From positions 1-46,727 of IMG/VR virus record IMGVR_UViG_3300025617_000959: 46,727 nucleotides of DNA; one strand, given 5' to 3'. This document shows, piece after piece, positions 1 to 46,727 of this stretch. The notes beneath the pieces were generated by a model that saw only the letters and a list, made by a program, of their open reading frames with translations, had not been told where the DNA came from and did no database searches. Origin of the DNA: a virus. Numbering within the stretch: the stretch's first letter is position 1; each line of letters opens with the position of its first letter. The position numbers were made by a program, and so were the translations under genes.

Positions 1-1369
1 ACAGCATAAAGCCGGTGTTTATAACAAATCTTTTTGTAAGATTAAAGGTACCGGAGAGTCCACCAATAAACATAAGGTCTGAGTTCCAATTAGTAGAATT
101 TCCTGTAATACTGTAAGATATAAGTGGTGAAGAAATAGCTAGCATTGGTGCTATAGTTAATCTTTCATTAAATGGCATTATAAAAGGTTTAGTGTAGAAC
201 CCGGTAATAGAACCTCCTGCTAATATCTCATCGTAAAATATTTGTGAATCTCTAACGTCCAATTCAAGTGAGGTAATAGTAGTACCTAAAGCTACTCCTG
301 TGGCAGAACCTTTCTTTCCAAGGAATATAACACTATGATTCATCATTCCCATAACAGTGGTAAACATCTTAGCTCCACCAATTGAAGCTGAATATACTCT
401 TGAAGGTCTTCCTTTTTTGTTGATATGTACCTGAGTAAAGTTGGCGTTAAACATGAACTGTTTCAAATTAGACCAGATCATAGTATTTATACCGTATGTT
501 TTATCTCCCATTAGAGAACTCCTAGAAATACCGAAAGTAGAAGCATAACTATAAGAACCGTCTGGTCCTTGCATCATAGCTACATTTGCGGTAACTATTG
601 GAGGTGGAAGATCTTTTTTTTCTTTTTTCTTTTTTTCTTCTTCTTTCTCTTTTTCTTCTTCTTCTTTGTCCTTTTCTTCTTTTTCTTCTTTCTTTTCTTC
701 TTTCTTTTCTTCTTTCTTTTCTTCTTTAGACTCTTCTTTTACTTCTTCTTTTTCAGATTTTGTCTCTTCAGATTTAGTTTCCTCAGTTTTTGTTTCTTCT
801 GTTTTTGTTTCTCCCTCAGTTCCTCCACCAGTCTCAGATTCCCCTTCAGAGCTTCCACCACTACCATTAGACGTATTTCCTTCACTTCCATTTGAAGAAC
901 CGCTATCCGTAGATGAAGAACCATTAGAAGAATTCGTTGAACCAGATGTTGATGAATTGCCGGCAGTATTTGATGTAGATGAACCATTTATTCCTCCTGT
1001 TGTATTTGTTGGCGGTGCTGCTTGTGATGCAGCGGCAGCAGCCGAGGCGGCAGCCTGTGATGCTTGTTGAGTTGTTTGTTGAGTTTGTGCTTGTGTGGCT
1101 ACTGCATTAGTAGTAGCTGTAGAACATGGGTTAAGTGATGACCACCATAAATAGGTCTCTTCTAACCATACCCTAAATGCACCAGATTGTACATCTGCTG
1201 CTGTAAATGTTTTAGATTTATTATAGAATACAACCGTAGTACTTCCATTCATAGGTATAGAAAATACCGAAACTTCTCCGGTACATCTATCTACATATGT
1301 TTGAATTAGCGATTGAGAATATAAGTTACTAAATCCTACTAAAAATAGTATGGTTAGTAGCTTTTTCAT
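1..1369 (-). CDS. Secreted low-complexity protein with barrel-like C-terminal domain, 3' end cut off by the window
   Basis: An open frame of about 456 codons starts at 1369 and runs off the left edge without a stop. Residues 1-19 form a signal peptide ending in YSQ, a Bacteroidota-style cleavage site. A small domain (about 20-82) with two Cys (29 and 82) follows. Then come a Gln/Ala-rich stretch (about 88-118), a Gly/Ser/Asn/Thr linker (120-185) and a highly charged Glu/Lys tract (about 186-251) encoded by a pyrimidine tract on the plus strand. From about 258 the sequence alternates hydrophobic and polar residues with many Gly and Ser, like an outer-membrane beta barrel. Its start codon overlaps the stop of the CsgG-like gene by one base (TAATG), so the two are probably co-translated. 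The role is not known; an outer-membrane partner of the CsgG-like pore is an inference. The plus-strand frames here are artefacts of the repetitive tract. Confidence 0.75.
   Translation of the reverse strand, partial: MKKLLTILFLVGFSNLYSQSLIQTYVDRCTGEVSVFSIPMNGSTTVVFYNKSKTFTAADVQSGAFRVWLEETYLWWSSLNPCSTATTNAVATQAQTQQTTQQASQAAASAAAAASQAAPPTNTTGGINGSSTSNTAGNSSTSGSTNSSNGSSSTDSGSSNGSEGNTSNGSGGSSEGESETGGGTEGETKTEETKTEETKSEETKSEKEEVKEESKEEKKEEKKEEKKEEKEEKDKEEEEKEKEEEKKKKEKKDLPPPIVTANVAMMQGPDGSYSYASTFGISRSSLMGDKTYGINTMIWSNLKQFMFNANFTQVHINKKGRPSRVYSASIGGAKMFTTVMGMMNHSVIFLGKKGSATGVALGTTITSLELDVRDSQIFYDEILAGGSITGFYTKPFIMPFNERLTIAPMLAISSPLISYSITGNSTNWNSDLMFIGGLSGTFNLTKRFVINTGFML
612..727. repeat. Polypyrimidine tract with perfect 12-bp tandem repeats
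   Basis: The plus strand is pure C/T from 612 to 667 and from 669 to 727, broken only by G668. Inside it the 12-mer CTTTTCTTCTTT occurs at 671-682 and then three times in tandem at 692-703, 704-715 and 716-727. On the coding strand it encodes the Lys/Glu tract of the secreted protein. Tracts like this can expand or contract by slippage and can form triplex DNA; neither is shown here. Confidence 0.9.
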
Positions 1370-2085
1370 TAGTGATCAAAAACTTTCTTTTGTCTTAATC
1401 TCTTAACGATTTTATATACTGCTGTATTTAAAGCCTTTTTAGTTGCTGTACCAATAGAGGATTGATTAAATGCTACATCTTCTAAGTTCTCATCATTTAT
1501 AAGAGTCATCTCTCTAGTAGTAGTAGCTTTCCCTAAACCTGAACCTGTCATATATATTCCTGTCTGTGTATCTACAAGTCTAACTTGCAGTCCTAATCTA
1601 GTAACCAGTTTATTTTTAACTCCATCTTTTAGGTTTACAGTTTCATCCTCTGAGATTGAAAAATCATATATTTCTATGTAACCAAAGTATTTAGCTCCTA
1701 CTATATTACCTTTAAGTTCATATTTTTCAGATAATAATCCTTTTGCTGAAGCTTTATATTGAGTTACCATTCTGTTTTTGATTTCGTCTCTAGTTTCAAC
1801 AAATTCAAATCTAAATGTTTCTTCCATAAAAGCTACAGTAATGTTTGCAACTCCTAATCCTACTCTATAATCTCCTAGTTCAGGATACTGAGCTATAACA
1901 TCAGGTCCTATTCCAATAGATAAAATAGCTACGGGAACTGGTTCTCCCATATATTCTGGTATGGTATATACTGATGCGGCTCTTTCAAAGCCTGCTGTAT
2001 AGTCTTCTGTTACTGTTTTTCCAAGTGTTTGACCTATAGTTGACATTGTAACCATAAATCCTACTATAAATAATATAAGTCTCAT
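1369..2085 (-). CDS. csgG: CsgG-like outer-membrane secretion pore protein
   Basis: This 238-aa protein has a signal peptide (1-19, ending IGQ) followed by a CsgG-type domain. PVAILSIGIG (51-60) is the first beta strand. An amphipathic helix and strand (about 76-105) include the FxFVETRDEI segment equivalent to the family's F.vveR..l motif. GLQVRLVDTQTG (165-176) and the following GSGLGKA form the typical C-terminal hairpin, and a helix rich in Ala and Lys (210-232) closes the domain. CsgG forms the nonameric outer-membrane channel that exports curli subunits. Enterobacterial CsgG is a lipoprotein of about 277 aa; this one lacks a lipobox Cys and is shorter. CsgG genes are known from pelagimyophages. 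No CsgA, CsgE or CsgF was recognised in the window. It sits in a run of secreted proteins and overlaps the next gene by one base. Confidence 0.75.
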   Translation of the reverse strand: MRLILFIVGFMVTMSTIGQTLGKTVTEDYTAGFERAASVYTIPEYMGEPVPVAILSIGIGPDVIAQYPELGDYRVGLGVANITVAFMEETFRFEFVETRDEIKNRMVTQYKASAKGLLSEKYELKGNIVGAKYFGYIEIYDFSISEDETVNLKDGVKNKLVTRLGLQVRLVDTQTGIYMTGSGLGKATTTREMTLINDENLEDVAFNQSSIGTATKKALNTAVYKIVKRLRQKKVFDH

Positions 2086-2086
2086 A

Positions 2087-2269
2087 TTATCCTAAAGTGT
2101 CAAATATCCCATAAGTTGTATTATTAAATTGGGATGGGTTTGTAAATAATTCAAATAAAATTTTACCAAAACCGGTTACTGCCAATGCAGTTAATCCGTA
2201 AATTAATATAACCATTAACTTGTCGACAAAAGTTTCTGCTTCCGTCCAAATTTCTACTAACTTATTCAT
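2087..2269 (-). CDS. Small membrane protein with one transmembrane segment
   Basis: A 60-aa protein starting MNKLVEIW. An in-frame upstream Met at 2293 would overlap the preceding gene and add eight mostly hydrophobic residues, so the 2269 start is preferred. Residues about 18-34 are hydrophobic (LMVILIYGLTALAVTGF) and form one likely transmembrane helix, with an amphipathic N-terminal segment. It ends one base before the CsgG-like gene. Size and topology would fit a holin or a small subunit of an envelope complex; nothing in the sequence decides between them. Confidence 0.6.
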   Translation of the reverse strand: MNKLVEIWTEAETFVDKLMVILIYGLTALAVTGFGKILFELFTNPSQFNNTTYGIFDTLG

Positions 2270-2286
2270 AATCTTAATTTTAATAA

Positions 2287-2595
2287 CTACCAATCGAAAC
2301 CTTCATCTTTTCTTTTTTCGGTTTCAGTCTTTTTTGGTGGTATAGGTTTAACGTAAACTTTTTTTACTACTGTTTTTTCTTTCTGTTCTTTTTCTTCAGG
2401 TAAATTAATTGTAATATTCTGAGGTTGTATTGGTTGCTGTATAACCTGCTCTACCGGCGCTGCTTCTTCAGTACCGAATAAAGCCTCAAACTGTGTTGTT
2501 ACTATACCTGCTCCTGCAGTAATTACTAAGCTTAAACCTGCTAAAATTTGTTTTTTGAATTCACTAAAGAATCCCTGTTCTTTTTCTTCACTCAT
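2287..2595 (-). CDS. Small membrane-anchored protein with charged Pro/Lys-rich tail
   Basis: A 102-aa protein. The N-terminus is charged (MSEEKEQ), residues about 17-33 are a likely transmembrane helix rich in Gly, Ala and Val, and the remaining 65 residues are polar. The tail has an acidic/Gln stretch, then a Lys/Pro/Glu-rich segment (about 68-98) reminiscent of the periplasm-spanning linkers of TonB-like proteins. There is no cleavable signal peptide. It lies between a lipoprotein gene and the other small membrane protein in the CsgG cluster. No family was recognised; linking the inner membrane to the outer-membrane components is a guess from the layout. Confidence 0.6.
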   Translation of the reverse strand: MSEEKEQGFFSEFKKQILAGLSLVITAGAGIVTTQFEALFGTEEAAPVEQVIQQPIQPQNITINLPEEKEQKEKTVVKKVYVKPIPPKKTETEKRKDEGFDW

Positions 2596-2607
2596 CTCTT
2601 TAAATTT

Positions 2608-3102
2608 TTATTCTGGGCATCCATTATTTGATTTAGGTCCAGCAAGTGTCGGACATTCATCGTTTATATATTTAATTCCGTCACCATCAGTATCACTATT
2701 ATTTAATAGTAACTCTAATGAATAATGCATTTCTTCTACATCAGCAATCATATCTAGAAACTGTTGTTTAGTAGCTAATTCTTCAGCTGTTACAGTCATT
2801 TGCTGTACTTGTGTAGTTAAGCTATTAATTACTACTACCATTTCAGCTAATCTGATGTTTATTGCTGTTATTTTTTCTTGTGTTACAGTTACATCCTCTA
2901 CTACTTTTAGTACATCTATTTCTAGTTGGTTTACTTGAGATGTAAGGGTATTAAGTTTCTCCGATACGTCTGTAAATAGAGTTTGTGTAGAAGTAGTTAG
3001 ATCTTCTAGACTTTGATTTAAAGATGTAAAACCTCTTTCCATAGACGGGTTAGTACATGATGCAGTTAACATAATAAGTAGTAACGTTGATAATTTTCTC
3101 AT
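2608..3102 (-). CDS. Coiled-coil lipoprotein with C-terminal thrombospondin type-3 repeat
   Basis: A 164-aa protein with a lipoprotein signal: hydrophobic residues 5-14 and lipobox LTASC, Cys16 being the lipidated residue. Residues about 24-130 are a long helix with heptad-spaced Leu, Val and Ile, predicted as coiled coil. The C-terminus (136-164) carries a Ca-binding thrombospondin type-3 motif, DTDGDGI with Asp137, 139 and 141, followed by Cys150 and Cys162, probably a disulfide pair. TSP3 repeats of this kind are common in Bacteroidota surface proteins. It is in the CsgG cluster, 12 bases upstream of the membrane-anchored protein gene. It probably sits on the outer membrane and projects a trimeric or dimeric stalk; this is inferred from the sequence. 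Confidence 0.7.
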   Translation of the reverse strand: MRKLSTLLLIMLTASCTNPSMERGFTSLNQSLEDLTTSTQTLFTDVSEKLNTLTSQVNQLEIDVLKVVEDVTVTQEKITAINIRLAEMVVVINSLTTQVQQMTVTAEELATKQQFLDMIADVEEMHYSLELLLNNSDTDGDGIKYINDECPTLAGPKSNNGCPE

Positions 3103-3105
3103 AAT

Positions 3106-3483
3106 TTAATTTTTAATTGCGAATACTTCACTTCCAATAATAGTACCGTTTTCCTTTTCTAACGTAATTGTATAGGAAGATTTAGGTAGTGCTGAAGTGT
3201 ATGTTTTAAGAAGGTTATCTCCTTTATTAGTTTTAAGTTTTTCCTGTGATACTAGTTTACCTGAAATATCTTTTATTTTAAGTCTATACGTTCCGGCTTC
3301 GGTAAGTTTCACATTCATTTGAACTTCTTTAGTAACTATGTACTTTTCTAATCTCAATCCTTCAGCTCTCTGTATTTCTAAAGCTTCTGGTATAAATGTA
3401 GAATACTCGTAATCTTCAAATGTATCTCTCGAACATCCAACTACCATTGCTATAAGTAATAATAATATTAGTACTTTTTTCAT
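3106..3483 (-). CDS. Lipoprotein with T9SS-sorting-domain-like beta sandwich
   Basis: A 125-aa protein with signal MKKVLILLLLIAMVVGC; Cys17 fits the lipobox. The mature part (about 60-125) has the spacing AGTYRLKIKD-SGKLVSQ-L-N-LP-YTITL-NG. This resembles the beta-sandwich of type IX secretion C-terminal sorting domains and related Bacteroidota domains. A lipidated N-terminus is unusual for a T9SS cargo, so it may instead be a structural domain with the same fold. It lies three bases upstream of the coiled-coil lipoprotein gene and one base after the cohesin-like gene, so the three are probably one transcript. Confidence 0.65.
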   Translation of the reverse strand: MKKVLILLLLIAMVVGCSRDTFEDYEYSTFIPEALEIQRAEGLRLEKYIVTKEVQMNVKLTEAGTYRLKIKDISGKLVSQEKLKTNKGDNLLKTYTSALPKSSYTITLEKENGTIIGSEVFAIKN

Positions 3484-3484
3484 C

Positions 3485-5227
3485 TTATCTTAAATTTAAA
3501 TTAATCTTTGTTCCATCTGTTTTAACCGCATCTGTCACTCTAAATGAGATTAAACCAGATGTATTTTGAATTGAAACTTTTGGAGTAAAAACTAATTTAA
3601 ACGGAACACCTTTTTTAATTGTTGATTCCTCTATATTGATTGCACCGAAATTTATTCTTCCATTATCAAACTGTTTTGCAAAGTTAGTTAAATCGTTTCC
3701 TGTATCAAATGTAATATCATCAAAAGTAAGGATAGATTTATCGTAATTAATATTAAATTGCATTCCTGCTAAATCATCTTGCTGTAGGTTTACCTCTAAT
3801 ATTACCTTACCATCAATTAGTTGAGAAGTAATGTCTAAATCTCTATCTTCTTGTGCTCCTGCTTTTAAAATGTTAAAGTTACCTCTAGCAGCGTAAGTAG
3901 TTTCTGAATTTAATGGCGGTGTAGTAGAATGTGATAAATCTACATCTCCCATTAATCCATGAGCAATTTTAAATTCTACTGGCTGGTCGTCCGTTAAGGT
4001 AATACTTCTAGCAGCTATCCACTCTTCTTCGGAATTGATATCCGTTCCAAAAGAATCGAAGAATCCTGACCAGTTAAACGCTCCATTGTTAAAAGATGAA
4101 ATAGGATAAAACTCTTGTCCATCTACTGGTTGTTGTACTCCTGCAGAATTATCTAAAATTCCTGCTATGTGCGATAATAGTACGTAACTATCATCAAGAT
4201 CTACAGGGTCATTTGGACCTGACTGTTTAACGTTAGCAAAATGTTTTTGAATATTATATTGAAAAACGTTACCTGAACCGTCAGGGTTAGTTCCTATAGC
4301 TTGTTTGAAAGCTAATATTACGTCACTAACAGTCACTACGTCGTCTAACCATTGCGGTCTTGTATAAGAGTCAGTATCCGGGTTATACTCTTCTTCCACA
4401 AAAACATGAAAAGAGTATTTTATATCTTGCTGTAAAACTGTAGTTGTAAATACTCCGTTAACATCTAGGTCTCCTCCAGTTACATATTCATATGTTCCGT
4501 CTTCAAGTATTTTGTCTATGACGATATCGTATGTTTCTTTATCTAAGAACTGAGGTATATCTAATCTAAAAGTTACTTGTCCTGCAGGGATAGTAGGTTC
4601 AGATACTTCCTCTAAAGATAAAGAAAGTGGAGATGCAAATACAGAATATGCTGCAGTATTGTTAGTATTGTCTTTTAAGTAAGCCCAGTTTAAAGTAATT
4701 ACATCGGTATAATCAGTAAACTGTGTTCCTGCTACATCTCTTACTATATACTTTACTTCTATTATTGTTCTATCACCATTACCCGTATTTCCTATAATTT
4801 CTCCGGAATCCTGTACTGTCACTCTATTTATCCCCCAACTTGTATTAGAATCATATCTTAATCCGCTATAATATTGTGCTGATAAATCATCCTGTGCTGG
4901 ATCTCCATCCTCTGGATTACCTGGTAGATAGGTGTAATTTAACCAAGAGTTAAATTGTCTACTTGCATTTGTATTATCATCAAGAAAAAATTCATGAGAT
5001 ACAAGTTGCAATAGATCTTTGTTATACTTCCAGTCGAATTGTACTGTTGTTGGGTTAGGATCAGTTTGATCATCTATCCTATCTTCCCACTGTAAGTGTA
5101 GAGTAATTGTATCTCCTACAGTTAAGTTAGAAATATCTTCTTTTATTCTCTGTTGTATGTATGCTTCTTGTCCTGTTGCGACAACAGTAATAAATAAAAT
5201 TAACGCTAATGTTAGTACTTTTTTCAT
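3485..5227 (-). CDS. Secreted cohesin/dockerin-like protein
   Basis: A 580-aa protein starting MKKVLTLAL with a signal peptide ending ATGQ. A Met seven codons upstream would overlap the preceding gene and push the signal peptide inward, so 5227 is preferred; it lies one base past the neighbouring stop. Residues about 24-206 look like a cohesin-type beta sandwich (a VGDTITLHLQW strand, then FDWKYNKDLLQL). Residues about 295-360 carry two helix-loop segments of dockerin type (VVTVSDVILAFKQAIG and VDLDDSYVLLSHIAGIL). Residues about 461-580 form a second cohesin-like domain (GMQFNINYDKSILTFDDI, then INFGAINIE). Cohesin and dockerin modules bind each other in scaffolds, so self-assembly into fibres or a surface layer is possible. 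The fold assignments are by eye, and the dockerin Ca-binding loops are incomplete. Confidence 0.65.
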   Translation of the reverse strand: MKKVLTLALILFITVVATGQEAYIQQRIKEDISNLTVGDTITLHLQWEDRIDDQTDPNPTTVQFDWKYNKDLLQLVSHEFFLDDNTNASRQFNSWLNYTYLPGNPEDGDPAQDDLSAQYYSGLRYDSNTSWGINRVTVQDSGEIIGNTGNGDRTIIEVKYIVRDVAGTQFTDYTDVITLNWAYLKDNTNNTAAYSVFASPLSLSLEEVSEPTIPAGQVTFRLDIPQFLDKETYDIVIDKILEDGTYEYVTGGDLDVNGVFTTTVLQQDIKYSFHVFVEEEYNPDTDSYTRPQWLDDVVTVSDVILAFKQAIGTNPDGSGNVFQYNIQKHFANVKQSGPNDPVDLDDSYVLLSHIAGILDNSAGVQQPVDGQEFYPISSFNNGAFNWSGFFDSFGTDINSEEEWIAARSITLTDDQPVEFKIAHGLMGDVDLSHSTTPPLNSETTYAARGNFNILKAGAQEDRDLDITSQLIDGKVILEVNLQQDDLAGMQFNINYDKSILTFDDITFDTGNDLTNFAKQFDNGRINFGAINIEESTIKKGVPFKLVFTPKVSIQNTSGLISFRVTDAVKTDGTKINLNLR

Positions 5228-5228
5228 T

Positions 5229-5702
5229 CTATAGTTTAAGTTTTTCAATTAATTCTTCACAAACCTTTTTTAAAGCTGTTGAAACATTTGTTTGAGAAAA
5301 CTTACCTCCTTTATCTATGATTAGGGTAGCTGTTGATATAGATTTAGCTATACCTTTAGCAACAACGGATTTTTTCTTTTTACCATTCTTTCTAATATGT
5401 GCTTTTGCAATTATTTGAGTAGCGTCTGTATTTTTGGAATAAACAGCAAGTTGTACGTTAGTCTTTTTAACGTCAAAATATAGTAATTCTACGTGAAGTG
5501 AAATATCTGCATTAGAAGATAGATCGTACCCTTTATCCTGAATTATTTCTTCAAGAATATTCTGAACACCGAATGCCATATCTCTGTTACCGGCAAATGG
5601 TCCAAGTTTAATGTTATTCTCTACCTCTCCTATTTGTATAACGTCTTGACTAAAAACGTTTGTGTTAATAAGGAGAATAAGGGACATAAAAAAAAGTCTC
5701 AT
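5229..5702 (-). CDS. Small secreted protein of the CsgG cluster
   Basis: A 157-aa protein with signal peptide 1-18 (ending FSQ) and a Lys-rich C-terminal half. The pattern of a central strand segment (DISLHVELLYFDV), a second strand (VQLAVYSK), a basic turn (NGKKKKS) and a closing helix (VSTALKKVCEELIEKL) resembles YajG/CsgG-type periplasmic domains, but the match is weak. It is the first gene of the envelope cluster, preceded by a 107-base leader containing GTAAC repeats and a TATTTATA element. The function is not recognised; a periplasmic partner of the CsgG-like pore is an inference from position. Confidence 0.6.
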   Translation of the reverse strand: MRLFFMSLILLINTNVFSQDVIQIGEVENNIKLGPFAGNRDMAFGVQNILEEIIQDKGYDLSSNADISLHVELLYFDVKKTNVQLAVYSKNTDATQIIAKAHIRKNGKKKKSVVAKGIAKSISTATLIIDKGGKFSQTNVSTALKKVCEELIEKLKL

Positions 5703-5723
5703 AATCTTCGTATAATTGTTTAA

Positions 5724-5767
5724 GTAACAATTTAAAAGTAACTATTTAGAGTAACGGTTACTGTAAC
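5724..5767. promoter_or_regulatory. Cluster of GTAAC repeats in the leader of the envelope operon
   Basis: GTAAC occurs at 5724-5728, 5738-5742, 5751-5755 and 5763-5767, with starts 12-14 bp apart. An inverted copy (GTTAC) at 5757-5761 makes a near-palindrome AGTAAC-G-GTTACT at 5750-5762. This lies in the only sizeable gap before the CsgG cluster, 22 bases or more upstream of its first start codon. It looks like an operator for a protein that binds successive helical turns; there is no functional evidence. Confidence 0.35.
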
Positions 5768-5790
5768 GATTGATTATGAAACTTATTTAA

Positions 5791-5798
5791 TATAAATA
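5791..5798 (-). promoter_or_regulatory. Putative phage promoter element TATTTATA
   Basis: This copy of the TATTTATA motif (coding-strand reading) lies 88 bases upstream of the first gene of the envelope cluster, in the same intergenic leader as the GTAAC repeats. Copies at similar positions precede the sheath, tube and tape measure genes. The distance is longer than at the tail genes, so the call is weaker here. Confidence 0.3.
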
Positions 5799-5809
5799 GC
5801 CGGAAATAC

Positions 5810-6763
5810 TCAAACTAACTCAGAAATCCAATTATATGTTTTTGTTAATCCTATACTAACAGGGTTGGTATAGTTAGTACCTACATTATTTAAAAATAAA
5901 GTATTTACTGAGTTTCTACCTCTAACTCCTAATGGACCGTCTATATGTTTTTTTATAATATTCTTACCGGCAATCTTAGCTATATAATCCACTAGTTGAT
6001 TTACTGTAATCATTTCTTCTGAACCTATATTCACAGGTTCTTTATACTCCGAGTCCATTAACATTCTGACAGCATCTAAACAGTCATCAATATATAAAAA
6101 AGATCTTGTCTGTTGACCATCCCCCCAAACTTCTATTTCGTCTCCATCTTTAGCTAAAGCAATTTTTCTACAAATTGCTGCAGGAACTTTTTCTCTACCT
6201 CCTTGATATGTACTTTCTATACCAAAAATATTATGAAATCTGGCAATTCTAGTATCTAGAGAATAATTTCTATTAAAAGCCATAAATAGTCTTTCACTAA
6301 ATAGCTTTTCCCATCCGTACTCTGAATCTGGATTTGCAGGATATGCAGATGATTCTTCACAGTTTGGATTATTAGGGTCTAATTGGTTATGTTCTGGGTA
6401 AATACAAGCAGATGAGGAGTAAAATATCTTTTTAACTTTGGCAAGAGTAGCATAATGAGCTACATTGAGATTAACCAGTGCTGAGTTATGCATTACATTA
6501 GCATCATTTTCACCGGTAAATATGTAACCTGCTCCACCCATATCTGCAGCTAATTGATAAACTTCATCAAAGCTCTGATCAAATACTTCACTTACTAGGT
6601 TAGGATCTCTTAAATCTCCTTGAATAAAATCGTCAGCTTGTGTTAAAGAAAATTCAGGGTATTTGAGATCTACTCCCCTTACCCAAAAACCTTCTTGCTT
6701 TAATTTTTTTACTAAATGTGAACCGATAAATCCTCCAGCTCCTAATACTAATGCAGTCTTCAT
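5810..6763 (-). CDS. GDP-mannose 3,5-epimerase-like NAD-dependent epimerase
   Basis: A 317-aa extended SDR enzyme that would convert GDP-D-mannose to GDP-L-galactose or GDP-L-gulose in the cytoplasm. The Rossmann motif GAGGFIGSH is at 8-16 and the catalytic YxxxK is Tyr149/Lys153. The GME signatures are present: AADMGGAGYI (72-81), SSACIYPE (117-124, with the acid/base Cys120), GGREKVPAA (188-196, with Lys192), WGDGQQTRSF (213-222) and GPLGVRGRNS (276-285). These match plant GDP-mannose 3,5-epimerase closely and distinguish it from generic UDP-glucose epimerases. Its start overlaps the stop of the sugar O-methyltransferase gene by one base, and it ends the glycan block. The GT11 enzyme two genes upstream is a candidate user of its product, because GDP-L-galactose is the 6-hydroxy analogue of GDP-fucose. 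Confidence 0.88.
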   Translation of the reverse strand: MKTALVLGAGGFIGSHLVKKLKQEGFWVRGVDLKYPEFSLTQADDFIQGDLRDPNLVSEVFDQSFDEVYQLAADMGGAGYIFTGENDANVMHNSALVNLNVAHYATLAKVKKIFYSSSACIYPEHNQLDPNNPNCEESSAYPANPDSEYGWEKLFSERLFMAFNRNYSLDTRIARFHNIFGIESTYQGGREKVPAAICRKIALAKDGDEIEVWGDGQQTRSFLYIDDCLDAVRMLMDSEYKEPVNIGSEEMITVNQLVDYIAKIAGKNIIKKHIDGPLGVRGRNSVNTLFLNNVGTNYTNPVSIGLTKTYNWISELV

Positions 6764-7515
6764 TACCAGTAATATATTATGTTAGCACCTGTTTGTGGTA
6801 TTTCTACTTTTTCTTGAGCGTTAACTAGTTCCTTGAATTCTTGGGGAGTATAAGAAGAAACATTAAACAAGTGGCTAATGTTATTATAGGTAATATACCC
6901 GTTAGTAGCGTTTTTAATAATTTGCTGAATATAGACTTTTTGTACAAACTTAGAACATTCAGAAATAGCGTAATTACTAATAACTAGATCACTATTGATA
7001 GGTTCATGTAAATCTTCTAATTCCTTAAATTCCACATTTTGTACATTATGTCTACCCAAATAAGTTTTCGCTAAATCTAAAACTTCGGGTAAGTCAATTA
7101 TGGTATATTTTAAATCACCATATAATTTATTCAATGTCAGACACTGTCCTCCATATCCTCCTCCTATCTCTACTACAGTTTTACCTGATAAATCTCCGAA
7201 CATCTCTTTTAATTCTAATCCTACTTTAAAATACCTGAGTGTTGTAGGAGAGATAGAATTAAAAGGTTCTTGGTATGATTCAAGTTTAGTTCCTCCAAAA
7301 ATATCATTTGCTCTAATAGAATCTAAGTAACTCTGAGTATATTCTGGGCTATTCACTATATAGTTAATGTATTCTTGACCTTGCTGGTAAGAGACGTGTT
7401 CTAGAATAGGGGTGAAATCCCCATGAGTTTTAAAACTGTTGAAAGCTTGTTCATCAATAGCTGCTTGTTTACAGATATTTTTATAACTCTCGTAGTCTGA
7501 AATGCTTGTTTTCAT
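6763..7515 (-). CDS. Putative sugar O-methyltransferase
   Basis: A 250-aa class I SAM-dependent methyltransferase. The SAM-binding motif is TVVEIGGGYGGQ (113-124), followed by the acidic residue after strand 2 (IIDLPEV, 139-145) and NYAISE (181-186) after strand 4. The segment SPTTLRYFKVGLEL (89-102) before motif I is typical of the family annotated as putative sugar O-methyltransferase in polysaccharide loci. It lies between GT11 and the epimerase in a co-directional glycan block, so methylation of a glycan hydroxyl is likely; the substrate is not known. Confidence 0.75.
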   Translation of the reverse strand: MKTSISDYESYKNICKQAAIDEQAFNSFKTHGDFTPILEHVSYQQGQEYINYIVNSPEYTQSYLDSIRANDIFGGTKLESYQEPFNSISPTTLRYFKVGLELKEMFGDLSGKTVVEIGGGYGGQCLTLNKLYGDLKYTIIDLPEVLDLAKTYLGRHNVQNVEFKELEDLHEPINSDLVISNYAISECSKFVQKVYIQQIIKNATNGYITYNNISHLFNVSSYTPQEFKELVNAQEKVEIPQTGANIIYYW

Positions 7516-7530
7516 TTTTATATTTTATTT

Positions 7531-8316
7531 TTATATTTTAATCATTTCTGGATAATATAAATCATCTAATATGAAGTGAAAGTAATATGTGCCAAACCAA
7601 TTATTAGGGGCAATAACTTTTTTATTGGGGTTAGTATTTAACCAAGATCCCCACCAGCTAAAAGAGCTATTAGCTATTATATTATGATCTGCTAATGTCA
7701 TAATACATAAGTCGACAAAAGTATCATTAGGTGAATAGTGAATATATTTAGCTTTTATATTATCCTGACACCATTTAATATCATCTGAGCATACTATAAA
7801 TACGGTTTCATCTTGATTAAAGTGCTGTATAGCTCTATTGTAATAATCTATACTGCAGAGTGGGTGGTGATTAGGTAGATTTACATAATCTGTTCTTCTT
7901 ATGTGAATTGTCACAACCTGTTTACCCTGTCTAATATTATCTATATACTGTAAAGCTTTTGTTTGTATTTCATTTTTAAAAGTAAATTGATCTCCTACTA
8001 AGTCTTGGCAATGTTCAAAATACTTATAACTTTGAAAATACCCTTCCAGATTAGTAGAGTCTTCTATTTTATTAAATAAGCGCCTATCGTAATGAAAAAA
8101 CTCTTCTTTATAGGTATTATTGTACCTTATATCGTTAGTATTATAAAAATGCGGTTTATCTATTTTAAAATATTTAACAAGCTCTAAAGAAGAAGATAAA
8201 TTTTCATTTAATACTATATCATACCCTTTTTTTGCAGTAACCCCTAAAAGTGTAGCATATTGAAACATTTGGTTACCTAGCCTACCGTTAATCCCTAATT
8301 TTTCATATGTTATCAT
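7531..8316 (-). CDS. Family GT11 alpha-1,2-fucosyltransferase-like glycosyltransferase
   Basis: A 261-aa GT-B fold transferase. GRLGNQMFQYATLLG (11-25) is the GT11 N-terminal motif. HIRRTDY (138-144) is the diagnostic donor-binding motif, and SSFSWWGSWLN (217-227) plus the downstream NNWFG complete the C-terminal signature. GT11 enzymes transfer L-fucose from GDP-fucose with inversion. No fucose synthesis genes are in the window, but a GDP-mannose 3,5-epimerase is, so GDP-L-galactose is a plausible donor. The gene overlaps the DUF5672 gene by 14 bases. Confidence 0.88.
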   Translation of the reverse strand: MITYEKLGINGRLGNQMFQYATLLGVTAKKGYDIVLNENLSSSLELVKYFKIDKPHFYNTNDIRYNNTYKEEFFHYDRRLFNKIEDSTNLEGYFQSYKYFEHCQDLVGDQFTFKNEIQTKALQYIDNIRQGKQVVTIHIRRTDYVNLPNHHPLCSIDYYNRAIQHFNQDETVFIVCSDDIKWCQDNIKAKYIHYSPNDTFVDLCIMTLADHNIIANSSFSWWGSWLNTNPNKKVIAPNNWFGTYYFHFILDDLYYPEMIKI

Positions 8317-8950
8317 ACTGAGTTCTAATTTTAATGCATTGTTCTTCTGTGAACCATTTATCTATAGCATGAGCTCCTAAGGAACCTAATTGGAATACTG
8401 ATTCTACTGAGAATTTTTTAGCTTCTTTTAAAGGAGCAAGAGTACCGTATCCTTTATCTACCATCATTCTTGTAAAAAATAGATCTTCTCCCATATCTCT
8501 ACCCCAAGTATTCTCTGATAATATATTATACATAACTTTAGGGTTCCGGATAGAAAGTCCTCCATTGCCAACATACGGGTAATAATCCGGATCGTATTCC
8601 TTCCAAGGAGCGCCAATATAGTCATACTCGAGAAAATCTTCTATACCTGGTTTAAATATCTCACTATCGGATTGGAAAATAACAACTCTATCATACTCGT
8701 AATACTTATACCAAAATGCCTTATCAGTTAACATTAAATTATACTGGTGTACAAGAAAGAGAGGTTCTGAAGGTATAGTTTTTAAATGTATTGTAAAATT
8801 CTCTAATTCTACAGTACTGTTTAATTCATCAATATTTTGCGAAACTGTATAAATAAATAAGTCCCCTTTAGGGCAGAACTTAAGGTTTTGCTTAATTGCT
8901 TTATAGATTTCTTCTAGTCTAGTATCGACTAATATGTACCCTAATTTCAT
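8303..8950 (-). CDS. DUF5672-type glycosyltransferase
   Basis: A 215-aa protein with a GT-A-like layout. QSDSEIF (93-99) is in the position of the DxD metal site. DYIGAPW (110-116), VGNGGLSIRN (127-136) and GEDLFF (154-159) are the DUF5672 hallmarks, which also resemble eukaryotic-like galactosyl/glucosyl transferases. Donor and acceptor are unknown. It overlaps both neighbours (14 bases with GT11, 4 bases with the GT25 gene), which points to translational coupling in one operon. Confidence 0.75.
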   Translation of the reverse strand: MKLGYILVDTRLEEIYKAIKQNLKFCPKGDLFIYTVSQNIDELNSTVELENFTIHLKTIPSEPLFLVHQYNLMLTDKAFWYKYYEYDRVVIFQSDSEIFKPGIEDFLEYDYIGAPWKEYDPDYYPYVGNGGLSIRNPKVMYNILSENTWGRDMGEDLFFTRMMVDKGYGTLAPLKEAKKFSVESVFQLGSLGAHAIDKWFTEEQCIKIRTQYDNI

Positions 8951-10377
8951 TTTAAATGAGTTTTATATGAGTCTAAAATTACGTTAGAGTAGTTTACCTC
9001 TTTTTGTTCTATGTCGGAATAAGATGGTCTCTGTATTGCTAAAACCGGTAGAACTGTATATACATTAAATCTAGAATCTCTAGACATATTCATGTACAGC
9101 TCATCAATAGCTCTATAATCTTTCCAATTAAAATTTAAAATATGGTCATAAGCTTTTTTAAACACCACGTATGCATGAGCACAGTAAGAACCATTTATTT
9201 TACCTAAATTAGGTGAAACTCGATTAATATCCGCTAATACGTTAGCACCTAAGTATAATATGTCGCAAGGTGGTTGATGATTAAGGTCATTAAAAGCTTT
9301 ATCTAGTAACTCATGTGGTGATTCAAGAAATGCACAATCATCTTCTAATATCAACACACATTCTTGGTTTCTTTCTTTTGCTTTTTTTATTATCTCTAAG
9401 TGAGAATACGCACAACCTAATCTGGAAGAAGCTAAATTTTTATCGTGATCATTAAATTCAGGATGTAATTTAAGATAATCTTCAAGCTGTAGAGGGGTGG
9501 TTTCTATACCTTCTTGACGTTCAGCAGTAATACCGTGAGATACTAATTCTTTATCAATAAGTTCTCTTCTATCGTGTCTTCTGTTTAAATTTATATAATA
9601 TACCTGGTCAACTAAATTATTAACTTTTTTACCTTCAAATTTAATTTTAAAAGTTAAATTGGTATTATCATAAATCCTATTAGAACAGTAACTATCAAGT
9701 TTACCTATATTAATAGTTTCCCCCATAAGGTAACGCAAACCCATAGTATATAAACTATACTGAGTATCTCCGGAATCTTTATATTGGTCTACGTACTCTA
9801 CTCTATTAAGGTTACTGATAAAACAGGGAGATATTCCATAGAAAAGTTGTAATTTATCTTCAAATTTTCTACTATCGGCTTTAAATATTTTACCGTATAA
9901 ATCAACTTTATCTATTAATTCAGGTTTTTCAGTATAGTAGTATAAATTATCACGTTTATTTAAAAGAGATGCTACATTATAAAAAGTACCTTCACTACCC
10001 TGTACTTTATTTAAGCCACAAAATAAATTAAAGTACTCATTATTAAAGTCTAAATAGTAAAGATCGTTTAAATTAAATTCTCTAGTAAATAACGTATTAC
10101 CAGGTAAAACTAAATTAAGTATCTCAGTTTTAAAGTAATCTTCAACGTGATATGTTGAATTACCCTCATTTAAATTAACTAAAGTAAATTCTATATCTCT
10201 TCTTTTTCCAATTAACTTCTGAAAAGCATCTCTGATTGCCCATTCGTGTGTGTAATTACTGTATAAGACATTAAAAGTTACTCCGATATCTCCTTTTTTA
10301 TATTTTAAAAAAGATTCTATTAAAGCATCTGTCTGTGCAGGTCTTTCAAATCCAATTATTGTAATATGTAACTTCAT
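8947..10377 (-). CDS. Two-domain glycosyltransferase with C-terminal GT25 domain
   Basis: A 476-aa protein. Residues 1 to about 235 look like a degenerate GT2-type domain (MKLHITIIGFERPAQTDALI at the start); no clear DxD was found. Residues about 257-455 are a GT25 (LPS glycosyltransferase) domain: VYYINLNRRHDRR (259-271), LGCAYSHLEIIKKA (320-333) and VLILEDDCAF (341-350), whose EDD binds the metal/nucleotide sugar. GT25 members transfer galactose or glucose in LPS cores or on collagen. It overlaps the DUF5672 gene by 4 bases and the next GT gene by one base. Two domains suggest addition of two sugars or an acceptor-binding N-terminal part. Confidence 0.8.
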   Translation of the reverse strand: MKLHITIIGFERPAQTDALIESFLKYKKGDIGVTFNVLYSNYTHEWAIRDAFQKLIGKRRDIEFTLVNLNEGNSTYHVEDYFKTEILNLVLPGNTLFTREFNLNDLYYLDFNNEYFNLFCGLNKVQGSEGTFYNVASLLNKRDNLYYYTEKPELIDKVDLYGKIFKADSRKFEDKLQLFYGISPCFISNLNRVEYVDQYKDSGDTQYSLYTMGLRYLMGETINIGKLDSYCSNRIYDNTNLTFKIKFEGKKVNNLVDQVYYINLNRRHDRRELIDKELVSHGITAERQEGIETTPLQLEDYLKLHPEFNDHDKNLASSRLGCAYSHLEIIKKAKERNQECVLILEDDCAFLESPHELLDKAFNDLNHQPPCDILYLGANVLADINRVSPNLGKINGSYCAHAYVVFKKAYDHILNFNWKDYRAIDELYMNMSRDSRFNVYTVLPVLAIQRPSYSDIEQKEVNYSNVILDSYKTHLK

Positions 10378-11303
10378 TATAGGTAATTTATATCCGGTCT
10401 TCCGGTTTTAGCTCTTTCTTCAAATGTACGAGTTTTAAAATTAACTCCAGCGTACTTTTCGTACTGTTCTACTGTACGTTCGGTTCCAAGTCCATATCTA
10501 CCTAAATCTTCTGATGTATCTCCGGTAAGCATTGCTTCTACTCTATTATTATTTCTTTTATCTAGCTTATGAAACCAGTCAGGATGGTCATCACTAAATA
10601 CTTTTCTATAATGTCTGTCGTGTTTATGTGCAGCCATATTTACCGTAGTAGCATAATGGTTATATCCATGTGTGAATGATCGAACAGCTAGAGAAATTTC
10701 TTCTCCTAAAAATAACAAATCTGGATCATAAGGTACGTCGTGTATCCATTTACTATGCCCAAATAAGTTACTAGCGGTTAAAAAACTATTAAGTTCTGGT
10801 TTATCGCATTCTTCTCTTACTTCATACATCTGTAATAGAAGTGGTCCAGCAAAAGCATTAGCTACAGAAACTGCTCTAGTATTAGGTTTACCGTACCATT
10901 TACCAAATCCATTAGGTGGATCCCATTGTGATACCGCACAAGATAAGATTGCTTTAGGATCATTTAAACTAAAATACTGATTAAGTAATATTTCATCCCA
11001 GTTTTTACGAACCATTATATGTGAATCTATCAACCAGAAAAAATGTTCGTCTTCTAGTAACTCAAAAGCCATACTCCGTGCCCAGCAAGCTCCTTTAGAG
11101 TGTAAAGCAGGAATTTTTAATACCCTAACTTTATTTTTATCAAAAGGTAACTCGTCTATCTCTTCTTCACCGTATTGCCAGGCAACTCCAAAAGTTACTC
11201 TATCAGGATGTTTAGCATTTTGTAATACATTATTAATGGTATGAGAAAGAAACGGATCTCGATACGCAGCTATATTAACAAATATTTTAGTATTTCTATC
11301 CAT
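10377..11303 (-). CDS. GlcNAc-transferase-like glycosyltransferase (PF11397 type)
   Basis: A 308-aa GT-A protein. IAAYRDP (11-17), GACWAR (71-76) and LIDSH (91-95, the metal-binding acidic motif) form the core of the family that includes the Skp1 hydroxyproline GlcNAc transferase. Further on, FLGEEISLAVRSFTHGY and the terminal YGLGTERTVEQYEKYAGV are shared almost word for word with the neighbouring 508-aa protein. The two genes therefore look like a tandem duplication. It overlaps that neighbour by 8 bases. The acceptor is unknown; protein glycosylation is possible given the Skp1 relatives. Confidence 0.8.
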   Translation of the reverse strand: MDRNTKIFVNIAAYRDPFLSHTINNVLQNAKHPDRVTFGVAWQYGEEEIDELPFDKNKVRVLKIPALHSKGACWARSMAFELLEDEHFFWLIDSHIMVRKNWDEILLNQYFSLNDPKAILSCAVSQWDPPNGFGKWYGKPNTRAVSVANAFAGPLLLQMYEVREECDKPELNSFLTASNLFGHSKWIHDVPYDPDLLFLGEEISLAVRSFTHGYNHYATTVNMAAHKHDRHYRKVFSDDHPDWFHKLDKRNNNRVEAMLTGDTSEDLGRYGLGTERTVEQYEKYAGVNFKTRTFEERAKTGRPDINYL

Positions 11304-12822
11304 TAAGTACAGTAGTTATTTTATTTCCCCAACCTTTAGATTCACTATGTGGCCAAACGATCCATTGGTGGGGAATTGGACCGGTGTATTCTCTCCATAT
11401 ATTCATCCATTCATTATCGCTTTTTTTCATAGATTTAATTTCTCCGGCGGTGAGATCTTTTCTAAAAATCTGCTTACCATCTTTATCTTCAAAAATAACT
11501 GCTGCAAAACTATAATCATCTTCAGGAAAGTCGTTTTTATGTACATCTAAACAATGTTTAAATTTACTAAAAAAGGAATTGTTATAATCTTCAACCTCAG
11601 GGTTAGGTGGTATTTTATTACTTAACGTATATTGCTGTACCCCTCTATCGTTAAACCTTATACCGGCATATCTTTCATATTCTTGTAAAGTTCTAGAAGA
11701 ACCAAAACCATATTTACCTTTTCTATATTCCTCATTTACCTGACCATCAATCCCTAATAATTCTCTGGTTAGTTTATGGGTGTTTGTATTAAGCTGAGTC
11801 CAATCTGAAGAATCATCCCAGTGTTTTGTTCTACCTTTTCTTGTATATTCATGATATGCAATAATCTTATGTGGATGGTAGATATCATACCCATGAGTAA
11901 ATGCTCTTACACCAATAGTAATTTCTTCACCGTGGAAATAAAATTGAGGATCATGTTGAACTTCGGTGGAAAATTCTCCTGCAGTAAATGCAAAGTGAGC
12001 TGAATAAAACCTACCTTTTATAGGTTCGTTTCTAGTTTTCCAATCCGGTACTCCGGCTGGTAGGAAAAATACTACACCTTCAGGGGTAAATCTATCAAAA
12101 GTCATCCACCAAGGTTCAACTCCTCTATCCTCTGGATCGTTTTCTGGATTAAATGAAGAAATATAACTAGTAAGTAAAGGTTTATCAACTCCTTTGTTTC
12201 GGAGTTTCTGGTACATGTAAATAAGTTCTAAATCCCAATTTTTGATAAATCTATGATGAGAATCTAACTGTAATGTATACCTTTCTCCGTTGTATTCCTG
12301 TTGAATTTTATTTCTAGCCCAACATGCACCTTTTGCCTGTTTATATGGAATATCTAAAATAGACACCCTACTGTCGTCTTTGTATTTATCTACATTATCC
12401 CATTTATCTTTATCAGAATGTTGCCAGGCAATACATACTTTTATATTGTCCGGGTATTTTGCTTTAGAGAATAGGTCATCTAAGGTAGGAATCAATTGAG
12501 GGTCCCTATAAGATGCTATTTGTATAAAAATTGTATCATCTTTTGTGATAGTATAACTAAAATTACTCATAATCTTTTCTTTATTAAAATACTCTTTATC
12601 AATATTTTTCCATTTACCTTCCGGGCAAGCATTTTCTACTGGGGAAAATACTTTACCCTTAAGTGCACAACCACAAACAGAACATCTATTAACACCTAAG
12701 TTAGTAACTTTTTTATCACAAGAGTTACAAATTTCAATTCTTTTACTAGCTAGTTCTGATTGCTGCTGGTTAGGATCAAAAGCTATATTCCAAGCTTTAA
12801 ATATTTCCTGTATCTTATTCAT
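11296..12822 (-). CDS. GlcNAc-transferase-like protein with N-terminal Cys-rich zinc-ribbon domain
   Basis: A 508-aa protein. Residues 1-70 carry Cys32, 35, 47, 50, 52 and 66 in CxxC pairs, likely a small zinc ribbon. The GT domain starts near 95: IASYRDP (102-108), GACWAR (165-170), LDSHH (186-190), then FYFHGEEITIGVRAFTHGY and YGFGSSRTLQEYERYAG as in the 308-aa paralogue. About 100 extra residues follow at the C-terminus. An internal ATG at 12570 (MSNFSY), preceded by an A/G-rich stretch, lies exactly between ribbon and GT domain, so a shorter product or a recent fusion is possible. It is the first gene of the left glycan block and follows nrdA by 17 bases. Confidence 0.8.
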   Translation of the reverse strand: MNKIQEIFKAWNIAFDPNQQQSELASKRIEICNSCDKKVTNLGVNRCSVCGCALKGKVFSPVENACPEGKWKNIDKEYFNKEKIMSNFSYTITKDDTIFIQIASYRDPQLIPTLDDLFSKAKYPDNIKVCIAWQHSDKDKWDNVDKYKDDSRVSILDIPYKQAKGACWARNKIQQEYNGERYTLQLDSHHRFIKNWDLELIYMYQKLRNKGVDKPLLTSYISSFNPENDPEDRGVEPWWMTFDRFTPEGVVFFLPAGVPDWKTRNEPIKGRFYSAHFAFTAGEFSTEVQHDPQFYFHGEEITIGVRAFTHGYDIYHPHKIIAYHEYTRKGRTKHWDDSSDWTQLNTNTHKLTRELLGIDGQVNEEYRKGKYGFGSSRTLQEYERYAGIRFNDRGVQQYTLSNKIPPNPEVEDYNNSFFSKFKHCLDVHKNDFPEDDYSFAAVIFEDKDGKQIFRKDLTAGEIKSMKKSDNEWMNIWREYTGPIPHQWIVWPHSESKGWGNKITTVLNG

Positions 12823-12839
12823 AACATTTGTATTTTTAT

Positions 12840-14555
12840 CTACCCGTCACAACTTAAACAATCTTCTGATGTTCTAGATCCTATGTCTCCGTTAATTACT
12901 GAATCTGTTCTTAAGTAGTAAAGTGTTTTAATACCTAACTTCCAAGCTGTTTGGTGAACTAAGTTAATAAACTTTGGACTATCTGTTGGATCGAACGCTA
13001 AATTTAAAGATTGTGTTTGATCAATATATTTCTGTCTAACAGAAGCTTGTTCTACTAAAGCAAGTTGATTTATTTCGGCAAATGTTAAGAATATCTCTTT
13101 ATCATCTACTGGCATAACATCTTCTGGTAGGTTTGCTACAGATCCTCTATCTTTCATGATTTGGTCCCAAACTTCTTCTGTATTAGCTCCTTTTTCTTCT
13201 AAATAAGATTCTAATGCTGGATTCTTTCTAATAAAAGTACCTTTTGCTGAGTTAAATGTATAAACATTAGCAGGAATTGGTTCAATACCGGCAGATACTC
13301 CTCCTGAAATCGTAGAGTTAGAAACTGTTGGTGCTACTGCTAGTAAGTGTGTATTTCTCATACCAGTTCCTTTACACCATAATGGCTCTCCATACTCATC
13401 AGCAAGCTTTCTTGATGCTGCTTCAGCTTCATTTCTAATTTTAGAGAAAATCTGGTGTGTATAAGATGTAGCTGCAATAGAATTGAAAGGAATCCTTTCG
13501 TTTTGTAAGAATGTATGCCATCCTAGTACTCCTAAACCGATTGCTCTACCTTTTTTAGCTGATCTATGAGATCTAACAAGTGATTCTTTGCCGTTAGTTT
13601 TAACTAAAAACTCTTCCATTACTCCGTCTAAGAAATAAACCGATGTTTCAATTAAATCAGTGTTTTTCCATTCATGGTATTTAGTAATGTTCACTGAAGA
13701 TAGACAGCAAATAAATGAATGCTCTTCATCTGTATGTAAAGTAATCTCAGAACAGATATTTGTCATTGTTACATCCAGGTTGTTTCTTACATATGCAGGA
13801 GGATTTGCGTTATTAACGTTATCCTTAAACATAATATAAGGTTCTCCTGTTTCTACTCTAGACTTAAGTATTTCCACCCATGTCTCCATTGCCTCAGGGT
13901 CTCTCCTGTCGAGTTTCTCCATAAAGTTATCATCCACTACAACGCATTGATGTAAGTTTAGACACTGTCTATTAGGGTCCCCTTTAGGTCTTCTAATCTG
14001 TAGAAACTCTTTGATGTCTGGGTGATTAATATCTAGGTTTACAGATGCTGCTCCTCTTCTTACTGCTCCTTGGTTGGTTGCAATGATAGTGGAATCATAA
14101 ATCTTTGCCCAAGGAACAATACCTTCGGATTGACCCATATCATCTTTACCTATTTTACCGCCTCTTCCTCTAACTCTTGAAAGTCCGATACCTACTCCTC
14201 CTCCAAGGGATGTTAATCTCATTAGCTCGGCATTAGTTAACCCGATGCCTCTAATAGAATCTGGGGTGTCGATTCCAAAGCATGAGATTGGTAATCCTTT
14301 GTCTGTTCCTGTATTTGAAAGAACTGGTGAAGCTAAGTTCAACCAACCTTTCCACATATATCTAAAGAACTTATTTTCTAAGTCTGGTCTATCTAATCTT
14401 TTAGCTACAGTTGAGGCAACTCTTTTGTATGCTAATTTAGGAGTTTCATTTGGTAACAAATAACCTTTTGATATTGTTGCTATTGAAACCTCATTCATCC
14501 ATTCTGGATAATCTTTACCTGCTTCCCATTTGGAAGTATCTACTATTATACTCAT
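12840..14555 (-). CDS. nrdA: Class I ribonucleotide reductase, large (alpha) subunit
   Basis: A 571-aa catalytic subunit that reduces ribonucleoside diphosphates to deoxy forms. Cys92 (PISCFG) and Cys284 (CCLSSVN) are the active-site redox pair. TNICSEI (265-271) provides Asn266, the thiyl-radical Cys268 and Glu270. Tyr546-Tyr547 (TLYYLRT) form the radical-transfer pair, and Cys566/Cys569 near the end are the thioredoxin-facing pair. The usual N-terminal ATP-cone is absent: the protein starts just before the catalytic domain and is about 190 residues shorter than E. coli NrdA (761 aa). dATP inhibition through the cone is therefore unlikely. nrdB ends 9 bases upstream of its start codon, so the two form an operon. 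Confidence 0.95.
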   Translation of the reverse strand: MSIIVDTSKWEAGKDYPEWMNEVSIATISKGYLLPNETPKLAYKRVASTVAKRLDRPDLENKFFRYMWKGWLNLASPVLSNTGTDKGLPISCFGIDTPDSIRGIGLTNAELMRLTSLGGGVGIGLSRVRGRGGKIGKDDMGQSEGIVPWAKIYDSTIIATNQGAVRRGAASVNLDINHPDIKEFLQIRRPKGDPNRQCLNLHQCVVVDDNFMEKLDRRDPEAMETWVEILKSRVETGEPYIMFKDNVNNANPPAYVRNNLDVTMTNICSEITLHTDEEHSFICCLSSVNITKYHEWKNTDLIETSVYFLDGVMEEFLVKTNGKESLVRSHRSAKKGRAIGLGVLGWHTFLQNERIPFNSIAATSYTHQIFSKIRNEAEAASRKLADEYGEPLWCKGTGMRNTHLLAVAPTVSNSTISGGVSAGIEPIPANVYTFNSAKGTFIRKNPALESYLEEKGANTEEVWDQIMKDRGSVANLPEDVMPVDDKEIFLTFAEINQLALVEQASVRQKYIDQTQSLNLAFDPTDSPKFINLVHQTAWKLGIKTLYYLRTDSVINGDIGSRTSEDCLSCDG

Positions 14556-14564
14556 AAACTTTAA

Positions 14565-15539
14565 TTAAAATGCTGAACCCCAGTCCATATGACCTTTTGA
14601 ATAATTTGTAACTCTATTTGCAAAGAAATCTGTTTGCTGTTTACCTGCAATCACTGCATCAAACCATTTCATAGTTTTTAATGCTCCTTTGTCAATTTCT
14701 TCTGACGGTATGATTGGTTTTAAACCTAAATCTCCCATTTTTGTATTAACCCTATGTTTAATAAAGTTCTTGATTTCGTCTTTAGATAAGTTTTCTAAAT
14801 CTCCCATCTCAAATACCTTATCAATAAAGTCAAACTCTAATTTGATAGCAAGTCTTGCTGCTTCTGCAATATCTGCTTCAAGTTGTGGTGTTTTAAATTC
14901 TGGATGCTCTTTCATTAAAGTTCTAAATAACCAACATCCTGCTTCAGAGTGTAAAGATTCATCTCTTACAGACCATTCAACAATCTGTCCTACACCTTTT
15001 AAAAGGTTTCTCATTTTAAATGAAAGTAACACTGCAAAGGAACTAAACAAGTTAACACCTTCTGTGAAAGCAGAGAAGATAGCGAGAGATACAGCTCTTT
15101 GGTGCCAGTCTGGGTTATCATGACTGTCTCTTACATTCATTAGGTTTTCAATCTTTGCCATAGTAGATTCATCTTCCATAAATTCGGCAAAGTTATCAAG
15201 TCCAAGCTGTTCATTCAACAACGAATAAGCTTCAGCATGAATTGTTTCGAAAGATCCGAAAGTAACTCCCATCGCTATGACTTCTGGTTTTCTAAACCAA
15301 GATGTAACAAGGTTTGTCCAGTAATCATTTACCACTGTTTCGGTTTGTGCAAAACCTTTTAAGATACCCCCAATTAGGTTCTTTTCGTGTGGTTTTAAAT
15401 TTGAGCTCCAGTCTGTTACGTCTTGTGCCATTGGTACTTCTGTATGTAACCAGTGGGCTTGTTGTTGCTTCATCCAATAATCGAAGGCTTGTGGGTATTC
15501 AAAGGGTTTATAAACGATTCGTTCTTCTAAAAGGCTCAT
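14565..15539 (-). CDS. nrdB: Class I ribonucleotide reductase, small (beta) subunit
   Basis: A 324-aa ferritin-like radical-generating subunit. By spacing relative to E. coli NrdB the metal ligands are Glu67, Glu98 (FETIH), His101, Glu160, Glu194 and His197 (RDESLH), and Tyr105 occupies the radical-tyrosine position. The first ligand is normally Asp in class Ia/Ib; Glu there is a feature of class Ic, which however lacks the Tyr. The metal type is therefore uncertain. The C-terminus (GHMDWGSAF) is the short tail that docks on NrdA. The gene is preceded by a terminator at 15576-15602 and is the first of a two-gene unit with nrdA. Confidence 0.95.
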   Translation of the reverse strand: MSLLEERIVYKPFEYPQAFDYWMKQQQAHWLHTEVPMAQDVTDWSSNLKPHEKNLIGGILKGFAQTETVVNDYWTNLVTSWFRKPEVIAMGVTFGSFETIHAEAYSLLNEQLGLDNFAEFMEDESTMAKIENLMNVRDSHDNPDWHQRAVSLAIFSAFTEGVNLFSSFAVLLSFKMRNLLKGVGQIVEWSVRDESLHSEAGCWLFRTLMKEHPEFKTPQLEADIAEAARLAIKLEFDFIDKVFEMGDLENLSKDEIKNFIKHRVNTKMGDLGLKPIIPSEEIDKGALKTMKWFDAVIAGKQQTDFFANRVTNYSKGHMDWGSAF

Positions 15540-15575
15540 ATATACTTATATATTTGAAAGGTTACTAGACAAAAA

Positions 15576-15602
15576 CATCCCCTTGAAAGTATCTCGGGGA
15601 CG
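15576..15602 (-). terminator. Rho-independent terminator after the helicase gene
   Basis: On the minus strand CGTCCCC (15602-15596) pairs with GGGGATG (15582-15576), a 7-bp stem with one G-U pair and a 13-base loop, followed directly by TTTTTG. It separates the replication operon from nrdB. Confidence 0.7.
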
Positions 15603-15652
15603 CTTTAATAAATAGAATATATATTTCTATTTCGTCCATAAAGTTATTAAAA

Positions 15653-16993
15653 TTATTGCATTAATTTAGCCATGGTGGCTGAATCTAAGTTATATTTAGG
15701 TTTATTCTCTTCTGCTAATAGATCTGCTGGATCTGCTTTACCTAGAAGTTCAATATGTCCATTATTGGTATCTACTTTTGCATCGTAGGTCATACCGTCT
15801 TGTCCATATCTATTTTTCATAACGTGTATACGTCCTGTACCTAAAACTTTATCTTCCTTTTGTCTTGAAAGAGATAAACAAATATCAGCTACCATCATCT
15901 TATCGTATGAACCGGCTGCTTTATCTCCTTCTATAACAGAATCTTTAGCACCCATTCGGTTAACCTGAGAAGGTGTAAGAATCGGTATTTTCATCTCTTT
16001 AGCTAAACCTTTCGTTGCAATAAATACATCGTCGATTTCATCTTTACGTTCTGAAAATTTACCTTTAGACGGTGCTCTTAAGTAATCAACGTAATCAATA
16101 ACTACTAAGTCTGGTTTGTGATCCATATCAATACATTTCTGTATATGGGACTTAATGGTGTTTACTGTCGCTCCCTTAGGTGGATACTCCTTTACTATAA
16201 GTTTACCTTTTAGATTATTAACTTGAGCTTCTACTTCTTTTCTATGTTTATTTACATCATCTATAGAATAACCAGTAAAGTAACAGTCAAATCGTTTTCC
16301 GACATAATCTTCACCTAATTCTAAGGTATAGTAGTTAACGTTGTAGCCCATTTTTACAGCATGTGCTGCTGCTGCAACCATAGTCCAGGATTTACCTCCT
16401 CCTGGGTTACCAAATATGATTATTAAATCACCAGGTCCCCAACCTCCTTGTATTCCATCGTTCATTACCGGCCAAGGTGTTGGTATAGTCGGTCTATAAT
16501 CAACACGGTACCTAGTCTCGATATCTTTATTATATTCATGTCCAATATTCTTATCGGTACCGGCTTTCATAGCTTTTTCAACCTGATTTCTAATACCGTC
16601 GAAGTCTCCTTCTTTTAAAAGATCGGCTGAGGCTAGAATAGCAGCTTTCATTTCTTGATTCTTACAGAATCCTAAAAACTCCTCTTGAATATAATTTAAA
16701 TCCTCTTGTGAAGCAGCGTAAGAGTTTCTAAGCTCTTCTTTTAACGCTACTATTAGCACTTCATTCTCTAACTTCTGAAGTTCAACTTTAAGAACATCCA
16801 TTGTTACGACTGTATGATACTTATCGAAGTATCTGATAATCTCGTTGATAATCCACTTATGTGAATCAGCATCAAAGTACTTATCTGTTAAGACGTCTCT
16901 GGTATTCTGTAAAAATGATTTGTCTGTTAGTAGTGATCCTAGTACTTTTAGTTGGAACCCCTTCCCGTACTGCTGTAAGCTCTTTAATGTCAT
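15653..16993 (-). CDS. gp41: Replicative DNA helicase, DnaB/gp41 type
   Basis: A 446-aa hexameric 5'-3' helicase of the RecA-fold superfamily 4. The N-terminal domain (1 to about 150) is helical as in DnaB. Walker A is GNPGGGKS (195-202) and Walker B is LVVIDYVDY (296-304). The downstream LTPSQVNRMG segment is motif H3/H4 of DnaB-like helicases, and SYDKMMVADICLSLSR contains the arginine-finger region. It lies with gp32-, UvsX- and FEN-like genes, an order that fits a T4-type replisome. No primase domain is present, so a separate primase is expected elsewhere. It ends ahead of a terminator. Confidence 0.9.
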   Translation of the reverse strand: MTLKSLQQYGKGFQLKVLGSLLTDKSFLQNTRDVLTDKYFDADSHKWIINEIIRYFDKYHTVVTMDVLKVELQKLENEVLIVALKEELRNSYAASQEDLNYIQEEFLGFCKNQEMKAAILASADLLKEGDFDGIRNQVEKAMKAGTDKNIGHEYNKDIETRYRVDYRPTIPTPWPVMNDGIQGGWGPGDLIIIFGNPGGGKSWTMVAAAAHAVKMGYNVNYYTLELGEDYVGKRFDCYFTGYSIDDVNKHRKEVEAQVNNLKGKLIVKEYPPKGATVNTIKSHIQKCIDMDHKPDLVVIDYVDYLRAPSKGKFSERKDEIDDVFIATKGLAKEMKIPILTPSQVNRMGAKDSVIEGDKAAGSYDKMMVADICLSLSRQKEDKVLGTGRIHVMKNRYGQDGMTYDAKVDTNNGHIELLGKADPADLLAEENKPKYNLDSATMAKLMQ

Positions 16994-16999
16994 TATAAC

Positions 17000-18028
17000 C
17001 TATTTTACTTGTGTTAATCCTCTAAAGTTTTCCAACCATCCTTCTGTGTTTTTGGTTATTCCTTCAATTTTATCTACATCTAGATTATGAAGAAAAGCAC
17101 CAGTCTGTAAATCAGGTATTGGACTCTTTATTACTTCTAATATATGATTTTTTTCTTTATCATCCAACGTTGACTCATGTAAATCCATTAATTTAAAATT
17201 AGTTTCTACACGATCCCATTCCGTTAAAATTTTAGGGAAAATCTTCTTTACCTTTTTCTCTTCTAACTTTGCAGCACAGGTATCATACACATAGTCTAAT
17301 GTAATTCCTGGTTTATTTACTAAGTGTGGAAATTCAGATATTATCGTTTTTATCCCTAATCCTTTAACTCCAGCTAAGTTGTCTGAGTTGTCACCTAATA
17401 ATGCTTTTACTACATTATAATTTTCGGGTAATACTTGTAACTCTTGCTGAATATTCTCAGCAGTAAAGGTTTTCTTTTTTACCGGTGCGTATACTTCAAC
17501 GTTCTTATCTACAAGCTGTAAAAAATCCTTATCTGAGGATACAATAGTAACTTTCTTATCAGAACCTGCTGCTGTTTTAGCTAAGTAAGCAATTATATCA
17601 TCTGCTTCTAGCTTTTCTGCCATTAAAGATTGAACTGGTAGACATTCAAGGTAATCTTGAACTCTATATAACTGTCCAATCAGTGCTTCCATCTCCTCCT
17701 GTTTACTATCATATAAACCCCAATGTGTAATACGTGAAGTAGCACGTTGGGCTTTATAGTTAGGATCGATGTTCTTCCTATTAGCTGATCCTCCTTTACC
17801 GTCCCATACTATTATAACCCTAGTTGGATCAAATATCCTAGTAACGTACCCTAGAGATCGCATGAAGCCTACCAGGCCGCCTATGTGGTGACCTGATGGA
17901 TTCATTGCTTTGAGCAGTGAGAAACTACGAATTAACATATTCATAGCATCTATGACCAAGATATGGTCATTAAGCTCTCGGGGTGGGGTCTGCTTTAAAT
18001 TCTTTAATAAATCAGAGTAGTCGGCCAT
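17000..18028 (-). CDS. 5'-3' exonuclease / flap endonuclease (T4 RNase H-like)
   Basis: A 342-aa PIN-like nuclease that would remove RNA primers and flaps. Metal-binding acidic residues are Asp27 (VIDAMN), Asp76 (VWDGKGG), Glu141/Asp143/Asp144 (LEADD), Asp166/Asp168 (SSDKDF) and Asp213/Asp216 (GDNSDN). The helix-3-turn-helix DNA-binding motif GVKGLGIKT is at 220-228. The conserved Lys/Arg arch YKAQR is at 91-95. It overlaps the UvsX-like gene by one base and precedes the helicase by six bases. The length is close to T4 RNase H (305 aa). Confidence 0.9.
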   Translation of the reverse strand: MADYSDLLKNLKQTPPRELNDHILVIDAMNMLIRSFSLLKAMNPSGHHIGGLVGFMRSLGYVTRIFDPTRVIIVWDGKGGSANRKNIDPNYKAQRATSRITHWGLYDSKQEEMEALIGQLYRVQDYLECLPVQSLMAEKLEADDIIAYLAKTAAGSDKKVTIVSSDKDFLQLVDKNVEVYAPVKKKTFTAENIQQELQVLPENYNVVKALLGDNSDNLAGVKGLGIKTIISEFPHLVNKPGITLDYVYDTCAAKLEEKKVKKIFPKILTEWDRVETNFKLMDLHESTLDDKEKNHILEVIKSPIPDLQTGAFLHNLDVDKIEGITKNTEGWLENFRGLTQVK

Positions 18029-19098
18029 TAATCGAGGATGTTAGGCTTAATTACTTCTTCTTCTAAATCACCTTCTTCAATTAAGTCAAAATCAATAGAT
18101 CCTACAAGCTTTAACCAGTGGTCTTTATGAGCATTTTTGTATTTATCAATTTCTCTTTTATCATCTGGTATGAAACCATGTGAAGTCATTACAACTCTAC
18201 CTCTAGATTGAACTCCTCCAATATGGTTCTTTTCAACCTGAATGTTGGTTCGTTTAGCAAATTCAACCTGTAGGCCGTCTTTAATTGCTTTAATCTTAGA
18301 GGTACCTGGGTTAGTAATATTACCGAAAGTTATAACTAATGTCGCATCATACCACATAGACATTCCTCCTTTATTTTGTAATTTAGGTTGTCCCATTGGT
18401 GATTCAGGTTTCATCGTCCATACCTTATTAATAGCAACTAATGTATTAGTGTATGGTGAATTCTCTTTACGAGATAATAATATCTTCTGGTTTAGGTTAT
18501 TACCAAACTGAGTAGACATTGCGCCTGCATTCCATTCGTTATTATTCTTATTAGACCTAACTGATAATTCACAAGGTACTGATCCAATTGAATCCCAAAA
18601 GAAGCACAAATCATAAGGTAGATTACCTTTAGCTTGTTCATCCATAAGATCGGCCATATAAACGGCTACATCTTCAATAGTATTTAGTGATCCTCTATCG
18701 GCATACAGAAAGTGACCTTCAAAGTCGGTTACTGTGCCGTTTTCATCCTTAACCTCTTCAAACTGAAGTCCCATTTCTTTTGCATGTTCCCAAGACCATT
18801 TCATCTCTGAAATAATGAAGACAGGTAAGATGCCCATTTTTTGAGCGTTAACTGCAGCTTCTAACAGCGCTGTTGTCTTACCTGTATCACTATGACCTCG
18901 TAATAAAGTAATGTGACCGGTTGGAATTCCGGGTAAGGAAGTAATATCTTGATAGGCTTTCGATAGAGGAATCCATCCCTGTTCTTTAAACTTCACCGAA
19001 GCGTTTGAAAAACCTTTCTTTTTTTTAAAATTGCCAAGATTAAATCCTTTCTTGACAGCCGCAGATGCAGCCTCCTGTACTTCCTTTTTCTTTGCCAT
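18028..19098 (-). CDS. uvsX: RecA/UvsX-like recombinase
   Basis: A 356-aa strand-exchange ATPase. Walker A is GHSDTGKT (68-75), the catalytic Glu follows in FIISEMKW (94-101), and Walker B is LCFFWDSIGS (164-173). Strand and helix order after that (SNKNNNEWNAGAMSTQFG for loop L1, MSMWYDATLVITFG) fits UvsX rather than bacterial RecA. The N-terminus is Lys-rich (residues 3-30), a likely DNA contact. In T4, UvsX drives recombination-dependent replication and repair together with gp32; a gp32-like gene lies three bases upstream. Confidence 0.9.
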   Translation of the reverse strand: MAKKKEVQEAASAAVKKGFNLGNFKKKKGFSNASVKFKEQGWIPLSKAYQDITSLPGIPTGHITLLRGHSDTGKTTALLEAAVNAQKMGILPVFIISEMKWSWEHAKEMGLQFEEVKDENGTVTDFEGHFLYADRGSLNTIEDVAVYMADLMDEQAKGNLPYDLCFFWDSIGSVPCELSVRSNKNNNEWNAGAMSTQFGNNLNQKILLSRKENSPYTNTLVAINKVWTMKPESPMGQPKLQNKGGMSMWYDATLVITFGNITNPGTSKIKAIKDGLQVEFAKRTNIQVEKNHIGGVQSRGRVVMTSHGFIPDDKREIDKYKNAHKDHWLKLVGSIDFDLIEEGDLEEEVIKPNILD

Positions 19099-19100
19099 AA

Positions 19101-19931
19101 TTACTCGTTAAATAAGTCATCAAATTTACTAACTGTATCCTGTTTTCCAGCGGTAGCAGTTTCTAAACTAAAATCAGACTTATTCTGTCCTAAGCTTTCT
19201 GGTAATTCTTTATCTACATTACTGTCTGTAGAAGTTGTAGAAGTTACAGGTGTACTAGGTGTCTCCTCTGTTACAGAAGAAGGATCTAAATAACCTTGTA
19301 ATTGCTTCTTAATGAAGTTATAGTCATATTCTCTATGAACTTCCATTGGGTCTGGTTGAGTCTTTAACCATAAGTCAACTAAATCATTATTGTCTGATAA
19401 AGGTGTTTGTTTTGGTTTAATACGAACACTTGTTTCTGGGTAAGGATTACCTTGTGATTGCTCTACTACCATATCCCATCCGTTGATTACATCTGTGAAG
19501 TCTCCAATATCTTCATCTTCTGCTAAAGCTAGTAATGCCTTGTAAATTGTCACACCGAAGCCCCATAGGCGTACTCCTTTTTCTTCTTCCCCTCTTACTA
19601 CGACAGGAGCAAAAACTCTTGTCTTTGGGTTAAGTTTTCCAGATAGTGACCAGTTGTCTTTATCTGATGTTTTTCTTAATTCCTTTACGAACTCTTCAAT
19701 AGGGTCTTGTTTACCAAAGTTTGATAAAGCAAGCATTGGGTACTTTCCAATTCCGTAGTGAAATTTTAACTCTTTGAATGGAAAAGCAGGATCAAAGGCA
19801 GAAGGTACAATACGTACTGTCTGTTTACCTAATGATGGTTTCCAAAAGATTTTTGTGTAATCGGTCTTCTCTTGTTGTTGACCGTTTGAGTTTAAGGCAT
19901 CTAGCCTCGACTTAATTGCATTAAGATCCAT
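19101..19931 (-). CDS. gp32: Single-stranded DNA-binding protein, gp32 type, without zinc ligands
   Basis: A 276-aa protein. Residues about 25-200 resemble the gp32 core (IFWKPSLGKQTVRIVPS strand start, then FHYGIGKYPML, LWGFGVTIYKALLAL and INGWDMVVEQ). The C-terminal 60 residues are Ser/Thr/Pro-rich and finish acidic (KFDDLFNE), as expected for the tail that recruits replication proteins. T4 gp32 binds zinc through His and three Cys; this protein contains no Cys at all, so the zinc site is lost. The gene heads the UvsX-FEN-helicase series. The region upstream (19932-19990) is AT-rich with no clear hairpin. Confidence 0.85.
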   Translation of the reverse strand: MDLNAIKSRLDALNSNGQQQEKTDYTKIFWKPSLGKQTVRIVPSAFDPAFPFKELKFHYGIGKYPMLALSNFGKQDPIEEFVKELRKTSDKDNWSLSGKLNPKTRVFAPVVVRGEEEKGVRLWGFGVTIYKALLALAEDEDIGDFTDVINGWDMVVEQSQGNPYPETSVRIKPKQTPLSDNNDLVDLWLKTQPDPMEVHREYDYNFIKKQLQGYLDPSSVTEETPSTPVTSTTSTDSNVDKELPESLGQNKSDFSLETATAGKQDTVSKFDDLFNE

Positions 19932-19990
19932 ATAACTAATTTTAATTTATAACTTTTATTTAATATAAGAAAAAAAAACTAAACTACAAA

Positions 19991-20443
19991 CTATAATTCA
20001 ATAATTTGGTGTAATTTAGTATTAACCCTTTTAAGTTCTGGGCCTTTGGTAAGAAGTATGCAGTTTCTGTAATCTGTCCAGTTTATTCTGTAATTTGTAT
20101 CTAACTTACCGTCATTTAACTCTTTAATTAATGTATTAAGTGCATTAATAGTATAAAGGGTGTTAGATTCCTTTTTTCGGTGGACTAATATAGTGTTGTC
20201 TAAAAACGTACCTACGTTTCCAAAATCAACATTATATGTACAAATATATTCATCTTGACTCTTTGAGTAAAGTACAAAGATTTTATTATATATGATCTTG
20301 TACCTTTCCTGAACAGTAGCTAATACTTCTTCTAAAGTATCTTCTGTTGCGAAGGTACAGAATAGTTTGTTACTCATATCTTCATTTAAATAAATTGGTT
20401 CAATATCGTAATCAAACCTTGGTCTCATAACATCTGTTATCAT
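19991..20443 (-). CDS. Unknown protein between polymerase and SSB genes
   Basis: A 150-aa mixed alpha/beta protein with no recognised motif and no membrane segment. Alternative starts at Met6 (20428) or Met23 (20377, MSNKLFCTF) are possible; a TATTTATA element lies directly before the first ATG, which favours a downstream start if that element is a promoter. It is placed between the DNA polymerase and the gp32-like SSB on the same strand. A replication or transcription accessory role is a guess from position. Confidence 0.55.
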   Translation of the reverse strand: MITDVMRPRFDYDIEPIYLNEDMSNKLFCTFATEDTLEEVLATVQERYKIIYNKIFVLYSKSQDEYICTYNVDFGNVGTFLDNTILVHRKKESNTLYTINALNTLIKELNDGKLDTNYRINWTDYRNCILLTKGPELKRVNTKLHQIIEL

Positions 20444-20462
20444 ATATAAATATCTTTATAGT

Positions 20463-21788
20463 CTATAAAACTAAATTCTTACTAAATTTAAATTTAATCG
20501 GGTATTTTCCTTCTGATTCCATTATTCTCTGTATTTCTTCTAAAGTCTCTTTTCCATCTTCTTTATGAAAGTCAAATAAGAAGGCATCATAGGTATATAA
20601 GGCAATTTTTGTCTTTTTATCTCTAAGGTACCTAAGTACATTTTTCAATATAAGTATATTTCTTGCGGTCTCCAAACTTTGCATCATATAGTTCATTAAT
20701 TTAGCTGGATGCATCTCTTTTAGCTCTTTGGTGAACGGTTTATCTGATATTGGGTTATAGATTACACCGTTATCGTTATAAAAGTTCCACATAGTATCGA
20801 TATACTCCTGTATTTCTTTAAAAATTTTTAGGTCTTTATGTTCTTCTGGTATTTTACCGTATATTGCCTGGAAATTAATTTGTTTAGCTGCATCATACTC
20901 TTCTTCTGTGATTTCATCTTTACCGAAGTATAGTTTAGCAAGTTGGGTATGTGCTGATTCTGACGTCAGGGGGTAATTTATCTGATCAGAAAGTAACCTA
21001 AGGTGATAGCCATCAAAATCCAGCTCAACAAAGTAGTCGCCTTTCGGTACGAAACAGTTTCGGTGCTGCTCGCTTTTAGGTATAGCAGCGAAATTAACAG
21101 AATTAAAAGCATTAGTGGGTCTAGATGTAACATTATATAAATTGTATGAAGTTAGTACTGTATTATCAACTATATTAAATAGGGGATCTCTTGGCTTAAA
21201 TAATTCTTTAAAAGGTTCGTAATGAATTCCAACTCCTGATTGTTCTAGCAGTAAGAAAACGTTAGTAGCAGTTTTATTGTAAAAGTCAAAACCGGTAGGT
21301 ATATCATAATCTATTACTTTACTAACTTGATTATAAACTTTTTCACAAGACTCGTATAACTTCGCTATAGGTATAAGCTGGTTGATGTGTGAGAATTCTC
21401 TAAATTTATTATAAAAGAAGTTTAAAGTCTCATTCTCTTTAGAGTACTCCAACCTATCAAACTTCACCATAGAGTAAACCAGAGATAAATCTATAGCTTC
21501 TTGTAGATTAAAGTGATATAGAAGAGTCTTTTTATTTAATGTATACAGTTTATCTACGTTTAAAAGAATCTCGTAGATACGGTCTTTATCAATATTTATA
21601 CCTTCATCGTGATTGATAGGGATTATATACCCCTTCTGACTTAATAGAGGTCTAATGTAGATTGCAACTGTTGAAGTAAGTTTAGGGTGGTATAAATCAT
21701 TAGAAGAGATTACATCTACGTAAACTCCTTCTTTTGATAACCGCTCTAAATTAGTTAATTTAGAATTTTCTTCTACTATATAAAACAT
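20463..21788 (-). CDS. Short divergent family A DNA polymerase
   Basis: A 441-aa protein with the three Pol I palm/finger motifs in order. Motif A is ELDFDGYHLRLL (255-266, Asp257). Motif B is AKQINFQAIYG (301-311, Lys302, Phe306, Tyr310, Gly311). Motif C is LYTYDAFLFDF (397-407, Asp401). Several usual residues are changed: the motif A Glu (E. coli Glu710) is His262, the motif B Arg is Tyr298, and the motif C HDE reads Tyr-Asp-Ala. Residues 1-180 show no proofreading exonuclease motif. E. coli Klenow is about 600 aa, so a separate exonuclease is expected. Both metal-binding Asp are kept, so activity is possible. It lies just upstream of the SSB and recombinase genes. Confidence 0.8.
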   Translation of the reverse strand: MFYIVEENSKLTNLERLSKEGVYVDVISSNDLYHPKLTSTVAIYIRPLLSQKGYIIPINHDEGINIDKDRIYEILLNVDKLYTLNKKTLLYHFNLQEAIDLSLVYSMVKFDRLEYSKENETLNFFYNKFREFSHINQLIPIAKLYESCEKVYNQVSKVIDYDIPTGFDFYNKTATNVFLLLEQSGVGIHYEPFKELFKPRDPLFNIVDNTVLTSYNLYNVTSRPTNAFNSVNFAAIPKSEQHRNCFVPKGDYFVELDFDGYHLRLLSDQINYPLTSESAHTQLAKLYFGKDEITEEEYDAAKQINFQAIYGKIPEEHKDLKIFKEIQEYIDTMWNFYNDNGVIYNPISDKPFTKELKEMHPAKLMNYMMQSLETARNILILKNVLRYLRDKKTKIALYTYDAFLFDFHKEDGKETLEEIQRIMESEGKYPIKFKFSKNLVL

Positions 21789-21826
21789 TTAACCTAAAAC
21801 CTTTTATATAATATAGTACTTTTTTT

Positions 21827-22333
21827 CTATTCTACAAACTCAGAATAGGATTTAAAAAAATTATTTATTCCAGGTACTTTAGATTCTAGTAATTCTACTG
21901 TTTGTTTATTTTTAAATTCAGCACCGTAATAAATATAAGATTTTTTTATAATATTTTCAGAAGGACCTTTAATAACCCAATTTAAGGTTATTCTACTAGT
22001 ATTAGATTTATTTTTAAAGAGGTCGTACCTTTCTTTTGTAACTTCTATTATTACTCTATTTTTTCTGTTCTGAATTAAATATCTTTCCCAAACTCCTTTT
22101 AACCTATCTTCTTTAGTAGGTTGGACTTTCTGTTCTACGAATACTGCAGAATTAATAGGGACTGTATTTGATATAGGTATAAGTTGTTTTGAATTTTTAT
22201 CTAATACTTTACCTGTAAAAAATTTATCTTGGTAGGTAATAACATACCATCCTACATATTCCACTCCGTTTAAAGAAAACTCTTTGCCGGGTGTATGTTT
22301 AGGTTCACTGTATTTAGATTTAGGTAAAGCCAT
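21827..22333 (-). CDS. Unknown protein next to the baseplate hub gene
   Basis: A 168-aa soluble protein rich in Lys and aromatic residues, with no signal or membrane segment. Its start codon shares one base with the stop of the hub gene (TAATG), so it is co-translated with tail genes and separated from the polymerase gene by 38 bases. A structural or tail-assembly role is inferred from this coupling only. No family was recognised. Confidence 0.55.
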   Translation of the reverse strand: MALPKSKYSEPKHTPGKEFSLNGVEYVGWYVITYQDKFFTGKVLDKNSKQLIPISNTVPINSAVFVEQKVQPTKEDRLKGVWERYLIQNRKNRVIIEVTKERYDLFKNKSNTSRITLNWVIKGPSENIIKKSYIYYGAEFKNKQTVELLESKVPGINNFFKSYSEFVE

Positions 22334-24480
22334 TATAGTATAAAGATTTGAGTTTTAACATCAGTTTTCCATCTACCTTGTTCTATTTTATGATCTAAAC
22401 CTGTAATAATAAAGCCTACATTACCTCTATATCTTTCTGGTAAGAAAAATTCGTTTACTTTAAATGCTTGACCAATTTTCATTCCTCCTATTCCTTTCAT
22501 AGTGAAAGATAATTCAAAAGGTATAAGACCGGGTGGGTTACTTTTCTGACGTTTTGTTTCCTCCTCTATGTACTCACCCATAAGTTCTCTATGAATGTTT
22601 AGGTAGTTAGAAGGTGCATACCCTATGTAGTAATTATTACCTTTATCTATTTCAGTTAAATACGCTTTTAAAGAATTAAAGTTATCTTTATTAATAACTT
22701 CTTCTTCTTCCTTCGGTTTTACATCTTTTGTGGAAGGTTTCTTTTCAACTAAATGTCTATCTCTTAGTCCTACATTCCATTTTTGAACATTAAGTAATTC
22801 ACTATTAGTAGAAGAACTCGTACCGGCTTGTGCAGCTATTGCTATCATACTTGTTAGGTTACCAGAAAGTTTGGAGACTATGGTTAAGTTTTCAACTTCA
22901 CTTGATAAGCCAACTAAATCTATAAAAGAATCAGAACCTATCTTATCCCCAGAAGGTACTACTTTCCTATCAACAATATAATATAACGAGTCATCATCAT
23001 CTGATAATATATCAAATTCATTTATATTACCTAGTGCTCTTTGTATTTCGCTTAATATATCTTTAATTACAGAATATAGGCTGTTATTTTTATCATCTGT
23101 ATTTTTTTTACGTTCTTTAATAATTTCAAGTACTAAATCTATTGATACAAATATATTTAAAATATCAGATATTTCTTCTCCTCCAAACTGCACCTGTTGA
23201 TTGATAGGGTAGGAAAGTTCTGCTCTGCTACCTTTTGCTTTAGGTAAAAGACATATTTGCGGATCGATAGATAAGTGATTACTAAATGTAGTAAATCTAG
23301 GAAATTGTTCTTTACCTGTCTCTTCCTTCCTGTTTCCTCCTATATAGAATGAATATAAAGGTGTATTAGATTGATCATAAACTAAAGACACTTTATTCAT
23401 TACAATTAGAAGGTCTCTTAATGTAATGTACTTTGTCCATGCATCAGTTCTGGTAAAACTCTCTCCTCCGATACTTGCAGCTATAGTTTTAAACTCTCTT
23501 CCTATATTAGATAAAGTAGTTTTAAGATACTGAGTTGTGTTAGGAGATATCTTATTTAAATTATCTAAAGTGTTTAGACTTAATGCTTGATTAGTACTAT
23601 CAGCCTCTAGGTACTTTTTTAATACAGGTGCATTCTTAATTCCTAATAAAAACTTTTCAAGTTCTGATCCGATAGCTTCAGTGTTGTATGTTTCATCAGT
23701 AGAATTATCTTTACTATCAAATATTGGGCCAAATGTAGATTTAATAGATTCTATTATTTCTCCTTTAGAAACTATATCAACTTGACATTCATAATTTACA
23801 CCATTATAACTCCAACTAAAATTTTTAATAAACCCATAAAGAGCATCGTAGTTATTATTATTGGTTTTTTTTAATTCTTTAATTTTACTTTCTATATCCT
23901 TAGATGACATAGCTCCTAAGAATCTATTATTATCAAAGGTACTAACATTATTTTCTAATTCTGTAGTATTATTCTCTTCATCGTAAGTTAAGTAAAGAGA
24001 GTGTCCCCATTCTAATAAAATTGTAAACCCAGGTCTTAAATACAATTGTTCTAAGATTGTAAAATCGTCCGGTGAATGAACAGTAAAGTTAAAAGATGCA
24101 GTCCTCAAAGTACCATATGTACCTTTAGATTGGACTTGAAAAGAAGTAATACCTGGTGTAGGAACAAAGCCATATTCTAAACTATTAGAATAACTAGAAA
24201 ATTCATCACCAGAAAAACCAGAAGAAGCTTTTGCAGTACCTCCTATGAGCTGGTAATTTTTAGCATTTTCTGAAGAGTAGGAGTTAGGTGAGTCTTCGTT
24301 TTCAATCTCTACACTAGAGGTAACTTTAACCCAACCTGTATTACTATTTAGGTATTGTATATCGTCAGATGTTCTACCTGTAGTCTTACTAACTATCTCT
24401 TTTCTAAGTTTTAGTTGATCGGTAACTCCTTTATCTAGAGGACCTCCTATAATTCCATTCTTACTAAATGATAAAGACAT
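22333..24480 (-). CDS. Putative baseplate hub protein
   Basis: A 715-aa protein. The N-terminal region has SFQVQSKGTYGTLRTASFNF followed by a segment (about 130-160) of the type found in tail hub proteins. The last 60 residues contain the hub/late-control-protein pattern: a GIGGMKIGQAF strand, then FLPERYRGNVGFIITGLDHKI and WKTDVKT. In gpD/gp27-like hubs this forms the beta-barrel ring. The middle (about 250-560) is rich in Ser, Asn and Asp and may hold an inserted domain, since T4 gp27 is only 391 aa. It is adjacent to a LysM gene (one-base gap), a frequent hub partner. No lysozyme domain is seen. Confidence 0.6.
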   Translation of the reverse strand: MSLSFSKNGIIGGPLDKGVTDQLKLRKEIVSKTTGRTSDDIQYLNSNTGWVKVTSSVEIENEDSPNSYSSENAKNYQLIGGTAKASSGFSGDEFSSYSNSLEYGFVPTPGITSFQVQSKGTYGTLRTASFNFTVHSPDDFTILEQLYLRPGFTILLEWGHSLYLTYDEENNTTELENNVSTFDNNRFLGAMSSKDIESKIKELKKTNNNNYDALYGFIKNFSWSYNGVNYECQVDIVSKGEIIESIKSTFGPIFDSKDNSTDETYNTEAIGSELEKFLLGIKNAPVLKKYLEADSTNQALSLNTLDNLNKISPNTTQYLKTTLSNIGREFKTIAASIGGESFTRTDAWTKYITLRDLLIVMNKVSLVYDQSNTPLYSFYIGGNRKEETGKEQFPRFTTFSNHLSIDPQICLLPKAKGSRAELSYPINQQVQFGGEEISDILNIFVSIDLVLEIIKERKKNTDDKNNSLYSVIKDILSEIQRALGNINEFDILSDDDDSLYYIVDRKVVPSGDKIGSDSFIDLVGLSSEVENLTIVSKLSGNLTSMIAIAAQAGTSSSTNSELLNVQKWNVGLRDRHLVEKKPSTKDVKPKEEEEVINKDNFNSLKAYLTEIDKGNNYYIGYAPSNYLNIHRELMGEYIEEETKRQKSNPPGLIPFELSFTMKGIGGMKIGQAFKVNEFFLPERYRGNVGFIITGLDHKIEQGRWKTDVKTQIFIL

Positions 24481-24783
24481 CTACCTATTTGAATTTACTT
24501 GATTATATAACTCTATTGCTTGTTGTTTGTTTCCTGGTATTCTAATTTGTTTACCTGGTTCTACTACTAATGATGCATTATTTATATTGTTAGCAGATGC
24601 TATAATCCACCATAATTTAGTATCTCTATAAAACTTTAAGGCTAATGTATCATACCTATCTCCTACCGTGCTAACTATATAAAAATCATCTTCCGTAGGA
24701 GGAATTGAAGGATATATAGGATTAGATCTATATCTTTTTCCTGTTTCAGAAGTAAGAATGTTTATATTATTATACCTTTTCAT
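24481..24783 (-). CDS. LysM-type baseplate protein (gp53-like position)
   Basis: A 100-aa protein. Residues about 33-85 read as a LysM-like domain: DFYIVSTVGDRYDTLALKFY, WWIIASANNI and VEPGKQIRIPG. Such small LysM proteins bind hub and wedge in contractile tails (gpX, gp53). It sits between the putative tube/baseplate junction gene and the hub, the usual order. No enzymatic residue is expected. Confidence 0.7.
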   Translation of the reverse strand: MKRYNNINILTSETGKRYRSNPIYPSIPPTEDDFYIVSTVGDRYDTLALKFYRDTKLWWIIASANNINNASLVVEPGKQIRIPGNKQQAIELYNQVNSNR

Positions 24784-24794
24784 TTTTATTTATT

Positions 24795-25946
24795 TTATTC
24801 CTCTAAACCGTTTTTGAGTATCACATTTTCTTCACTTGAAAGGTAGTTATCAAAAAATCTTTCTTTACCTGTCTGTGGAGTAAATGTATGTATAGGTGTA
24901 AAAGTAAGATCACAGTTTAATATGTGAGGAAGGTTACGTTCTTCTTTATCTATTTCCCATGAAAATGTATTATTCCAAGATAAATTTATTGACCCTAAAA
25001 ATCCTGGTACGGAATTTAAGTAATCTCCTACAGTTGCTCTAATAATTGTACCTCTCTGTATTCCTATTTCTGTGTTATAGGTCGGAGCAAGAGTAGAAGC
25101 TAAGTAATTTAGTTTATTATAGATCGGTGATAGTTCTTCTTTTGTTTGTGCTGCTGACTTAAAAGAAAGGTTATAAGCCCTATCAAATGAATCGTAAGTA
25201 TGGAAAGATTCTCCTCTACCTATGTAATTATATTTATTCCAGTTACTAGTAAAAGCATCACTAAAGTTATCTAAAAAAGCACGGAACTGAATAAAAGTTG
25301 AAGGTAGGTCTTCTCCTGGTTGCAGTACCTCAAACTGAAATTTAATATAATCTTCAACATATTTACTTTCATTGTTACTAGGTTCTCTGCTATTAACCCT
25401 ATCTTTACCTATTTCCTTTTGTATAGATGTTAAAGTATCGTTAGAAGTTCTAACTACTATTCTTCCTGGATCACCTAAATTAGTAGTAGCCAGAGTTCTT
25501 TTGTCAAGTTCATTATTTGGTCTACTAAATAATTTACCTTTAATAAAATGTGTACCTGTACCTGTTACTGGTACTTGTGCTAGAGTTGAACCTAGAGTTT
25601 CTAAAGTATCTAGTAATGCTGAGCCTATATTAGAGGTAAGTGCTTGTACTTTATCCTTTATACTACCTTTCACACTGTAAGATTGTTCTACAGAATTACT
25701 TAGTAATGTATTATTAGCTAGTAACCCTAACCCTTCCTTACGTATAAAAAGTTGTGCTATTCTTCCAGTATCATCTAACCTTTTTCCTAATTGTGTTCCG
25801 GTTAAAGCAGAAGTTCCTTTATTTTCAGTAGGTACCCTCTTTTGTATCAAAGGTGGATTACCGGGATGATTAGCTCCCATAGTAGGTTTAAACTTAAGTT
25901 TATTTAAGTCTGTCTTCCCTTCCTTGTATAATTTTATTATTGACAT
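24795..25946 (-). CDS. Putative tail tube/baseplate junction protein
   Basis: A 383-aa protein. Its first half is Ser/Thr/Asn-rich without motif. The second half contains YVEDYIKFQFEVLQPGE and then RATVGDYLNSVPGFLGSINL, followed by FSWEID and LPHILNCDLTFTPIHTFTP. This tube-like arrangement resembles the tail-tube initiator/cap proteins (T4 gp48/gp54 type). Position between tape measure and LysM genes agrees. The assignment rests on pattern memory, not on a defined motif. Confidence 0.5.
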   Translation of the reverse strand: MSIIKLYKEGKTDLNKLKFKPTMGANHPGNPPLIQKRVPTENKGTSALTGTQLGKRLDDTGRIAQLFIRKEGLGLLANNTLLSNSVEQSYSVKGSIKDKVQALTSNIGSALLDTLETLGSTLAQVPVTGTGTHFIKGKLFSRPNNELDKRTLATTNLGDPGRIVVRTSNDTLTSIQKEIGKDRVNSREPSNNESKYVEDYIKFQFEVLQPGEDLPSTFIQFRAFLDNFSDAFTSNWNKYNYIGRGESFHTYDSFDRAYNLSFKSAAQTKEELSPIYNKLNYLASTLAPTYNTEIGIQRGTIIRATVGDYLNSVPGFLGSINLSWNNTFSWEIDKEERNLPHILNCDLTFTPIHTFTPQTGKERFFDNYLSSEENVILKNGLEE

Positions 25947-25951
25947 TCCTA

Positions 25952-28099
25952 CTATAATTTATTATATGATAGAGCTAGAGTTTCACCAACTTTCCTACCA
26001 TCTAAGGTTACATTTCCTCCTTGTTTAACTGCGGTTATTAATTCTCTTAGAAGAGTATTTGTTTCATCTCCAAATTTAGTACCGCCAGCCATTACTAGAG
26101 AGTCTTTAGGATTAGTTGCAATAGTAAAATCGTCTACGGTTATAGCTTGTTTTCTCTGTTGAGCCGATTCTTTTATAGCATTATTTACTAGTAGTCTATT
26201 TACTCCTACTCCAGGATTAGTCAAAAGGGATGCATAATCCATAAAACTATTACCCCTTAGTCCTTTTATTATGTTAGAAGCCTCTTCTTTACTGAGTTCT
26301 TTGCCTTTGTTTTCAGCTTGTGCTATTAGTTTATCTCTCTCATTTCTTTCATCTTCATTTAAACCGTCCATAAACCATTCGGAGAATACGTCTACAAGCT
26401 TTAAAATATTATCCGAAAGTGATCTAAGTGGGTTACTTAATCCGGTAATTTCTTGAATTAGTATACCTAGTTTTGTACCTACTAACGCTAAAGCATTTTT
26501 AAGATCGTCTTGTGCTGTTTGAGTACGCTCCATGTTGGCTAGTTCATTTTGTCCAACATCTCTTAAGGCTTTATTTCTAGCTTCTGCAGCTGAAAGTCCA
26601 TCTTTTTTATATTTTTCAGTTAGTTGCTGTATTTGCTTTTCGGTACTTAGTCTCGATAACCCTTCTATTTTAGTTTCTTTTTCTAGTTCAAGTAAAGCCT
26701 CCCTCTGTATAAGACTTTTAGAGAGCTCTTCCCTACTTAGTCCAACTGCTTTTGCAACTGCTTCTTGCTGGAGAACGTTCATTTTGCCAAACTCTGCTGC
26801 AGACCCTACGTTTTTGGAAATTTCTGCTGCTAAAGTAGCTTGATCACCCATTAAAGCTGCTTCTCTTGCCTTTTGTAAATTAAGCTGTTTACCTGTAAGT
26901 AATTCAGATTCTAGTTCAGAAGAAATAGAAGATTCGAAATTTAAAAGTCCGCTAGATGCACTCTCTAAAGATTGAAAACTTAATCCTAATTTTCTTGCTT
27001 GGAATGCAGCTCTAGCTATCCCACCGGGAAATTTTTGAGTAGTAAGAAGTGTGGCAGAACTAACTGAGGCTATGTCTGATAATATATCTTTGTATCTTAG
27101 GTTTGAATTGTTAGAATCGTTGAGTGCAGAGGTAATCCCGATAACATCGGCTGTAGCATCTTGAAAAGATTTACCTACCAATGCAGAAAACTTATATAGG
27201 TTTGCAGCTGCTGATGAAGACATTCCTAACCTCTTGGTTAATGTAAACATTGTTTTAACAGTATCTACTGCACCTACTGATGCTGTTTGTAAATTTGAGG
27301 ATAGCTCAATAGTGGCTTCAGTAAGTTGATCAAAAGTGATCTTGACGCTAGCTACTGATGATAATCTTCTAGATACTTTTCCTGCAACATCTGCGGTGAG
27401 TTGAAGATTATGCTGAAGGGATGTAATAGAGTTATCTATTCCTGTTAACCCTTTAACTATTCCTCCGATTAACGCACTTATTAATACAGTAGCTAGACCT
27501 CCTGCTGCCGATTTAAGTCCTGCAAATCTAGCTTGAGTTACACTTCCTGTCTTTTTAAAAGCTTCAGATGCTTTATTAGACATATTTGCAAACCCTTTAA
27601 AAGCTTGTCTTAGAACAGGTATGTCTTTAACTAAATTTGATATGGTATTAAAGCCTTTTGTAGCTTTATCGAATCTATTATATTCCCTAAGGAGTAATTT
27701 TGAACCTTTGACGGATTCATCAATTGAATCAGCCTGTGCTTTTATTGTCCTAGCTATTGCTTTACTAGTCTTATCGTTTTTATTATTATATTTATCAGCT
27801 TGTTTTAGGAGCTCTCCTTTTTCAGCAAGAACTTTTTCATGTAAGTTCTCAAGCTTATTACGTTTTGCTTTACTGCTTAAATCTTCACGGCTAAATTTAC
27901 CAAGTTGTTTTGAAAGCTGTATTGCATTATCTGTAAGACCTAGTACTTCTCCTTCTACTTTAGCTCGATCTTCTGCCTGTTTAACCTGTTGTTCTAAGGC
28001 TTTGTTTTGCTCTTGGAGTATTCTAAGTTGTTCAGCACTAATCTTATTTAGTTCGCGCTGTTGTTCTAGCATCTTCTCTGAGTTCGTCTTTTTAGCCAT
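25952..28099 (-). CDS. Tail tape measure protein
   Basis: A 715-aa largely helical protein. Residues about 5-145 are coiled coil rich in Gln, Glu and Lys. A hydrophobic Gly/Ala-rich segment at 199-219 is the usual membrane-active stretch of tape measures. Then follow long Ala/Ser/Leu helices, and a C-terminal polar part that ends in NVTLDGRKVGETLA, a common tape-measure end. At about 1.5 angstrom per residue it would measure a tail of roughly 105 nm. It lies after the tube and chaperone-like genes, as in most tailed phages. Confidence 0.85.
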   Translation of the reverse strand: MAKKTNSEKMLEQQRELNKISAEQLRILQEQNKALEQQVKQAEDRAKVEGEVLGLTDNAIQLSKQLGKFSREDLSSKAKRNKLENLHEKVLAEKGELLKQADKYNNKNDKTSKAIARTIKAQADSIDESVKGSKLLLREYNRFDKATKGFNTISNLVKDIPVLRQAFKGFANMSNKASEAFKKTGSVTQARFAGLKSAAGGLATVLISALIGGIVKGLTGIDNSITSLQHNLQLTADVAGKVSRRLSSVASVKITFDQLTEATIELSSNLQTASVGAVDTVKTMFTLTKRLGMSSSAAANLYKFSALVGKSFQDATADVIGITSALNDSNNSNLRYKDILSDIASVSSATLLTTQKFPGGIARAAFQARKLGLSFQSLESASSGLLNFESSISSELESELLTGKQLNLQKAREAALMGDQATLAAEISKNVGSAAEFGKMNVLQQEAVAKAVGLSREELSKSLIQREALLELEKETKIEGLSRLSTEKQIQQLTEKYKKDGLSAAEARNKALRDVGQNELANMERTQTAQDDLKNALALVGTKLGILIQEITGLSNPLRSLSDNILKLVDVFSEWFMDGLNEDERNERDKLIAQAENKGKELSKEEASNIIKGLRGNSFMDYASLLTNPGVGVNRLLVNNAIKESAQQRKQAITVDDFTIATNPKDSLVMAGGTKFGDETNTLLRELITAVKQGGNVTLDGRKVGETLALSYNKL

Positions 28100-28113
28100 G
28101 AGTTTCTATATAC

Positions 28114-28121
28114 TATAAATA
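28114..28121 (-). promoter_or_regulatory. Putative late promoter element TATTTATA
   Basis: The coding strand reads GATATTTATAGTA, 14 bases before the tape measure ATG. It matches copies upstream of the sheath, tube and DUF7936-like genes. Confidence 0.45.
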
Positions 28122-28124
28122 TCA

Positions 28125-28149
28125 AAGGTCTCTAGTTTTTAGAGACCTT
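28125..28149 (-). terminator. Perfect 10-bp hairpin before the tape measure gene
   Basis: AAGGTCTCTA (28125-28134) and TAGAGACCTT (28140-28149) are perfect inverted repeats with a 5-base loop. The stop codon of the second-frame ORF (28134-28132) lies inside the stem. On the minus strand it is followed by TTGATATTTAT, a weak T-tract that overlaps the putative promoter, so partial termination or an RNA-processing role is possible. Confidence 0.55.
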
Positions 28150-28392
28150 AGTATTATATGTTGGATTAATATCGGGTTGAGAAATTTTAGGGTTATTAGA
28201 ATTATCTGATTGGTTTAATTCTTTATTTTGATTATCATAAAATTCCTTAATCTCATTAAATGTATAATTACGTAACCATATAGGCATATTATATACATCC
28301 AACCAATTATACCCTCCCTTTCCGTGGAAAACTATTTCATGTATTTGCTTAAAAATATTCTGTCTAGAGATTGTAATCAGGCCAAAAAAAGT
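28132..28392 (-). CDS. Second-frame tail assembly chaperone-like ORF, probably reached by frameshift
   Basis: An 86-codon open frame that begins inside the 3' end of the gp26/51-like gene. The first ATG is at 28287, well inside it, and no good start precedes the distinctive segment FKQIHEIVFHGKGGYNW...VYNMPIWLRNYTF. The frame is entered from the upstream gene by a +1 or -2 shift at a run of seven T (28390-28384), giving a fusion of about 325 aa. The tail is Asn/Gln/Ser-rich. Position directly before the tape measure gene is where gpG/gpGT-type tail chaperones with programmed frameshifts lie. Independent translation from a non-ATG start, or a base-calling error in the homopolymer, are the alternatives. 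Confidence 0.65.
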   Translation of the reverse strand, partial: TFFGLITISRQNIFKQIHEIVFHGKGGYNWLDVYNMPIWLRNYTFNEIKEFYDNQNKELNQSDNSNNPKISQPDINPTYNTKVSKN

Positions 28393-29110
28393 TTAGGGTT
28401 ACTGGAACCTCTACGCCCTCCTCTACGCCGTTTTGAGTCTGTATAGAAGTAACCATATCTATATCTGGAGCTATTGTGCTGTAGAATTTTCTTAATTCTC
28501 TAGCATCTCTAGCAAGTAAGTACTGGTCAACAAACTTTCTAATTTCTGCTTTTTCTCTAGTACCGTTAACTGATGTAATCATATACTTCAGCCTTGTGGA
28601 ACCTTCAGGGTTATGTTCTTTATTTATTTTTTGAAGACCTTTTATTTCTCTTTCTATTTCTCGTTCGTCTCTGTGAGTTAACAGTTTAAATGTAACTACG
28701 TTATCGGTATGAGGAAGTTTGAATTCAAACTCATTAGTCCTATTACTAAATAACCCATCTGGTAAGTGTTTAGGTTTTAGTGTGGATAAGTCTGCTGTAG
28801 CTGTGTATCCATTATGGTTAAATTCAAAATCTTTACCATAAGATAGAATACGTGCAGATACCATTATAGCATTTTTATCTCCTATCAGTAAGTCATTAAA
28901 ATCAACTCCTTCTGAAATAATAAGAGATTCTAACAATTTATCAATAGCAGTACCGTTTGAGAGATAATTAGTATTAGTTAAAATATCTTCTTCTTTAGCG
29001 GTCATGTACTTCATTTCAATAGTACCTGATGCTAAGGGAGAATCTTCAGGATATAGAAGTCCTTTTGAGGGTAGATCTACCGTTTCGGTAGGTAGTTTAA
29101 ATTCGGCCAT
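28364..29110 (-). CDS. T4 gp26/gp51-type baseplate or tail assembly protein
   Basis: A 248-aa soluble protein starting MAEFKLPTETVDLPSKGLLYP, a start seen in the T4 baseplate protein family (PF12322: gp26, gp51). MTAKEEDILTNTNYLSNGTAIDKLLESLI (about 35-65) and the following ILSYG segment belong to the same pattern. Family members act in baseplate hub assembly and have been compared with tape-measure chaperones. It lies between tube and tape measure genes. The last codons are AAC TTT TTT TGG, and the stop comes six residues after the T run, leaving a short unshifted C-terminus. Confidence 0.7.
   Translation of the reverse strand: MAEFKLPTETVDLPSKGLLYPEDSPLASGTIEMKYMTAKEEDILTNTNYLSNGTAIDKLLESLIISEGVDFNDLLIGDKNAIMVSARILSYGKDFEFNHNGYTATADLSTLKPKHLPDGLFSNRTNEFEFKLPHTDNVVTFKLLTHRDEREIEREIKGLQKINKEHNPEGSTRLKYMITSVNGTREKAEIRKFVDQYLLARDARELRKFYSTIAPDIDMVTSIQTQNGVEEGVEVPVTLNFFWPDYNL
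28384..28390 (-). other. T7 slippery run, candidate frameshift site
   Basis: On the coding strand the zero frame reads AAC TTT TTT TGG. A +1 slip gives AAC TTT TTT GGC, and a -2 slip gives AAC TTT TTT TTT GGC. Both enter the downstream open frame that ends at 28132. A -1 slip reaches TGA within three codons and is excluded. Confidence 0.5.
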
Positions 29111-29174
29111 AAATTTTATTTGTTAAAACTTGTTCTAGTAATAAATATAAGAAGATTATATTTTATAAACAACA

Positions 29175-29198
29175 AAAGCCCGAAAAAATTCGGACTTT
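29175..29198 (-). terminator. Rho-independent terminator after the tail tube gene
   Basis: On the minus strand AAAGTCCGAA (29198-29189) pairs with TTCGGGCTTT (29184-29175), a 10-bp stem with one G-U pair and a 4-base loop, followed by TGTTGTTTA. It lies in the gap between the tube and gp26/51-like genes and would set the abundant tube transcript apart. Confidence 0.75.
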
Positions 29199-29224
29199 GT
29201 TTTATAAAAAAAGTAGTAAAGTAT

Positions 29225-29710
29225 TTAGTAATTTAAAACGCAATAATCCATTGCAACAGTAATTGTAAGTTCAACTGCTTCTGAACTAGACCAATCAAAA
29301 GATCCTTGTGCCATGTTTGTAATAAAAGCACCTTTAATCACCCATTCAGAAACTATATCACCTACTGGACCTAGTACATTTAGTGTTAAATCTTTTTTGT
29401 AGAAGTCTGAGTATCCTGCTCTTCCGGTTACTGATTCATATGATAACCTACCCCACTCCATAACGGCTTGTGCCCCTGAAGGTGTAATTGGATCATATAA
29501 AGTCATATCCATATCTCCCCATTCTCTCTTTCCTCTTATCTTTCTATAGGAGTTGATATGGTCGAGTTTAATTGACTCGTCGGTAAAGTTTGGAGCTGTT
29601 ACGTTTCTTACCATAAACGATGGAATACCATCGATGTACATTACAAATCTGTTCTGTACTTTAGGCTCGAAAGCTCTAAACATTATTTCATTGGGATCTA
29701 ATGTTGCCAT
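29225..29710 (-). CDS. gp19: Tail tube protein, gp19-like
   Basis: A 161-aa protein of the T4 gp19 family. QNRFVMYIDGIPSFMVRNVTAPNF (about 19-42) is the first hairpin. The next strands contain KIRGKREWGDMDMTLYDPI and a closing segment (WVIKGAFITNMAQGSFDWSS then ELTITVAMDYCVL), matching the beta-sandwich that stacks as hexameric rings inside the sheath. The length is that of gp19 (163 aa). It lies directly after the sheath gene and before a strong terminator, as expected for a protein needed in many copies. Confidence 0.9.
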   Translation of the reverse strand: MATLDPNEIMFRAFEPKVQNRFVMYIDGIPSFMVRNVTAPNFTDESIKLDHINSYRKIRGKREWGDMDMTLYDPITPSGAQAVMEWGRLSYESVTGRAGYSDFYKKDLTLNVLGPVGDIVSEWVIKGAFITNMAQGSFDWSSSEAVELTITVAMDYCVLNY

Positions 29711-29729
29711 GCTATATTGGTTGCTTTAG

Positions 29730-29737
29730 TATAAATA
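29730..29737 (-). promoter_or_regulatory. Putative late promoter element TATTTATA
   Basis: The coding strand reads GAATATTTATACTA, 19 bases before the tube ATG, in the 40-base gap after the sheath gene. Confidence 0.45.
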
Positions 29738-29750
29738 TTCTATTTTTAAA

Positions 29751-31499
29751 TTATGCGTCGAATGTTGCCCCTGTTGGTTCTACCACAAAGTCAAGTACGA
29801 TGTATTCTGCTGTTTTAGCTGGTTGGATAAATATCTGACCTACTAATTGATTTCTGTCTACTACATCAGCAGTATTGTTAGTATCGTCCATTACAATTCT
29901 ATATGCAAATAAACCTTGCTGTTGTACTACAGAATCTAAATAAGGATTAACTGCTGCTAAGAATCTATTACGTGTTGCAATAGTATTTTGTTCGAACACT
30001 AAGTTTCTTGCTTGATTTCCTAAGAAAGCTTTTAATTCTATAAGTAAACGTCTCACATTTACTCTATCTAAAGCAGAAGCTTTAGTTTGTAAAGTTTTCT
30101 GTCCAAATACTGAAATACCTGTTCCTGGGAATGTAGCAATTGGATTTACTTTACCTGTATATAAAGCATCTCTATCAGCTCTAGCTAATTTTTTCTTAGC
30201 TTGAATTACTCCTGTTAGTCCACCTCTTACTAATCCTGCTGGTGCAAACCATGGTGCTGAACTATTATCTGTAAATGCATATACTCCTGGTATTACAACT
30301 GATGCTGGTACCCATACTAGTTTACCTGTAGCTGATTGCATTTGTAAGTAAGGCCAATAAGAAGCAGCGTAAGAACTGTTTAAAGTTGCTGCTTGTCCGG
30401 TTACTGAACTAACTAAAGTACTATCGTAGTCTACTAAGTCTACTACGGCAACACAGTCTCCTCTAGATTCTGCAAGAGATATAATGTTATCTACTTGAGT
30501 ACCTGTATGCTGTTTTGTTAAACCAGGTGCTGAGATAATATTGAATTGAAATTCATCTTTATTACCTAATAAAGTAAGAATGTTATCATAATCTCCTCCT
30601 TCTAAGCCCTGTATTTCTGTGTCTATATTACCGAAGTATTTAGCTCCACCTACTGCTACTGTACCTTCTGCTCCAGTAAAAGAACCAGATTGTGCTGTTG
30701 GTAAGTATTTATCGTATCCAACTCCATCTGAACCTGATTGGATAGTTATTCCATCATTTCCTACGTAGTTAAGAGTAGCGTTATTTACAGCTGAAATATA
30801 AATATAATTAGATTTATTAGTGTAGTCTCCACTAGTAATTACTTCTCCATTTGATAATTCAGATCTTTGATCTCCTATAGCTGAAGCTATATAGTTAGGT
30901 GAGTTAGGATCTAAAGAAAGATTGTTAAATGTTTCTAGTATTACTTTATTTGTAGTACTATCGTTTCCTGCTCTTACAGCTAAAGTAAATGTTCCTGAAC
31001 CTGAATCTATGTTAGAAATCTCCCAACGAATGTTATCAGCAGAACCTGACTTTAGTGAACCATCTGTGTTTTCTTCTAAACCTCCAGAATTATAAGTTGA
31101 GCCTGAATTATTGTTATAAAGTGCTCCTTTACCAATCGTATTAATAGTAAATGCATCGGTAATACTTCCGGTTTCTGAAGCAATAGTTGTACTAGTCGCT
31201 CTTGTCCAACCTGCTGAACCAGAAACAACTCTAGATACTAATACGCTTTCCCCTCCTTGATCAAAGTAGCTTTTAACGGCTATTGATGTAAGAAATTCTT
31301 GTGTAGTTGAACCGCTTTCAAACGTAACTCCAAATTTTCTTGAGTAATCGTTATACGAAGTTACTAATGTTGGGATCTCTACAGGCCCTTTAACTGTAGG
31401 TCCGATGATTGCTGCTCCAACGGCTGCGGGTGCAGGTTGGATAAATGAAATATCATTTTCTCTGGTAAAGACTCCCGGTGAGATAGTGCTTTCTGCCAT
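29751..31499 (-). CDS. gp18: Contractile tail sheath protein, gp18-like
   Basis: A 582-aa sheath protein. The N-terminus SPGVFTRENDISF and the following AAVGAAIIGPTVKGPVEIP are the standard sheath opening, which forms the linker strand between subunits. The C-terminal domain carries the conserved series RVNVRRLLIELKAF, VFEQNTIATRNRFLAAVNPYLDSV, FAYRIVMDD and GQIFIQPAKTAEYIVLDF. The central part (about 120-330) is Ser/Gly/Asn-rich and variable, the outward-facing domain. T4 gp18 has 659 aa. The gene is preceded by two TATTTATA elements. Confidence 0.95.
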   Translation of the reverse strand: MAESTISPGVFTRENDISFIQPAPAAVGAAIIGPTVKGPVEIPTLVTSYNDYSRKFGVTFESGSTTQEFLTSIAVKSYFDQGGESVLVSRVVSGSAGWTRATSTTIASETGSITDAFTINTIGKGALYNNNSGSTYNSGGLEENTDGSLKSGSADNIRWEISNIDSGSGTFTLAVRAGNDSTTNKVILETFNNLSLDPNSPNYIASAIGDQRSELSNGEVITSGDYTNKSNYIYISAVNNATLNYVGNDGITIQSGSDGVGYDKYLPTAQSGSFTGAEGTVAVGGAKYFGNIDTEIQGLEGGDYDNILTLLGNKDEFQFNIISAPGLTKQHTGTQVDNIISLAESRGDCVAVVDLVDYDSTLVSSVTGQAATLNSSYAASYWPYLQMQSATGKLVWVPASVVIPGVYAFTDNSSAPWFAPAGLVRGGLTGVIQAKKKLARADRDALYTGKVNPIATFPGTGISVFGQKTLQTKASALDRVNVRRLLIELKAFLGNQARNLVFEQNTIATRNRFLAAVNPYLDSVVQQQGLFAYRIVMDDTNNTADVVDRNQLVGQIFIQPAKTAEYIVLDFVVEPTGATFDA

Positions 31500-31527
31500 G
31501 TTAGGTAGTGTTTATTTTATTTACTAT

Positions 31528-31535
31528 TATAAATA
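31528..31535 (-). promoter_or_regulatory. Putative late promoter element TATTTATA, proximal copy
   Basis: The coding strand reads CTATATTTATAATA, 28 bases before the sheath ATG. A second copy lies 59 bases further upstream. Confidence 0.45.
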
Positions 31536-31586
31536 TAGGTCAAAAGTCGAAAACTTTTTAAGAAAGAATGGTACTTTGACTACATA

Positions 31587-31594
31587 TATAAATA
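31587..31594 (-). promoter_or_regulatory. Putative late promoter element TATTTATA, distal copy
   Basis: The coding strand reads ACTATTTATATATG in the sheath leader, 87 bases before the ATG. Tandem copies would fit strong late expression of the sheath. Confidence 0.35.
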
Positions 31595-31605
31595 GTTTAG
31601 AATAG

Positions 31606-32766
31606 TTAAAACCTTGTATTACCGTAGTGAATAACTTTTAAAGAATTTGAAGAATAAGCTCTCCAAGGATCTATTACTGTGGAACCGTTAGGAAAATTAT
31701 AATTATGGAACTTTCCCATATGTCCTAAAAGGAATACTGAGGGTTTATCTGTTATAGTATCAAACTCGGGTTTAATTCCCATTTCTTCACAATAGTAACC
31801 TGTTAATATAGTTGTGGACCCATCTTCATATGGTACATCCGGTTTATAGGATTTACCTAAAATAACTATAGGTAGATTATTATTTTTAGCCTCTTTTACC
31901 AATCTTATAGCTAAATTCTTAGCTTGTTTCTCTCTAGCATTCATTATAGCATCAAATAGATCATAACCTAATCCTAATTCTTCCGCCATATATCGTAAAG
32001 CAATATTATCTCTTGGATGACATCCTCCACCGTCTCCCATTCCAGCTTTCATATAAGCCTTTCCTAGTATCCGCTGGGTGGATCTTTCTAAGGCTCCTGT
32101 AACTACATCTACGTTCATGTTGCCTCCTTTTTCAGCAACATCTTGAATCATATTAACAAGAGCTACTTTAGTAGATATAAATGTATTATAAAATATTTTT
32201 ATTGCCTCTGCTTCATCCCAAGTTCCCACTTCATATCGTGTACCTTCTGTTATAAACGTCTTGTAAAAGTTTAATAGCATCTTAGCATCACCGGTCATTG
32301 AACCGTCTTCTGTACCAATTATAACCATCTCAGGGTTAATCATATCCCATTTTACAGTCCCCATAGCTATTAAATATGGATTGTAGATAAACCTACCATT
32401 AGGTATAAGGTTTATAAATTCTCTTCTAATAGTACCGGGTAATACGGTAGATATTAAAACTACTAATTGATCTTTAGTAACGTACTTGTTTGTTTCTTCT
32501 AATACATCTTTGACGATCTGGTAATTAAAGTCTCTGTTAGGTAAATGTGCTGTTGGGTACCTACCGTCGTAGTCTGGATGATGAGGTGTTGGTACAGCTA
32601 TAAAAATCATTTCCTTATCTTTACAAACTTCCTCTATGGTGTCAACTATGTTAAAGTTTTCCGGTTCAACTTTTGTTACATCGTAACCTATAACGTCATG
32701 TTTCTCTGCCATTACTTCGGCAGCATCTTTTCCGAGTTTTCCAACCCCTATAAAACCAATTTTCAT
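31606..32766 (-). CDS. UDP-glucose/GDP-mannose dehydrogenase family enzyme
   Basis: A 386-aa NAD-dependent dehydrogenase starting MKIGFIGVGKLG. A Met 17 codons upstream would lie inside the preceding gene and break the Rossmann start, so 32766 is preferred. IGVGKLG (6-12) binds NAD, and VPTP (58-61) and STVLPGT (106-112) are family motifs. Lys190 and Asn194 are the usual catalytic residues. Cys249 lies in GGGCHPRDN (246-254), corresponding to GGSCFPKD of classical enzymes; the Lys there is Arg252. GKSYKPD (304-310) closes the second domain. The enzyme would oxidise a nucleotide sugar to its uronic acid; the substrate is not resolved. It ends the right glycan block. Confidence 0.8.
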   Translation of the reverse strand: MKIGFIGVGKLGKDAAEVMAEKHDVIGYDVTKVEPENFNIVDTIEEVCKDKEMIFIAVPTPHHPDYDGRYPTAHLPNRDFNYQIVKDVLEETNKYVTKDQLVVLISTVLPGTIRREFINLIPNGRFIYNPYLIAMGTVKWDMINPEMVIIGTEDGSMTGDAKMLLNFYKTFITEGTRYEVGTWDEAEAIKIFYNTFISTKVALVNMIQDVAEKGGNMNVDVVTGALERSTQRILGKAYMKAGMGDGGGCHPRDNIALRYMAEELGLGYDLFDAIMNAREKQAKNLAIRLVKEAKNNNLPIVILGKSYKPDVPYEDGSTTILTGYYCEEMGIKPEFDTITDKPSVFLLGHMGKFHNYNFPNGSTVIDPWRAYSSNSLKVIHYGNTRF

Positions 32767-32779
32767 AGTATATAAATTT

Positions 32780-33748
32780 TTAACACTTTTTATTGTTATT
32801 ATAAATATCAACTCCAATCTTTACTTGTTCTATAATACAATCTATTTTCTTATCTAAATTTGTTTCTGAATCGTATGAGGTATCCACCCAATCGGTTAAA
32901 TGGCTAATATCTTTATTTAAATACTTCAGACAATAGGTCTTAAGTGTTGCAAGAGCATTTATAGGTCCTAAAAGAATAAACTTTTTATCTAATAGTATAC
33001 ACTTTCCTACTTTCTCCGTTAAAAATATAGGTTCTCCATAAAAAGCTTCTGTAACTAGTACAAAATCTGATGCGTCGTAAAATTCCCTATTAAAATACTT
33101 CGTATGAGATACCTCACTAGAAAATGAATCAATATCAAGTTTCATATATTTAGGTTTATCTTCAAAATATTCTAATAATTTAGGAGAATTTTTATATTTG
33201 CTATCTAAATCAAAATTTAATTCATCATCTAGAAAGTAGCTAATATGTCCTTCCTTTATTAAGTTTTCTTTAAATAGTTCTTTAAGTAGTTTAATTCTAT
33301 GTACTTTAGACTTTCCTACCATATATAAGAAAGCTTTTTTCTTTGGGTACAGTGAAATTTCAGGCTCTATAGGTTTATATAAATCTATATTACTTATAAA
33401 GTATGGTTGTATATTGAGGTTATTATTCTGTATAATGTATTTTTCTATATGATTTATTCCATTAGAGTATATAGTATAGTTTACAGCATTTTTTTTTATC
33501 CATTGATATGAGTCACCTGGAATGGTTTCAAATGTACCGTCAATTATTAAGTGTTTATCATTATATTTCAGTAAAAATTTAGTCAATTCATTTTCACTCT
33601 CAATACCGTACAGTAAACCTACTGTAAGTACCACACATTCTGCTTCCACTAAACTCAAAGTCTCTTTTCTAAACTGTAAGAATGTGTTTGTATGTTTGTA
33701 TACACTATTAGGGTCTGCCCAGTAAGCTATTTTATCTATATAATACAT
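32780..33748 (-). CDS. Phage glycosyltransferase-like protein (SEK-type C-terminus)
   Basis: A 322-aa protein. MVGKSKVHRIKLL (143-155), FLTEKVGKCILL (242-253) and the end segment with VDTSYD (288-293) have the same order as in the neighbouring 478-aa protein (NRRPRHHR, FFSEKTFKPI, WWDESYD). This is the pattern of a large family of marine-phage and bacterial transferases related to exostosin-type GT-B enzymes. The Glu-Lys pair is probably the nucleotide-sugar contact. It lies in the right glycan block. Confidence 0.55.
   Translation of the reverse strand: MYYIDKIAYWADPNSVYKHTNTFLQFRKETLSLVEAECVVLTVGLLYGIESENELTKFLLKYNDKHLIIDGTFETIPGDSYQWIKKNAVNYTIYSNGINHIEKYIIQNNNLNIQPYFISNIDLYKPIEPEISLYPKKKAFLYMVGKSKVHRIKLLKELFKENLIKEGHISYFLDDELNFDLDSKYKNSPKLLEYFEDKPKYMKLDIDSFSSEVSHTKYFNREFYDASDFVLVTEAFYGEPIFLTEKVGKCILLDKKFILLGPINALATLKTYCLKYLNKDISHLTDWVDTSYDSETNLDKKIDCIIEQVKIGVDIYNNNKKC
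32800..32807 (-). promoter_or_regulatory. Putative promoter element TATTTATA inside a gene end
   Basis: The coding strand reads TGATATTTATAATAACA, 33 bases before the dehydrogenase ATG, within the last codons of the preceding gene. Confidence 0.3.
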
Positions 33749-33766
33749 AATCTATATTTATACCTT

Positions 33767-35203
33767 CTATATTAAAGTTTGTTTTATTTCTCGTTTATGT
33801 TTATTATGTAACTTTAAGATAAAATCCTCGTACCTAGTATTATTAAGAAAATTATTAAAGTTATGAATTAAGGTTTCTTCCATTTCTTGAGTTACTTTAA
33901 TACATTTTTCATGTGACCATGTACAAATTTCTTCCATTATTGCCGAGATCTTTTTTATTCGTTTTAAGTAATCTGTTTCTTCATCGTAACTTTCATCCCA
34001 CCATTTATCAAATGTCCTATACCCCATCTCTTTTAGTTTCTTAAGTGAAAAAGGATTTCCTAAAAATAAAAAAGGTTGAAGATTATAAATTGGTTTAAAA
34101 GTTTTTTCAGAAAAGAATAAAGTATCACTACTAACTAAGGTTTCTGAAGTAAGAGAGCAAAAGGTATTTTTGTAGAAACCTCTAGTATATTCAGTAGCTC
34201 TATTCTCTTCCAAAGTTACATCAAGTTCTACTGATTTTAAAAAATCATGTGTTTTGGCAAATTCATAGTTCTTTTTATATTCTGGGTAATTGTAGAAAAT
34301 GTATTCTAGTTGTTGTATTACATGTTCATTGTTTGGTATGAGACCATCAGTACCAAGAGAAATTTCACAATTTTCTTTTAAAATAGCATTAGTCATAATT
34401 TCTGTAAATAGTATGATTCTATGATGTCTTGGTCTTCTATTAAGAATATTAAAGTGTTTGTTTATTACCTTATTTTTGTTATCGTTGAGAAACGTTTTAA
34501 AATTAGATTTTACTATCTTTTTATGAACATATGGAGGATATACAAAAGCAGGTATATACTCAAAGTAGTTAATAGGTAAGTAAGAAAAGGTAACTTTAAT
34601 GTTTTCCGATTGAGCTTTATTTATAGTTTCATTAAATTTTAAGTTACTATGAACAAATGTAAAATTACTTGGGTTAAGATTATTTGCTGCTCCGAGTTGA
34701 GATATCCATTCTACTTCTTTTACGGTGTTTAGGTATCCTTCATGTAAAAAGGTGAAGAGAACCTTACATAATCCTTTTTGTATTGCATCTGTAATTTCTG
34801 CGCTAAAGCCAAATGTTGGTTTTTTGTACCAACACTTAGTCATAGAGTATACTACATAGTAGAATGGTTGTTTCTTAGCAACTAAATTTTCTACTGTATC
34901 AAATTCAACACTAACGTTACCGCTTGGAAAAGCATGTTGATAGTTATGGTAATTTAGTTTTAAATAAATTTCATTTTCTTCTTCTTTACTTCGTACTCCA
35001 CTTATGTCCTTCCACTGTATTGGAAACTCTATATTATATTGATTTTTTATTTCTTCAGGTGTAAATCTTAATAAAGGAGAATCATTAGTAAATGTATCCT
35101 GTTCAGGCCAGCCTGGTGGTATATCTATATTAGGTTTACCTTGGAGGTCATATATTGCTACTTTATCCATCCCTATGTAGAGAGTAGGTTGTTGTTTCAT
35201 CAT
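33767..35203 (-). CDS. Phage glycosyltransferase-like protein, long form
   Basis: A 478-aa protein. The C-terminal half carries NRRPRHHRIILFTEI (255-269), FFSEKTFKPIYNLQPFLFLG (363-382) and WWDESYDEETD (401-411), a set recurring in phage transferases of exostosin-like GT-B type. The N-terminal half has no motif that was recognised. It abuts the DUF6734-like gene without a gap and precedes the shorter paralogue-like gene by 18 bases. Function as a sugar transferase is inferred; the acceptor is unknown. Confidence 0.6.
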   Translation of the reverse strand: MMKQQPTLYIGMDKVAIYDLQGKPNIDIPPGWPEQDTFTNDSPLLRFTPEEIKNQYNIEFPIQWKDISGVRSKEEENEIYLKLNYHNYQHAFPSGNVSVEFDTVENLVAKKQPFYYVVYSMTKCWYKKPTFGFSAEITDAIQKGLCKVLFTFLHEGYLNTVKEVEWISQLGAANNLNPSNFTFVHSNLKFNETINKAQSENIKVTFSYLPINYFEYIPAFVYPPYVHKKIVKSNFKTFLNDNKNKVINKHFNILNRRPRHHRIILFTEIMTNAILKENCEISLGTDGLIPNNEHVIQQLEYIFYNYPEYKKNYEFAKTHDFLKSVELDVTLEENRATEYTRGFYKNTFCSLTSETLVSSDTLFFSEKTFKPIYNLQPFLFLGNPFSLKKLKEMGYRTFDKWWDESYDEETDYLKRIKKISAIMEEICTWSHEKCIKVTQEMEETLIHNFNNFLNNTRYEDFILKLHNKHKREIKQTLI

Positions 35204-36178
35204 TTATAGAAATAATTTTTTATATTTGTTTAGGTACTCTCCTTCTCCTGAACCAAAGTAAAACTCTATCTTTTCTAATATTTCTATACCTATATGCTTA
35301 ATTAATCTGTGGATAATAATTAATTGAACGGCAAGAGAAAGTTTAGATGAACCTAATAGATGTACTGCGGGAAGGTCCTCGAAATTATAATTCTCAACTA
35401 AATTTCTTAAGCTACTGTATTTAAGTTTTCTACCATTATACCAGTCATCAACCTCATATCCTTCGTCTTTTTCATTTATAAATAATAAAGGCGGTCTATC
35501 GTATAAGTTATTATTAGAATTAAATACCGAAGTCTTATAGTTTTGACTATATTCTATCAGGTATTTATTAATCATTGCTTGCTCTAAAAAGCATCCACTA
35601 GCATAATCAGAATCAAAGTAATCAACATTACTATAGTAGAAGTCTAAAACCTTGTTTACAGCTTTGGAAAAGAGCTGTGTATCATTACACATTACTGCTC
35701 CCATATTAGGTATTTGATCTAATCTTATATTATTTAGTAACTGTTTACCGTATTTGGTACTTAAATCAATAGCTGGTTTAAAATACGCCTGGTTAATGCC
35801 GTCTATATTTATAAATTCCCAATCTCTTTTAATATCCTTATGAGAAAACTTTACTACACCGTCTTCATTAAGTTTCTCTTGTTCAAACGGTATAAAGTCT
35901 AAATCTAAGTGTAAGAAAGGCTCAGTTTGACTTTTGTATGTAACTAACTTACTAATATACGGTAGTTTATATAACTGTGTATCAATATTAATTTCCTCGT
36001 AGTCGCTAAATGGTAAACAACATTCTTTAAATTTCTGTATTAGTGTACTATTAGATGTAAAGGTACTATTACCGTATAGTTCAAGACTCTTAATACTAGA
36101 TAAGATTCCTATGTGAAGTACTTCCACAGGAATAAATTCCGGTAAATGTGGGTTAATAAAAGAATATACTACTTTCAT
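35204..36178 (-). CDS. DUF6734-like putative glycosyltransferase
   Basis: A 324-aa protein. LHLDLDFIPFEQ (89-100) is a DxD-type motif after a beta strand, with an upstream helix (about 20-50) containing SIKSLELYG. NMGAVMCNDTQLF and SGCFLEQAMINKYL further on resemble the acceptor-side motifs of GT8-like enzymes. The 294-aa protein at the right end of the block shows a similar DHD motif. It overlaps the radical SAM gene by four bases (ATGA type), so translation is coupled. Confidence 0.55.
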   Translation of the reverse strand: MKVVYSFINPHLPEFIPVEVLHIGILSSIKSLELYGNSTFTSNSTLIQKFKECCLPFSDYEEINIDTQLYKLPYISKLVTYKSQTEPFLHLDLDFIPFEQEKLNEDGVVKFSHKDIKRDWEFINIDGINQAYFKPAIDLSTKYGKQLLNNIRLDQIPNMGAVMCNDTQLFSKAVNKVLDFYYSNVDYFDSDYASGCFLEQAMINKYLIEYSQNYKTSVFNSNNNLYDRPPLLFINEKDEGYEVDDWYNGRKLKYSSLRNLVENYNFEDLPAVHLLGSSKLSLAVQLIIIHRLIKHIGIEILEKIEFYFGSGEGEYLNKYKKLFL

Positions 36179-37593
36179 TCTGCTAAATCTTTACATAAAT
36201 TATAAAATTCTTCTAATTCAGGAAAAGTTTTAATAAAATCTGTATTTCTTCTTTCATCATGAGATTTAAAAAACCTATAGAAGTTTTTTCTAGATTCTTC
36301 AATACGTTTTGGATCATGCTCTCCTTTCATCCAGTCAGCTATCCTTTGTATCTTAGATACTTCAATATCTGTAAAACCGGTATGCCATTGCCTCCAAGTT
36401 GCTTCTGGGTCTTTTTCTACCATTCTATGACCATCTGCAAATTTAGCAATATCTTCAATTTGCTCTATATATTCTGGTGGGAGTATATTTACTGCCTGGT
36501 GTGAAGGGTGTCTTAAGTAAGAGGAATCAACCATAATAACTGGATTCCAATACCTGTCTGAGCTGTTATATTTTTTCTTACAATTATATGCAAATGCTAA
36601 CATATCTTTATATTTAGGTATAGAGAGTATATTAAATGTACTCATAATAACAAAAGATACTTTCTTACAGCTTGAAAGAATATTTTCAAGATTTTGGCAA
36701 AAATATTCGTAGTTTAAACCGTTTCTAATATAATCTGCATGTTCACCAGCAGTATCAACTGAAGTATAGATTACAAGTTCTTTAACTAAGTTATTTTCTT
36801 CAATTATATTTATCTTTTCTATAAGCTTATCAATAAGTTTTTGAGGAACTCCTAAGTTAGAATTAATACCTAATCTAAGTTCTCTGTTTGGATTTGGATT
36901 ATCAATTATATAATCAAGAATCTTCCATACGTCATTATGCATTAACGGCTCCCCACCGGTCATTCTAAATGTATGTAGGTCTCTATATAAATCTGGCCAC
37001 CATTTCCAAAATGCTTCTACATAAGGATTATAATCATTATGATGTATAGGCATTCTTTTCTGTTCCTCTAACCATTTAATATCGTTAAAATTATCAGATG
37101 TAGGATAAGCTCCATGTTTTTTAATTTCTTGAACCCATGCAGATGAAAATGAAGGTCCACAGTAGGAACATTTAAAGTTACAGGCATTGGAAAAAGCTAC
37201 TTCTACATATTTAGGGTTAAAATCTCCTCTCCAACCTAAATCTTTTATTTCCTGTATGTATGGCTTAGACCAAGGTTCATTTGACTTATATATTCTATCA
37301 GAAAATTCATTAGAATTATCTTCTACATTCCAACAATAATCACATTCCGAAGGTCTTTTACCTTCTAACATCTCTTTTCTCTTCTCTTTCTTAAATTTTG
37401 TATTATGTAAAGCTGAAGGATTACGTTTTAATTCCGAGACTGGAATTTTATGAGTGTTAGGATGGTGACATGAATGAGTTTCCCCCATCTGTAAATGTAT
37501 TGTAACTTGAGTCCATTTAGCTAAACAGAATCCTTTACCAACTGAATCCAGTTCTGTTTTATACTGCTGTAATTGTTGTTTTTCTTCACTCAT
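36175..37593 (-). CDS. Twitch-type radical SAM enzyme
   Basis: A 472-aa protein. The radical SAM cluster motif is Cys138-x3-Cys142-x2-Cys145 (NACNFKCSYCGP), with the SAM-binding MTGGEPL at 211-217. Additional Cys at 23, 42, 84 and 87 (ECDYCW) lie before the core and could bind an auxiliary cluster, as in twitch/SPASM-like enzymes with an unusual N-terminal placement. The substrate is unknown. Its start overlaps the stop of the GT7-LamG gene by four bases and its stop overlaps the DUF6734-like gene start, so it belongs to the glycan operon. Candidate roles are sugar epimerisation or modification of a protein acceptor. Confidence 0.85.
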   Translation of the reverse strand: MSEEKQQLQQYKTELDSVGKGFCLAKWTQVTIHLQMGETHSCHHPNTHKIPVSELKRNPSALHNTKFKKEKRKEMLEGKRPSECDYCWNVEDNSNEFSDRIYKSNEPWSKPYIQEIKDLGWRGDFNPKYVEVAFSNACNFKCSYCGPSFSSAWVQEIKKHGAYPTSDNFNDIKWLEEQKRMPIHHNDYNPYVEAFWKWWPDLYRDLHTFRMTGGEPLMHNDVWKILDYIIDNPNPNRELRLGINSNLGVPQKLIDKLIEKINIIEENNLVKELVIYTSVDTAGEHADYIRNGLNYEYFCQNLENILSSCKKVSFVIMSTFNILSIPKYKDMLAFAYNCKKKYNSSDRYWNPVIMVDSSYLRHPSHQAVNILPPEYIEQIEDIAKFADGHRMVEKDPEATWRQWHTGFTDIEVSKIQRIADWMKGEHDPKRIEESRKNFYRFFKSHDERRNTDFIKTFPELEEFYNLCKDLAE

Positions 37594-39002
37594 AACTTTA
37601 TATCTATCATTTTAGCCCAAGGGGTTAATTTATGCTCTTTTATAAACTCGTACTTGACTTGTTTAATACCGTCCTGTTTATAATTTAAAATACCTTGCTG
37701 CATTTGTAGTACATATCTCTTTTCGTTTCTAGCTGTTGTTTCACCTTTCACAAATTTACCGTTAATAATACCTTCATCTTTATGAGGTAAACATCTCATT
37801 TTTCCTTCTACTCTATGTGGAAGTATGGAATTAGGTATTTTAAATTTACCGCTTTTAAGCTCTACATTCTTACCTATGTACTGTGACTGTGGTGAATTAA
37901 AATCTAAATCAACTTGAAGACCGGCAGAAGGTATGTTAGATTGTAAGTGTGTTATTTCTGTAGAGGTAAGAGATCTATTCCATACATAAACTTTTGCAAT
38001 ATCACCTTTAAAGAACTTATTACTTTCACCTTCTTTTAAGGAAGGAGTACTACCTAAATAAATAGAACTTTTACCGTATGGTTTTAACCTACCATTAAAA
38101 TTCAATGGGGAAGGGCTACCGTTTCCGGCTCTTGTATCTACTTCTGAACCGTTGAGGTATAAATGTGATTCTTTAGATTCAGCATCAATGACTGCTGTAA
38201 TCCATGTCCATTGATTGTCATATCTTTTTAACCACATGTAGTTATGCTGGTTGAATGTGTTCCAATATTGAAAAGATATAGCTCTAGAGTTATTGAAGGA
38301 AAACCCATAATCATATCCAGGTACCCTAAATATTGGATATTCTACATACTTAGCTTTATCGTCTCCTATTAAAAATATACTATTCTTATCTACTTGTTGA
38401 TAAGCTCTAACTAAAACAGACACAGTATGTGAGGTATTAAATAGATGCTTATGATCTGAGTTATATGGTATTTCTATCTCTCCTGAATTACCGTCAAAAC
38501 TGTAGTACTTTTGATCCTCAATTTCAGTTAAATATGTGTTATTGGTTAGTCCTTCTTTATAAGTTCTCCAAAATAGATCATCATCTTCCATTCCCCAATC
38601 CCAATACTCATTTGAATAGCCATTAGTTGCTTCTACTTGTTCTTTTGTAAATAAGACTGCTCCTCCAAAGTATTCATGATACTTTAATTGGTAGTTCATT
38701 TGAGAAATTTGGGTGGCAATATGTCGGGGTGCATCTTTAGGGTAGGAGTAATCACAACCTCCTCCTTCTATAGGTATCATATCAATATCATGCCATACAA
38801 TATAGTCACATCCTTCCTCGAAAGCATGTTTTGCTGCTATATTTTTAGTAGCCCCTCTATTGAAAAGCTTATCGTCTACCTGGTGACAGAAATACATTTG
38901 AAAATCAATACCTTGATTCTTTAAGTACTTACCTACCTTAGGTATAAACTCATTAAGGTGTAATTCTCTATCTCTATATGGTACACAGACTCCTAATTTC
39001 AT
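37590..39002 (-). CDS. GT7 galactosyltransferase-like protein with nested LamG domain (first copy)
   Basis: A 470-aa protein. The N-terminal part is a GT7 catalytic core: VPYRDR (7-12), FNRG (47-50), HDIDMIP (71-77, the DxD), YFGGAVLF (111-118) and NGYSNEYWDWGMEDDD (127-142). The GT7 C-terminal segment (RCLPHKDEG, then DGIKQVKYEF, residues about 402-454) appears only after an insertion of about 220 residues. The insert (about 165-385) reads as a LamG/concanavalin-like beta sandwich: YSFDGNSGEIEIPY, then WTWITAVIDAESKESHLYLNG and FFKGDIAKVYVWNRSLTSTEI. A lectin domain inside the enzyme probably presents the acceptor glycan. It overlaps its paralogue and the radical SAM gene by four bases each. 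Confidence 0.8.
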   Translation of the reverse strand: MKLGVCVPYRDRELHLNEFIPKVGKYLKNQGIDFQMYFCHQVDDKLFNRGATKNIAAKHAFEEGCDYIVWHDIDMIPIEGGGCDYSYPKDAPRHIATQISQMNYQLKYHEYFGGAVLFTKEQVEATNGYSNEYWDWGMEDDDLFWRTYKEGLTNNTYLTEIEDQKYYSFDGNSGEIEIPYNSDHKHLFNTSHTVSVLVRAYQQVDKNSIFLIGDDKAKYVEYPIFRVPGYDYGFSFNNSRAISFQYWNTFNQHNYMWLKRYDNQWTWITAVIDAESKESHLYLNGSEVDTRAGNGSPSPLNFNGRLKPYGKSSIYLGSTPSLKEGESNKFFKGDIAKVYVWNRSLTSTEITHLQSNIPSAGLQVDLDFNSPQSQYIGKNVELKSGKFKIPNSILPHRVEGKMRCLPHKDEGIINGKFVKGETTARNEKRYVLQMQQGILNYKQDGIKQVKYEFIKEHKLTPWAKMIDIKL

Positions 39003-40291
39003 ATCCCTACATTTAAATGTGTGTACGTTCCTTCTATAGTTTTACCATGTAAGGTATATTCACAGTTAGATAACCCGTCTTCTATATTATCCCTAACCCC
39101 AGTTTGTACTTCATTATTATACCTAAGTTGATTCCATCTAGTAGTGTTATTTCTCCATTTGCCGTCTACATATCCATCAGTTTTATGAGGTAAAAACTTT
39201 ATACTACTGTTTCTTCTATGAGGCTCATAGGAGTAGAAATCTTTCGGTGATTTAAATTTATCAACATATATATCGTTTAAAGTACCGTTATTTTTATTAC
39301 CACTAAGATCTTTGAGCTCATAATTTTCTAACTCTGGTGATTTATATTCAATTAATTTAACACCTTGCTGTAATATTGAAAAATAGTCTATAGTACCTTT
39401 AAAAAACTCTGTTTTATTAGTATTTGTTCCTAGTAGAATAGCATCTTGATTTTTGTAATTAAAAATTTGAGACGATAAATCAATATACCCAACTTTTATA
39501 TTATTAACCGTAAATTTAATTCTATTAACTATTTTAATATATTCAATAGTAATGTTATTAGAACTCTGTGTGCTATAGTCTGAAAATATATCAAAATACT
39601 TATTTTTATTGTCAAAGACCTGTAAATAAAACCTGTTAAAAGATGAATAAGAGAGTTGAAAATCATATCCCGGTATTGAGAATATAGGAAATATATCAAC
39701 TTCTTTGTCTGTACTGTATAATAACCTATCTAAATGTAGATTTATGTTTATAGTAAAGTCACTATTGTAGTTAATTACATTAGGTACCCTAATATAACCG
39801 CTGGTGCCGTTTAAAATACAGGATTTAAAATTATTTTCTACAGTTTTAAGTTTAAATCCTATGTTATTTTTCACACATCTATACCTCAGGTCATCATCTT
39901 CAAATCCCCAACCCCAATATATGTTAGAAAATCCATTTATTTTTTCAAAGTCTTCTACAGGAAATAATGTTATACCTCCAAAATACGAAGGAAAGGTTAT
40001 GTCTTGGGTGGCTAAATGTACTGGATGGTTAGAATAAGAATAATCTATATCTATTGGAAGCATATCTACGTCATGGAATATAACATAGGTACAGTCCTGT
40101 TTCTTAGCTTCTTTAAACCCTATATTACATAACATTCCTCTATTAAACGCAGAAGCATTGTCCTGTTCCACAATTATGATAGTAAAATCTATTTTTTTGT
40201 CCTGAAGATACTGAGTGATATGAGGGATAAATTGAGTAAGATGTTTGTACCTATCTCTATAAGGTACTATTATACCAACTTTATTTCTCAT
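38999..40291 (-). CDS. GT7 galactosyltransferase-like protein with nested LamG domain (second copy)
   Basis: A 430-aa paralogue of the neighbouring protein. GT7 motifs are VPYRDR (9-14), FNRG (49-52), HDVDMLP (73-79), YFGGITLF (103-110) and GFSNIYWGWGFEDDD (120-134). The last is closer to the vertebrate GWGxEDDD motif than in the first copy. An insert of about 190 residues (155-345) has the LamG layout, though it is more diverged. The GT7 end (PHRRNSS, FLPHKTDG at 367-373, EDGLSN at 404-409, TYTHLNVGI) follows. Identical order in both proteins shows the insertion came before the duplication. The two may add different sugars. Confidence 0.8.
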   Translation of the reverse strand: MRNKVGIIVPYRDRYKHLTQFIPHITQYLQDKKIDFTIIIVEQDNASAFNRGMLCNIGFKEAKKQDCTYVIFHDVDMLPIDIDYSYSNHPVHLATQDITFPSYFGGITLFPVEDFEKINGFSNIYWGWGFEDDDLRYRCVKNNIGFKLKTVENNFKSCILNGTSGYIRVPNVINYNSDFTININLHLDRLLYSTDKEVDIFPIFSIPGYDFQLSYSSFNRFYLQVFDNKNKYFDIFSDYSTQSSNNITIEYIKIVNRIKFTVNNIKVGYIDLSSQIFNYKNQDAILLGTNTNKTEFFKGTIDYFSILQQGVKLIEYKSPELENYELKDLSGNKNNGTLNDIYVDKFKSPKDFYSYEPHRRNSSIKFLPHKTDGYVDGKWRNNTTRWNQLRYNNEVQTGVRDNIEDGLSNCEYTLHGKTIEGTYTHLNVGI

Positions 40292-40472
40292 TTATGAATT
40301 TATCTTTCCATAATGACAGATACCATTGAATTCTCTCATCCCAAGTATCTTTATCTATTTCTTCAAACCAAATAGTTAAAGCGTCTAATGAATTAGAGAT
40401 CTTCTCTAAAGCTTTAACTTTTCTTTCTTCAAGAATTATACTCTGTAATTCTTTTTCTGTAGGTTTACTCAT
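40281..40472 (-). CDS. Small helical protein in the glycan operon
   Basis: A 63-aa protein starting MSKPTEKELQ. Its ATG overlaps the TGA of the upstream GT gene (ATGA), which decides this start over a Met 11 codons earlier. It is rich in Glu and Lys with a helix of KALEKISNSLDAL type and a Trp-rich end. It overlaps the next GT7-LamG gene by 11 bases. No function was recognised; the coupling suggests a partner of the transferases. Confidence 0.55.
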   Translation of the reverse strand: MSKPTEKELQSIILEERKVKALEKISNSLDALTIWFEEIDKDTWDERIQWYLSLWKDKFINEK

Positions 40473-41308
40473 ATCAAAACTATTTTTTTCATTAATATAT
40501 CCCACTTGGAATAATCCATATAGTCAATATATGAACTTTCTATTAAAGTTTCTACTAAAAATTCAGGATTATTAATATCTATCCTATCTTCAAAAAGTTT
40601 TATTATATCGTACATAATTCTATACTCATCAGAAAAAGCATAGTCCATATTGATATCAGCAACTTTTTTAATTCTACTAACACAGGTACTATCCCATTTA
40701 AAATGGTGTACTTGAGTAAAGCATTCTTCTATAGGTAATCTTTTAGGATGCTTAATACCCCAGCTATTAGTACCGTCTTGAAAATGAGCATAATGCTGGC
40801 CTGGTGTTACATCTTGGTACCCTTTCATTAGAGTTACTTTGTTTGGACATGCACCAGATATTGGATGTCTAAAAAAACCAGCAAGTGGAAAAGCTTTATG
40901 TAGATTGGTAGAATTGTCTACCACCGGAAATGTTCCGTTAGGTCCTATTCTATCTATAAATCCACCTGTAACAAAGTCATAACCTCTATTCTCACATTTT
41001 TCTATAATATCCTCTATAGGTTCTGGGTATACTTGTAATTCGTCGTCATCAGAAACTATCCACCAATCGTCAGGTTTAGTTCTTTTGACTTCATTATATA
41101 GTTCAGTTACTCTATTCCAATTATATTTTGGTTCAGTCACAACCTTATAGGGAGTAATACCTAGGTTTTCTACCTTTTCAAGTATATTATCATCTTTAGA
41201 TTGTCTATAAACTACTACGTAAGTTTTATCTACTTGATCTTTGTAGTGGTTTAACATATGTGGAAGAATATGAGTATTTTCTCCTACTACTGTTACTAAG
41301 TTAAGCAT
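40469..41308 (-). CDS. GT2/GT92-like glycosyltransferase
   Basis: A 279-aa GT-A protein. It starts with VTVVGENTHILPHMLNHY, a typical beta-alpha opening of GT2/GT92 enzymes. WWIVSDDDELQ (82-92) is the DxD metal site with the trailing Glu seen in GT92-like enzymes. SGACPNKVTLMKG and HYAHFQ further on are likely acceptor-side loops. It overlaps the methyltransferase gene by eight bases. Donor and acceptor are unknown. Confidence 0.7.
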   Translation of the reverse strand: MLNLVTVVGENTHILPHMLNHYKDQVDKTYVVVYRQSKDDNILEKVENLGITPYKVVTEPKYNWNRVTELYNEVKRTKPDDWWIVSDDDELQVYPEPIEDIIEKCENRGYDFVTGGFIDRIGPNGTFPVVDNSTNLHKAFPLAGFFRHPISGACPNKVTLMKGYQDVTPGQHYAHFQDGTNSWGIKHPKRLPIEECFTQVHHFKWDSTCVSRIKKVADINMDYAFSDEYRIMYDIIKLFEDRIDINNPEFLVETLIESSYIDYMDYSKWDILMKKIVLI

Positions 41309-42023
41309 GCTGTATTAATGTTATTCCTGTAGAGGAAGGTTTATCATTTATGGTCCCGTGATTAAAGAAGTTGAATGTTTTCCATTCTTTTGGTAACTCT
41401 TCAATAAGCCTGGAAGGACCATCTAGTGGAGTAAATGAATGTTTATTGTCCTCACTTATAATTAACGTGTCTAAGTAAGTTTTATCGGTATCATGTATAC
41501 TTATGATACCGTTAGGAGAAAGTATTTTACTGTAAAGCTCAAAGTCTTTTTTTACCCCTTCATATGAATGATCACCATCTATGTGAATAAAATCAGCTTT
41601 GATGTCCTGTTTAATAAAAAAGTTATAATAAGCATTTACTGAAGTATCTTTTATAAATCTAGGGTAAAAATTAGATCTATAAAATGAATTTTCATCCAAG
41701 TAATCTACATGACCACCAATTTCGTTAGCAGCATCTACTAAATAAGTAACTCCGGTATCTCCTCTGTAGGGATCTTTACTACCTTCAAATATCTTTTGAT
41801 CATATAGATCTAACCTTGCCTGGGTCATAATCCTAGGAATAAAACCACCGCCGGAACCAATACAGATTAAACTCTTATACCTCATCATCTGTATAATAGA
41901 GTATATAAGCATACCATCACCTAGGTGTAAGTCTGTAGCACCGTGACTCCATCTAAAGCTTACTTGTTCACCGTCATTGGTAGTAATAAACTTACTTATA
42001 AAATTTTTATCAACAACAGACAT
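41301..42023 (-). CDS. Class I SAM-dependent methyltransferase (Methyltransf_24 type)
   Basis: A 240-aa protein. The SAM motif is LICIGSGGGFIPR (52-64). DFIHIDGDHSYEGVKKDFEL (144-163) followed by GIISIHDTD is the hallmark of the Methyltransf_24 group found in glycan and cephalosporin-type loci. The position within a GT operon suggests O-methylation of a sugar. It overlaps the next gene start by one base. Confidence 0.8.
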   Translation of the reverse strand: MSVVDKNFISKFITTNDGEQVSFRWSHGATDLHLGDGMLIYSIIQMMRYKSLICIGSGGGFIPRIMTQARLDLYDQKIFEGSKDPYRGDTGVTYLVDAANEIGGHVDYLDENSFYRSNFYPRFIKDTSVNAYYNFFIKQDIKADFIHIDGDHSYEGVKKDFELYSKILSPNGIISIHDTDKTYLDTLIISEDNKHSFTPLDGPSRLIEELPKEWKTFNFFNHGTINDKPSSTGITLIQHA

Positions 42024-42907
42024 TACTTATTTTTTATATTAGATAAGTCTAAATTAGGCATTTTAATACAATTTTTTAAATGTATTATCTCTCCGTTATA
42101 ACTTTCACCTTCCCTACTATCTTTTATAGCACCTTTTAAGGGACCGTAATGCTTAAAGTATTTGTATGAATCATTAAACGGCCAAAGACCTTGATTATGA
42201 TCTTCTCCCCAGTCCCATTTTTTACAATCCCAGTACGTAGAAATGATACTACTATGCTGTATATTAGTTTTTAAAAGTAAATGTTTTAAAAGTAATTGTT
42301 CTGAGAATATTAAGTATTGAGGGTTTGGTGCTTTAATAGCTGTCAACTCCTCCATTAACTGTAAGCTTAGATTTGCATACTCTTGTGTAAATGTAGGGTC
42401 AGGTAAATTTAAAAACGAAACGTTAACAGAGTCTGTTTGCCATCTCGGTTTATATGATAATTGTTTAATATACTTGTCAGTAGAATTTGGATAAAAGTTT
42501 TGACCTTTCTCAAAATTAGTTACGTATACTTTATCTAGATCTAAGAACTGTTTAAATGGTTTGTAGATGTGTGTATCGTGATCCATTAAAATAACTGGAT
42601 CTTTTACCTCACTTAATACCTGTAGTTTGGAGCTAGCCCAGAATACACTCTTATTTATTTTCTTTGGATTAGGAATAGGTAAAACTTCATCCCAAAATTC
42701 TATAACCTTTAATTTATATAAAACATCATAAGACATTTCATCACAATATAAAACACAAGTATCTTCTCTATGATTTCTTTTCCATAAAGAAATAGAAGAA
42801 AGTAGAAGTAGTAAATCTAATTTGCTATAGAAATTTAAATTCTTTTCTATATTTTCATAAACCCAAATTACTTTTAACTTTGTATTAGATTGCTGGGATC
42901 TATCCAT
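42023..42907 (-). CDS. DUF6734-like putative glycosyltransferase
   Basis: A 294-aa protein. ILMDHDTHIYKPF (106-118) is the putative DxD, after a KLQVLSEVKDPV segment. SVNVSFLNLPDPTFTQEYANLS and the later FSEQLLLKHLL are shared in kind with the 324-aa DUF6734-like protein. It overlaps the 5' neighbour by 34 bases, an unusually long coupling. It is the first sugar gene of the right block. Confidence 0.55.
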   Translation of the reverse strand: MDRSQQSNTKLKVIWVYENIEKNLNFYSKLDLLLLLSSISLWKRNHREDTCVLYCDEMSYDVLYKLKVIEFWDEVLPIPNPKKINKSVFWASSKLQVLSEVKDPVILMDHDTHIYKPFKQFLDLDKVYVTNFEKGQNFYPNSTDKYIKQLSYKPRWQTDSVNVSFLNLPDPTFTQEYANLSLQLMEELTAIKAPNPQYLIFSEQLLLKHLLLKTNIQHSSIISTYWDCKKWDWGEDHNQGLWPFNDSYKYFKHYGPLKGAIKDSREGESYNGEIIHLKNCIKMPNLDLSNIKNK

Positions 42908-43419
42908 TCAAGTAAAACCTCTTTTAAATTATTATAACCTTTTTCCTGTATGTTAATTAGAACTGAGCTATCAAATATTTTCTTAGTGGTTGGGGTTGTA
43001 CCTCCTTGAACCATCTTCTCTTTGATTACTGTTCTATATTTAGTTATTTCATCTCCATTTTCATCAAAACTTACATATGGAATTTCTTCAGTATATGTTT
43101 CAGATACATATACCGGTTCCTCTATAGTTTTAACTGTACCTGCGAAAGTATTTAAAGAATGTGGTAATAGTATATCTTTATAAGAACTTTCGTTTTTATA
43201 TACAATAATATTTGTATCTAGTAATTTTTGAGTTTTGGATACTTTATCACCTTCTTGTGTAGGTGTATGTTTATCTGATGATTTTTTATCAGGCCAGTAA
43301 GTATATGAGAAAGTACACATACCGGTAGGTTTACTAAAATGAAAACTTTCTATCCTAACATATATTTCATTTAACTTACCGTAACTAGTCTCAAAATCTC
43401 CTTTTAATATATAACCCAT
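42874..43419 (-). CDS. Unknown protein near the tail fibre
   Basis: A 181-aa beta-rich soluble protein with many Thr, Tyr and Lys residues and no signal or membrane segment. It starts just after a terminator and ends 34 bases inside the first transferase gene of the glycan block. A virion-associated or tail-fibre accessory role is possible from position. No family was recognised. Confidence 0.55.
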   Translation of the reverse strand: MGYILKGDFETSYGKLNEIYVRIESFHFSKPTGMCTFSYTYWPDKKSSDKHTPTQEGDKVSKTQKLLDTNIIVYKNESSYKDILLPHSLNTFAGTVKTIEEPVYVSETYTEEIPYVSFDENGDEITKYRTVIKEKMVQGGTTPTTKKIFDSSVLINIQEKGYNNLKEVLLEWIDPSNLIQS

Positions 43420-43440
43420 ACCTTTATTAAAGACAGGAAA

Positions 43441-43457
43441 AGGAGGCCGAGCCTCCT
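43441..43457 (-). terminator. Rho-independent terminator
   Basis: AGGAGGC (43441-43447) and GCCTCCT (43451-43457) form a 7-bp GC-rich stem with a 3-base loop. On the minus strand TTTTCC follows. It closes the tail fibre-side unit, after the small coiled-coil gene. Confidence 0.75.
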
Positions 43458-43482
43458 ATCCTATATTGTACTCTTGTTTTAG

Positions 43483-43785
43483 CTATTTAACAGTCTTGGT
43501 TTCTGTAGCTGGGGCTGGAGTTACTTCTTCAACCTTTTCTGAAGGAATAAATTCTCCTTTCTCTAAGTCAATAGAACCGGTACCGTATTTATCTTCTAAC
43601 TCTTTTGCAAAAGTTCCTTCTTCTTCACGAAGCTCTTCTAAATACTTTTCTGCGTTTTCTTGACGTTTTTCAAGATTAATTTCAGCTAAGCCGATTTGAC
43701 CTAACTCCTGAATTAAAGCAGAATTTTTCTGCTGAATTCCTTGTAACTTTTCTAACTCCTCTCGGGTTAATTTTTGATTTGCCAT
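43483..43785 (-). CDS. Small coiled-coil protein
   Basis: A 100-aa protein. Residues about 5-65 are one long charged helix with heptad-like Leu/Ile spacing (LTREELEKLQGI, LEKRQENAEKYLEELREEE). The last 35 are Pro/Thr/Glu-rich. There is no signal peptide. It lies between the DUF7936-like gene and a strong terminator. Such short coiled-coil proteins next to fibre genes may act in assembly; this is not shown. Confidence 0.6.
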   Translation of the reverse strand: MANQKLTREELEKLQGIQQKNSALIQELGQIGLAEINLEKRQENAEKYLEELREEEGTFAKELEDKYGTGSIDLEKGEFIPSEKVEEVTPAPATETKTVK

Positions 43786-43831
43786 TTGTAAACTATTTAA
43801 TTAATCGATTAATAATATTAATATAAGAACT

Positions 43832-44215
43832 TTATTCTTCTTCTACAACTGTATCAACGATATATTTTGTAACACTTGTAGGAGCTACTTTTAAAGCTAA
43901 AGAAGAAGATACTGAAGAGTATTTCTGTTCTACAGAGCCTGTAGCTGAAGCCTCCATTGATGCAGTTGTCCAACCTACGATTTGATCGTGAGTTAAAGAA
44001 TCAAAAGATGAAAAAGAAGATAAATCTTCTGTTGATAATGTTTGTGTACCTATAATGTTAGTAGAATGAGTTACTTCATTCTCTACTAATTGTCCTGATA
44101 AAGACCAGTGTACGTTATAGATTACATCATTTTGTGTGTTCGGAGTTTCTTGTGCATCCGAATGTGTTGGGTAAGTGTCAACTGTTCTACAGTTCCAAGA
44201 GTAAGTAATTGCCAT
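43832..44215 (-). CDS. DUF7936-like phage protein
   Basis: A 127-aa protein starting MAITYSWNCRTVDTYPTH and containing DVIYNVHWSLSGQL and the later LTHDQIVGWTTASM. This matches a small protein common in marine myoviruses, usually near structural genes (DUF7936). The middle is Ser/Thr-rich and the end acidic (VVEEE). The function is not established. A TATTTATA element 19 bases before its ATG suggests late expression. Confidence 0.7.
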   Translation of the reverse strand: MAITYSWNCRTVDTYPTHSDAQETPNTQNDVIYNVHWSLSGQLVENEVTHSTNIIGTQTLSTEDLSSFSSFDSLTHDQIVGWTTASMEASATGSVEQKYSSVSSSLALKVAPTSVTKYIVDTVVEEE

Positions 44216-44234
44216 GTGTTTTAAGTTTTATTAA

Positions 44235-44242
44235 TATAAATA
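44235..44242 (-). promoter_or_regulatory. Putative late promoter element TATTTATA
   Basis: The coding strand reads CAATATTTATATTAATA, 19 bases before the DUF7936-like ATG and just after the tail fibre stop codon. Confidence 0.45.
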
Positions 44243-44256
44243 TTGTTGAATTTTAA

Positions 44257-46727
44257 TTAAGTTGTCCAGGTAAGTTTTTTAACTGTAACTTCTGTTCCAA
44301 ATGTAGGAGCGCCGGCTCCTGTAGCATGTATAGACCATCTATCTTTTGTAGACTTAAGTACTCCTGAATTATAATTGCTTCCATATACTACTATCCCAGA
44401 ATATGTAGAATCTATATGTACATACAAATTATACAGCCCATCAGAGTTTGATGTTTCGTCATAATTGTAAAAAGTAGCGCCATCTACGGTATCCGACATT
44501 TTATATACTCTAGTATTCATTAGATCTAGGGTACCGGTTCTTCTTCTGTGTATATGTACCCTATATTCAAAATAGCTTGTCATTGACCCGTATCCTTTGT
44601 ATCCAATAATAGTAAAAAAGTACATGGCAGATTGACCCGAACCGGCTAGGGTTTCTGTAGTTAATTTATATGTTCTATCACTACCCTCAGTCGTATAAGC
44701 ATTAGCATATACTTGTTCAATATGAGGTGTATTATACCTGAAGTCTCCATTGACATCTAATGTAGTAGCAGGTGATGTAGTATTTATGCCTACCTTTCCA
44801 CCAGTATCGATACGCATTGATTCTGACCAAGAAGCAGTTCCTGTTCTGCGGCCAAATACTATATTTGCTTCTTCATTCCCTGTAGGTCCCGCTGCAGCAC
44901 CTATAAAAGCTCCTGTAGCCCCGTTATCTGAATTATATGCATTAAAACTTATTAAGGCACCTGCATTTACACCGTTACTAGTACCTGTAATACGCATAAT
45001 AGTACCGGCAGGTTCATAAATTGAACCGCGAGCTGATGAGCTGCTTCCATTATAAGTTTCCCCGAGGGTACTAAATGTCCCTGCAAAAACATCGTTTCCA
45101 TCTACTACTAACTTACTAACACGAGTGCCTGTAAGATCTGCAGTATTTATACCTACGTTACCTTTATCAGTTACCCTTAGACGTTCTGTCAAAGTACCGC
45201 CACCGGTACTATTTGTACCTTCTCCTGTATATATTACAAAATTACCTGTACCTTCTGAGATTACACCGCTATCTCCGTCACTATCATTTACGATCATACC
45301 AATTCTTGCCTGAGGGGTAAAGGTAGCATTATCGTCGGTCATTTTAAAATCTATAAAATTACCTTGTGTTCCGTTAGGTATAATATCAGATCTATAATTA
45401 TGAAGTGTTAGTAGAACAGGAGCAGCTGCTGATTCATATAAATGTAGTTTGGTTGCAGGTAGAGTTCCTATACCTACGTACCCGTTAGCCGGTACATAAT
45501 TGAAACCGCTTCCTTTACCATTCCAGCCGAATACATTACTGTATATAGAAAAGTAATTTCCTGTTCCTGCTCCTGTTCCATCGTATTCTAGTATTACATT
45601 TTCGACTCCAGCGGCTGGGATTCCTTCATTTAAGGATATAGAAGCTCTATTACTAGTTGCACCGTCAATTCTTAAGTTTCCGTTAGTCAAGTGTAGTAGA
45701 TCTGCTGGACTAGTCGTTCCTATACCTACGTTACCGGCTAATGTCTGTACAAAAGCACTAGGAAGAGTAGGTGGTCCGATATTTAACAACCCGGAGGAGT
45801 CTTTCCATATTCTATGCGATGTGTTATTACTACTAGTTAATGCGATCCCATCAGAAGACCCATCTCCTTTTTGTCTTACATGTAGAGTCCCTGAGCTAGC
45901 TACTCCTACGCCTCCATTTATAACTGTTTGGCCTACAACTTCTAATTTTTGCGTAGGACTTGTAGTACCTATACCTACGTTGCCGCCATTTGGTTGAAGT
46001 AATAAATTATATTCATTTGACAAATCAACGACATCCGTAACTTGCAACCATCCTACTGCATAAATATGGTCAGCACCCATATCAAGAGTAGCGTTATTAC
46101 TTGCCTTTAATCTTAATAATCCTGTTTGAGTAGTACCAGAAGTAGCAGGAAGTCCTGAATTACCTGTAATACCTAATTTAACAGAGTTAGTTTCTGTAAG
46201 TCCTATACCTACGTTGCCGTTAGAGGCAATACGCATTGCTTCAATAGGGTCTGAACTATCTCCTTTTCTTATCTGAAAACTGTGTTGACCATAAGCTCCA
46301 TTACTAGCTCCGTTTACTGCAAATGTTAATATACCATCGTTGTTTGCAATAAATCCTTCTTTTAAATAGCCGCTTGTTGGTGCGTATAAAGTACTATTTC
46401 TTAATACTATATTTCCTCCATTAATGTCAATGTGTCCTGAAGAATCTATACGCATACGTTCTACTGCTCCTGAACCATTTGCAAATAAGATATCATCACC
46501 TATCGCTCCAAATAACGCTCCATATATGCCTGAACTACTGTCTTTTACATTTATATAAGCTGTTGCATCTCCACTTTCAAAAGTAGAAGTAACATTCGTA
46601 GTACCGCTGTTTATATGGAGTTTATGAGTAGGTGATATTGTGTTTATACCTACGTTACCACTTGAGTCAATACGCATACGTTCTGTATTGCTTGAAGCAT
46701 TATAAAACTTTAAAGCATTATCTCCTG
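44257..46727 (-). CDS. Long repeat-rich tail fibre protein, 5' end cut off by the window
   Basis: The open frame continues past the first visible Met (46677) to the right edge, so the N-terminus is missing; 822 codons are visible. It carries at least seven units built on GNVGIxTxxPxxxLxV (for example GNVGIGTTSP, NGYVGIGTLPATKL, GGKVGINTTSP) and three copies of the linked phrase MRID(S/T). Such units form beta-helical or trimeric shafts in fibre proteins of Bacteroidota and marine phages. The last 160 residues are non-repetitive and beta-rich (TYKLTTETLAGSGQSAMYFF, then YFEYRVHIHRRR) and probably form the receptor-binding tip. No S74 intramolecular chaperone was seen at the end. It is the most likely target of the adjacent glycan genes; this is inference. 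Confidence 0.85.
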   Translation of the reverse strand, partial: GDNALKFYNASSNTERMRIDSSGNVGINTISPTHKLHINSGTTNVTSTFESGDATAYINVKDSSSGIYGALFGAIGDDILFANGSGAVERMRIDSSGHIDINGGNIVLRNSTLYAPTSGYLKEGFIANNDGILTFAVNGASNGAYGQHSFQIRKGDSSDPIEAMRIASNGNVGIGLTETNSVKLGITGNSGLPATSGTTQTGLLRLKASNNATLDMGADHIYAVGWLQVTDVVDLSNEYNLLLQPNGGNVGIGTTSPTQKLEVVGQTVINGGVGVASSGTLHVRQKGDGSSDGIALTSSNNTSHRIWKDSSGLLNIGPPTLPSAFVQTLAGNVGIGTTSPADLLHLTNGNLRIDGATSNRASISLNEGIPAAGVENVILEYDGTGAGTGNYFSIYSNVFGWNGKGSGFNYVPANGYVGIGTLPATKLHLYESAAAPVLLTLHNYRSDIIPNGTQGNFIDFKMTDDNATFTPQARIGMIVNDSDGDSGVISEGTGNFVIYTGEGTNSTGGGTLTERLRVTDKGNVGINTADLTGTRVSKLVVDGNDVFAGTFSTLGETYNGSSSSARGSIYEPAGTIMRITGTSNGVNAGALISFNAYNSDNGATGAFIGAAAGPTGNEEANIVFGRRTGTASWSESMRIDTGGKVGINTTSPATTLDVNGDFRYNTPHIEQVYANAYTTEGSDRTYKLTTETLAGSGQSAMYFFTIIGYKGYGSMTSYFEYRVHIHRRRTGTLDLMNTRVYKMSDTVDGATFYNYDETSNSDGLYNLYVHIDSTYSGIVVYGSNYNSGVLKSTKDRWSIHATGAGAPTFGTEVTVKKLTWTT

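Follow-up and report, generated by a model that had tools for sequence, protein, structure and literature searches.

GT7 is among the best understood GT-A families, and it is an open question how such enzymes come to accept new substrates. B4GalT1 and B4GalT7 (6fwt, 2ae7, 4irp, 3lw6), from the group of animal enzymes that form lactose and link galactose, are Golgi type II membrane proteins with a contiguous catalytic domain and no LamG domain, and the acceptor specificity of B4GalT1 is altered by a separate protein, alpha-lactalbumin. In a viral DNA stretch of 46,727 nucleotides (the window; positions 1 to 46,727 of IMG/VR record IMGVR_UViG_3300025617_000959), we analyzed two adjacent genes, P1 and P2, whose products share with these enzymes the core fold and the DxD, FGG, WGWG-EDDD, metal-ligand His and C-terminal DGL motifs but are phage proteins in which a LamG-type domain is built into the catalytic domain. 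We establish the split of the GT7 domain, a common insertion point, a pattern of single origin, retained active-site residues and a conserved gene cassette. New here are the reading of the insert as a probably permuted LamG domain, the predicted placement of the insertion site before the acceptor lid and the membership of the pair in the cassette. A full lectin-type domain is kept, in two paralogues, at a loop that appears to border the acceptor lid, and the available insert-free relatives make the effect of a built-in lectin directly testable. The analysis also brings to notice a gene cassette, conserved and so far unstudied, in large T4-like phages of aquatic habitats.

A GT7 catalytic domain split by a LamG-type insert

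P1 and P2 are adjacent genes on the minus strand whose open reading frames have 4 bases in common, and each encodes two parts of a GT7 core around an insert:

37590..39002, minus strand: P1, GT7-LamG enzyme 1, 470 aa (ORF, Pfam, model, GT7 profile)
38544..39002, minus strand: P1 GT7 core, N-terminal part, residues 1-153, with DxD at 72-74, YFGG at 111-114 and WDWGMEDDD at 134-142
37827..38543, minus strand: P1 LamG-type insert, about residues 154-392 (Laminin_G_3 match, model strands, Foldseek)
37590..37826, minus strand: P1 GT7 core, C-terminal part, residues 393-470, with metal-ligand His407 and DGI (profile nodes 159-225)
38999..40291, minus strand: P2, GT7-LamG enzyme 2, 430 aa (ORF, Pfam, model, GT7 profile)
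39851..40291, minus strand: P2 GT7 core, N-terminal part, residues 1-147, with DxD at 74-76, YFGG at 103-106 and WGWGFEDDD at 126-134
39221..39850, minus strand: P2 LamG-type insert, about residues 148-357, with C-terminal DLSGNKNNG (Pfam, model, Foldseek, motif)
38999..39220, minus strand: P2 GT7 core, C-terminal part, residues 358-430, with metal-ligand His369 and DGL (profile nodes 162-221)

Pfam found GT7N, GT7C and Laminin_G_3 in both proteins, with GT7N and GT7C over the cut-off. Against a profile built from 69 bacterial GT7s that lack an insert, P1 matched nodes 3-160 with residues 2-153 and nodes 159-225 with residues 393-461, and P2 matched nodes 2-162 with residues 3-147 and nodes 162-221 with residues 358-418; the complementary pieces of each protein join at one profile position, and Pfam and the two profile halves together place both proteins in GT7 over the whole catalytic domain. 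Insert-free bacterial and viral GT7s (about 210-260 aa; L150, L151, L217-L234) match the same profile along their whole length, whereas in P1 and P2 the domain is interrupted by 239 and 210 residues, respectively. This split is an architectural difference, not a CAZy family criterion.

Foldseek alignments end at the long gap, after about 150 aligned residues, and do not thereby show the C-terminal piece completing the GT7 fold, so we relied on the profile for that piece. For P1, the N-terminal part alone scored 170.6 bits and the joined flanks 197.0 bits (a gain of 26 bits), and the N-terminal part with a shuffled C-terminal part scored 170.1 +- 1.5 bits (n=200 shuffles); for P2, the corresponding values were 197.1, 220.0 (a gain of 23 bits) and 197.6 +- 1.7 bits. 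Since shuffled C-terminal parts brought no gain, the split stands far above chance. AlphaFold2 models of both proteins were confident (pLDDT 94-95), each with both the GT7 and the LamG fold. The reading frames, Pfam and profile matches, joined-flank scores and models bear out the proposal of an earlier note on this DNA that two GT7 enzymes with a nested LamG domain lie at 37590-40291. Its insert length of 190-220 residues holds for P2 (about 210) and is too short for P1 (about 239), and its HKxDG tail motif is exact in P2 only (LPHKTDG), P1 having LPHKDEG.

The insert had been described in that note as a beta sandwich, which the models support: beta strands were predicted in both inserts, and Foldseek gave matches to LamG-type (4dqa, Bacteroides ovatus), pentraxin and sialidase CBM40 structures. 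Laminin_G_3 (PF13385) matched the P1 insert with an E value of 2.4e-14, fell short of the Pfam cut-off for P2 alone (E 0.0013) and was found in 77/84 P1-type and 62/67 P2-type homologues; the sialidase N-terminal family PF02973 (CBM40) matched 10/84 and 11/67 members, P1 and P2 themselves being unmatched. In canonical Laminin_G_3 domains, the DxSGNxN strand is N-terminal, ahead of the FDGxxDY strand, whereas in the enzyme-nested inserts the motif sits 80-90% along the sequence, an order evident in P2-type inserts and less clear in P1-type inserts. The DLSGNKNNG motif at the C-terminal end of the P2 insert points to circular permutation, and the insert is, judging from its sequence, probably a circularly permuted LamG domain.

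The gene cassette around the pair

P1 and P2 belong to a cassette with the order methyltransferase, GT2, 63-residue protein, two GT7-LamG genes, radical SAM and often a free-standing LamG gene. The neighbors in the window, with their occurrence among 141 related loci, are:

33767..35203, minus strand: 478-residue protein, frequent downstream neighbor (56/141 loci; no family match)
36175..37593, minus strand: radical SAM protein with twitch domain (NCBIfam NF033640, E 1.4e-106; 131/141 loci)
40281..40472, minus strand: 63-residue cassette protein (136/141 loci)
40469..41308, minus strand: GT2-type glycosyltransferase (Pfam Glyco_tranf_2_4; 135/141 loci)
41301..42023, minus strand: methyltransferase, Methyltransf_24 (Pfam; 130/141 loci)
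42023..42907, minus strand: DUF6734 protein, frequent upstream neighbor (Pfam; 66/141 loci)
42874..43419, minus strand: 181-residue protein, frequent upstream neighbor (57/141 loci; no family match)

The start of the radical SAM gene overlaps the P1 stop. The 63-residue protein, which automatic annotation would easily overlook, had no family match below E 0.03 and was absent from all insert-free GT7 loci. PDB searches with the neighbors at 33767, 42023 and 42874 returned nothing useful. A free-standing LamG gene directly follows the radical SAM gene in 76/131 loci; a permutation test of these proteins gave a weak signal (6/53 reversed matches, 2/53 junction-spanning), and it is mainly their C-terminal motif, judged by eye, that suggests they too may be permuted. 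On several contigs, the cassette comes after tail-fibre or S74/LamG adhesin genes.

Roughly 124 uncultured contigs bear the cassette, most of those tested being T4-like, and tblastn of 50,697 cultured-phage records at 1e-5 gave no match for P1 or P2. The full architecture also appeared in four bacterial-bin cases, on contigs of Pelagibacterales, Fibrobacter and two of one Flavobacteriales bin, with the same cassette on three of these contigs. Because the proteins of the Pelagibacterales contig are up to 87% identical to viral ones, the bacterial-bin contigs are probably phage contigs in bins.

Active site, acceptor lid and the role of the insert

The metal and catalytic residues are kept throughout the P1-type proteins and for the most part in the P2-type proteins. 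D72, D74, Y111, W134, W136, E139-D142 and H407 are identical in 66/66 P1-type proteins; P2-type proteins keep the DxD, the second Trp and the Glu and first Asp of EDDD in 67/67, the metal-ligand His (His369) in 66/67 and the last two EDDD Asp in 60/67 and 62/67. The DxD, EDDD and metal-ligand His expected of GT7 are therefore present, and on this conservation we rejected the possibility that the enzymes are catalytically dead. The Tyr equivalent to human Tyr285 (bovine Tyr289), a donor-specificity residue of B4GalT1, is kept in 66/66 P1-type and 66/67 P2-type proteins, which suggests UDP-Gal as the donor.

In B4GalT1, the lid comprises residues 338-365, of which Arg355 and Phe356 touch the acceptor GlcNAc (PMC6198961); a published dimer model puts residues 328-334 close to the acceptor. 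The pair aligned to Arg355/Phe356 is R (64) or K (2) followed by Y (55) or F (11) in P1-type proteins and mostly R/K then Y/F in P2-type proteins. By the same sequence alignment, the insert break maps to about human B4GalT1 residue 328-330, so that the insertion point is predicted to lie just ahead of the lid with which B4GalT1 closes over its acceptor.

We propose that P1 and P2 would be catalytically competent GT7s, inverting, metal-dependent and most likely UDP-galactose-using, and that a permuted LamG domain would have entered once, before the duplication, in the loop between the EDDD helix and the metal-ligand His, at the base of the acceptor lid. The lectin domain may bind part of an acceptor glycan or glycoprotein and present it to the active site, and P1 and P2 may work one after the other alongside the cassette's GT2, methyltransferase and radical SAM enzymes, yielding a modified glycan either on tail or adhesin proteins of the virion or, in the course of infection, on the host surface. 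Taken as a whole, we regard this account as somewhat probable. A broader version, in which the pair would be the centre of an undescribed phage glycan cassette whose cis and trans lectins read the acceptor while a methylated glycan is built or capped on the phage's own tail or adhesins or on the host receptor, is one we hold tentatively, as rather less than an even chance.

For the insert itself, a putative role in acceptor recognition is the best explanation: its point of insertion beside the acceptor lid is consistent with such a role, which is further favored because, as a rule, the hypervariable loops by which GT-A enzymes are extended act in acceptor specificity (PMC7185993). The insert also outpaces the core in sequence change (mean entropy 1.83 vs 0.77 in P1-type proteins), as expected of a part tracking changing ligands. 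Counted against the role are that sugar binding is not a given for a LamG fold and that few P2-insert positions are strongly conserved, those few looking structural. LamG folds are often protein-binding, and the insert might instead be a docking or targeting module that tethers the enzyme to a partner protein (an adhesin of the virion, the free-standing LamG protein, the 63-residue protein or the other GT7) with no recognition of sugar. The strict linkage of the 63-residue protein to the pair (136/141 loci), the LamG-bearing adhesins adjoining the cassette in some contigs and the overlap of the P1 and P2 genes fit such docking, which we nevertheless consider unlikely given that the insertion lies where GT-A extensions usually serve acceptor specificity (PMC7185993). 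Less likely still is a structural spacer, stabilizing or oligomerizing and neutral to specificity; it would account for an insert sequence far more variable than the core and for conserved P2-insert positions at which Gly, Asp and Phe, residues usual in such a fold, predominate, but all 353 split proteins keep the insert while insert-free GT7s are common in bacteria and other viruses, and P1-type inserts conserve polar or aromatic positions beyond the needs of the fold (N237, N238, R240, W257, K259, R260, W265, W267).

Origin of the insertion and comparison with known systems

All 353 insert-bearing homologues that we found carry one insert family, with the break at nodes 158-164 of the insert-free GT7 profile in nearly all of them, and every full-length clade member found keeps the insert, in both paralogues and in further copies. 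Using core-only alignments for the GT7 trees (FastTree among them) and a separate tree for the inserts, we found that the insert-bearing GT7s all fall on the same side of a single branch in the core trees (support 0.931), with a single-branch SH-aLRT of 79, under the usual mark, in a second core tree. One protein initially taken as an insert-free GT7, L084_5998, was set aside as such, being 431 aa long with an insert and a weak C-terminal piece under the threshold; classed as insert-bearing, it leaves a single insert change on the core tree. In the insert tree, P1-type proteins as classed by core form an exact clade (33/33, support 0.968), and P2-type proteins are recovered as 59/62 with a support of only 0.516. 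This congruence of core and insert trees, with the shared break position, supports a single LamG insertion older than the duplication, in agreement with the earlier note. Several separate insertion events at a hot spot, or lateral exchange of inserts from copy to copy, could draw on the moderate support (79) for a single insert-bearing group but are very improbable in view of the same break position and insert family, the congruent trees and the separation of free-standing LamG genes from all inserts (support 0.996). The adjacent adhesin LamG domains gave only weak matches as an insert source, so recent borrowing from adhesins is not supported. An assembly or annotation artefact fusing two genes in a contig can be dismissed, as roughly 124 separate contigs, drawn from many samples, show the same architecture in one open frame.

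The genomic setting recalls the glycosyltransferase-rich host-recognition regions of pelagimyophages, likewise T4-like aquatic phages, where the portion of the published text considered here places genes for glycosyltransferases, UDP-glucose dehydrogenase and radical SAM proteins close to those for tail fibres, gives GT8 as the principal family and mentions neither lectins nor a GT7-LamG pair (PMC7029224). In the open-access literature, we found no description of the pair or its cassette. Insert-free bacterial and viral GT7s have no insert and no 63-residue cassette protein beside them. In the polypeptide GalNAc-transferases (GT27), a ricin-type lectin domain steers acceptor choice. These GT-A enzymes share a clade with GT7 (PMC7185993). 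The GT27 lectin domain differs in fold and comes after the catalytic domain, whereas the lectin-type domain of P1 and P2 is of the LamG type and is nested within it.

GT7 domains split by a LamG-type insert

P1 and P2 are neighbours on the minus strand of the 46.7-kb virus record. Their genes overlap by 4 bases, and P1 also overlaps the gene that follows it, as P2 does the small gene that precedes it.

37590-39002, minus strand: P1, GT7-LamG enzyme, 470 aa
38999-40291, minus strand: P2, GT7-LamG enzyme, 430 aa

The two proteins are 31% identical over nearly their full length, including the insert, and Pfam recognizes GT7N, GT7C and then Laminin_G_3 in each (the P2 lectin match is weak) and in most homologues (sets of 84 and 67). 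The earlier note had proposed that a LamG domain is nested within each GT7 domain, which three concordant lines confirmed: a match to human B4GalT1, a profile of insert-free GT7s and AlphaFold2 models. B4GalT1 matched positions 2-155 of the 84-member family profile at 2e-47, and its C-terminal 50 residues gave a second, weak match in order. Against a profile of 69 bacterial GT7 proteins without an insert, P1 aligned at profile positions (nodes) 3-160 and 159-225, and P2 at 2-162 and 162-221; these ranges abut, indicating that the two GT7 pieces are complementary, with hardly a position shared or skipped. When the flanks were joined, the score rose from 170.6 to 197.0 bits for P1 (200 shuffled C-pieces, 170.1 ± 1.5) and from 197.1 to 220.0 bits for P2 (200 shuffled C-pieces, 197.6 ± 1.7). 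The AlphaFold2 models were confident (pLDDT 93.7 for P1 and 94.9 for P2; pTM 0.86 and 0.89), and their post-insert elements, a strand with LPH, a helix and two strands, follow the order of the GT7 end; we infer that this C-piece packs on the GT7 core. By Foldseek, the N-core matched B4GalT1 and B4GalT7 (about 1e-13); the insert's matches were BACOVA_03559, pentraxins, laminin G and CBM40.

Cassette and distribution

IMG/VR stretches encoding relatives numbered 61 for P1 and 177 for P2, and searches of cultured phages with both proteins gave no match. The 141 loci retained, from roughly 124 contigs (repeated contig names counted together), share the order methyltransferase (130 loci), GT2 (135), P2 (136), P1 (139) and radical SAM (131; one to four copies), commonly edged by a DUF6734 protein, a 181-residue protein and a 478-residue protein. 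Further genes of the cassette are the following:

40281-40472, minus strand: unannotated 63-aa protein (ILEERKVKALEKISNSLDALTIWFEEIDKDTWDERIQWYL...), between GT2 and P2 and overlapping both
L300:16803-17582, L301:5877-6632 and L302:5126-5893 (fetched stretches): free-standing LamG-type proteins, ~240 aa, with a C-terminal DxSGNGNH motif

The 63-aa family occurs in 136 of the 141 loci, and the insert-free GT7 loci examined all lack it; a family search gave no convincing match. A free-standing LamG gene directly follows radical SAM in 76 of 131 loci, its place being taken in the window by a DUF6734-like gene; Pfam recognized none of the three listed proteins. Some of these cassettes also hold a third GT7 copy that is more divergent, its insert reaching up to about 326 residues (L252:2022-3587, L277:1239-2945, L136:3787-5286, L125:4233-5711, L290:1737-3221).

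In the window, a tail fibre gene flanks the cassette on one side and tail sheath and tube genes on the other; on other contigs the cassette comes after large adhesin-like genes. T4-type major capsid protein gp23 was present in 14 of 20 large contigs tested. Between cassette and tail sheath gene lies a UDP-glucose/NDP-sugar dehydrogenase (31606-32817, minus strand), which could provide a uronic-acid donor. A second sugar cluster (5810-12822, minus strand) encodes an NAD-dependent epimerase, GT11 (fucosyltransferase type), DUF5672, GT25 and two GlcNAc-transferase (PF11397) proteins, giving this phage, together with the main cassette, a large glycosylation set. At 2-5702 (minus strand) lies a series of proteins that look secreted, with signal-like N-terminal segments ending in Gln (..YSQ, ..FSQ, ..TGQ), a pattern we take to be associated with Bacteroidota and which may point to the host phylum.

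Insert-free GT7s are many in bacterial genomes, where only four contigs, probably phage-derived, bear the insert. Two cassette copies (L148 and L149) lie in Flavobacteriales bin NAT55, one contig of which has a run of many LamG proteins. Viruses also encode insert-free GT7s (208-259 aa); three viral proteins of ~440 aa (L240:3332-4627, L263:3305-4624, L266:3302-4627) carry such a domain C-terminally, after an N-terminal part of ~225 aa.

Origin and topology of the insert

All fetched sequences together yielded 353 split proteins, nearly always broken at nodes 158-164, and one joint profile matches every insert. Core-only trees placed all insert-bearing proteins on one side of a single branch, both with FastTree (116/116 of 184 rows; 0.931) and with IQ-TREE (51/51 of 110 rows after the label of one row was corrected; SH-aLRT 79). 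In the insert tree, the 33 rows assigned to the P1 type from the core alone make up an exact clade (0.968), P2-type rows group 59/62 (0.516), and free-standing LamG genes separate from all inserts (0.996). These trees support a single insertion predating the P1/P2 duplication, as the earlier note had held, with moderate branch support.

Ordinary LamG_3 domains, including some from adhesins of the same phages, have DxSGNxN before the FDGxxDY strand, whereas the inserts reverse this order. The strict DxSGNxN motif was found in 72 of 353 inserts, mostly at 80-90% of insert length and never in the N-terminal half. When 355 sequences (353 inserts and two free-standing proteins) were doubled and scored against a profile built on 48 canonical domains, the best match spanned the junction in 151 (P2-type, 108/162; P1-type, 41/166), versus 0/48 canonical controls. 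Because the score gains are small (mean over 60 cases, 50.4 vs 46.6 bits; shuffled tails, 44.2), we consider circular permutation probable for the P2-type insert and plausible for the P1-type.

Insertion site and proposed function

On human B4GalT1 the break falls near residues 328-330, a numbering deduced from the profile alignments, past the EDDD helix and directly ahead of the lid. This lid (338-365) closes over the acceptor (PMC6198961) and carries metal ligands (PMC7565966), and residues 328-334 lie near the acceptor in a published dimer model (PMC6198961). Hypervariable extensions of this sort are a route to acceptor specificity in GT-A families (PMC7185993). Every P1-type protein and almost every P2-type one retains the metal and catalytic residues. 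The donor-choice tyrosine is kept too, which suggests UDP-Gal as donor. P1 and P2 are predicted to catalyze metal-dependent inverting galactose transfer; P2 and P1 would act sequentially with GT2 and the methyltransferase, on a target at the virion or host surface.

The insert, which evolves faster than the core, would bind the acceptor. That it instead docks to a protein partner seems unlikely, and a structural role is more doubtful still. The phage cassette around the pair is apparently undescribed so far, the open-access literature searched yielding no published account of either. The nested GT7-LamG arrangement adds a new architectural variant to the GT7 family and forms the core of a conserved phage cassette.
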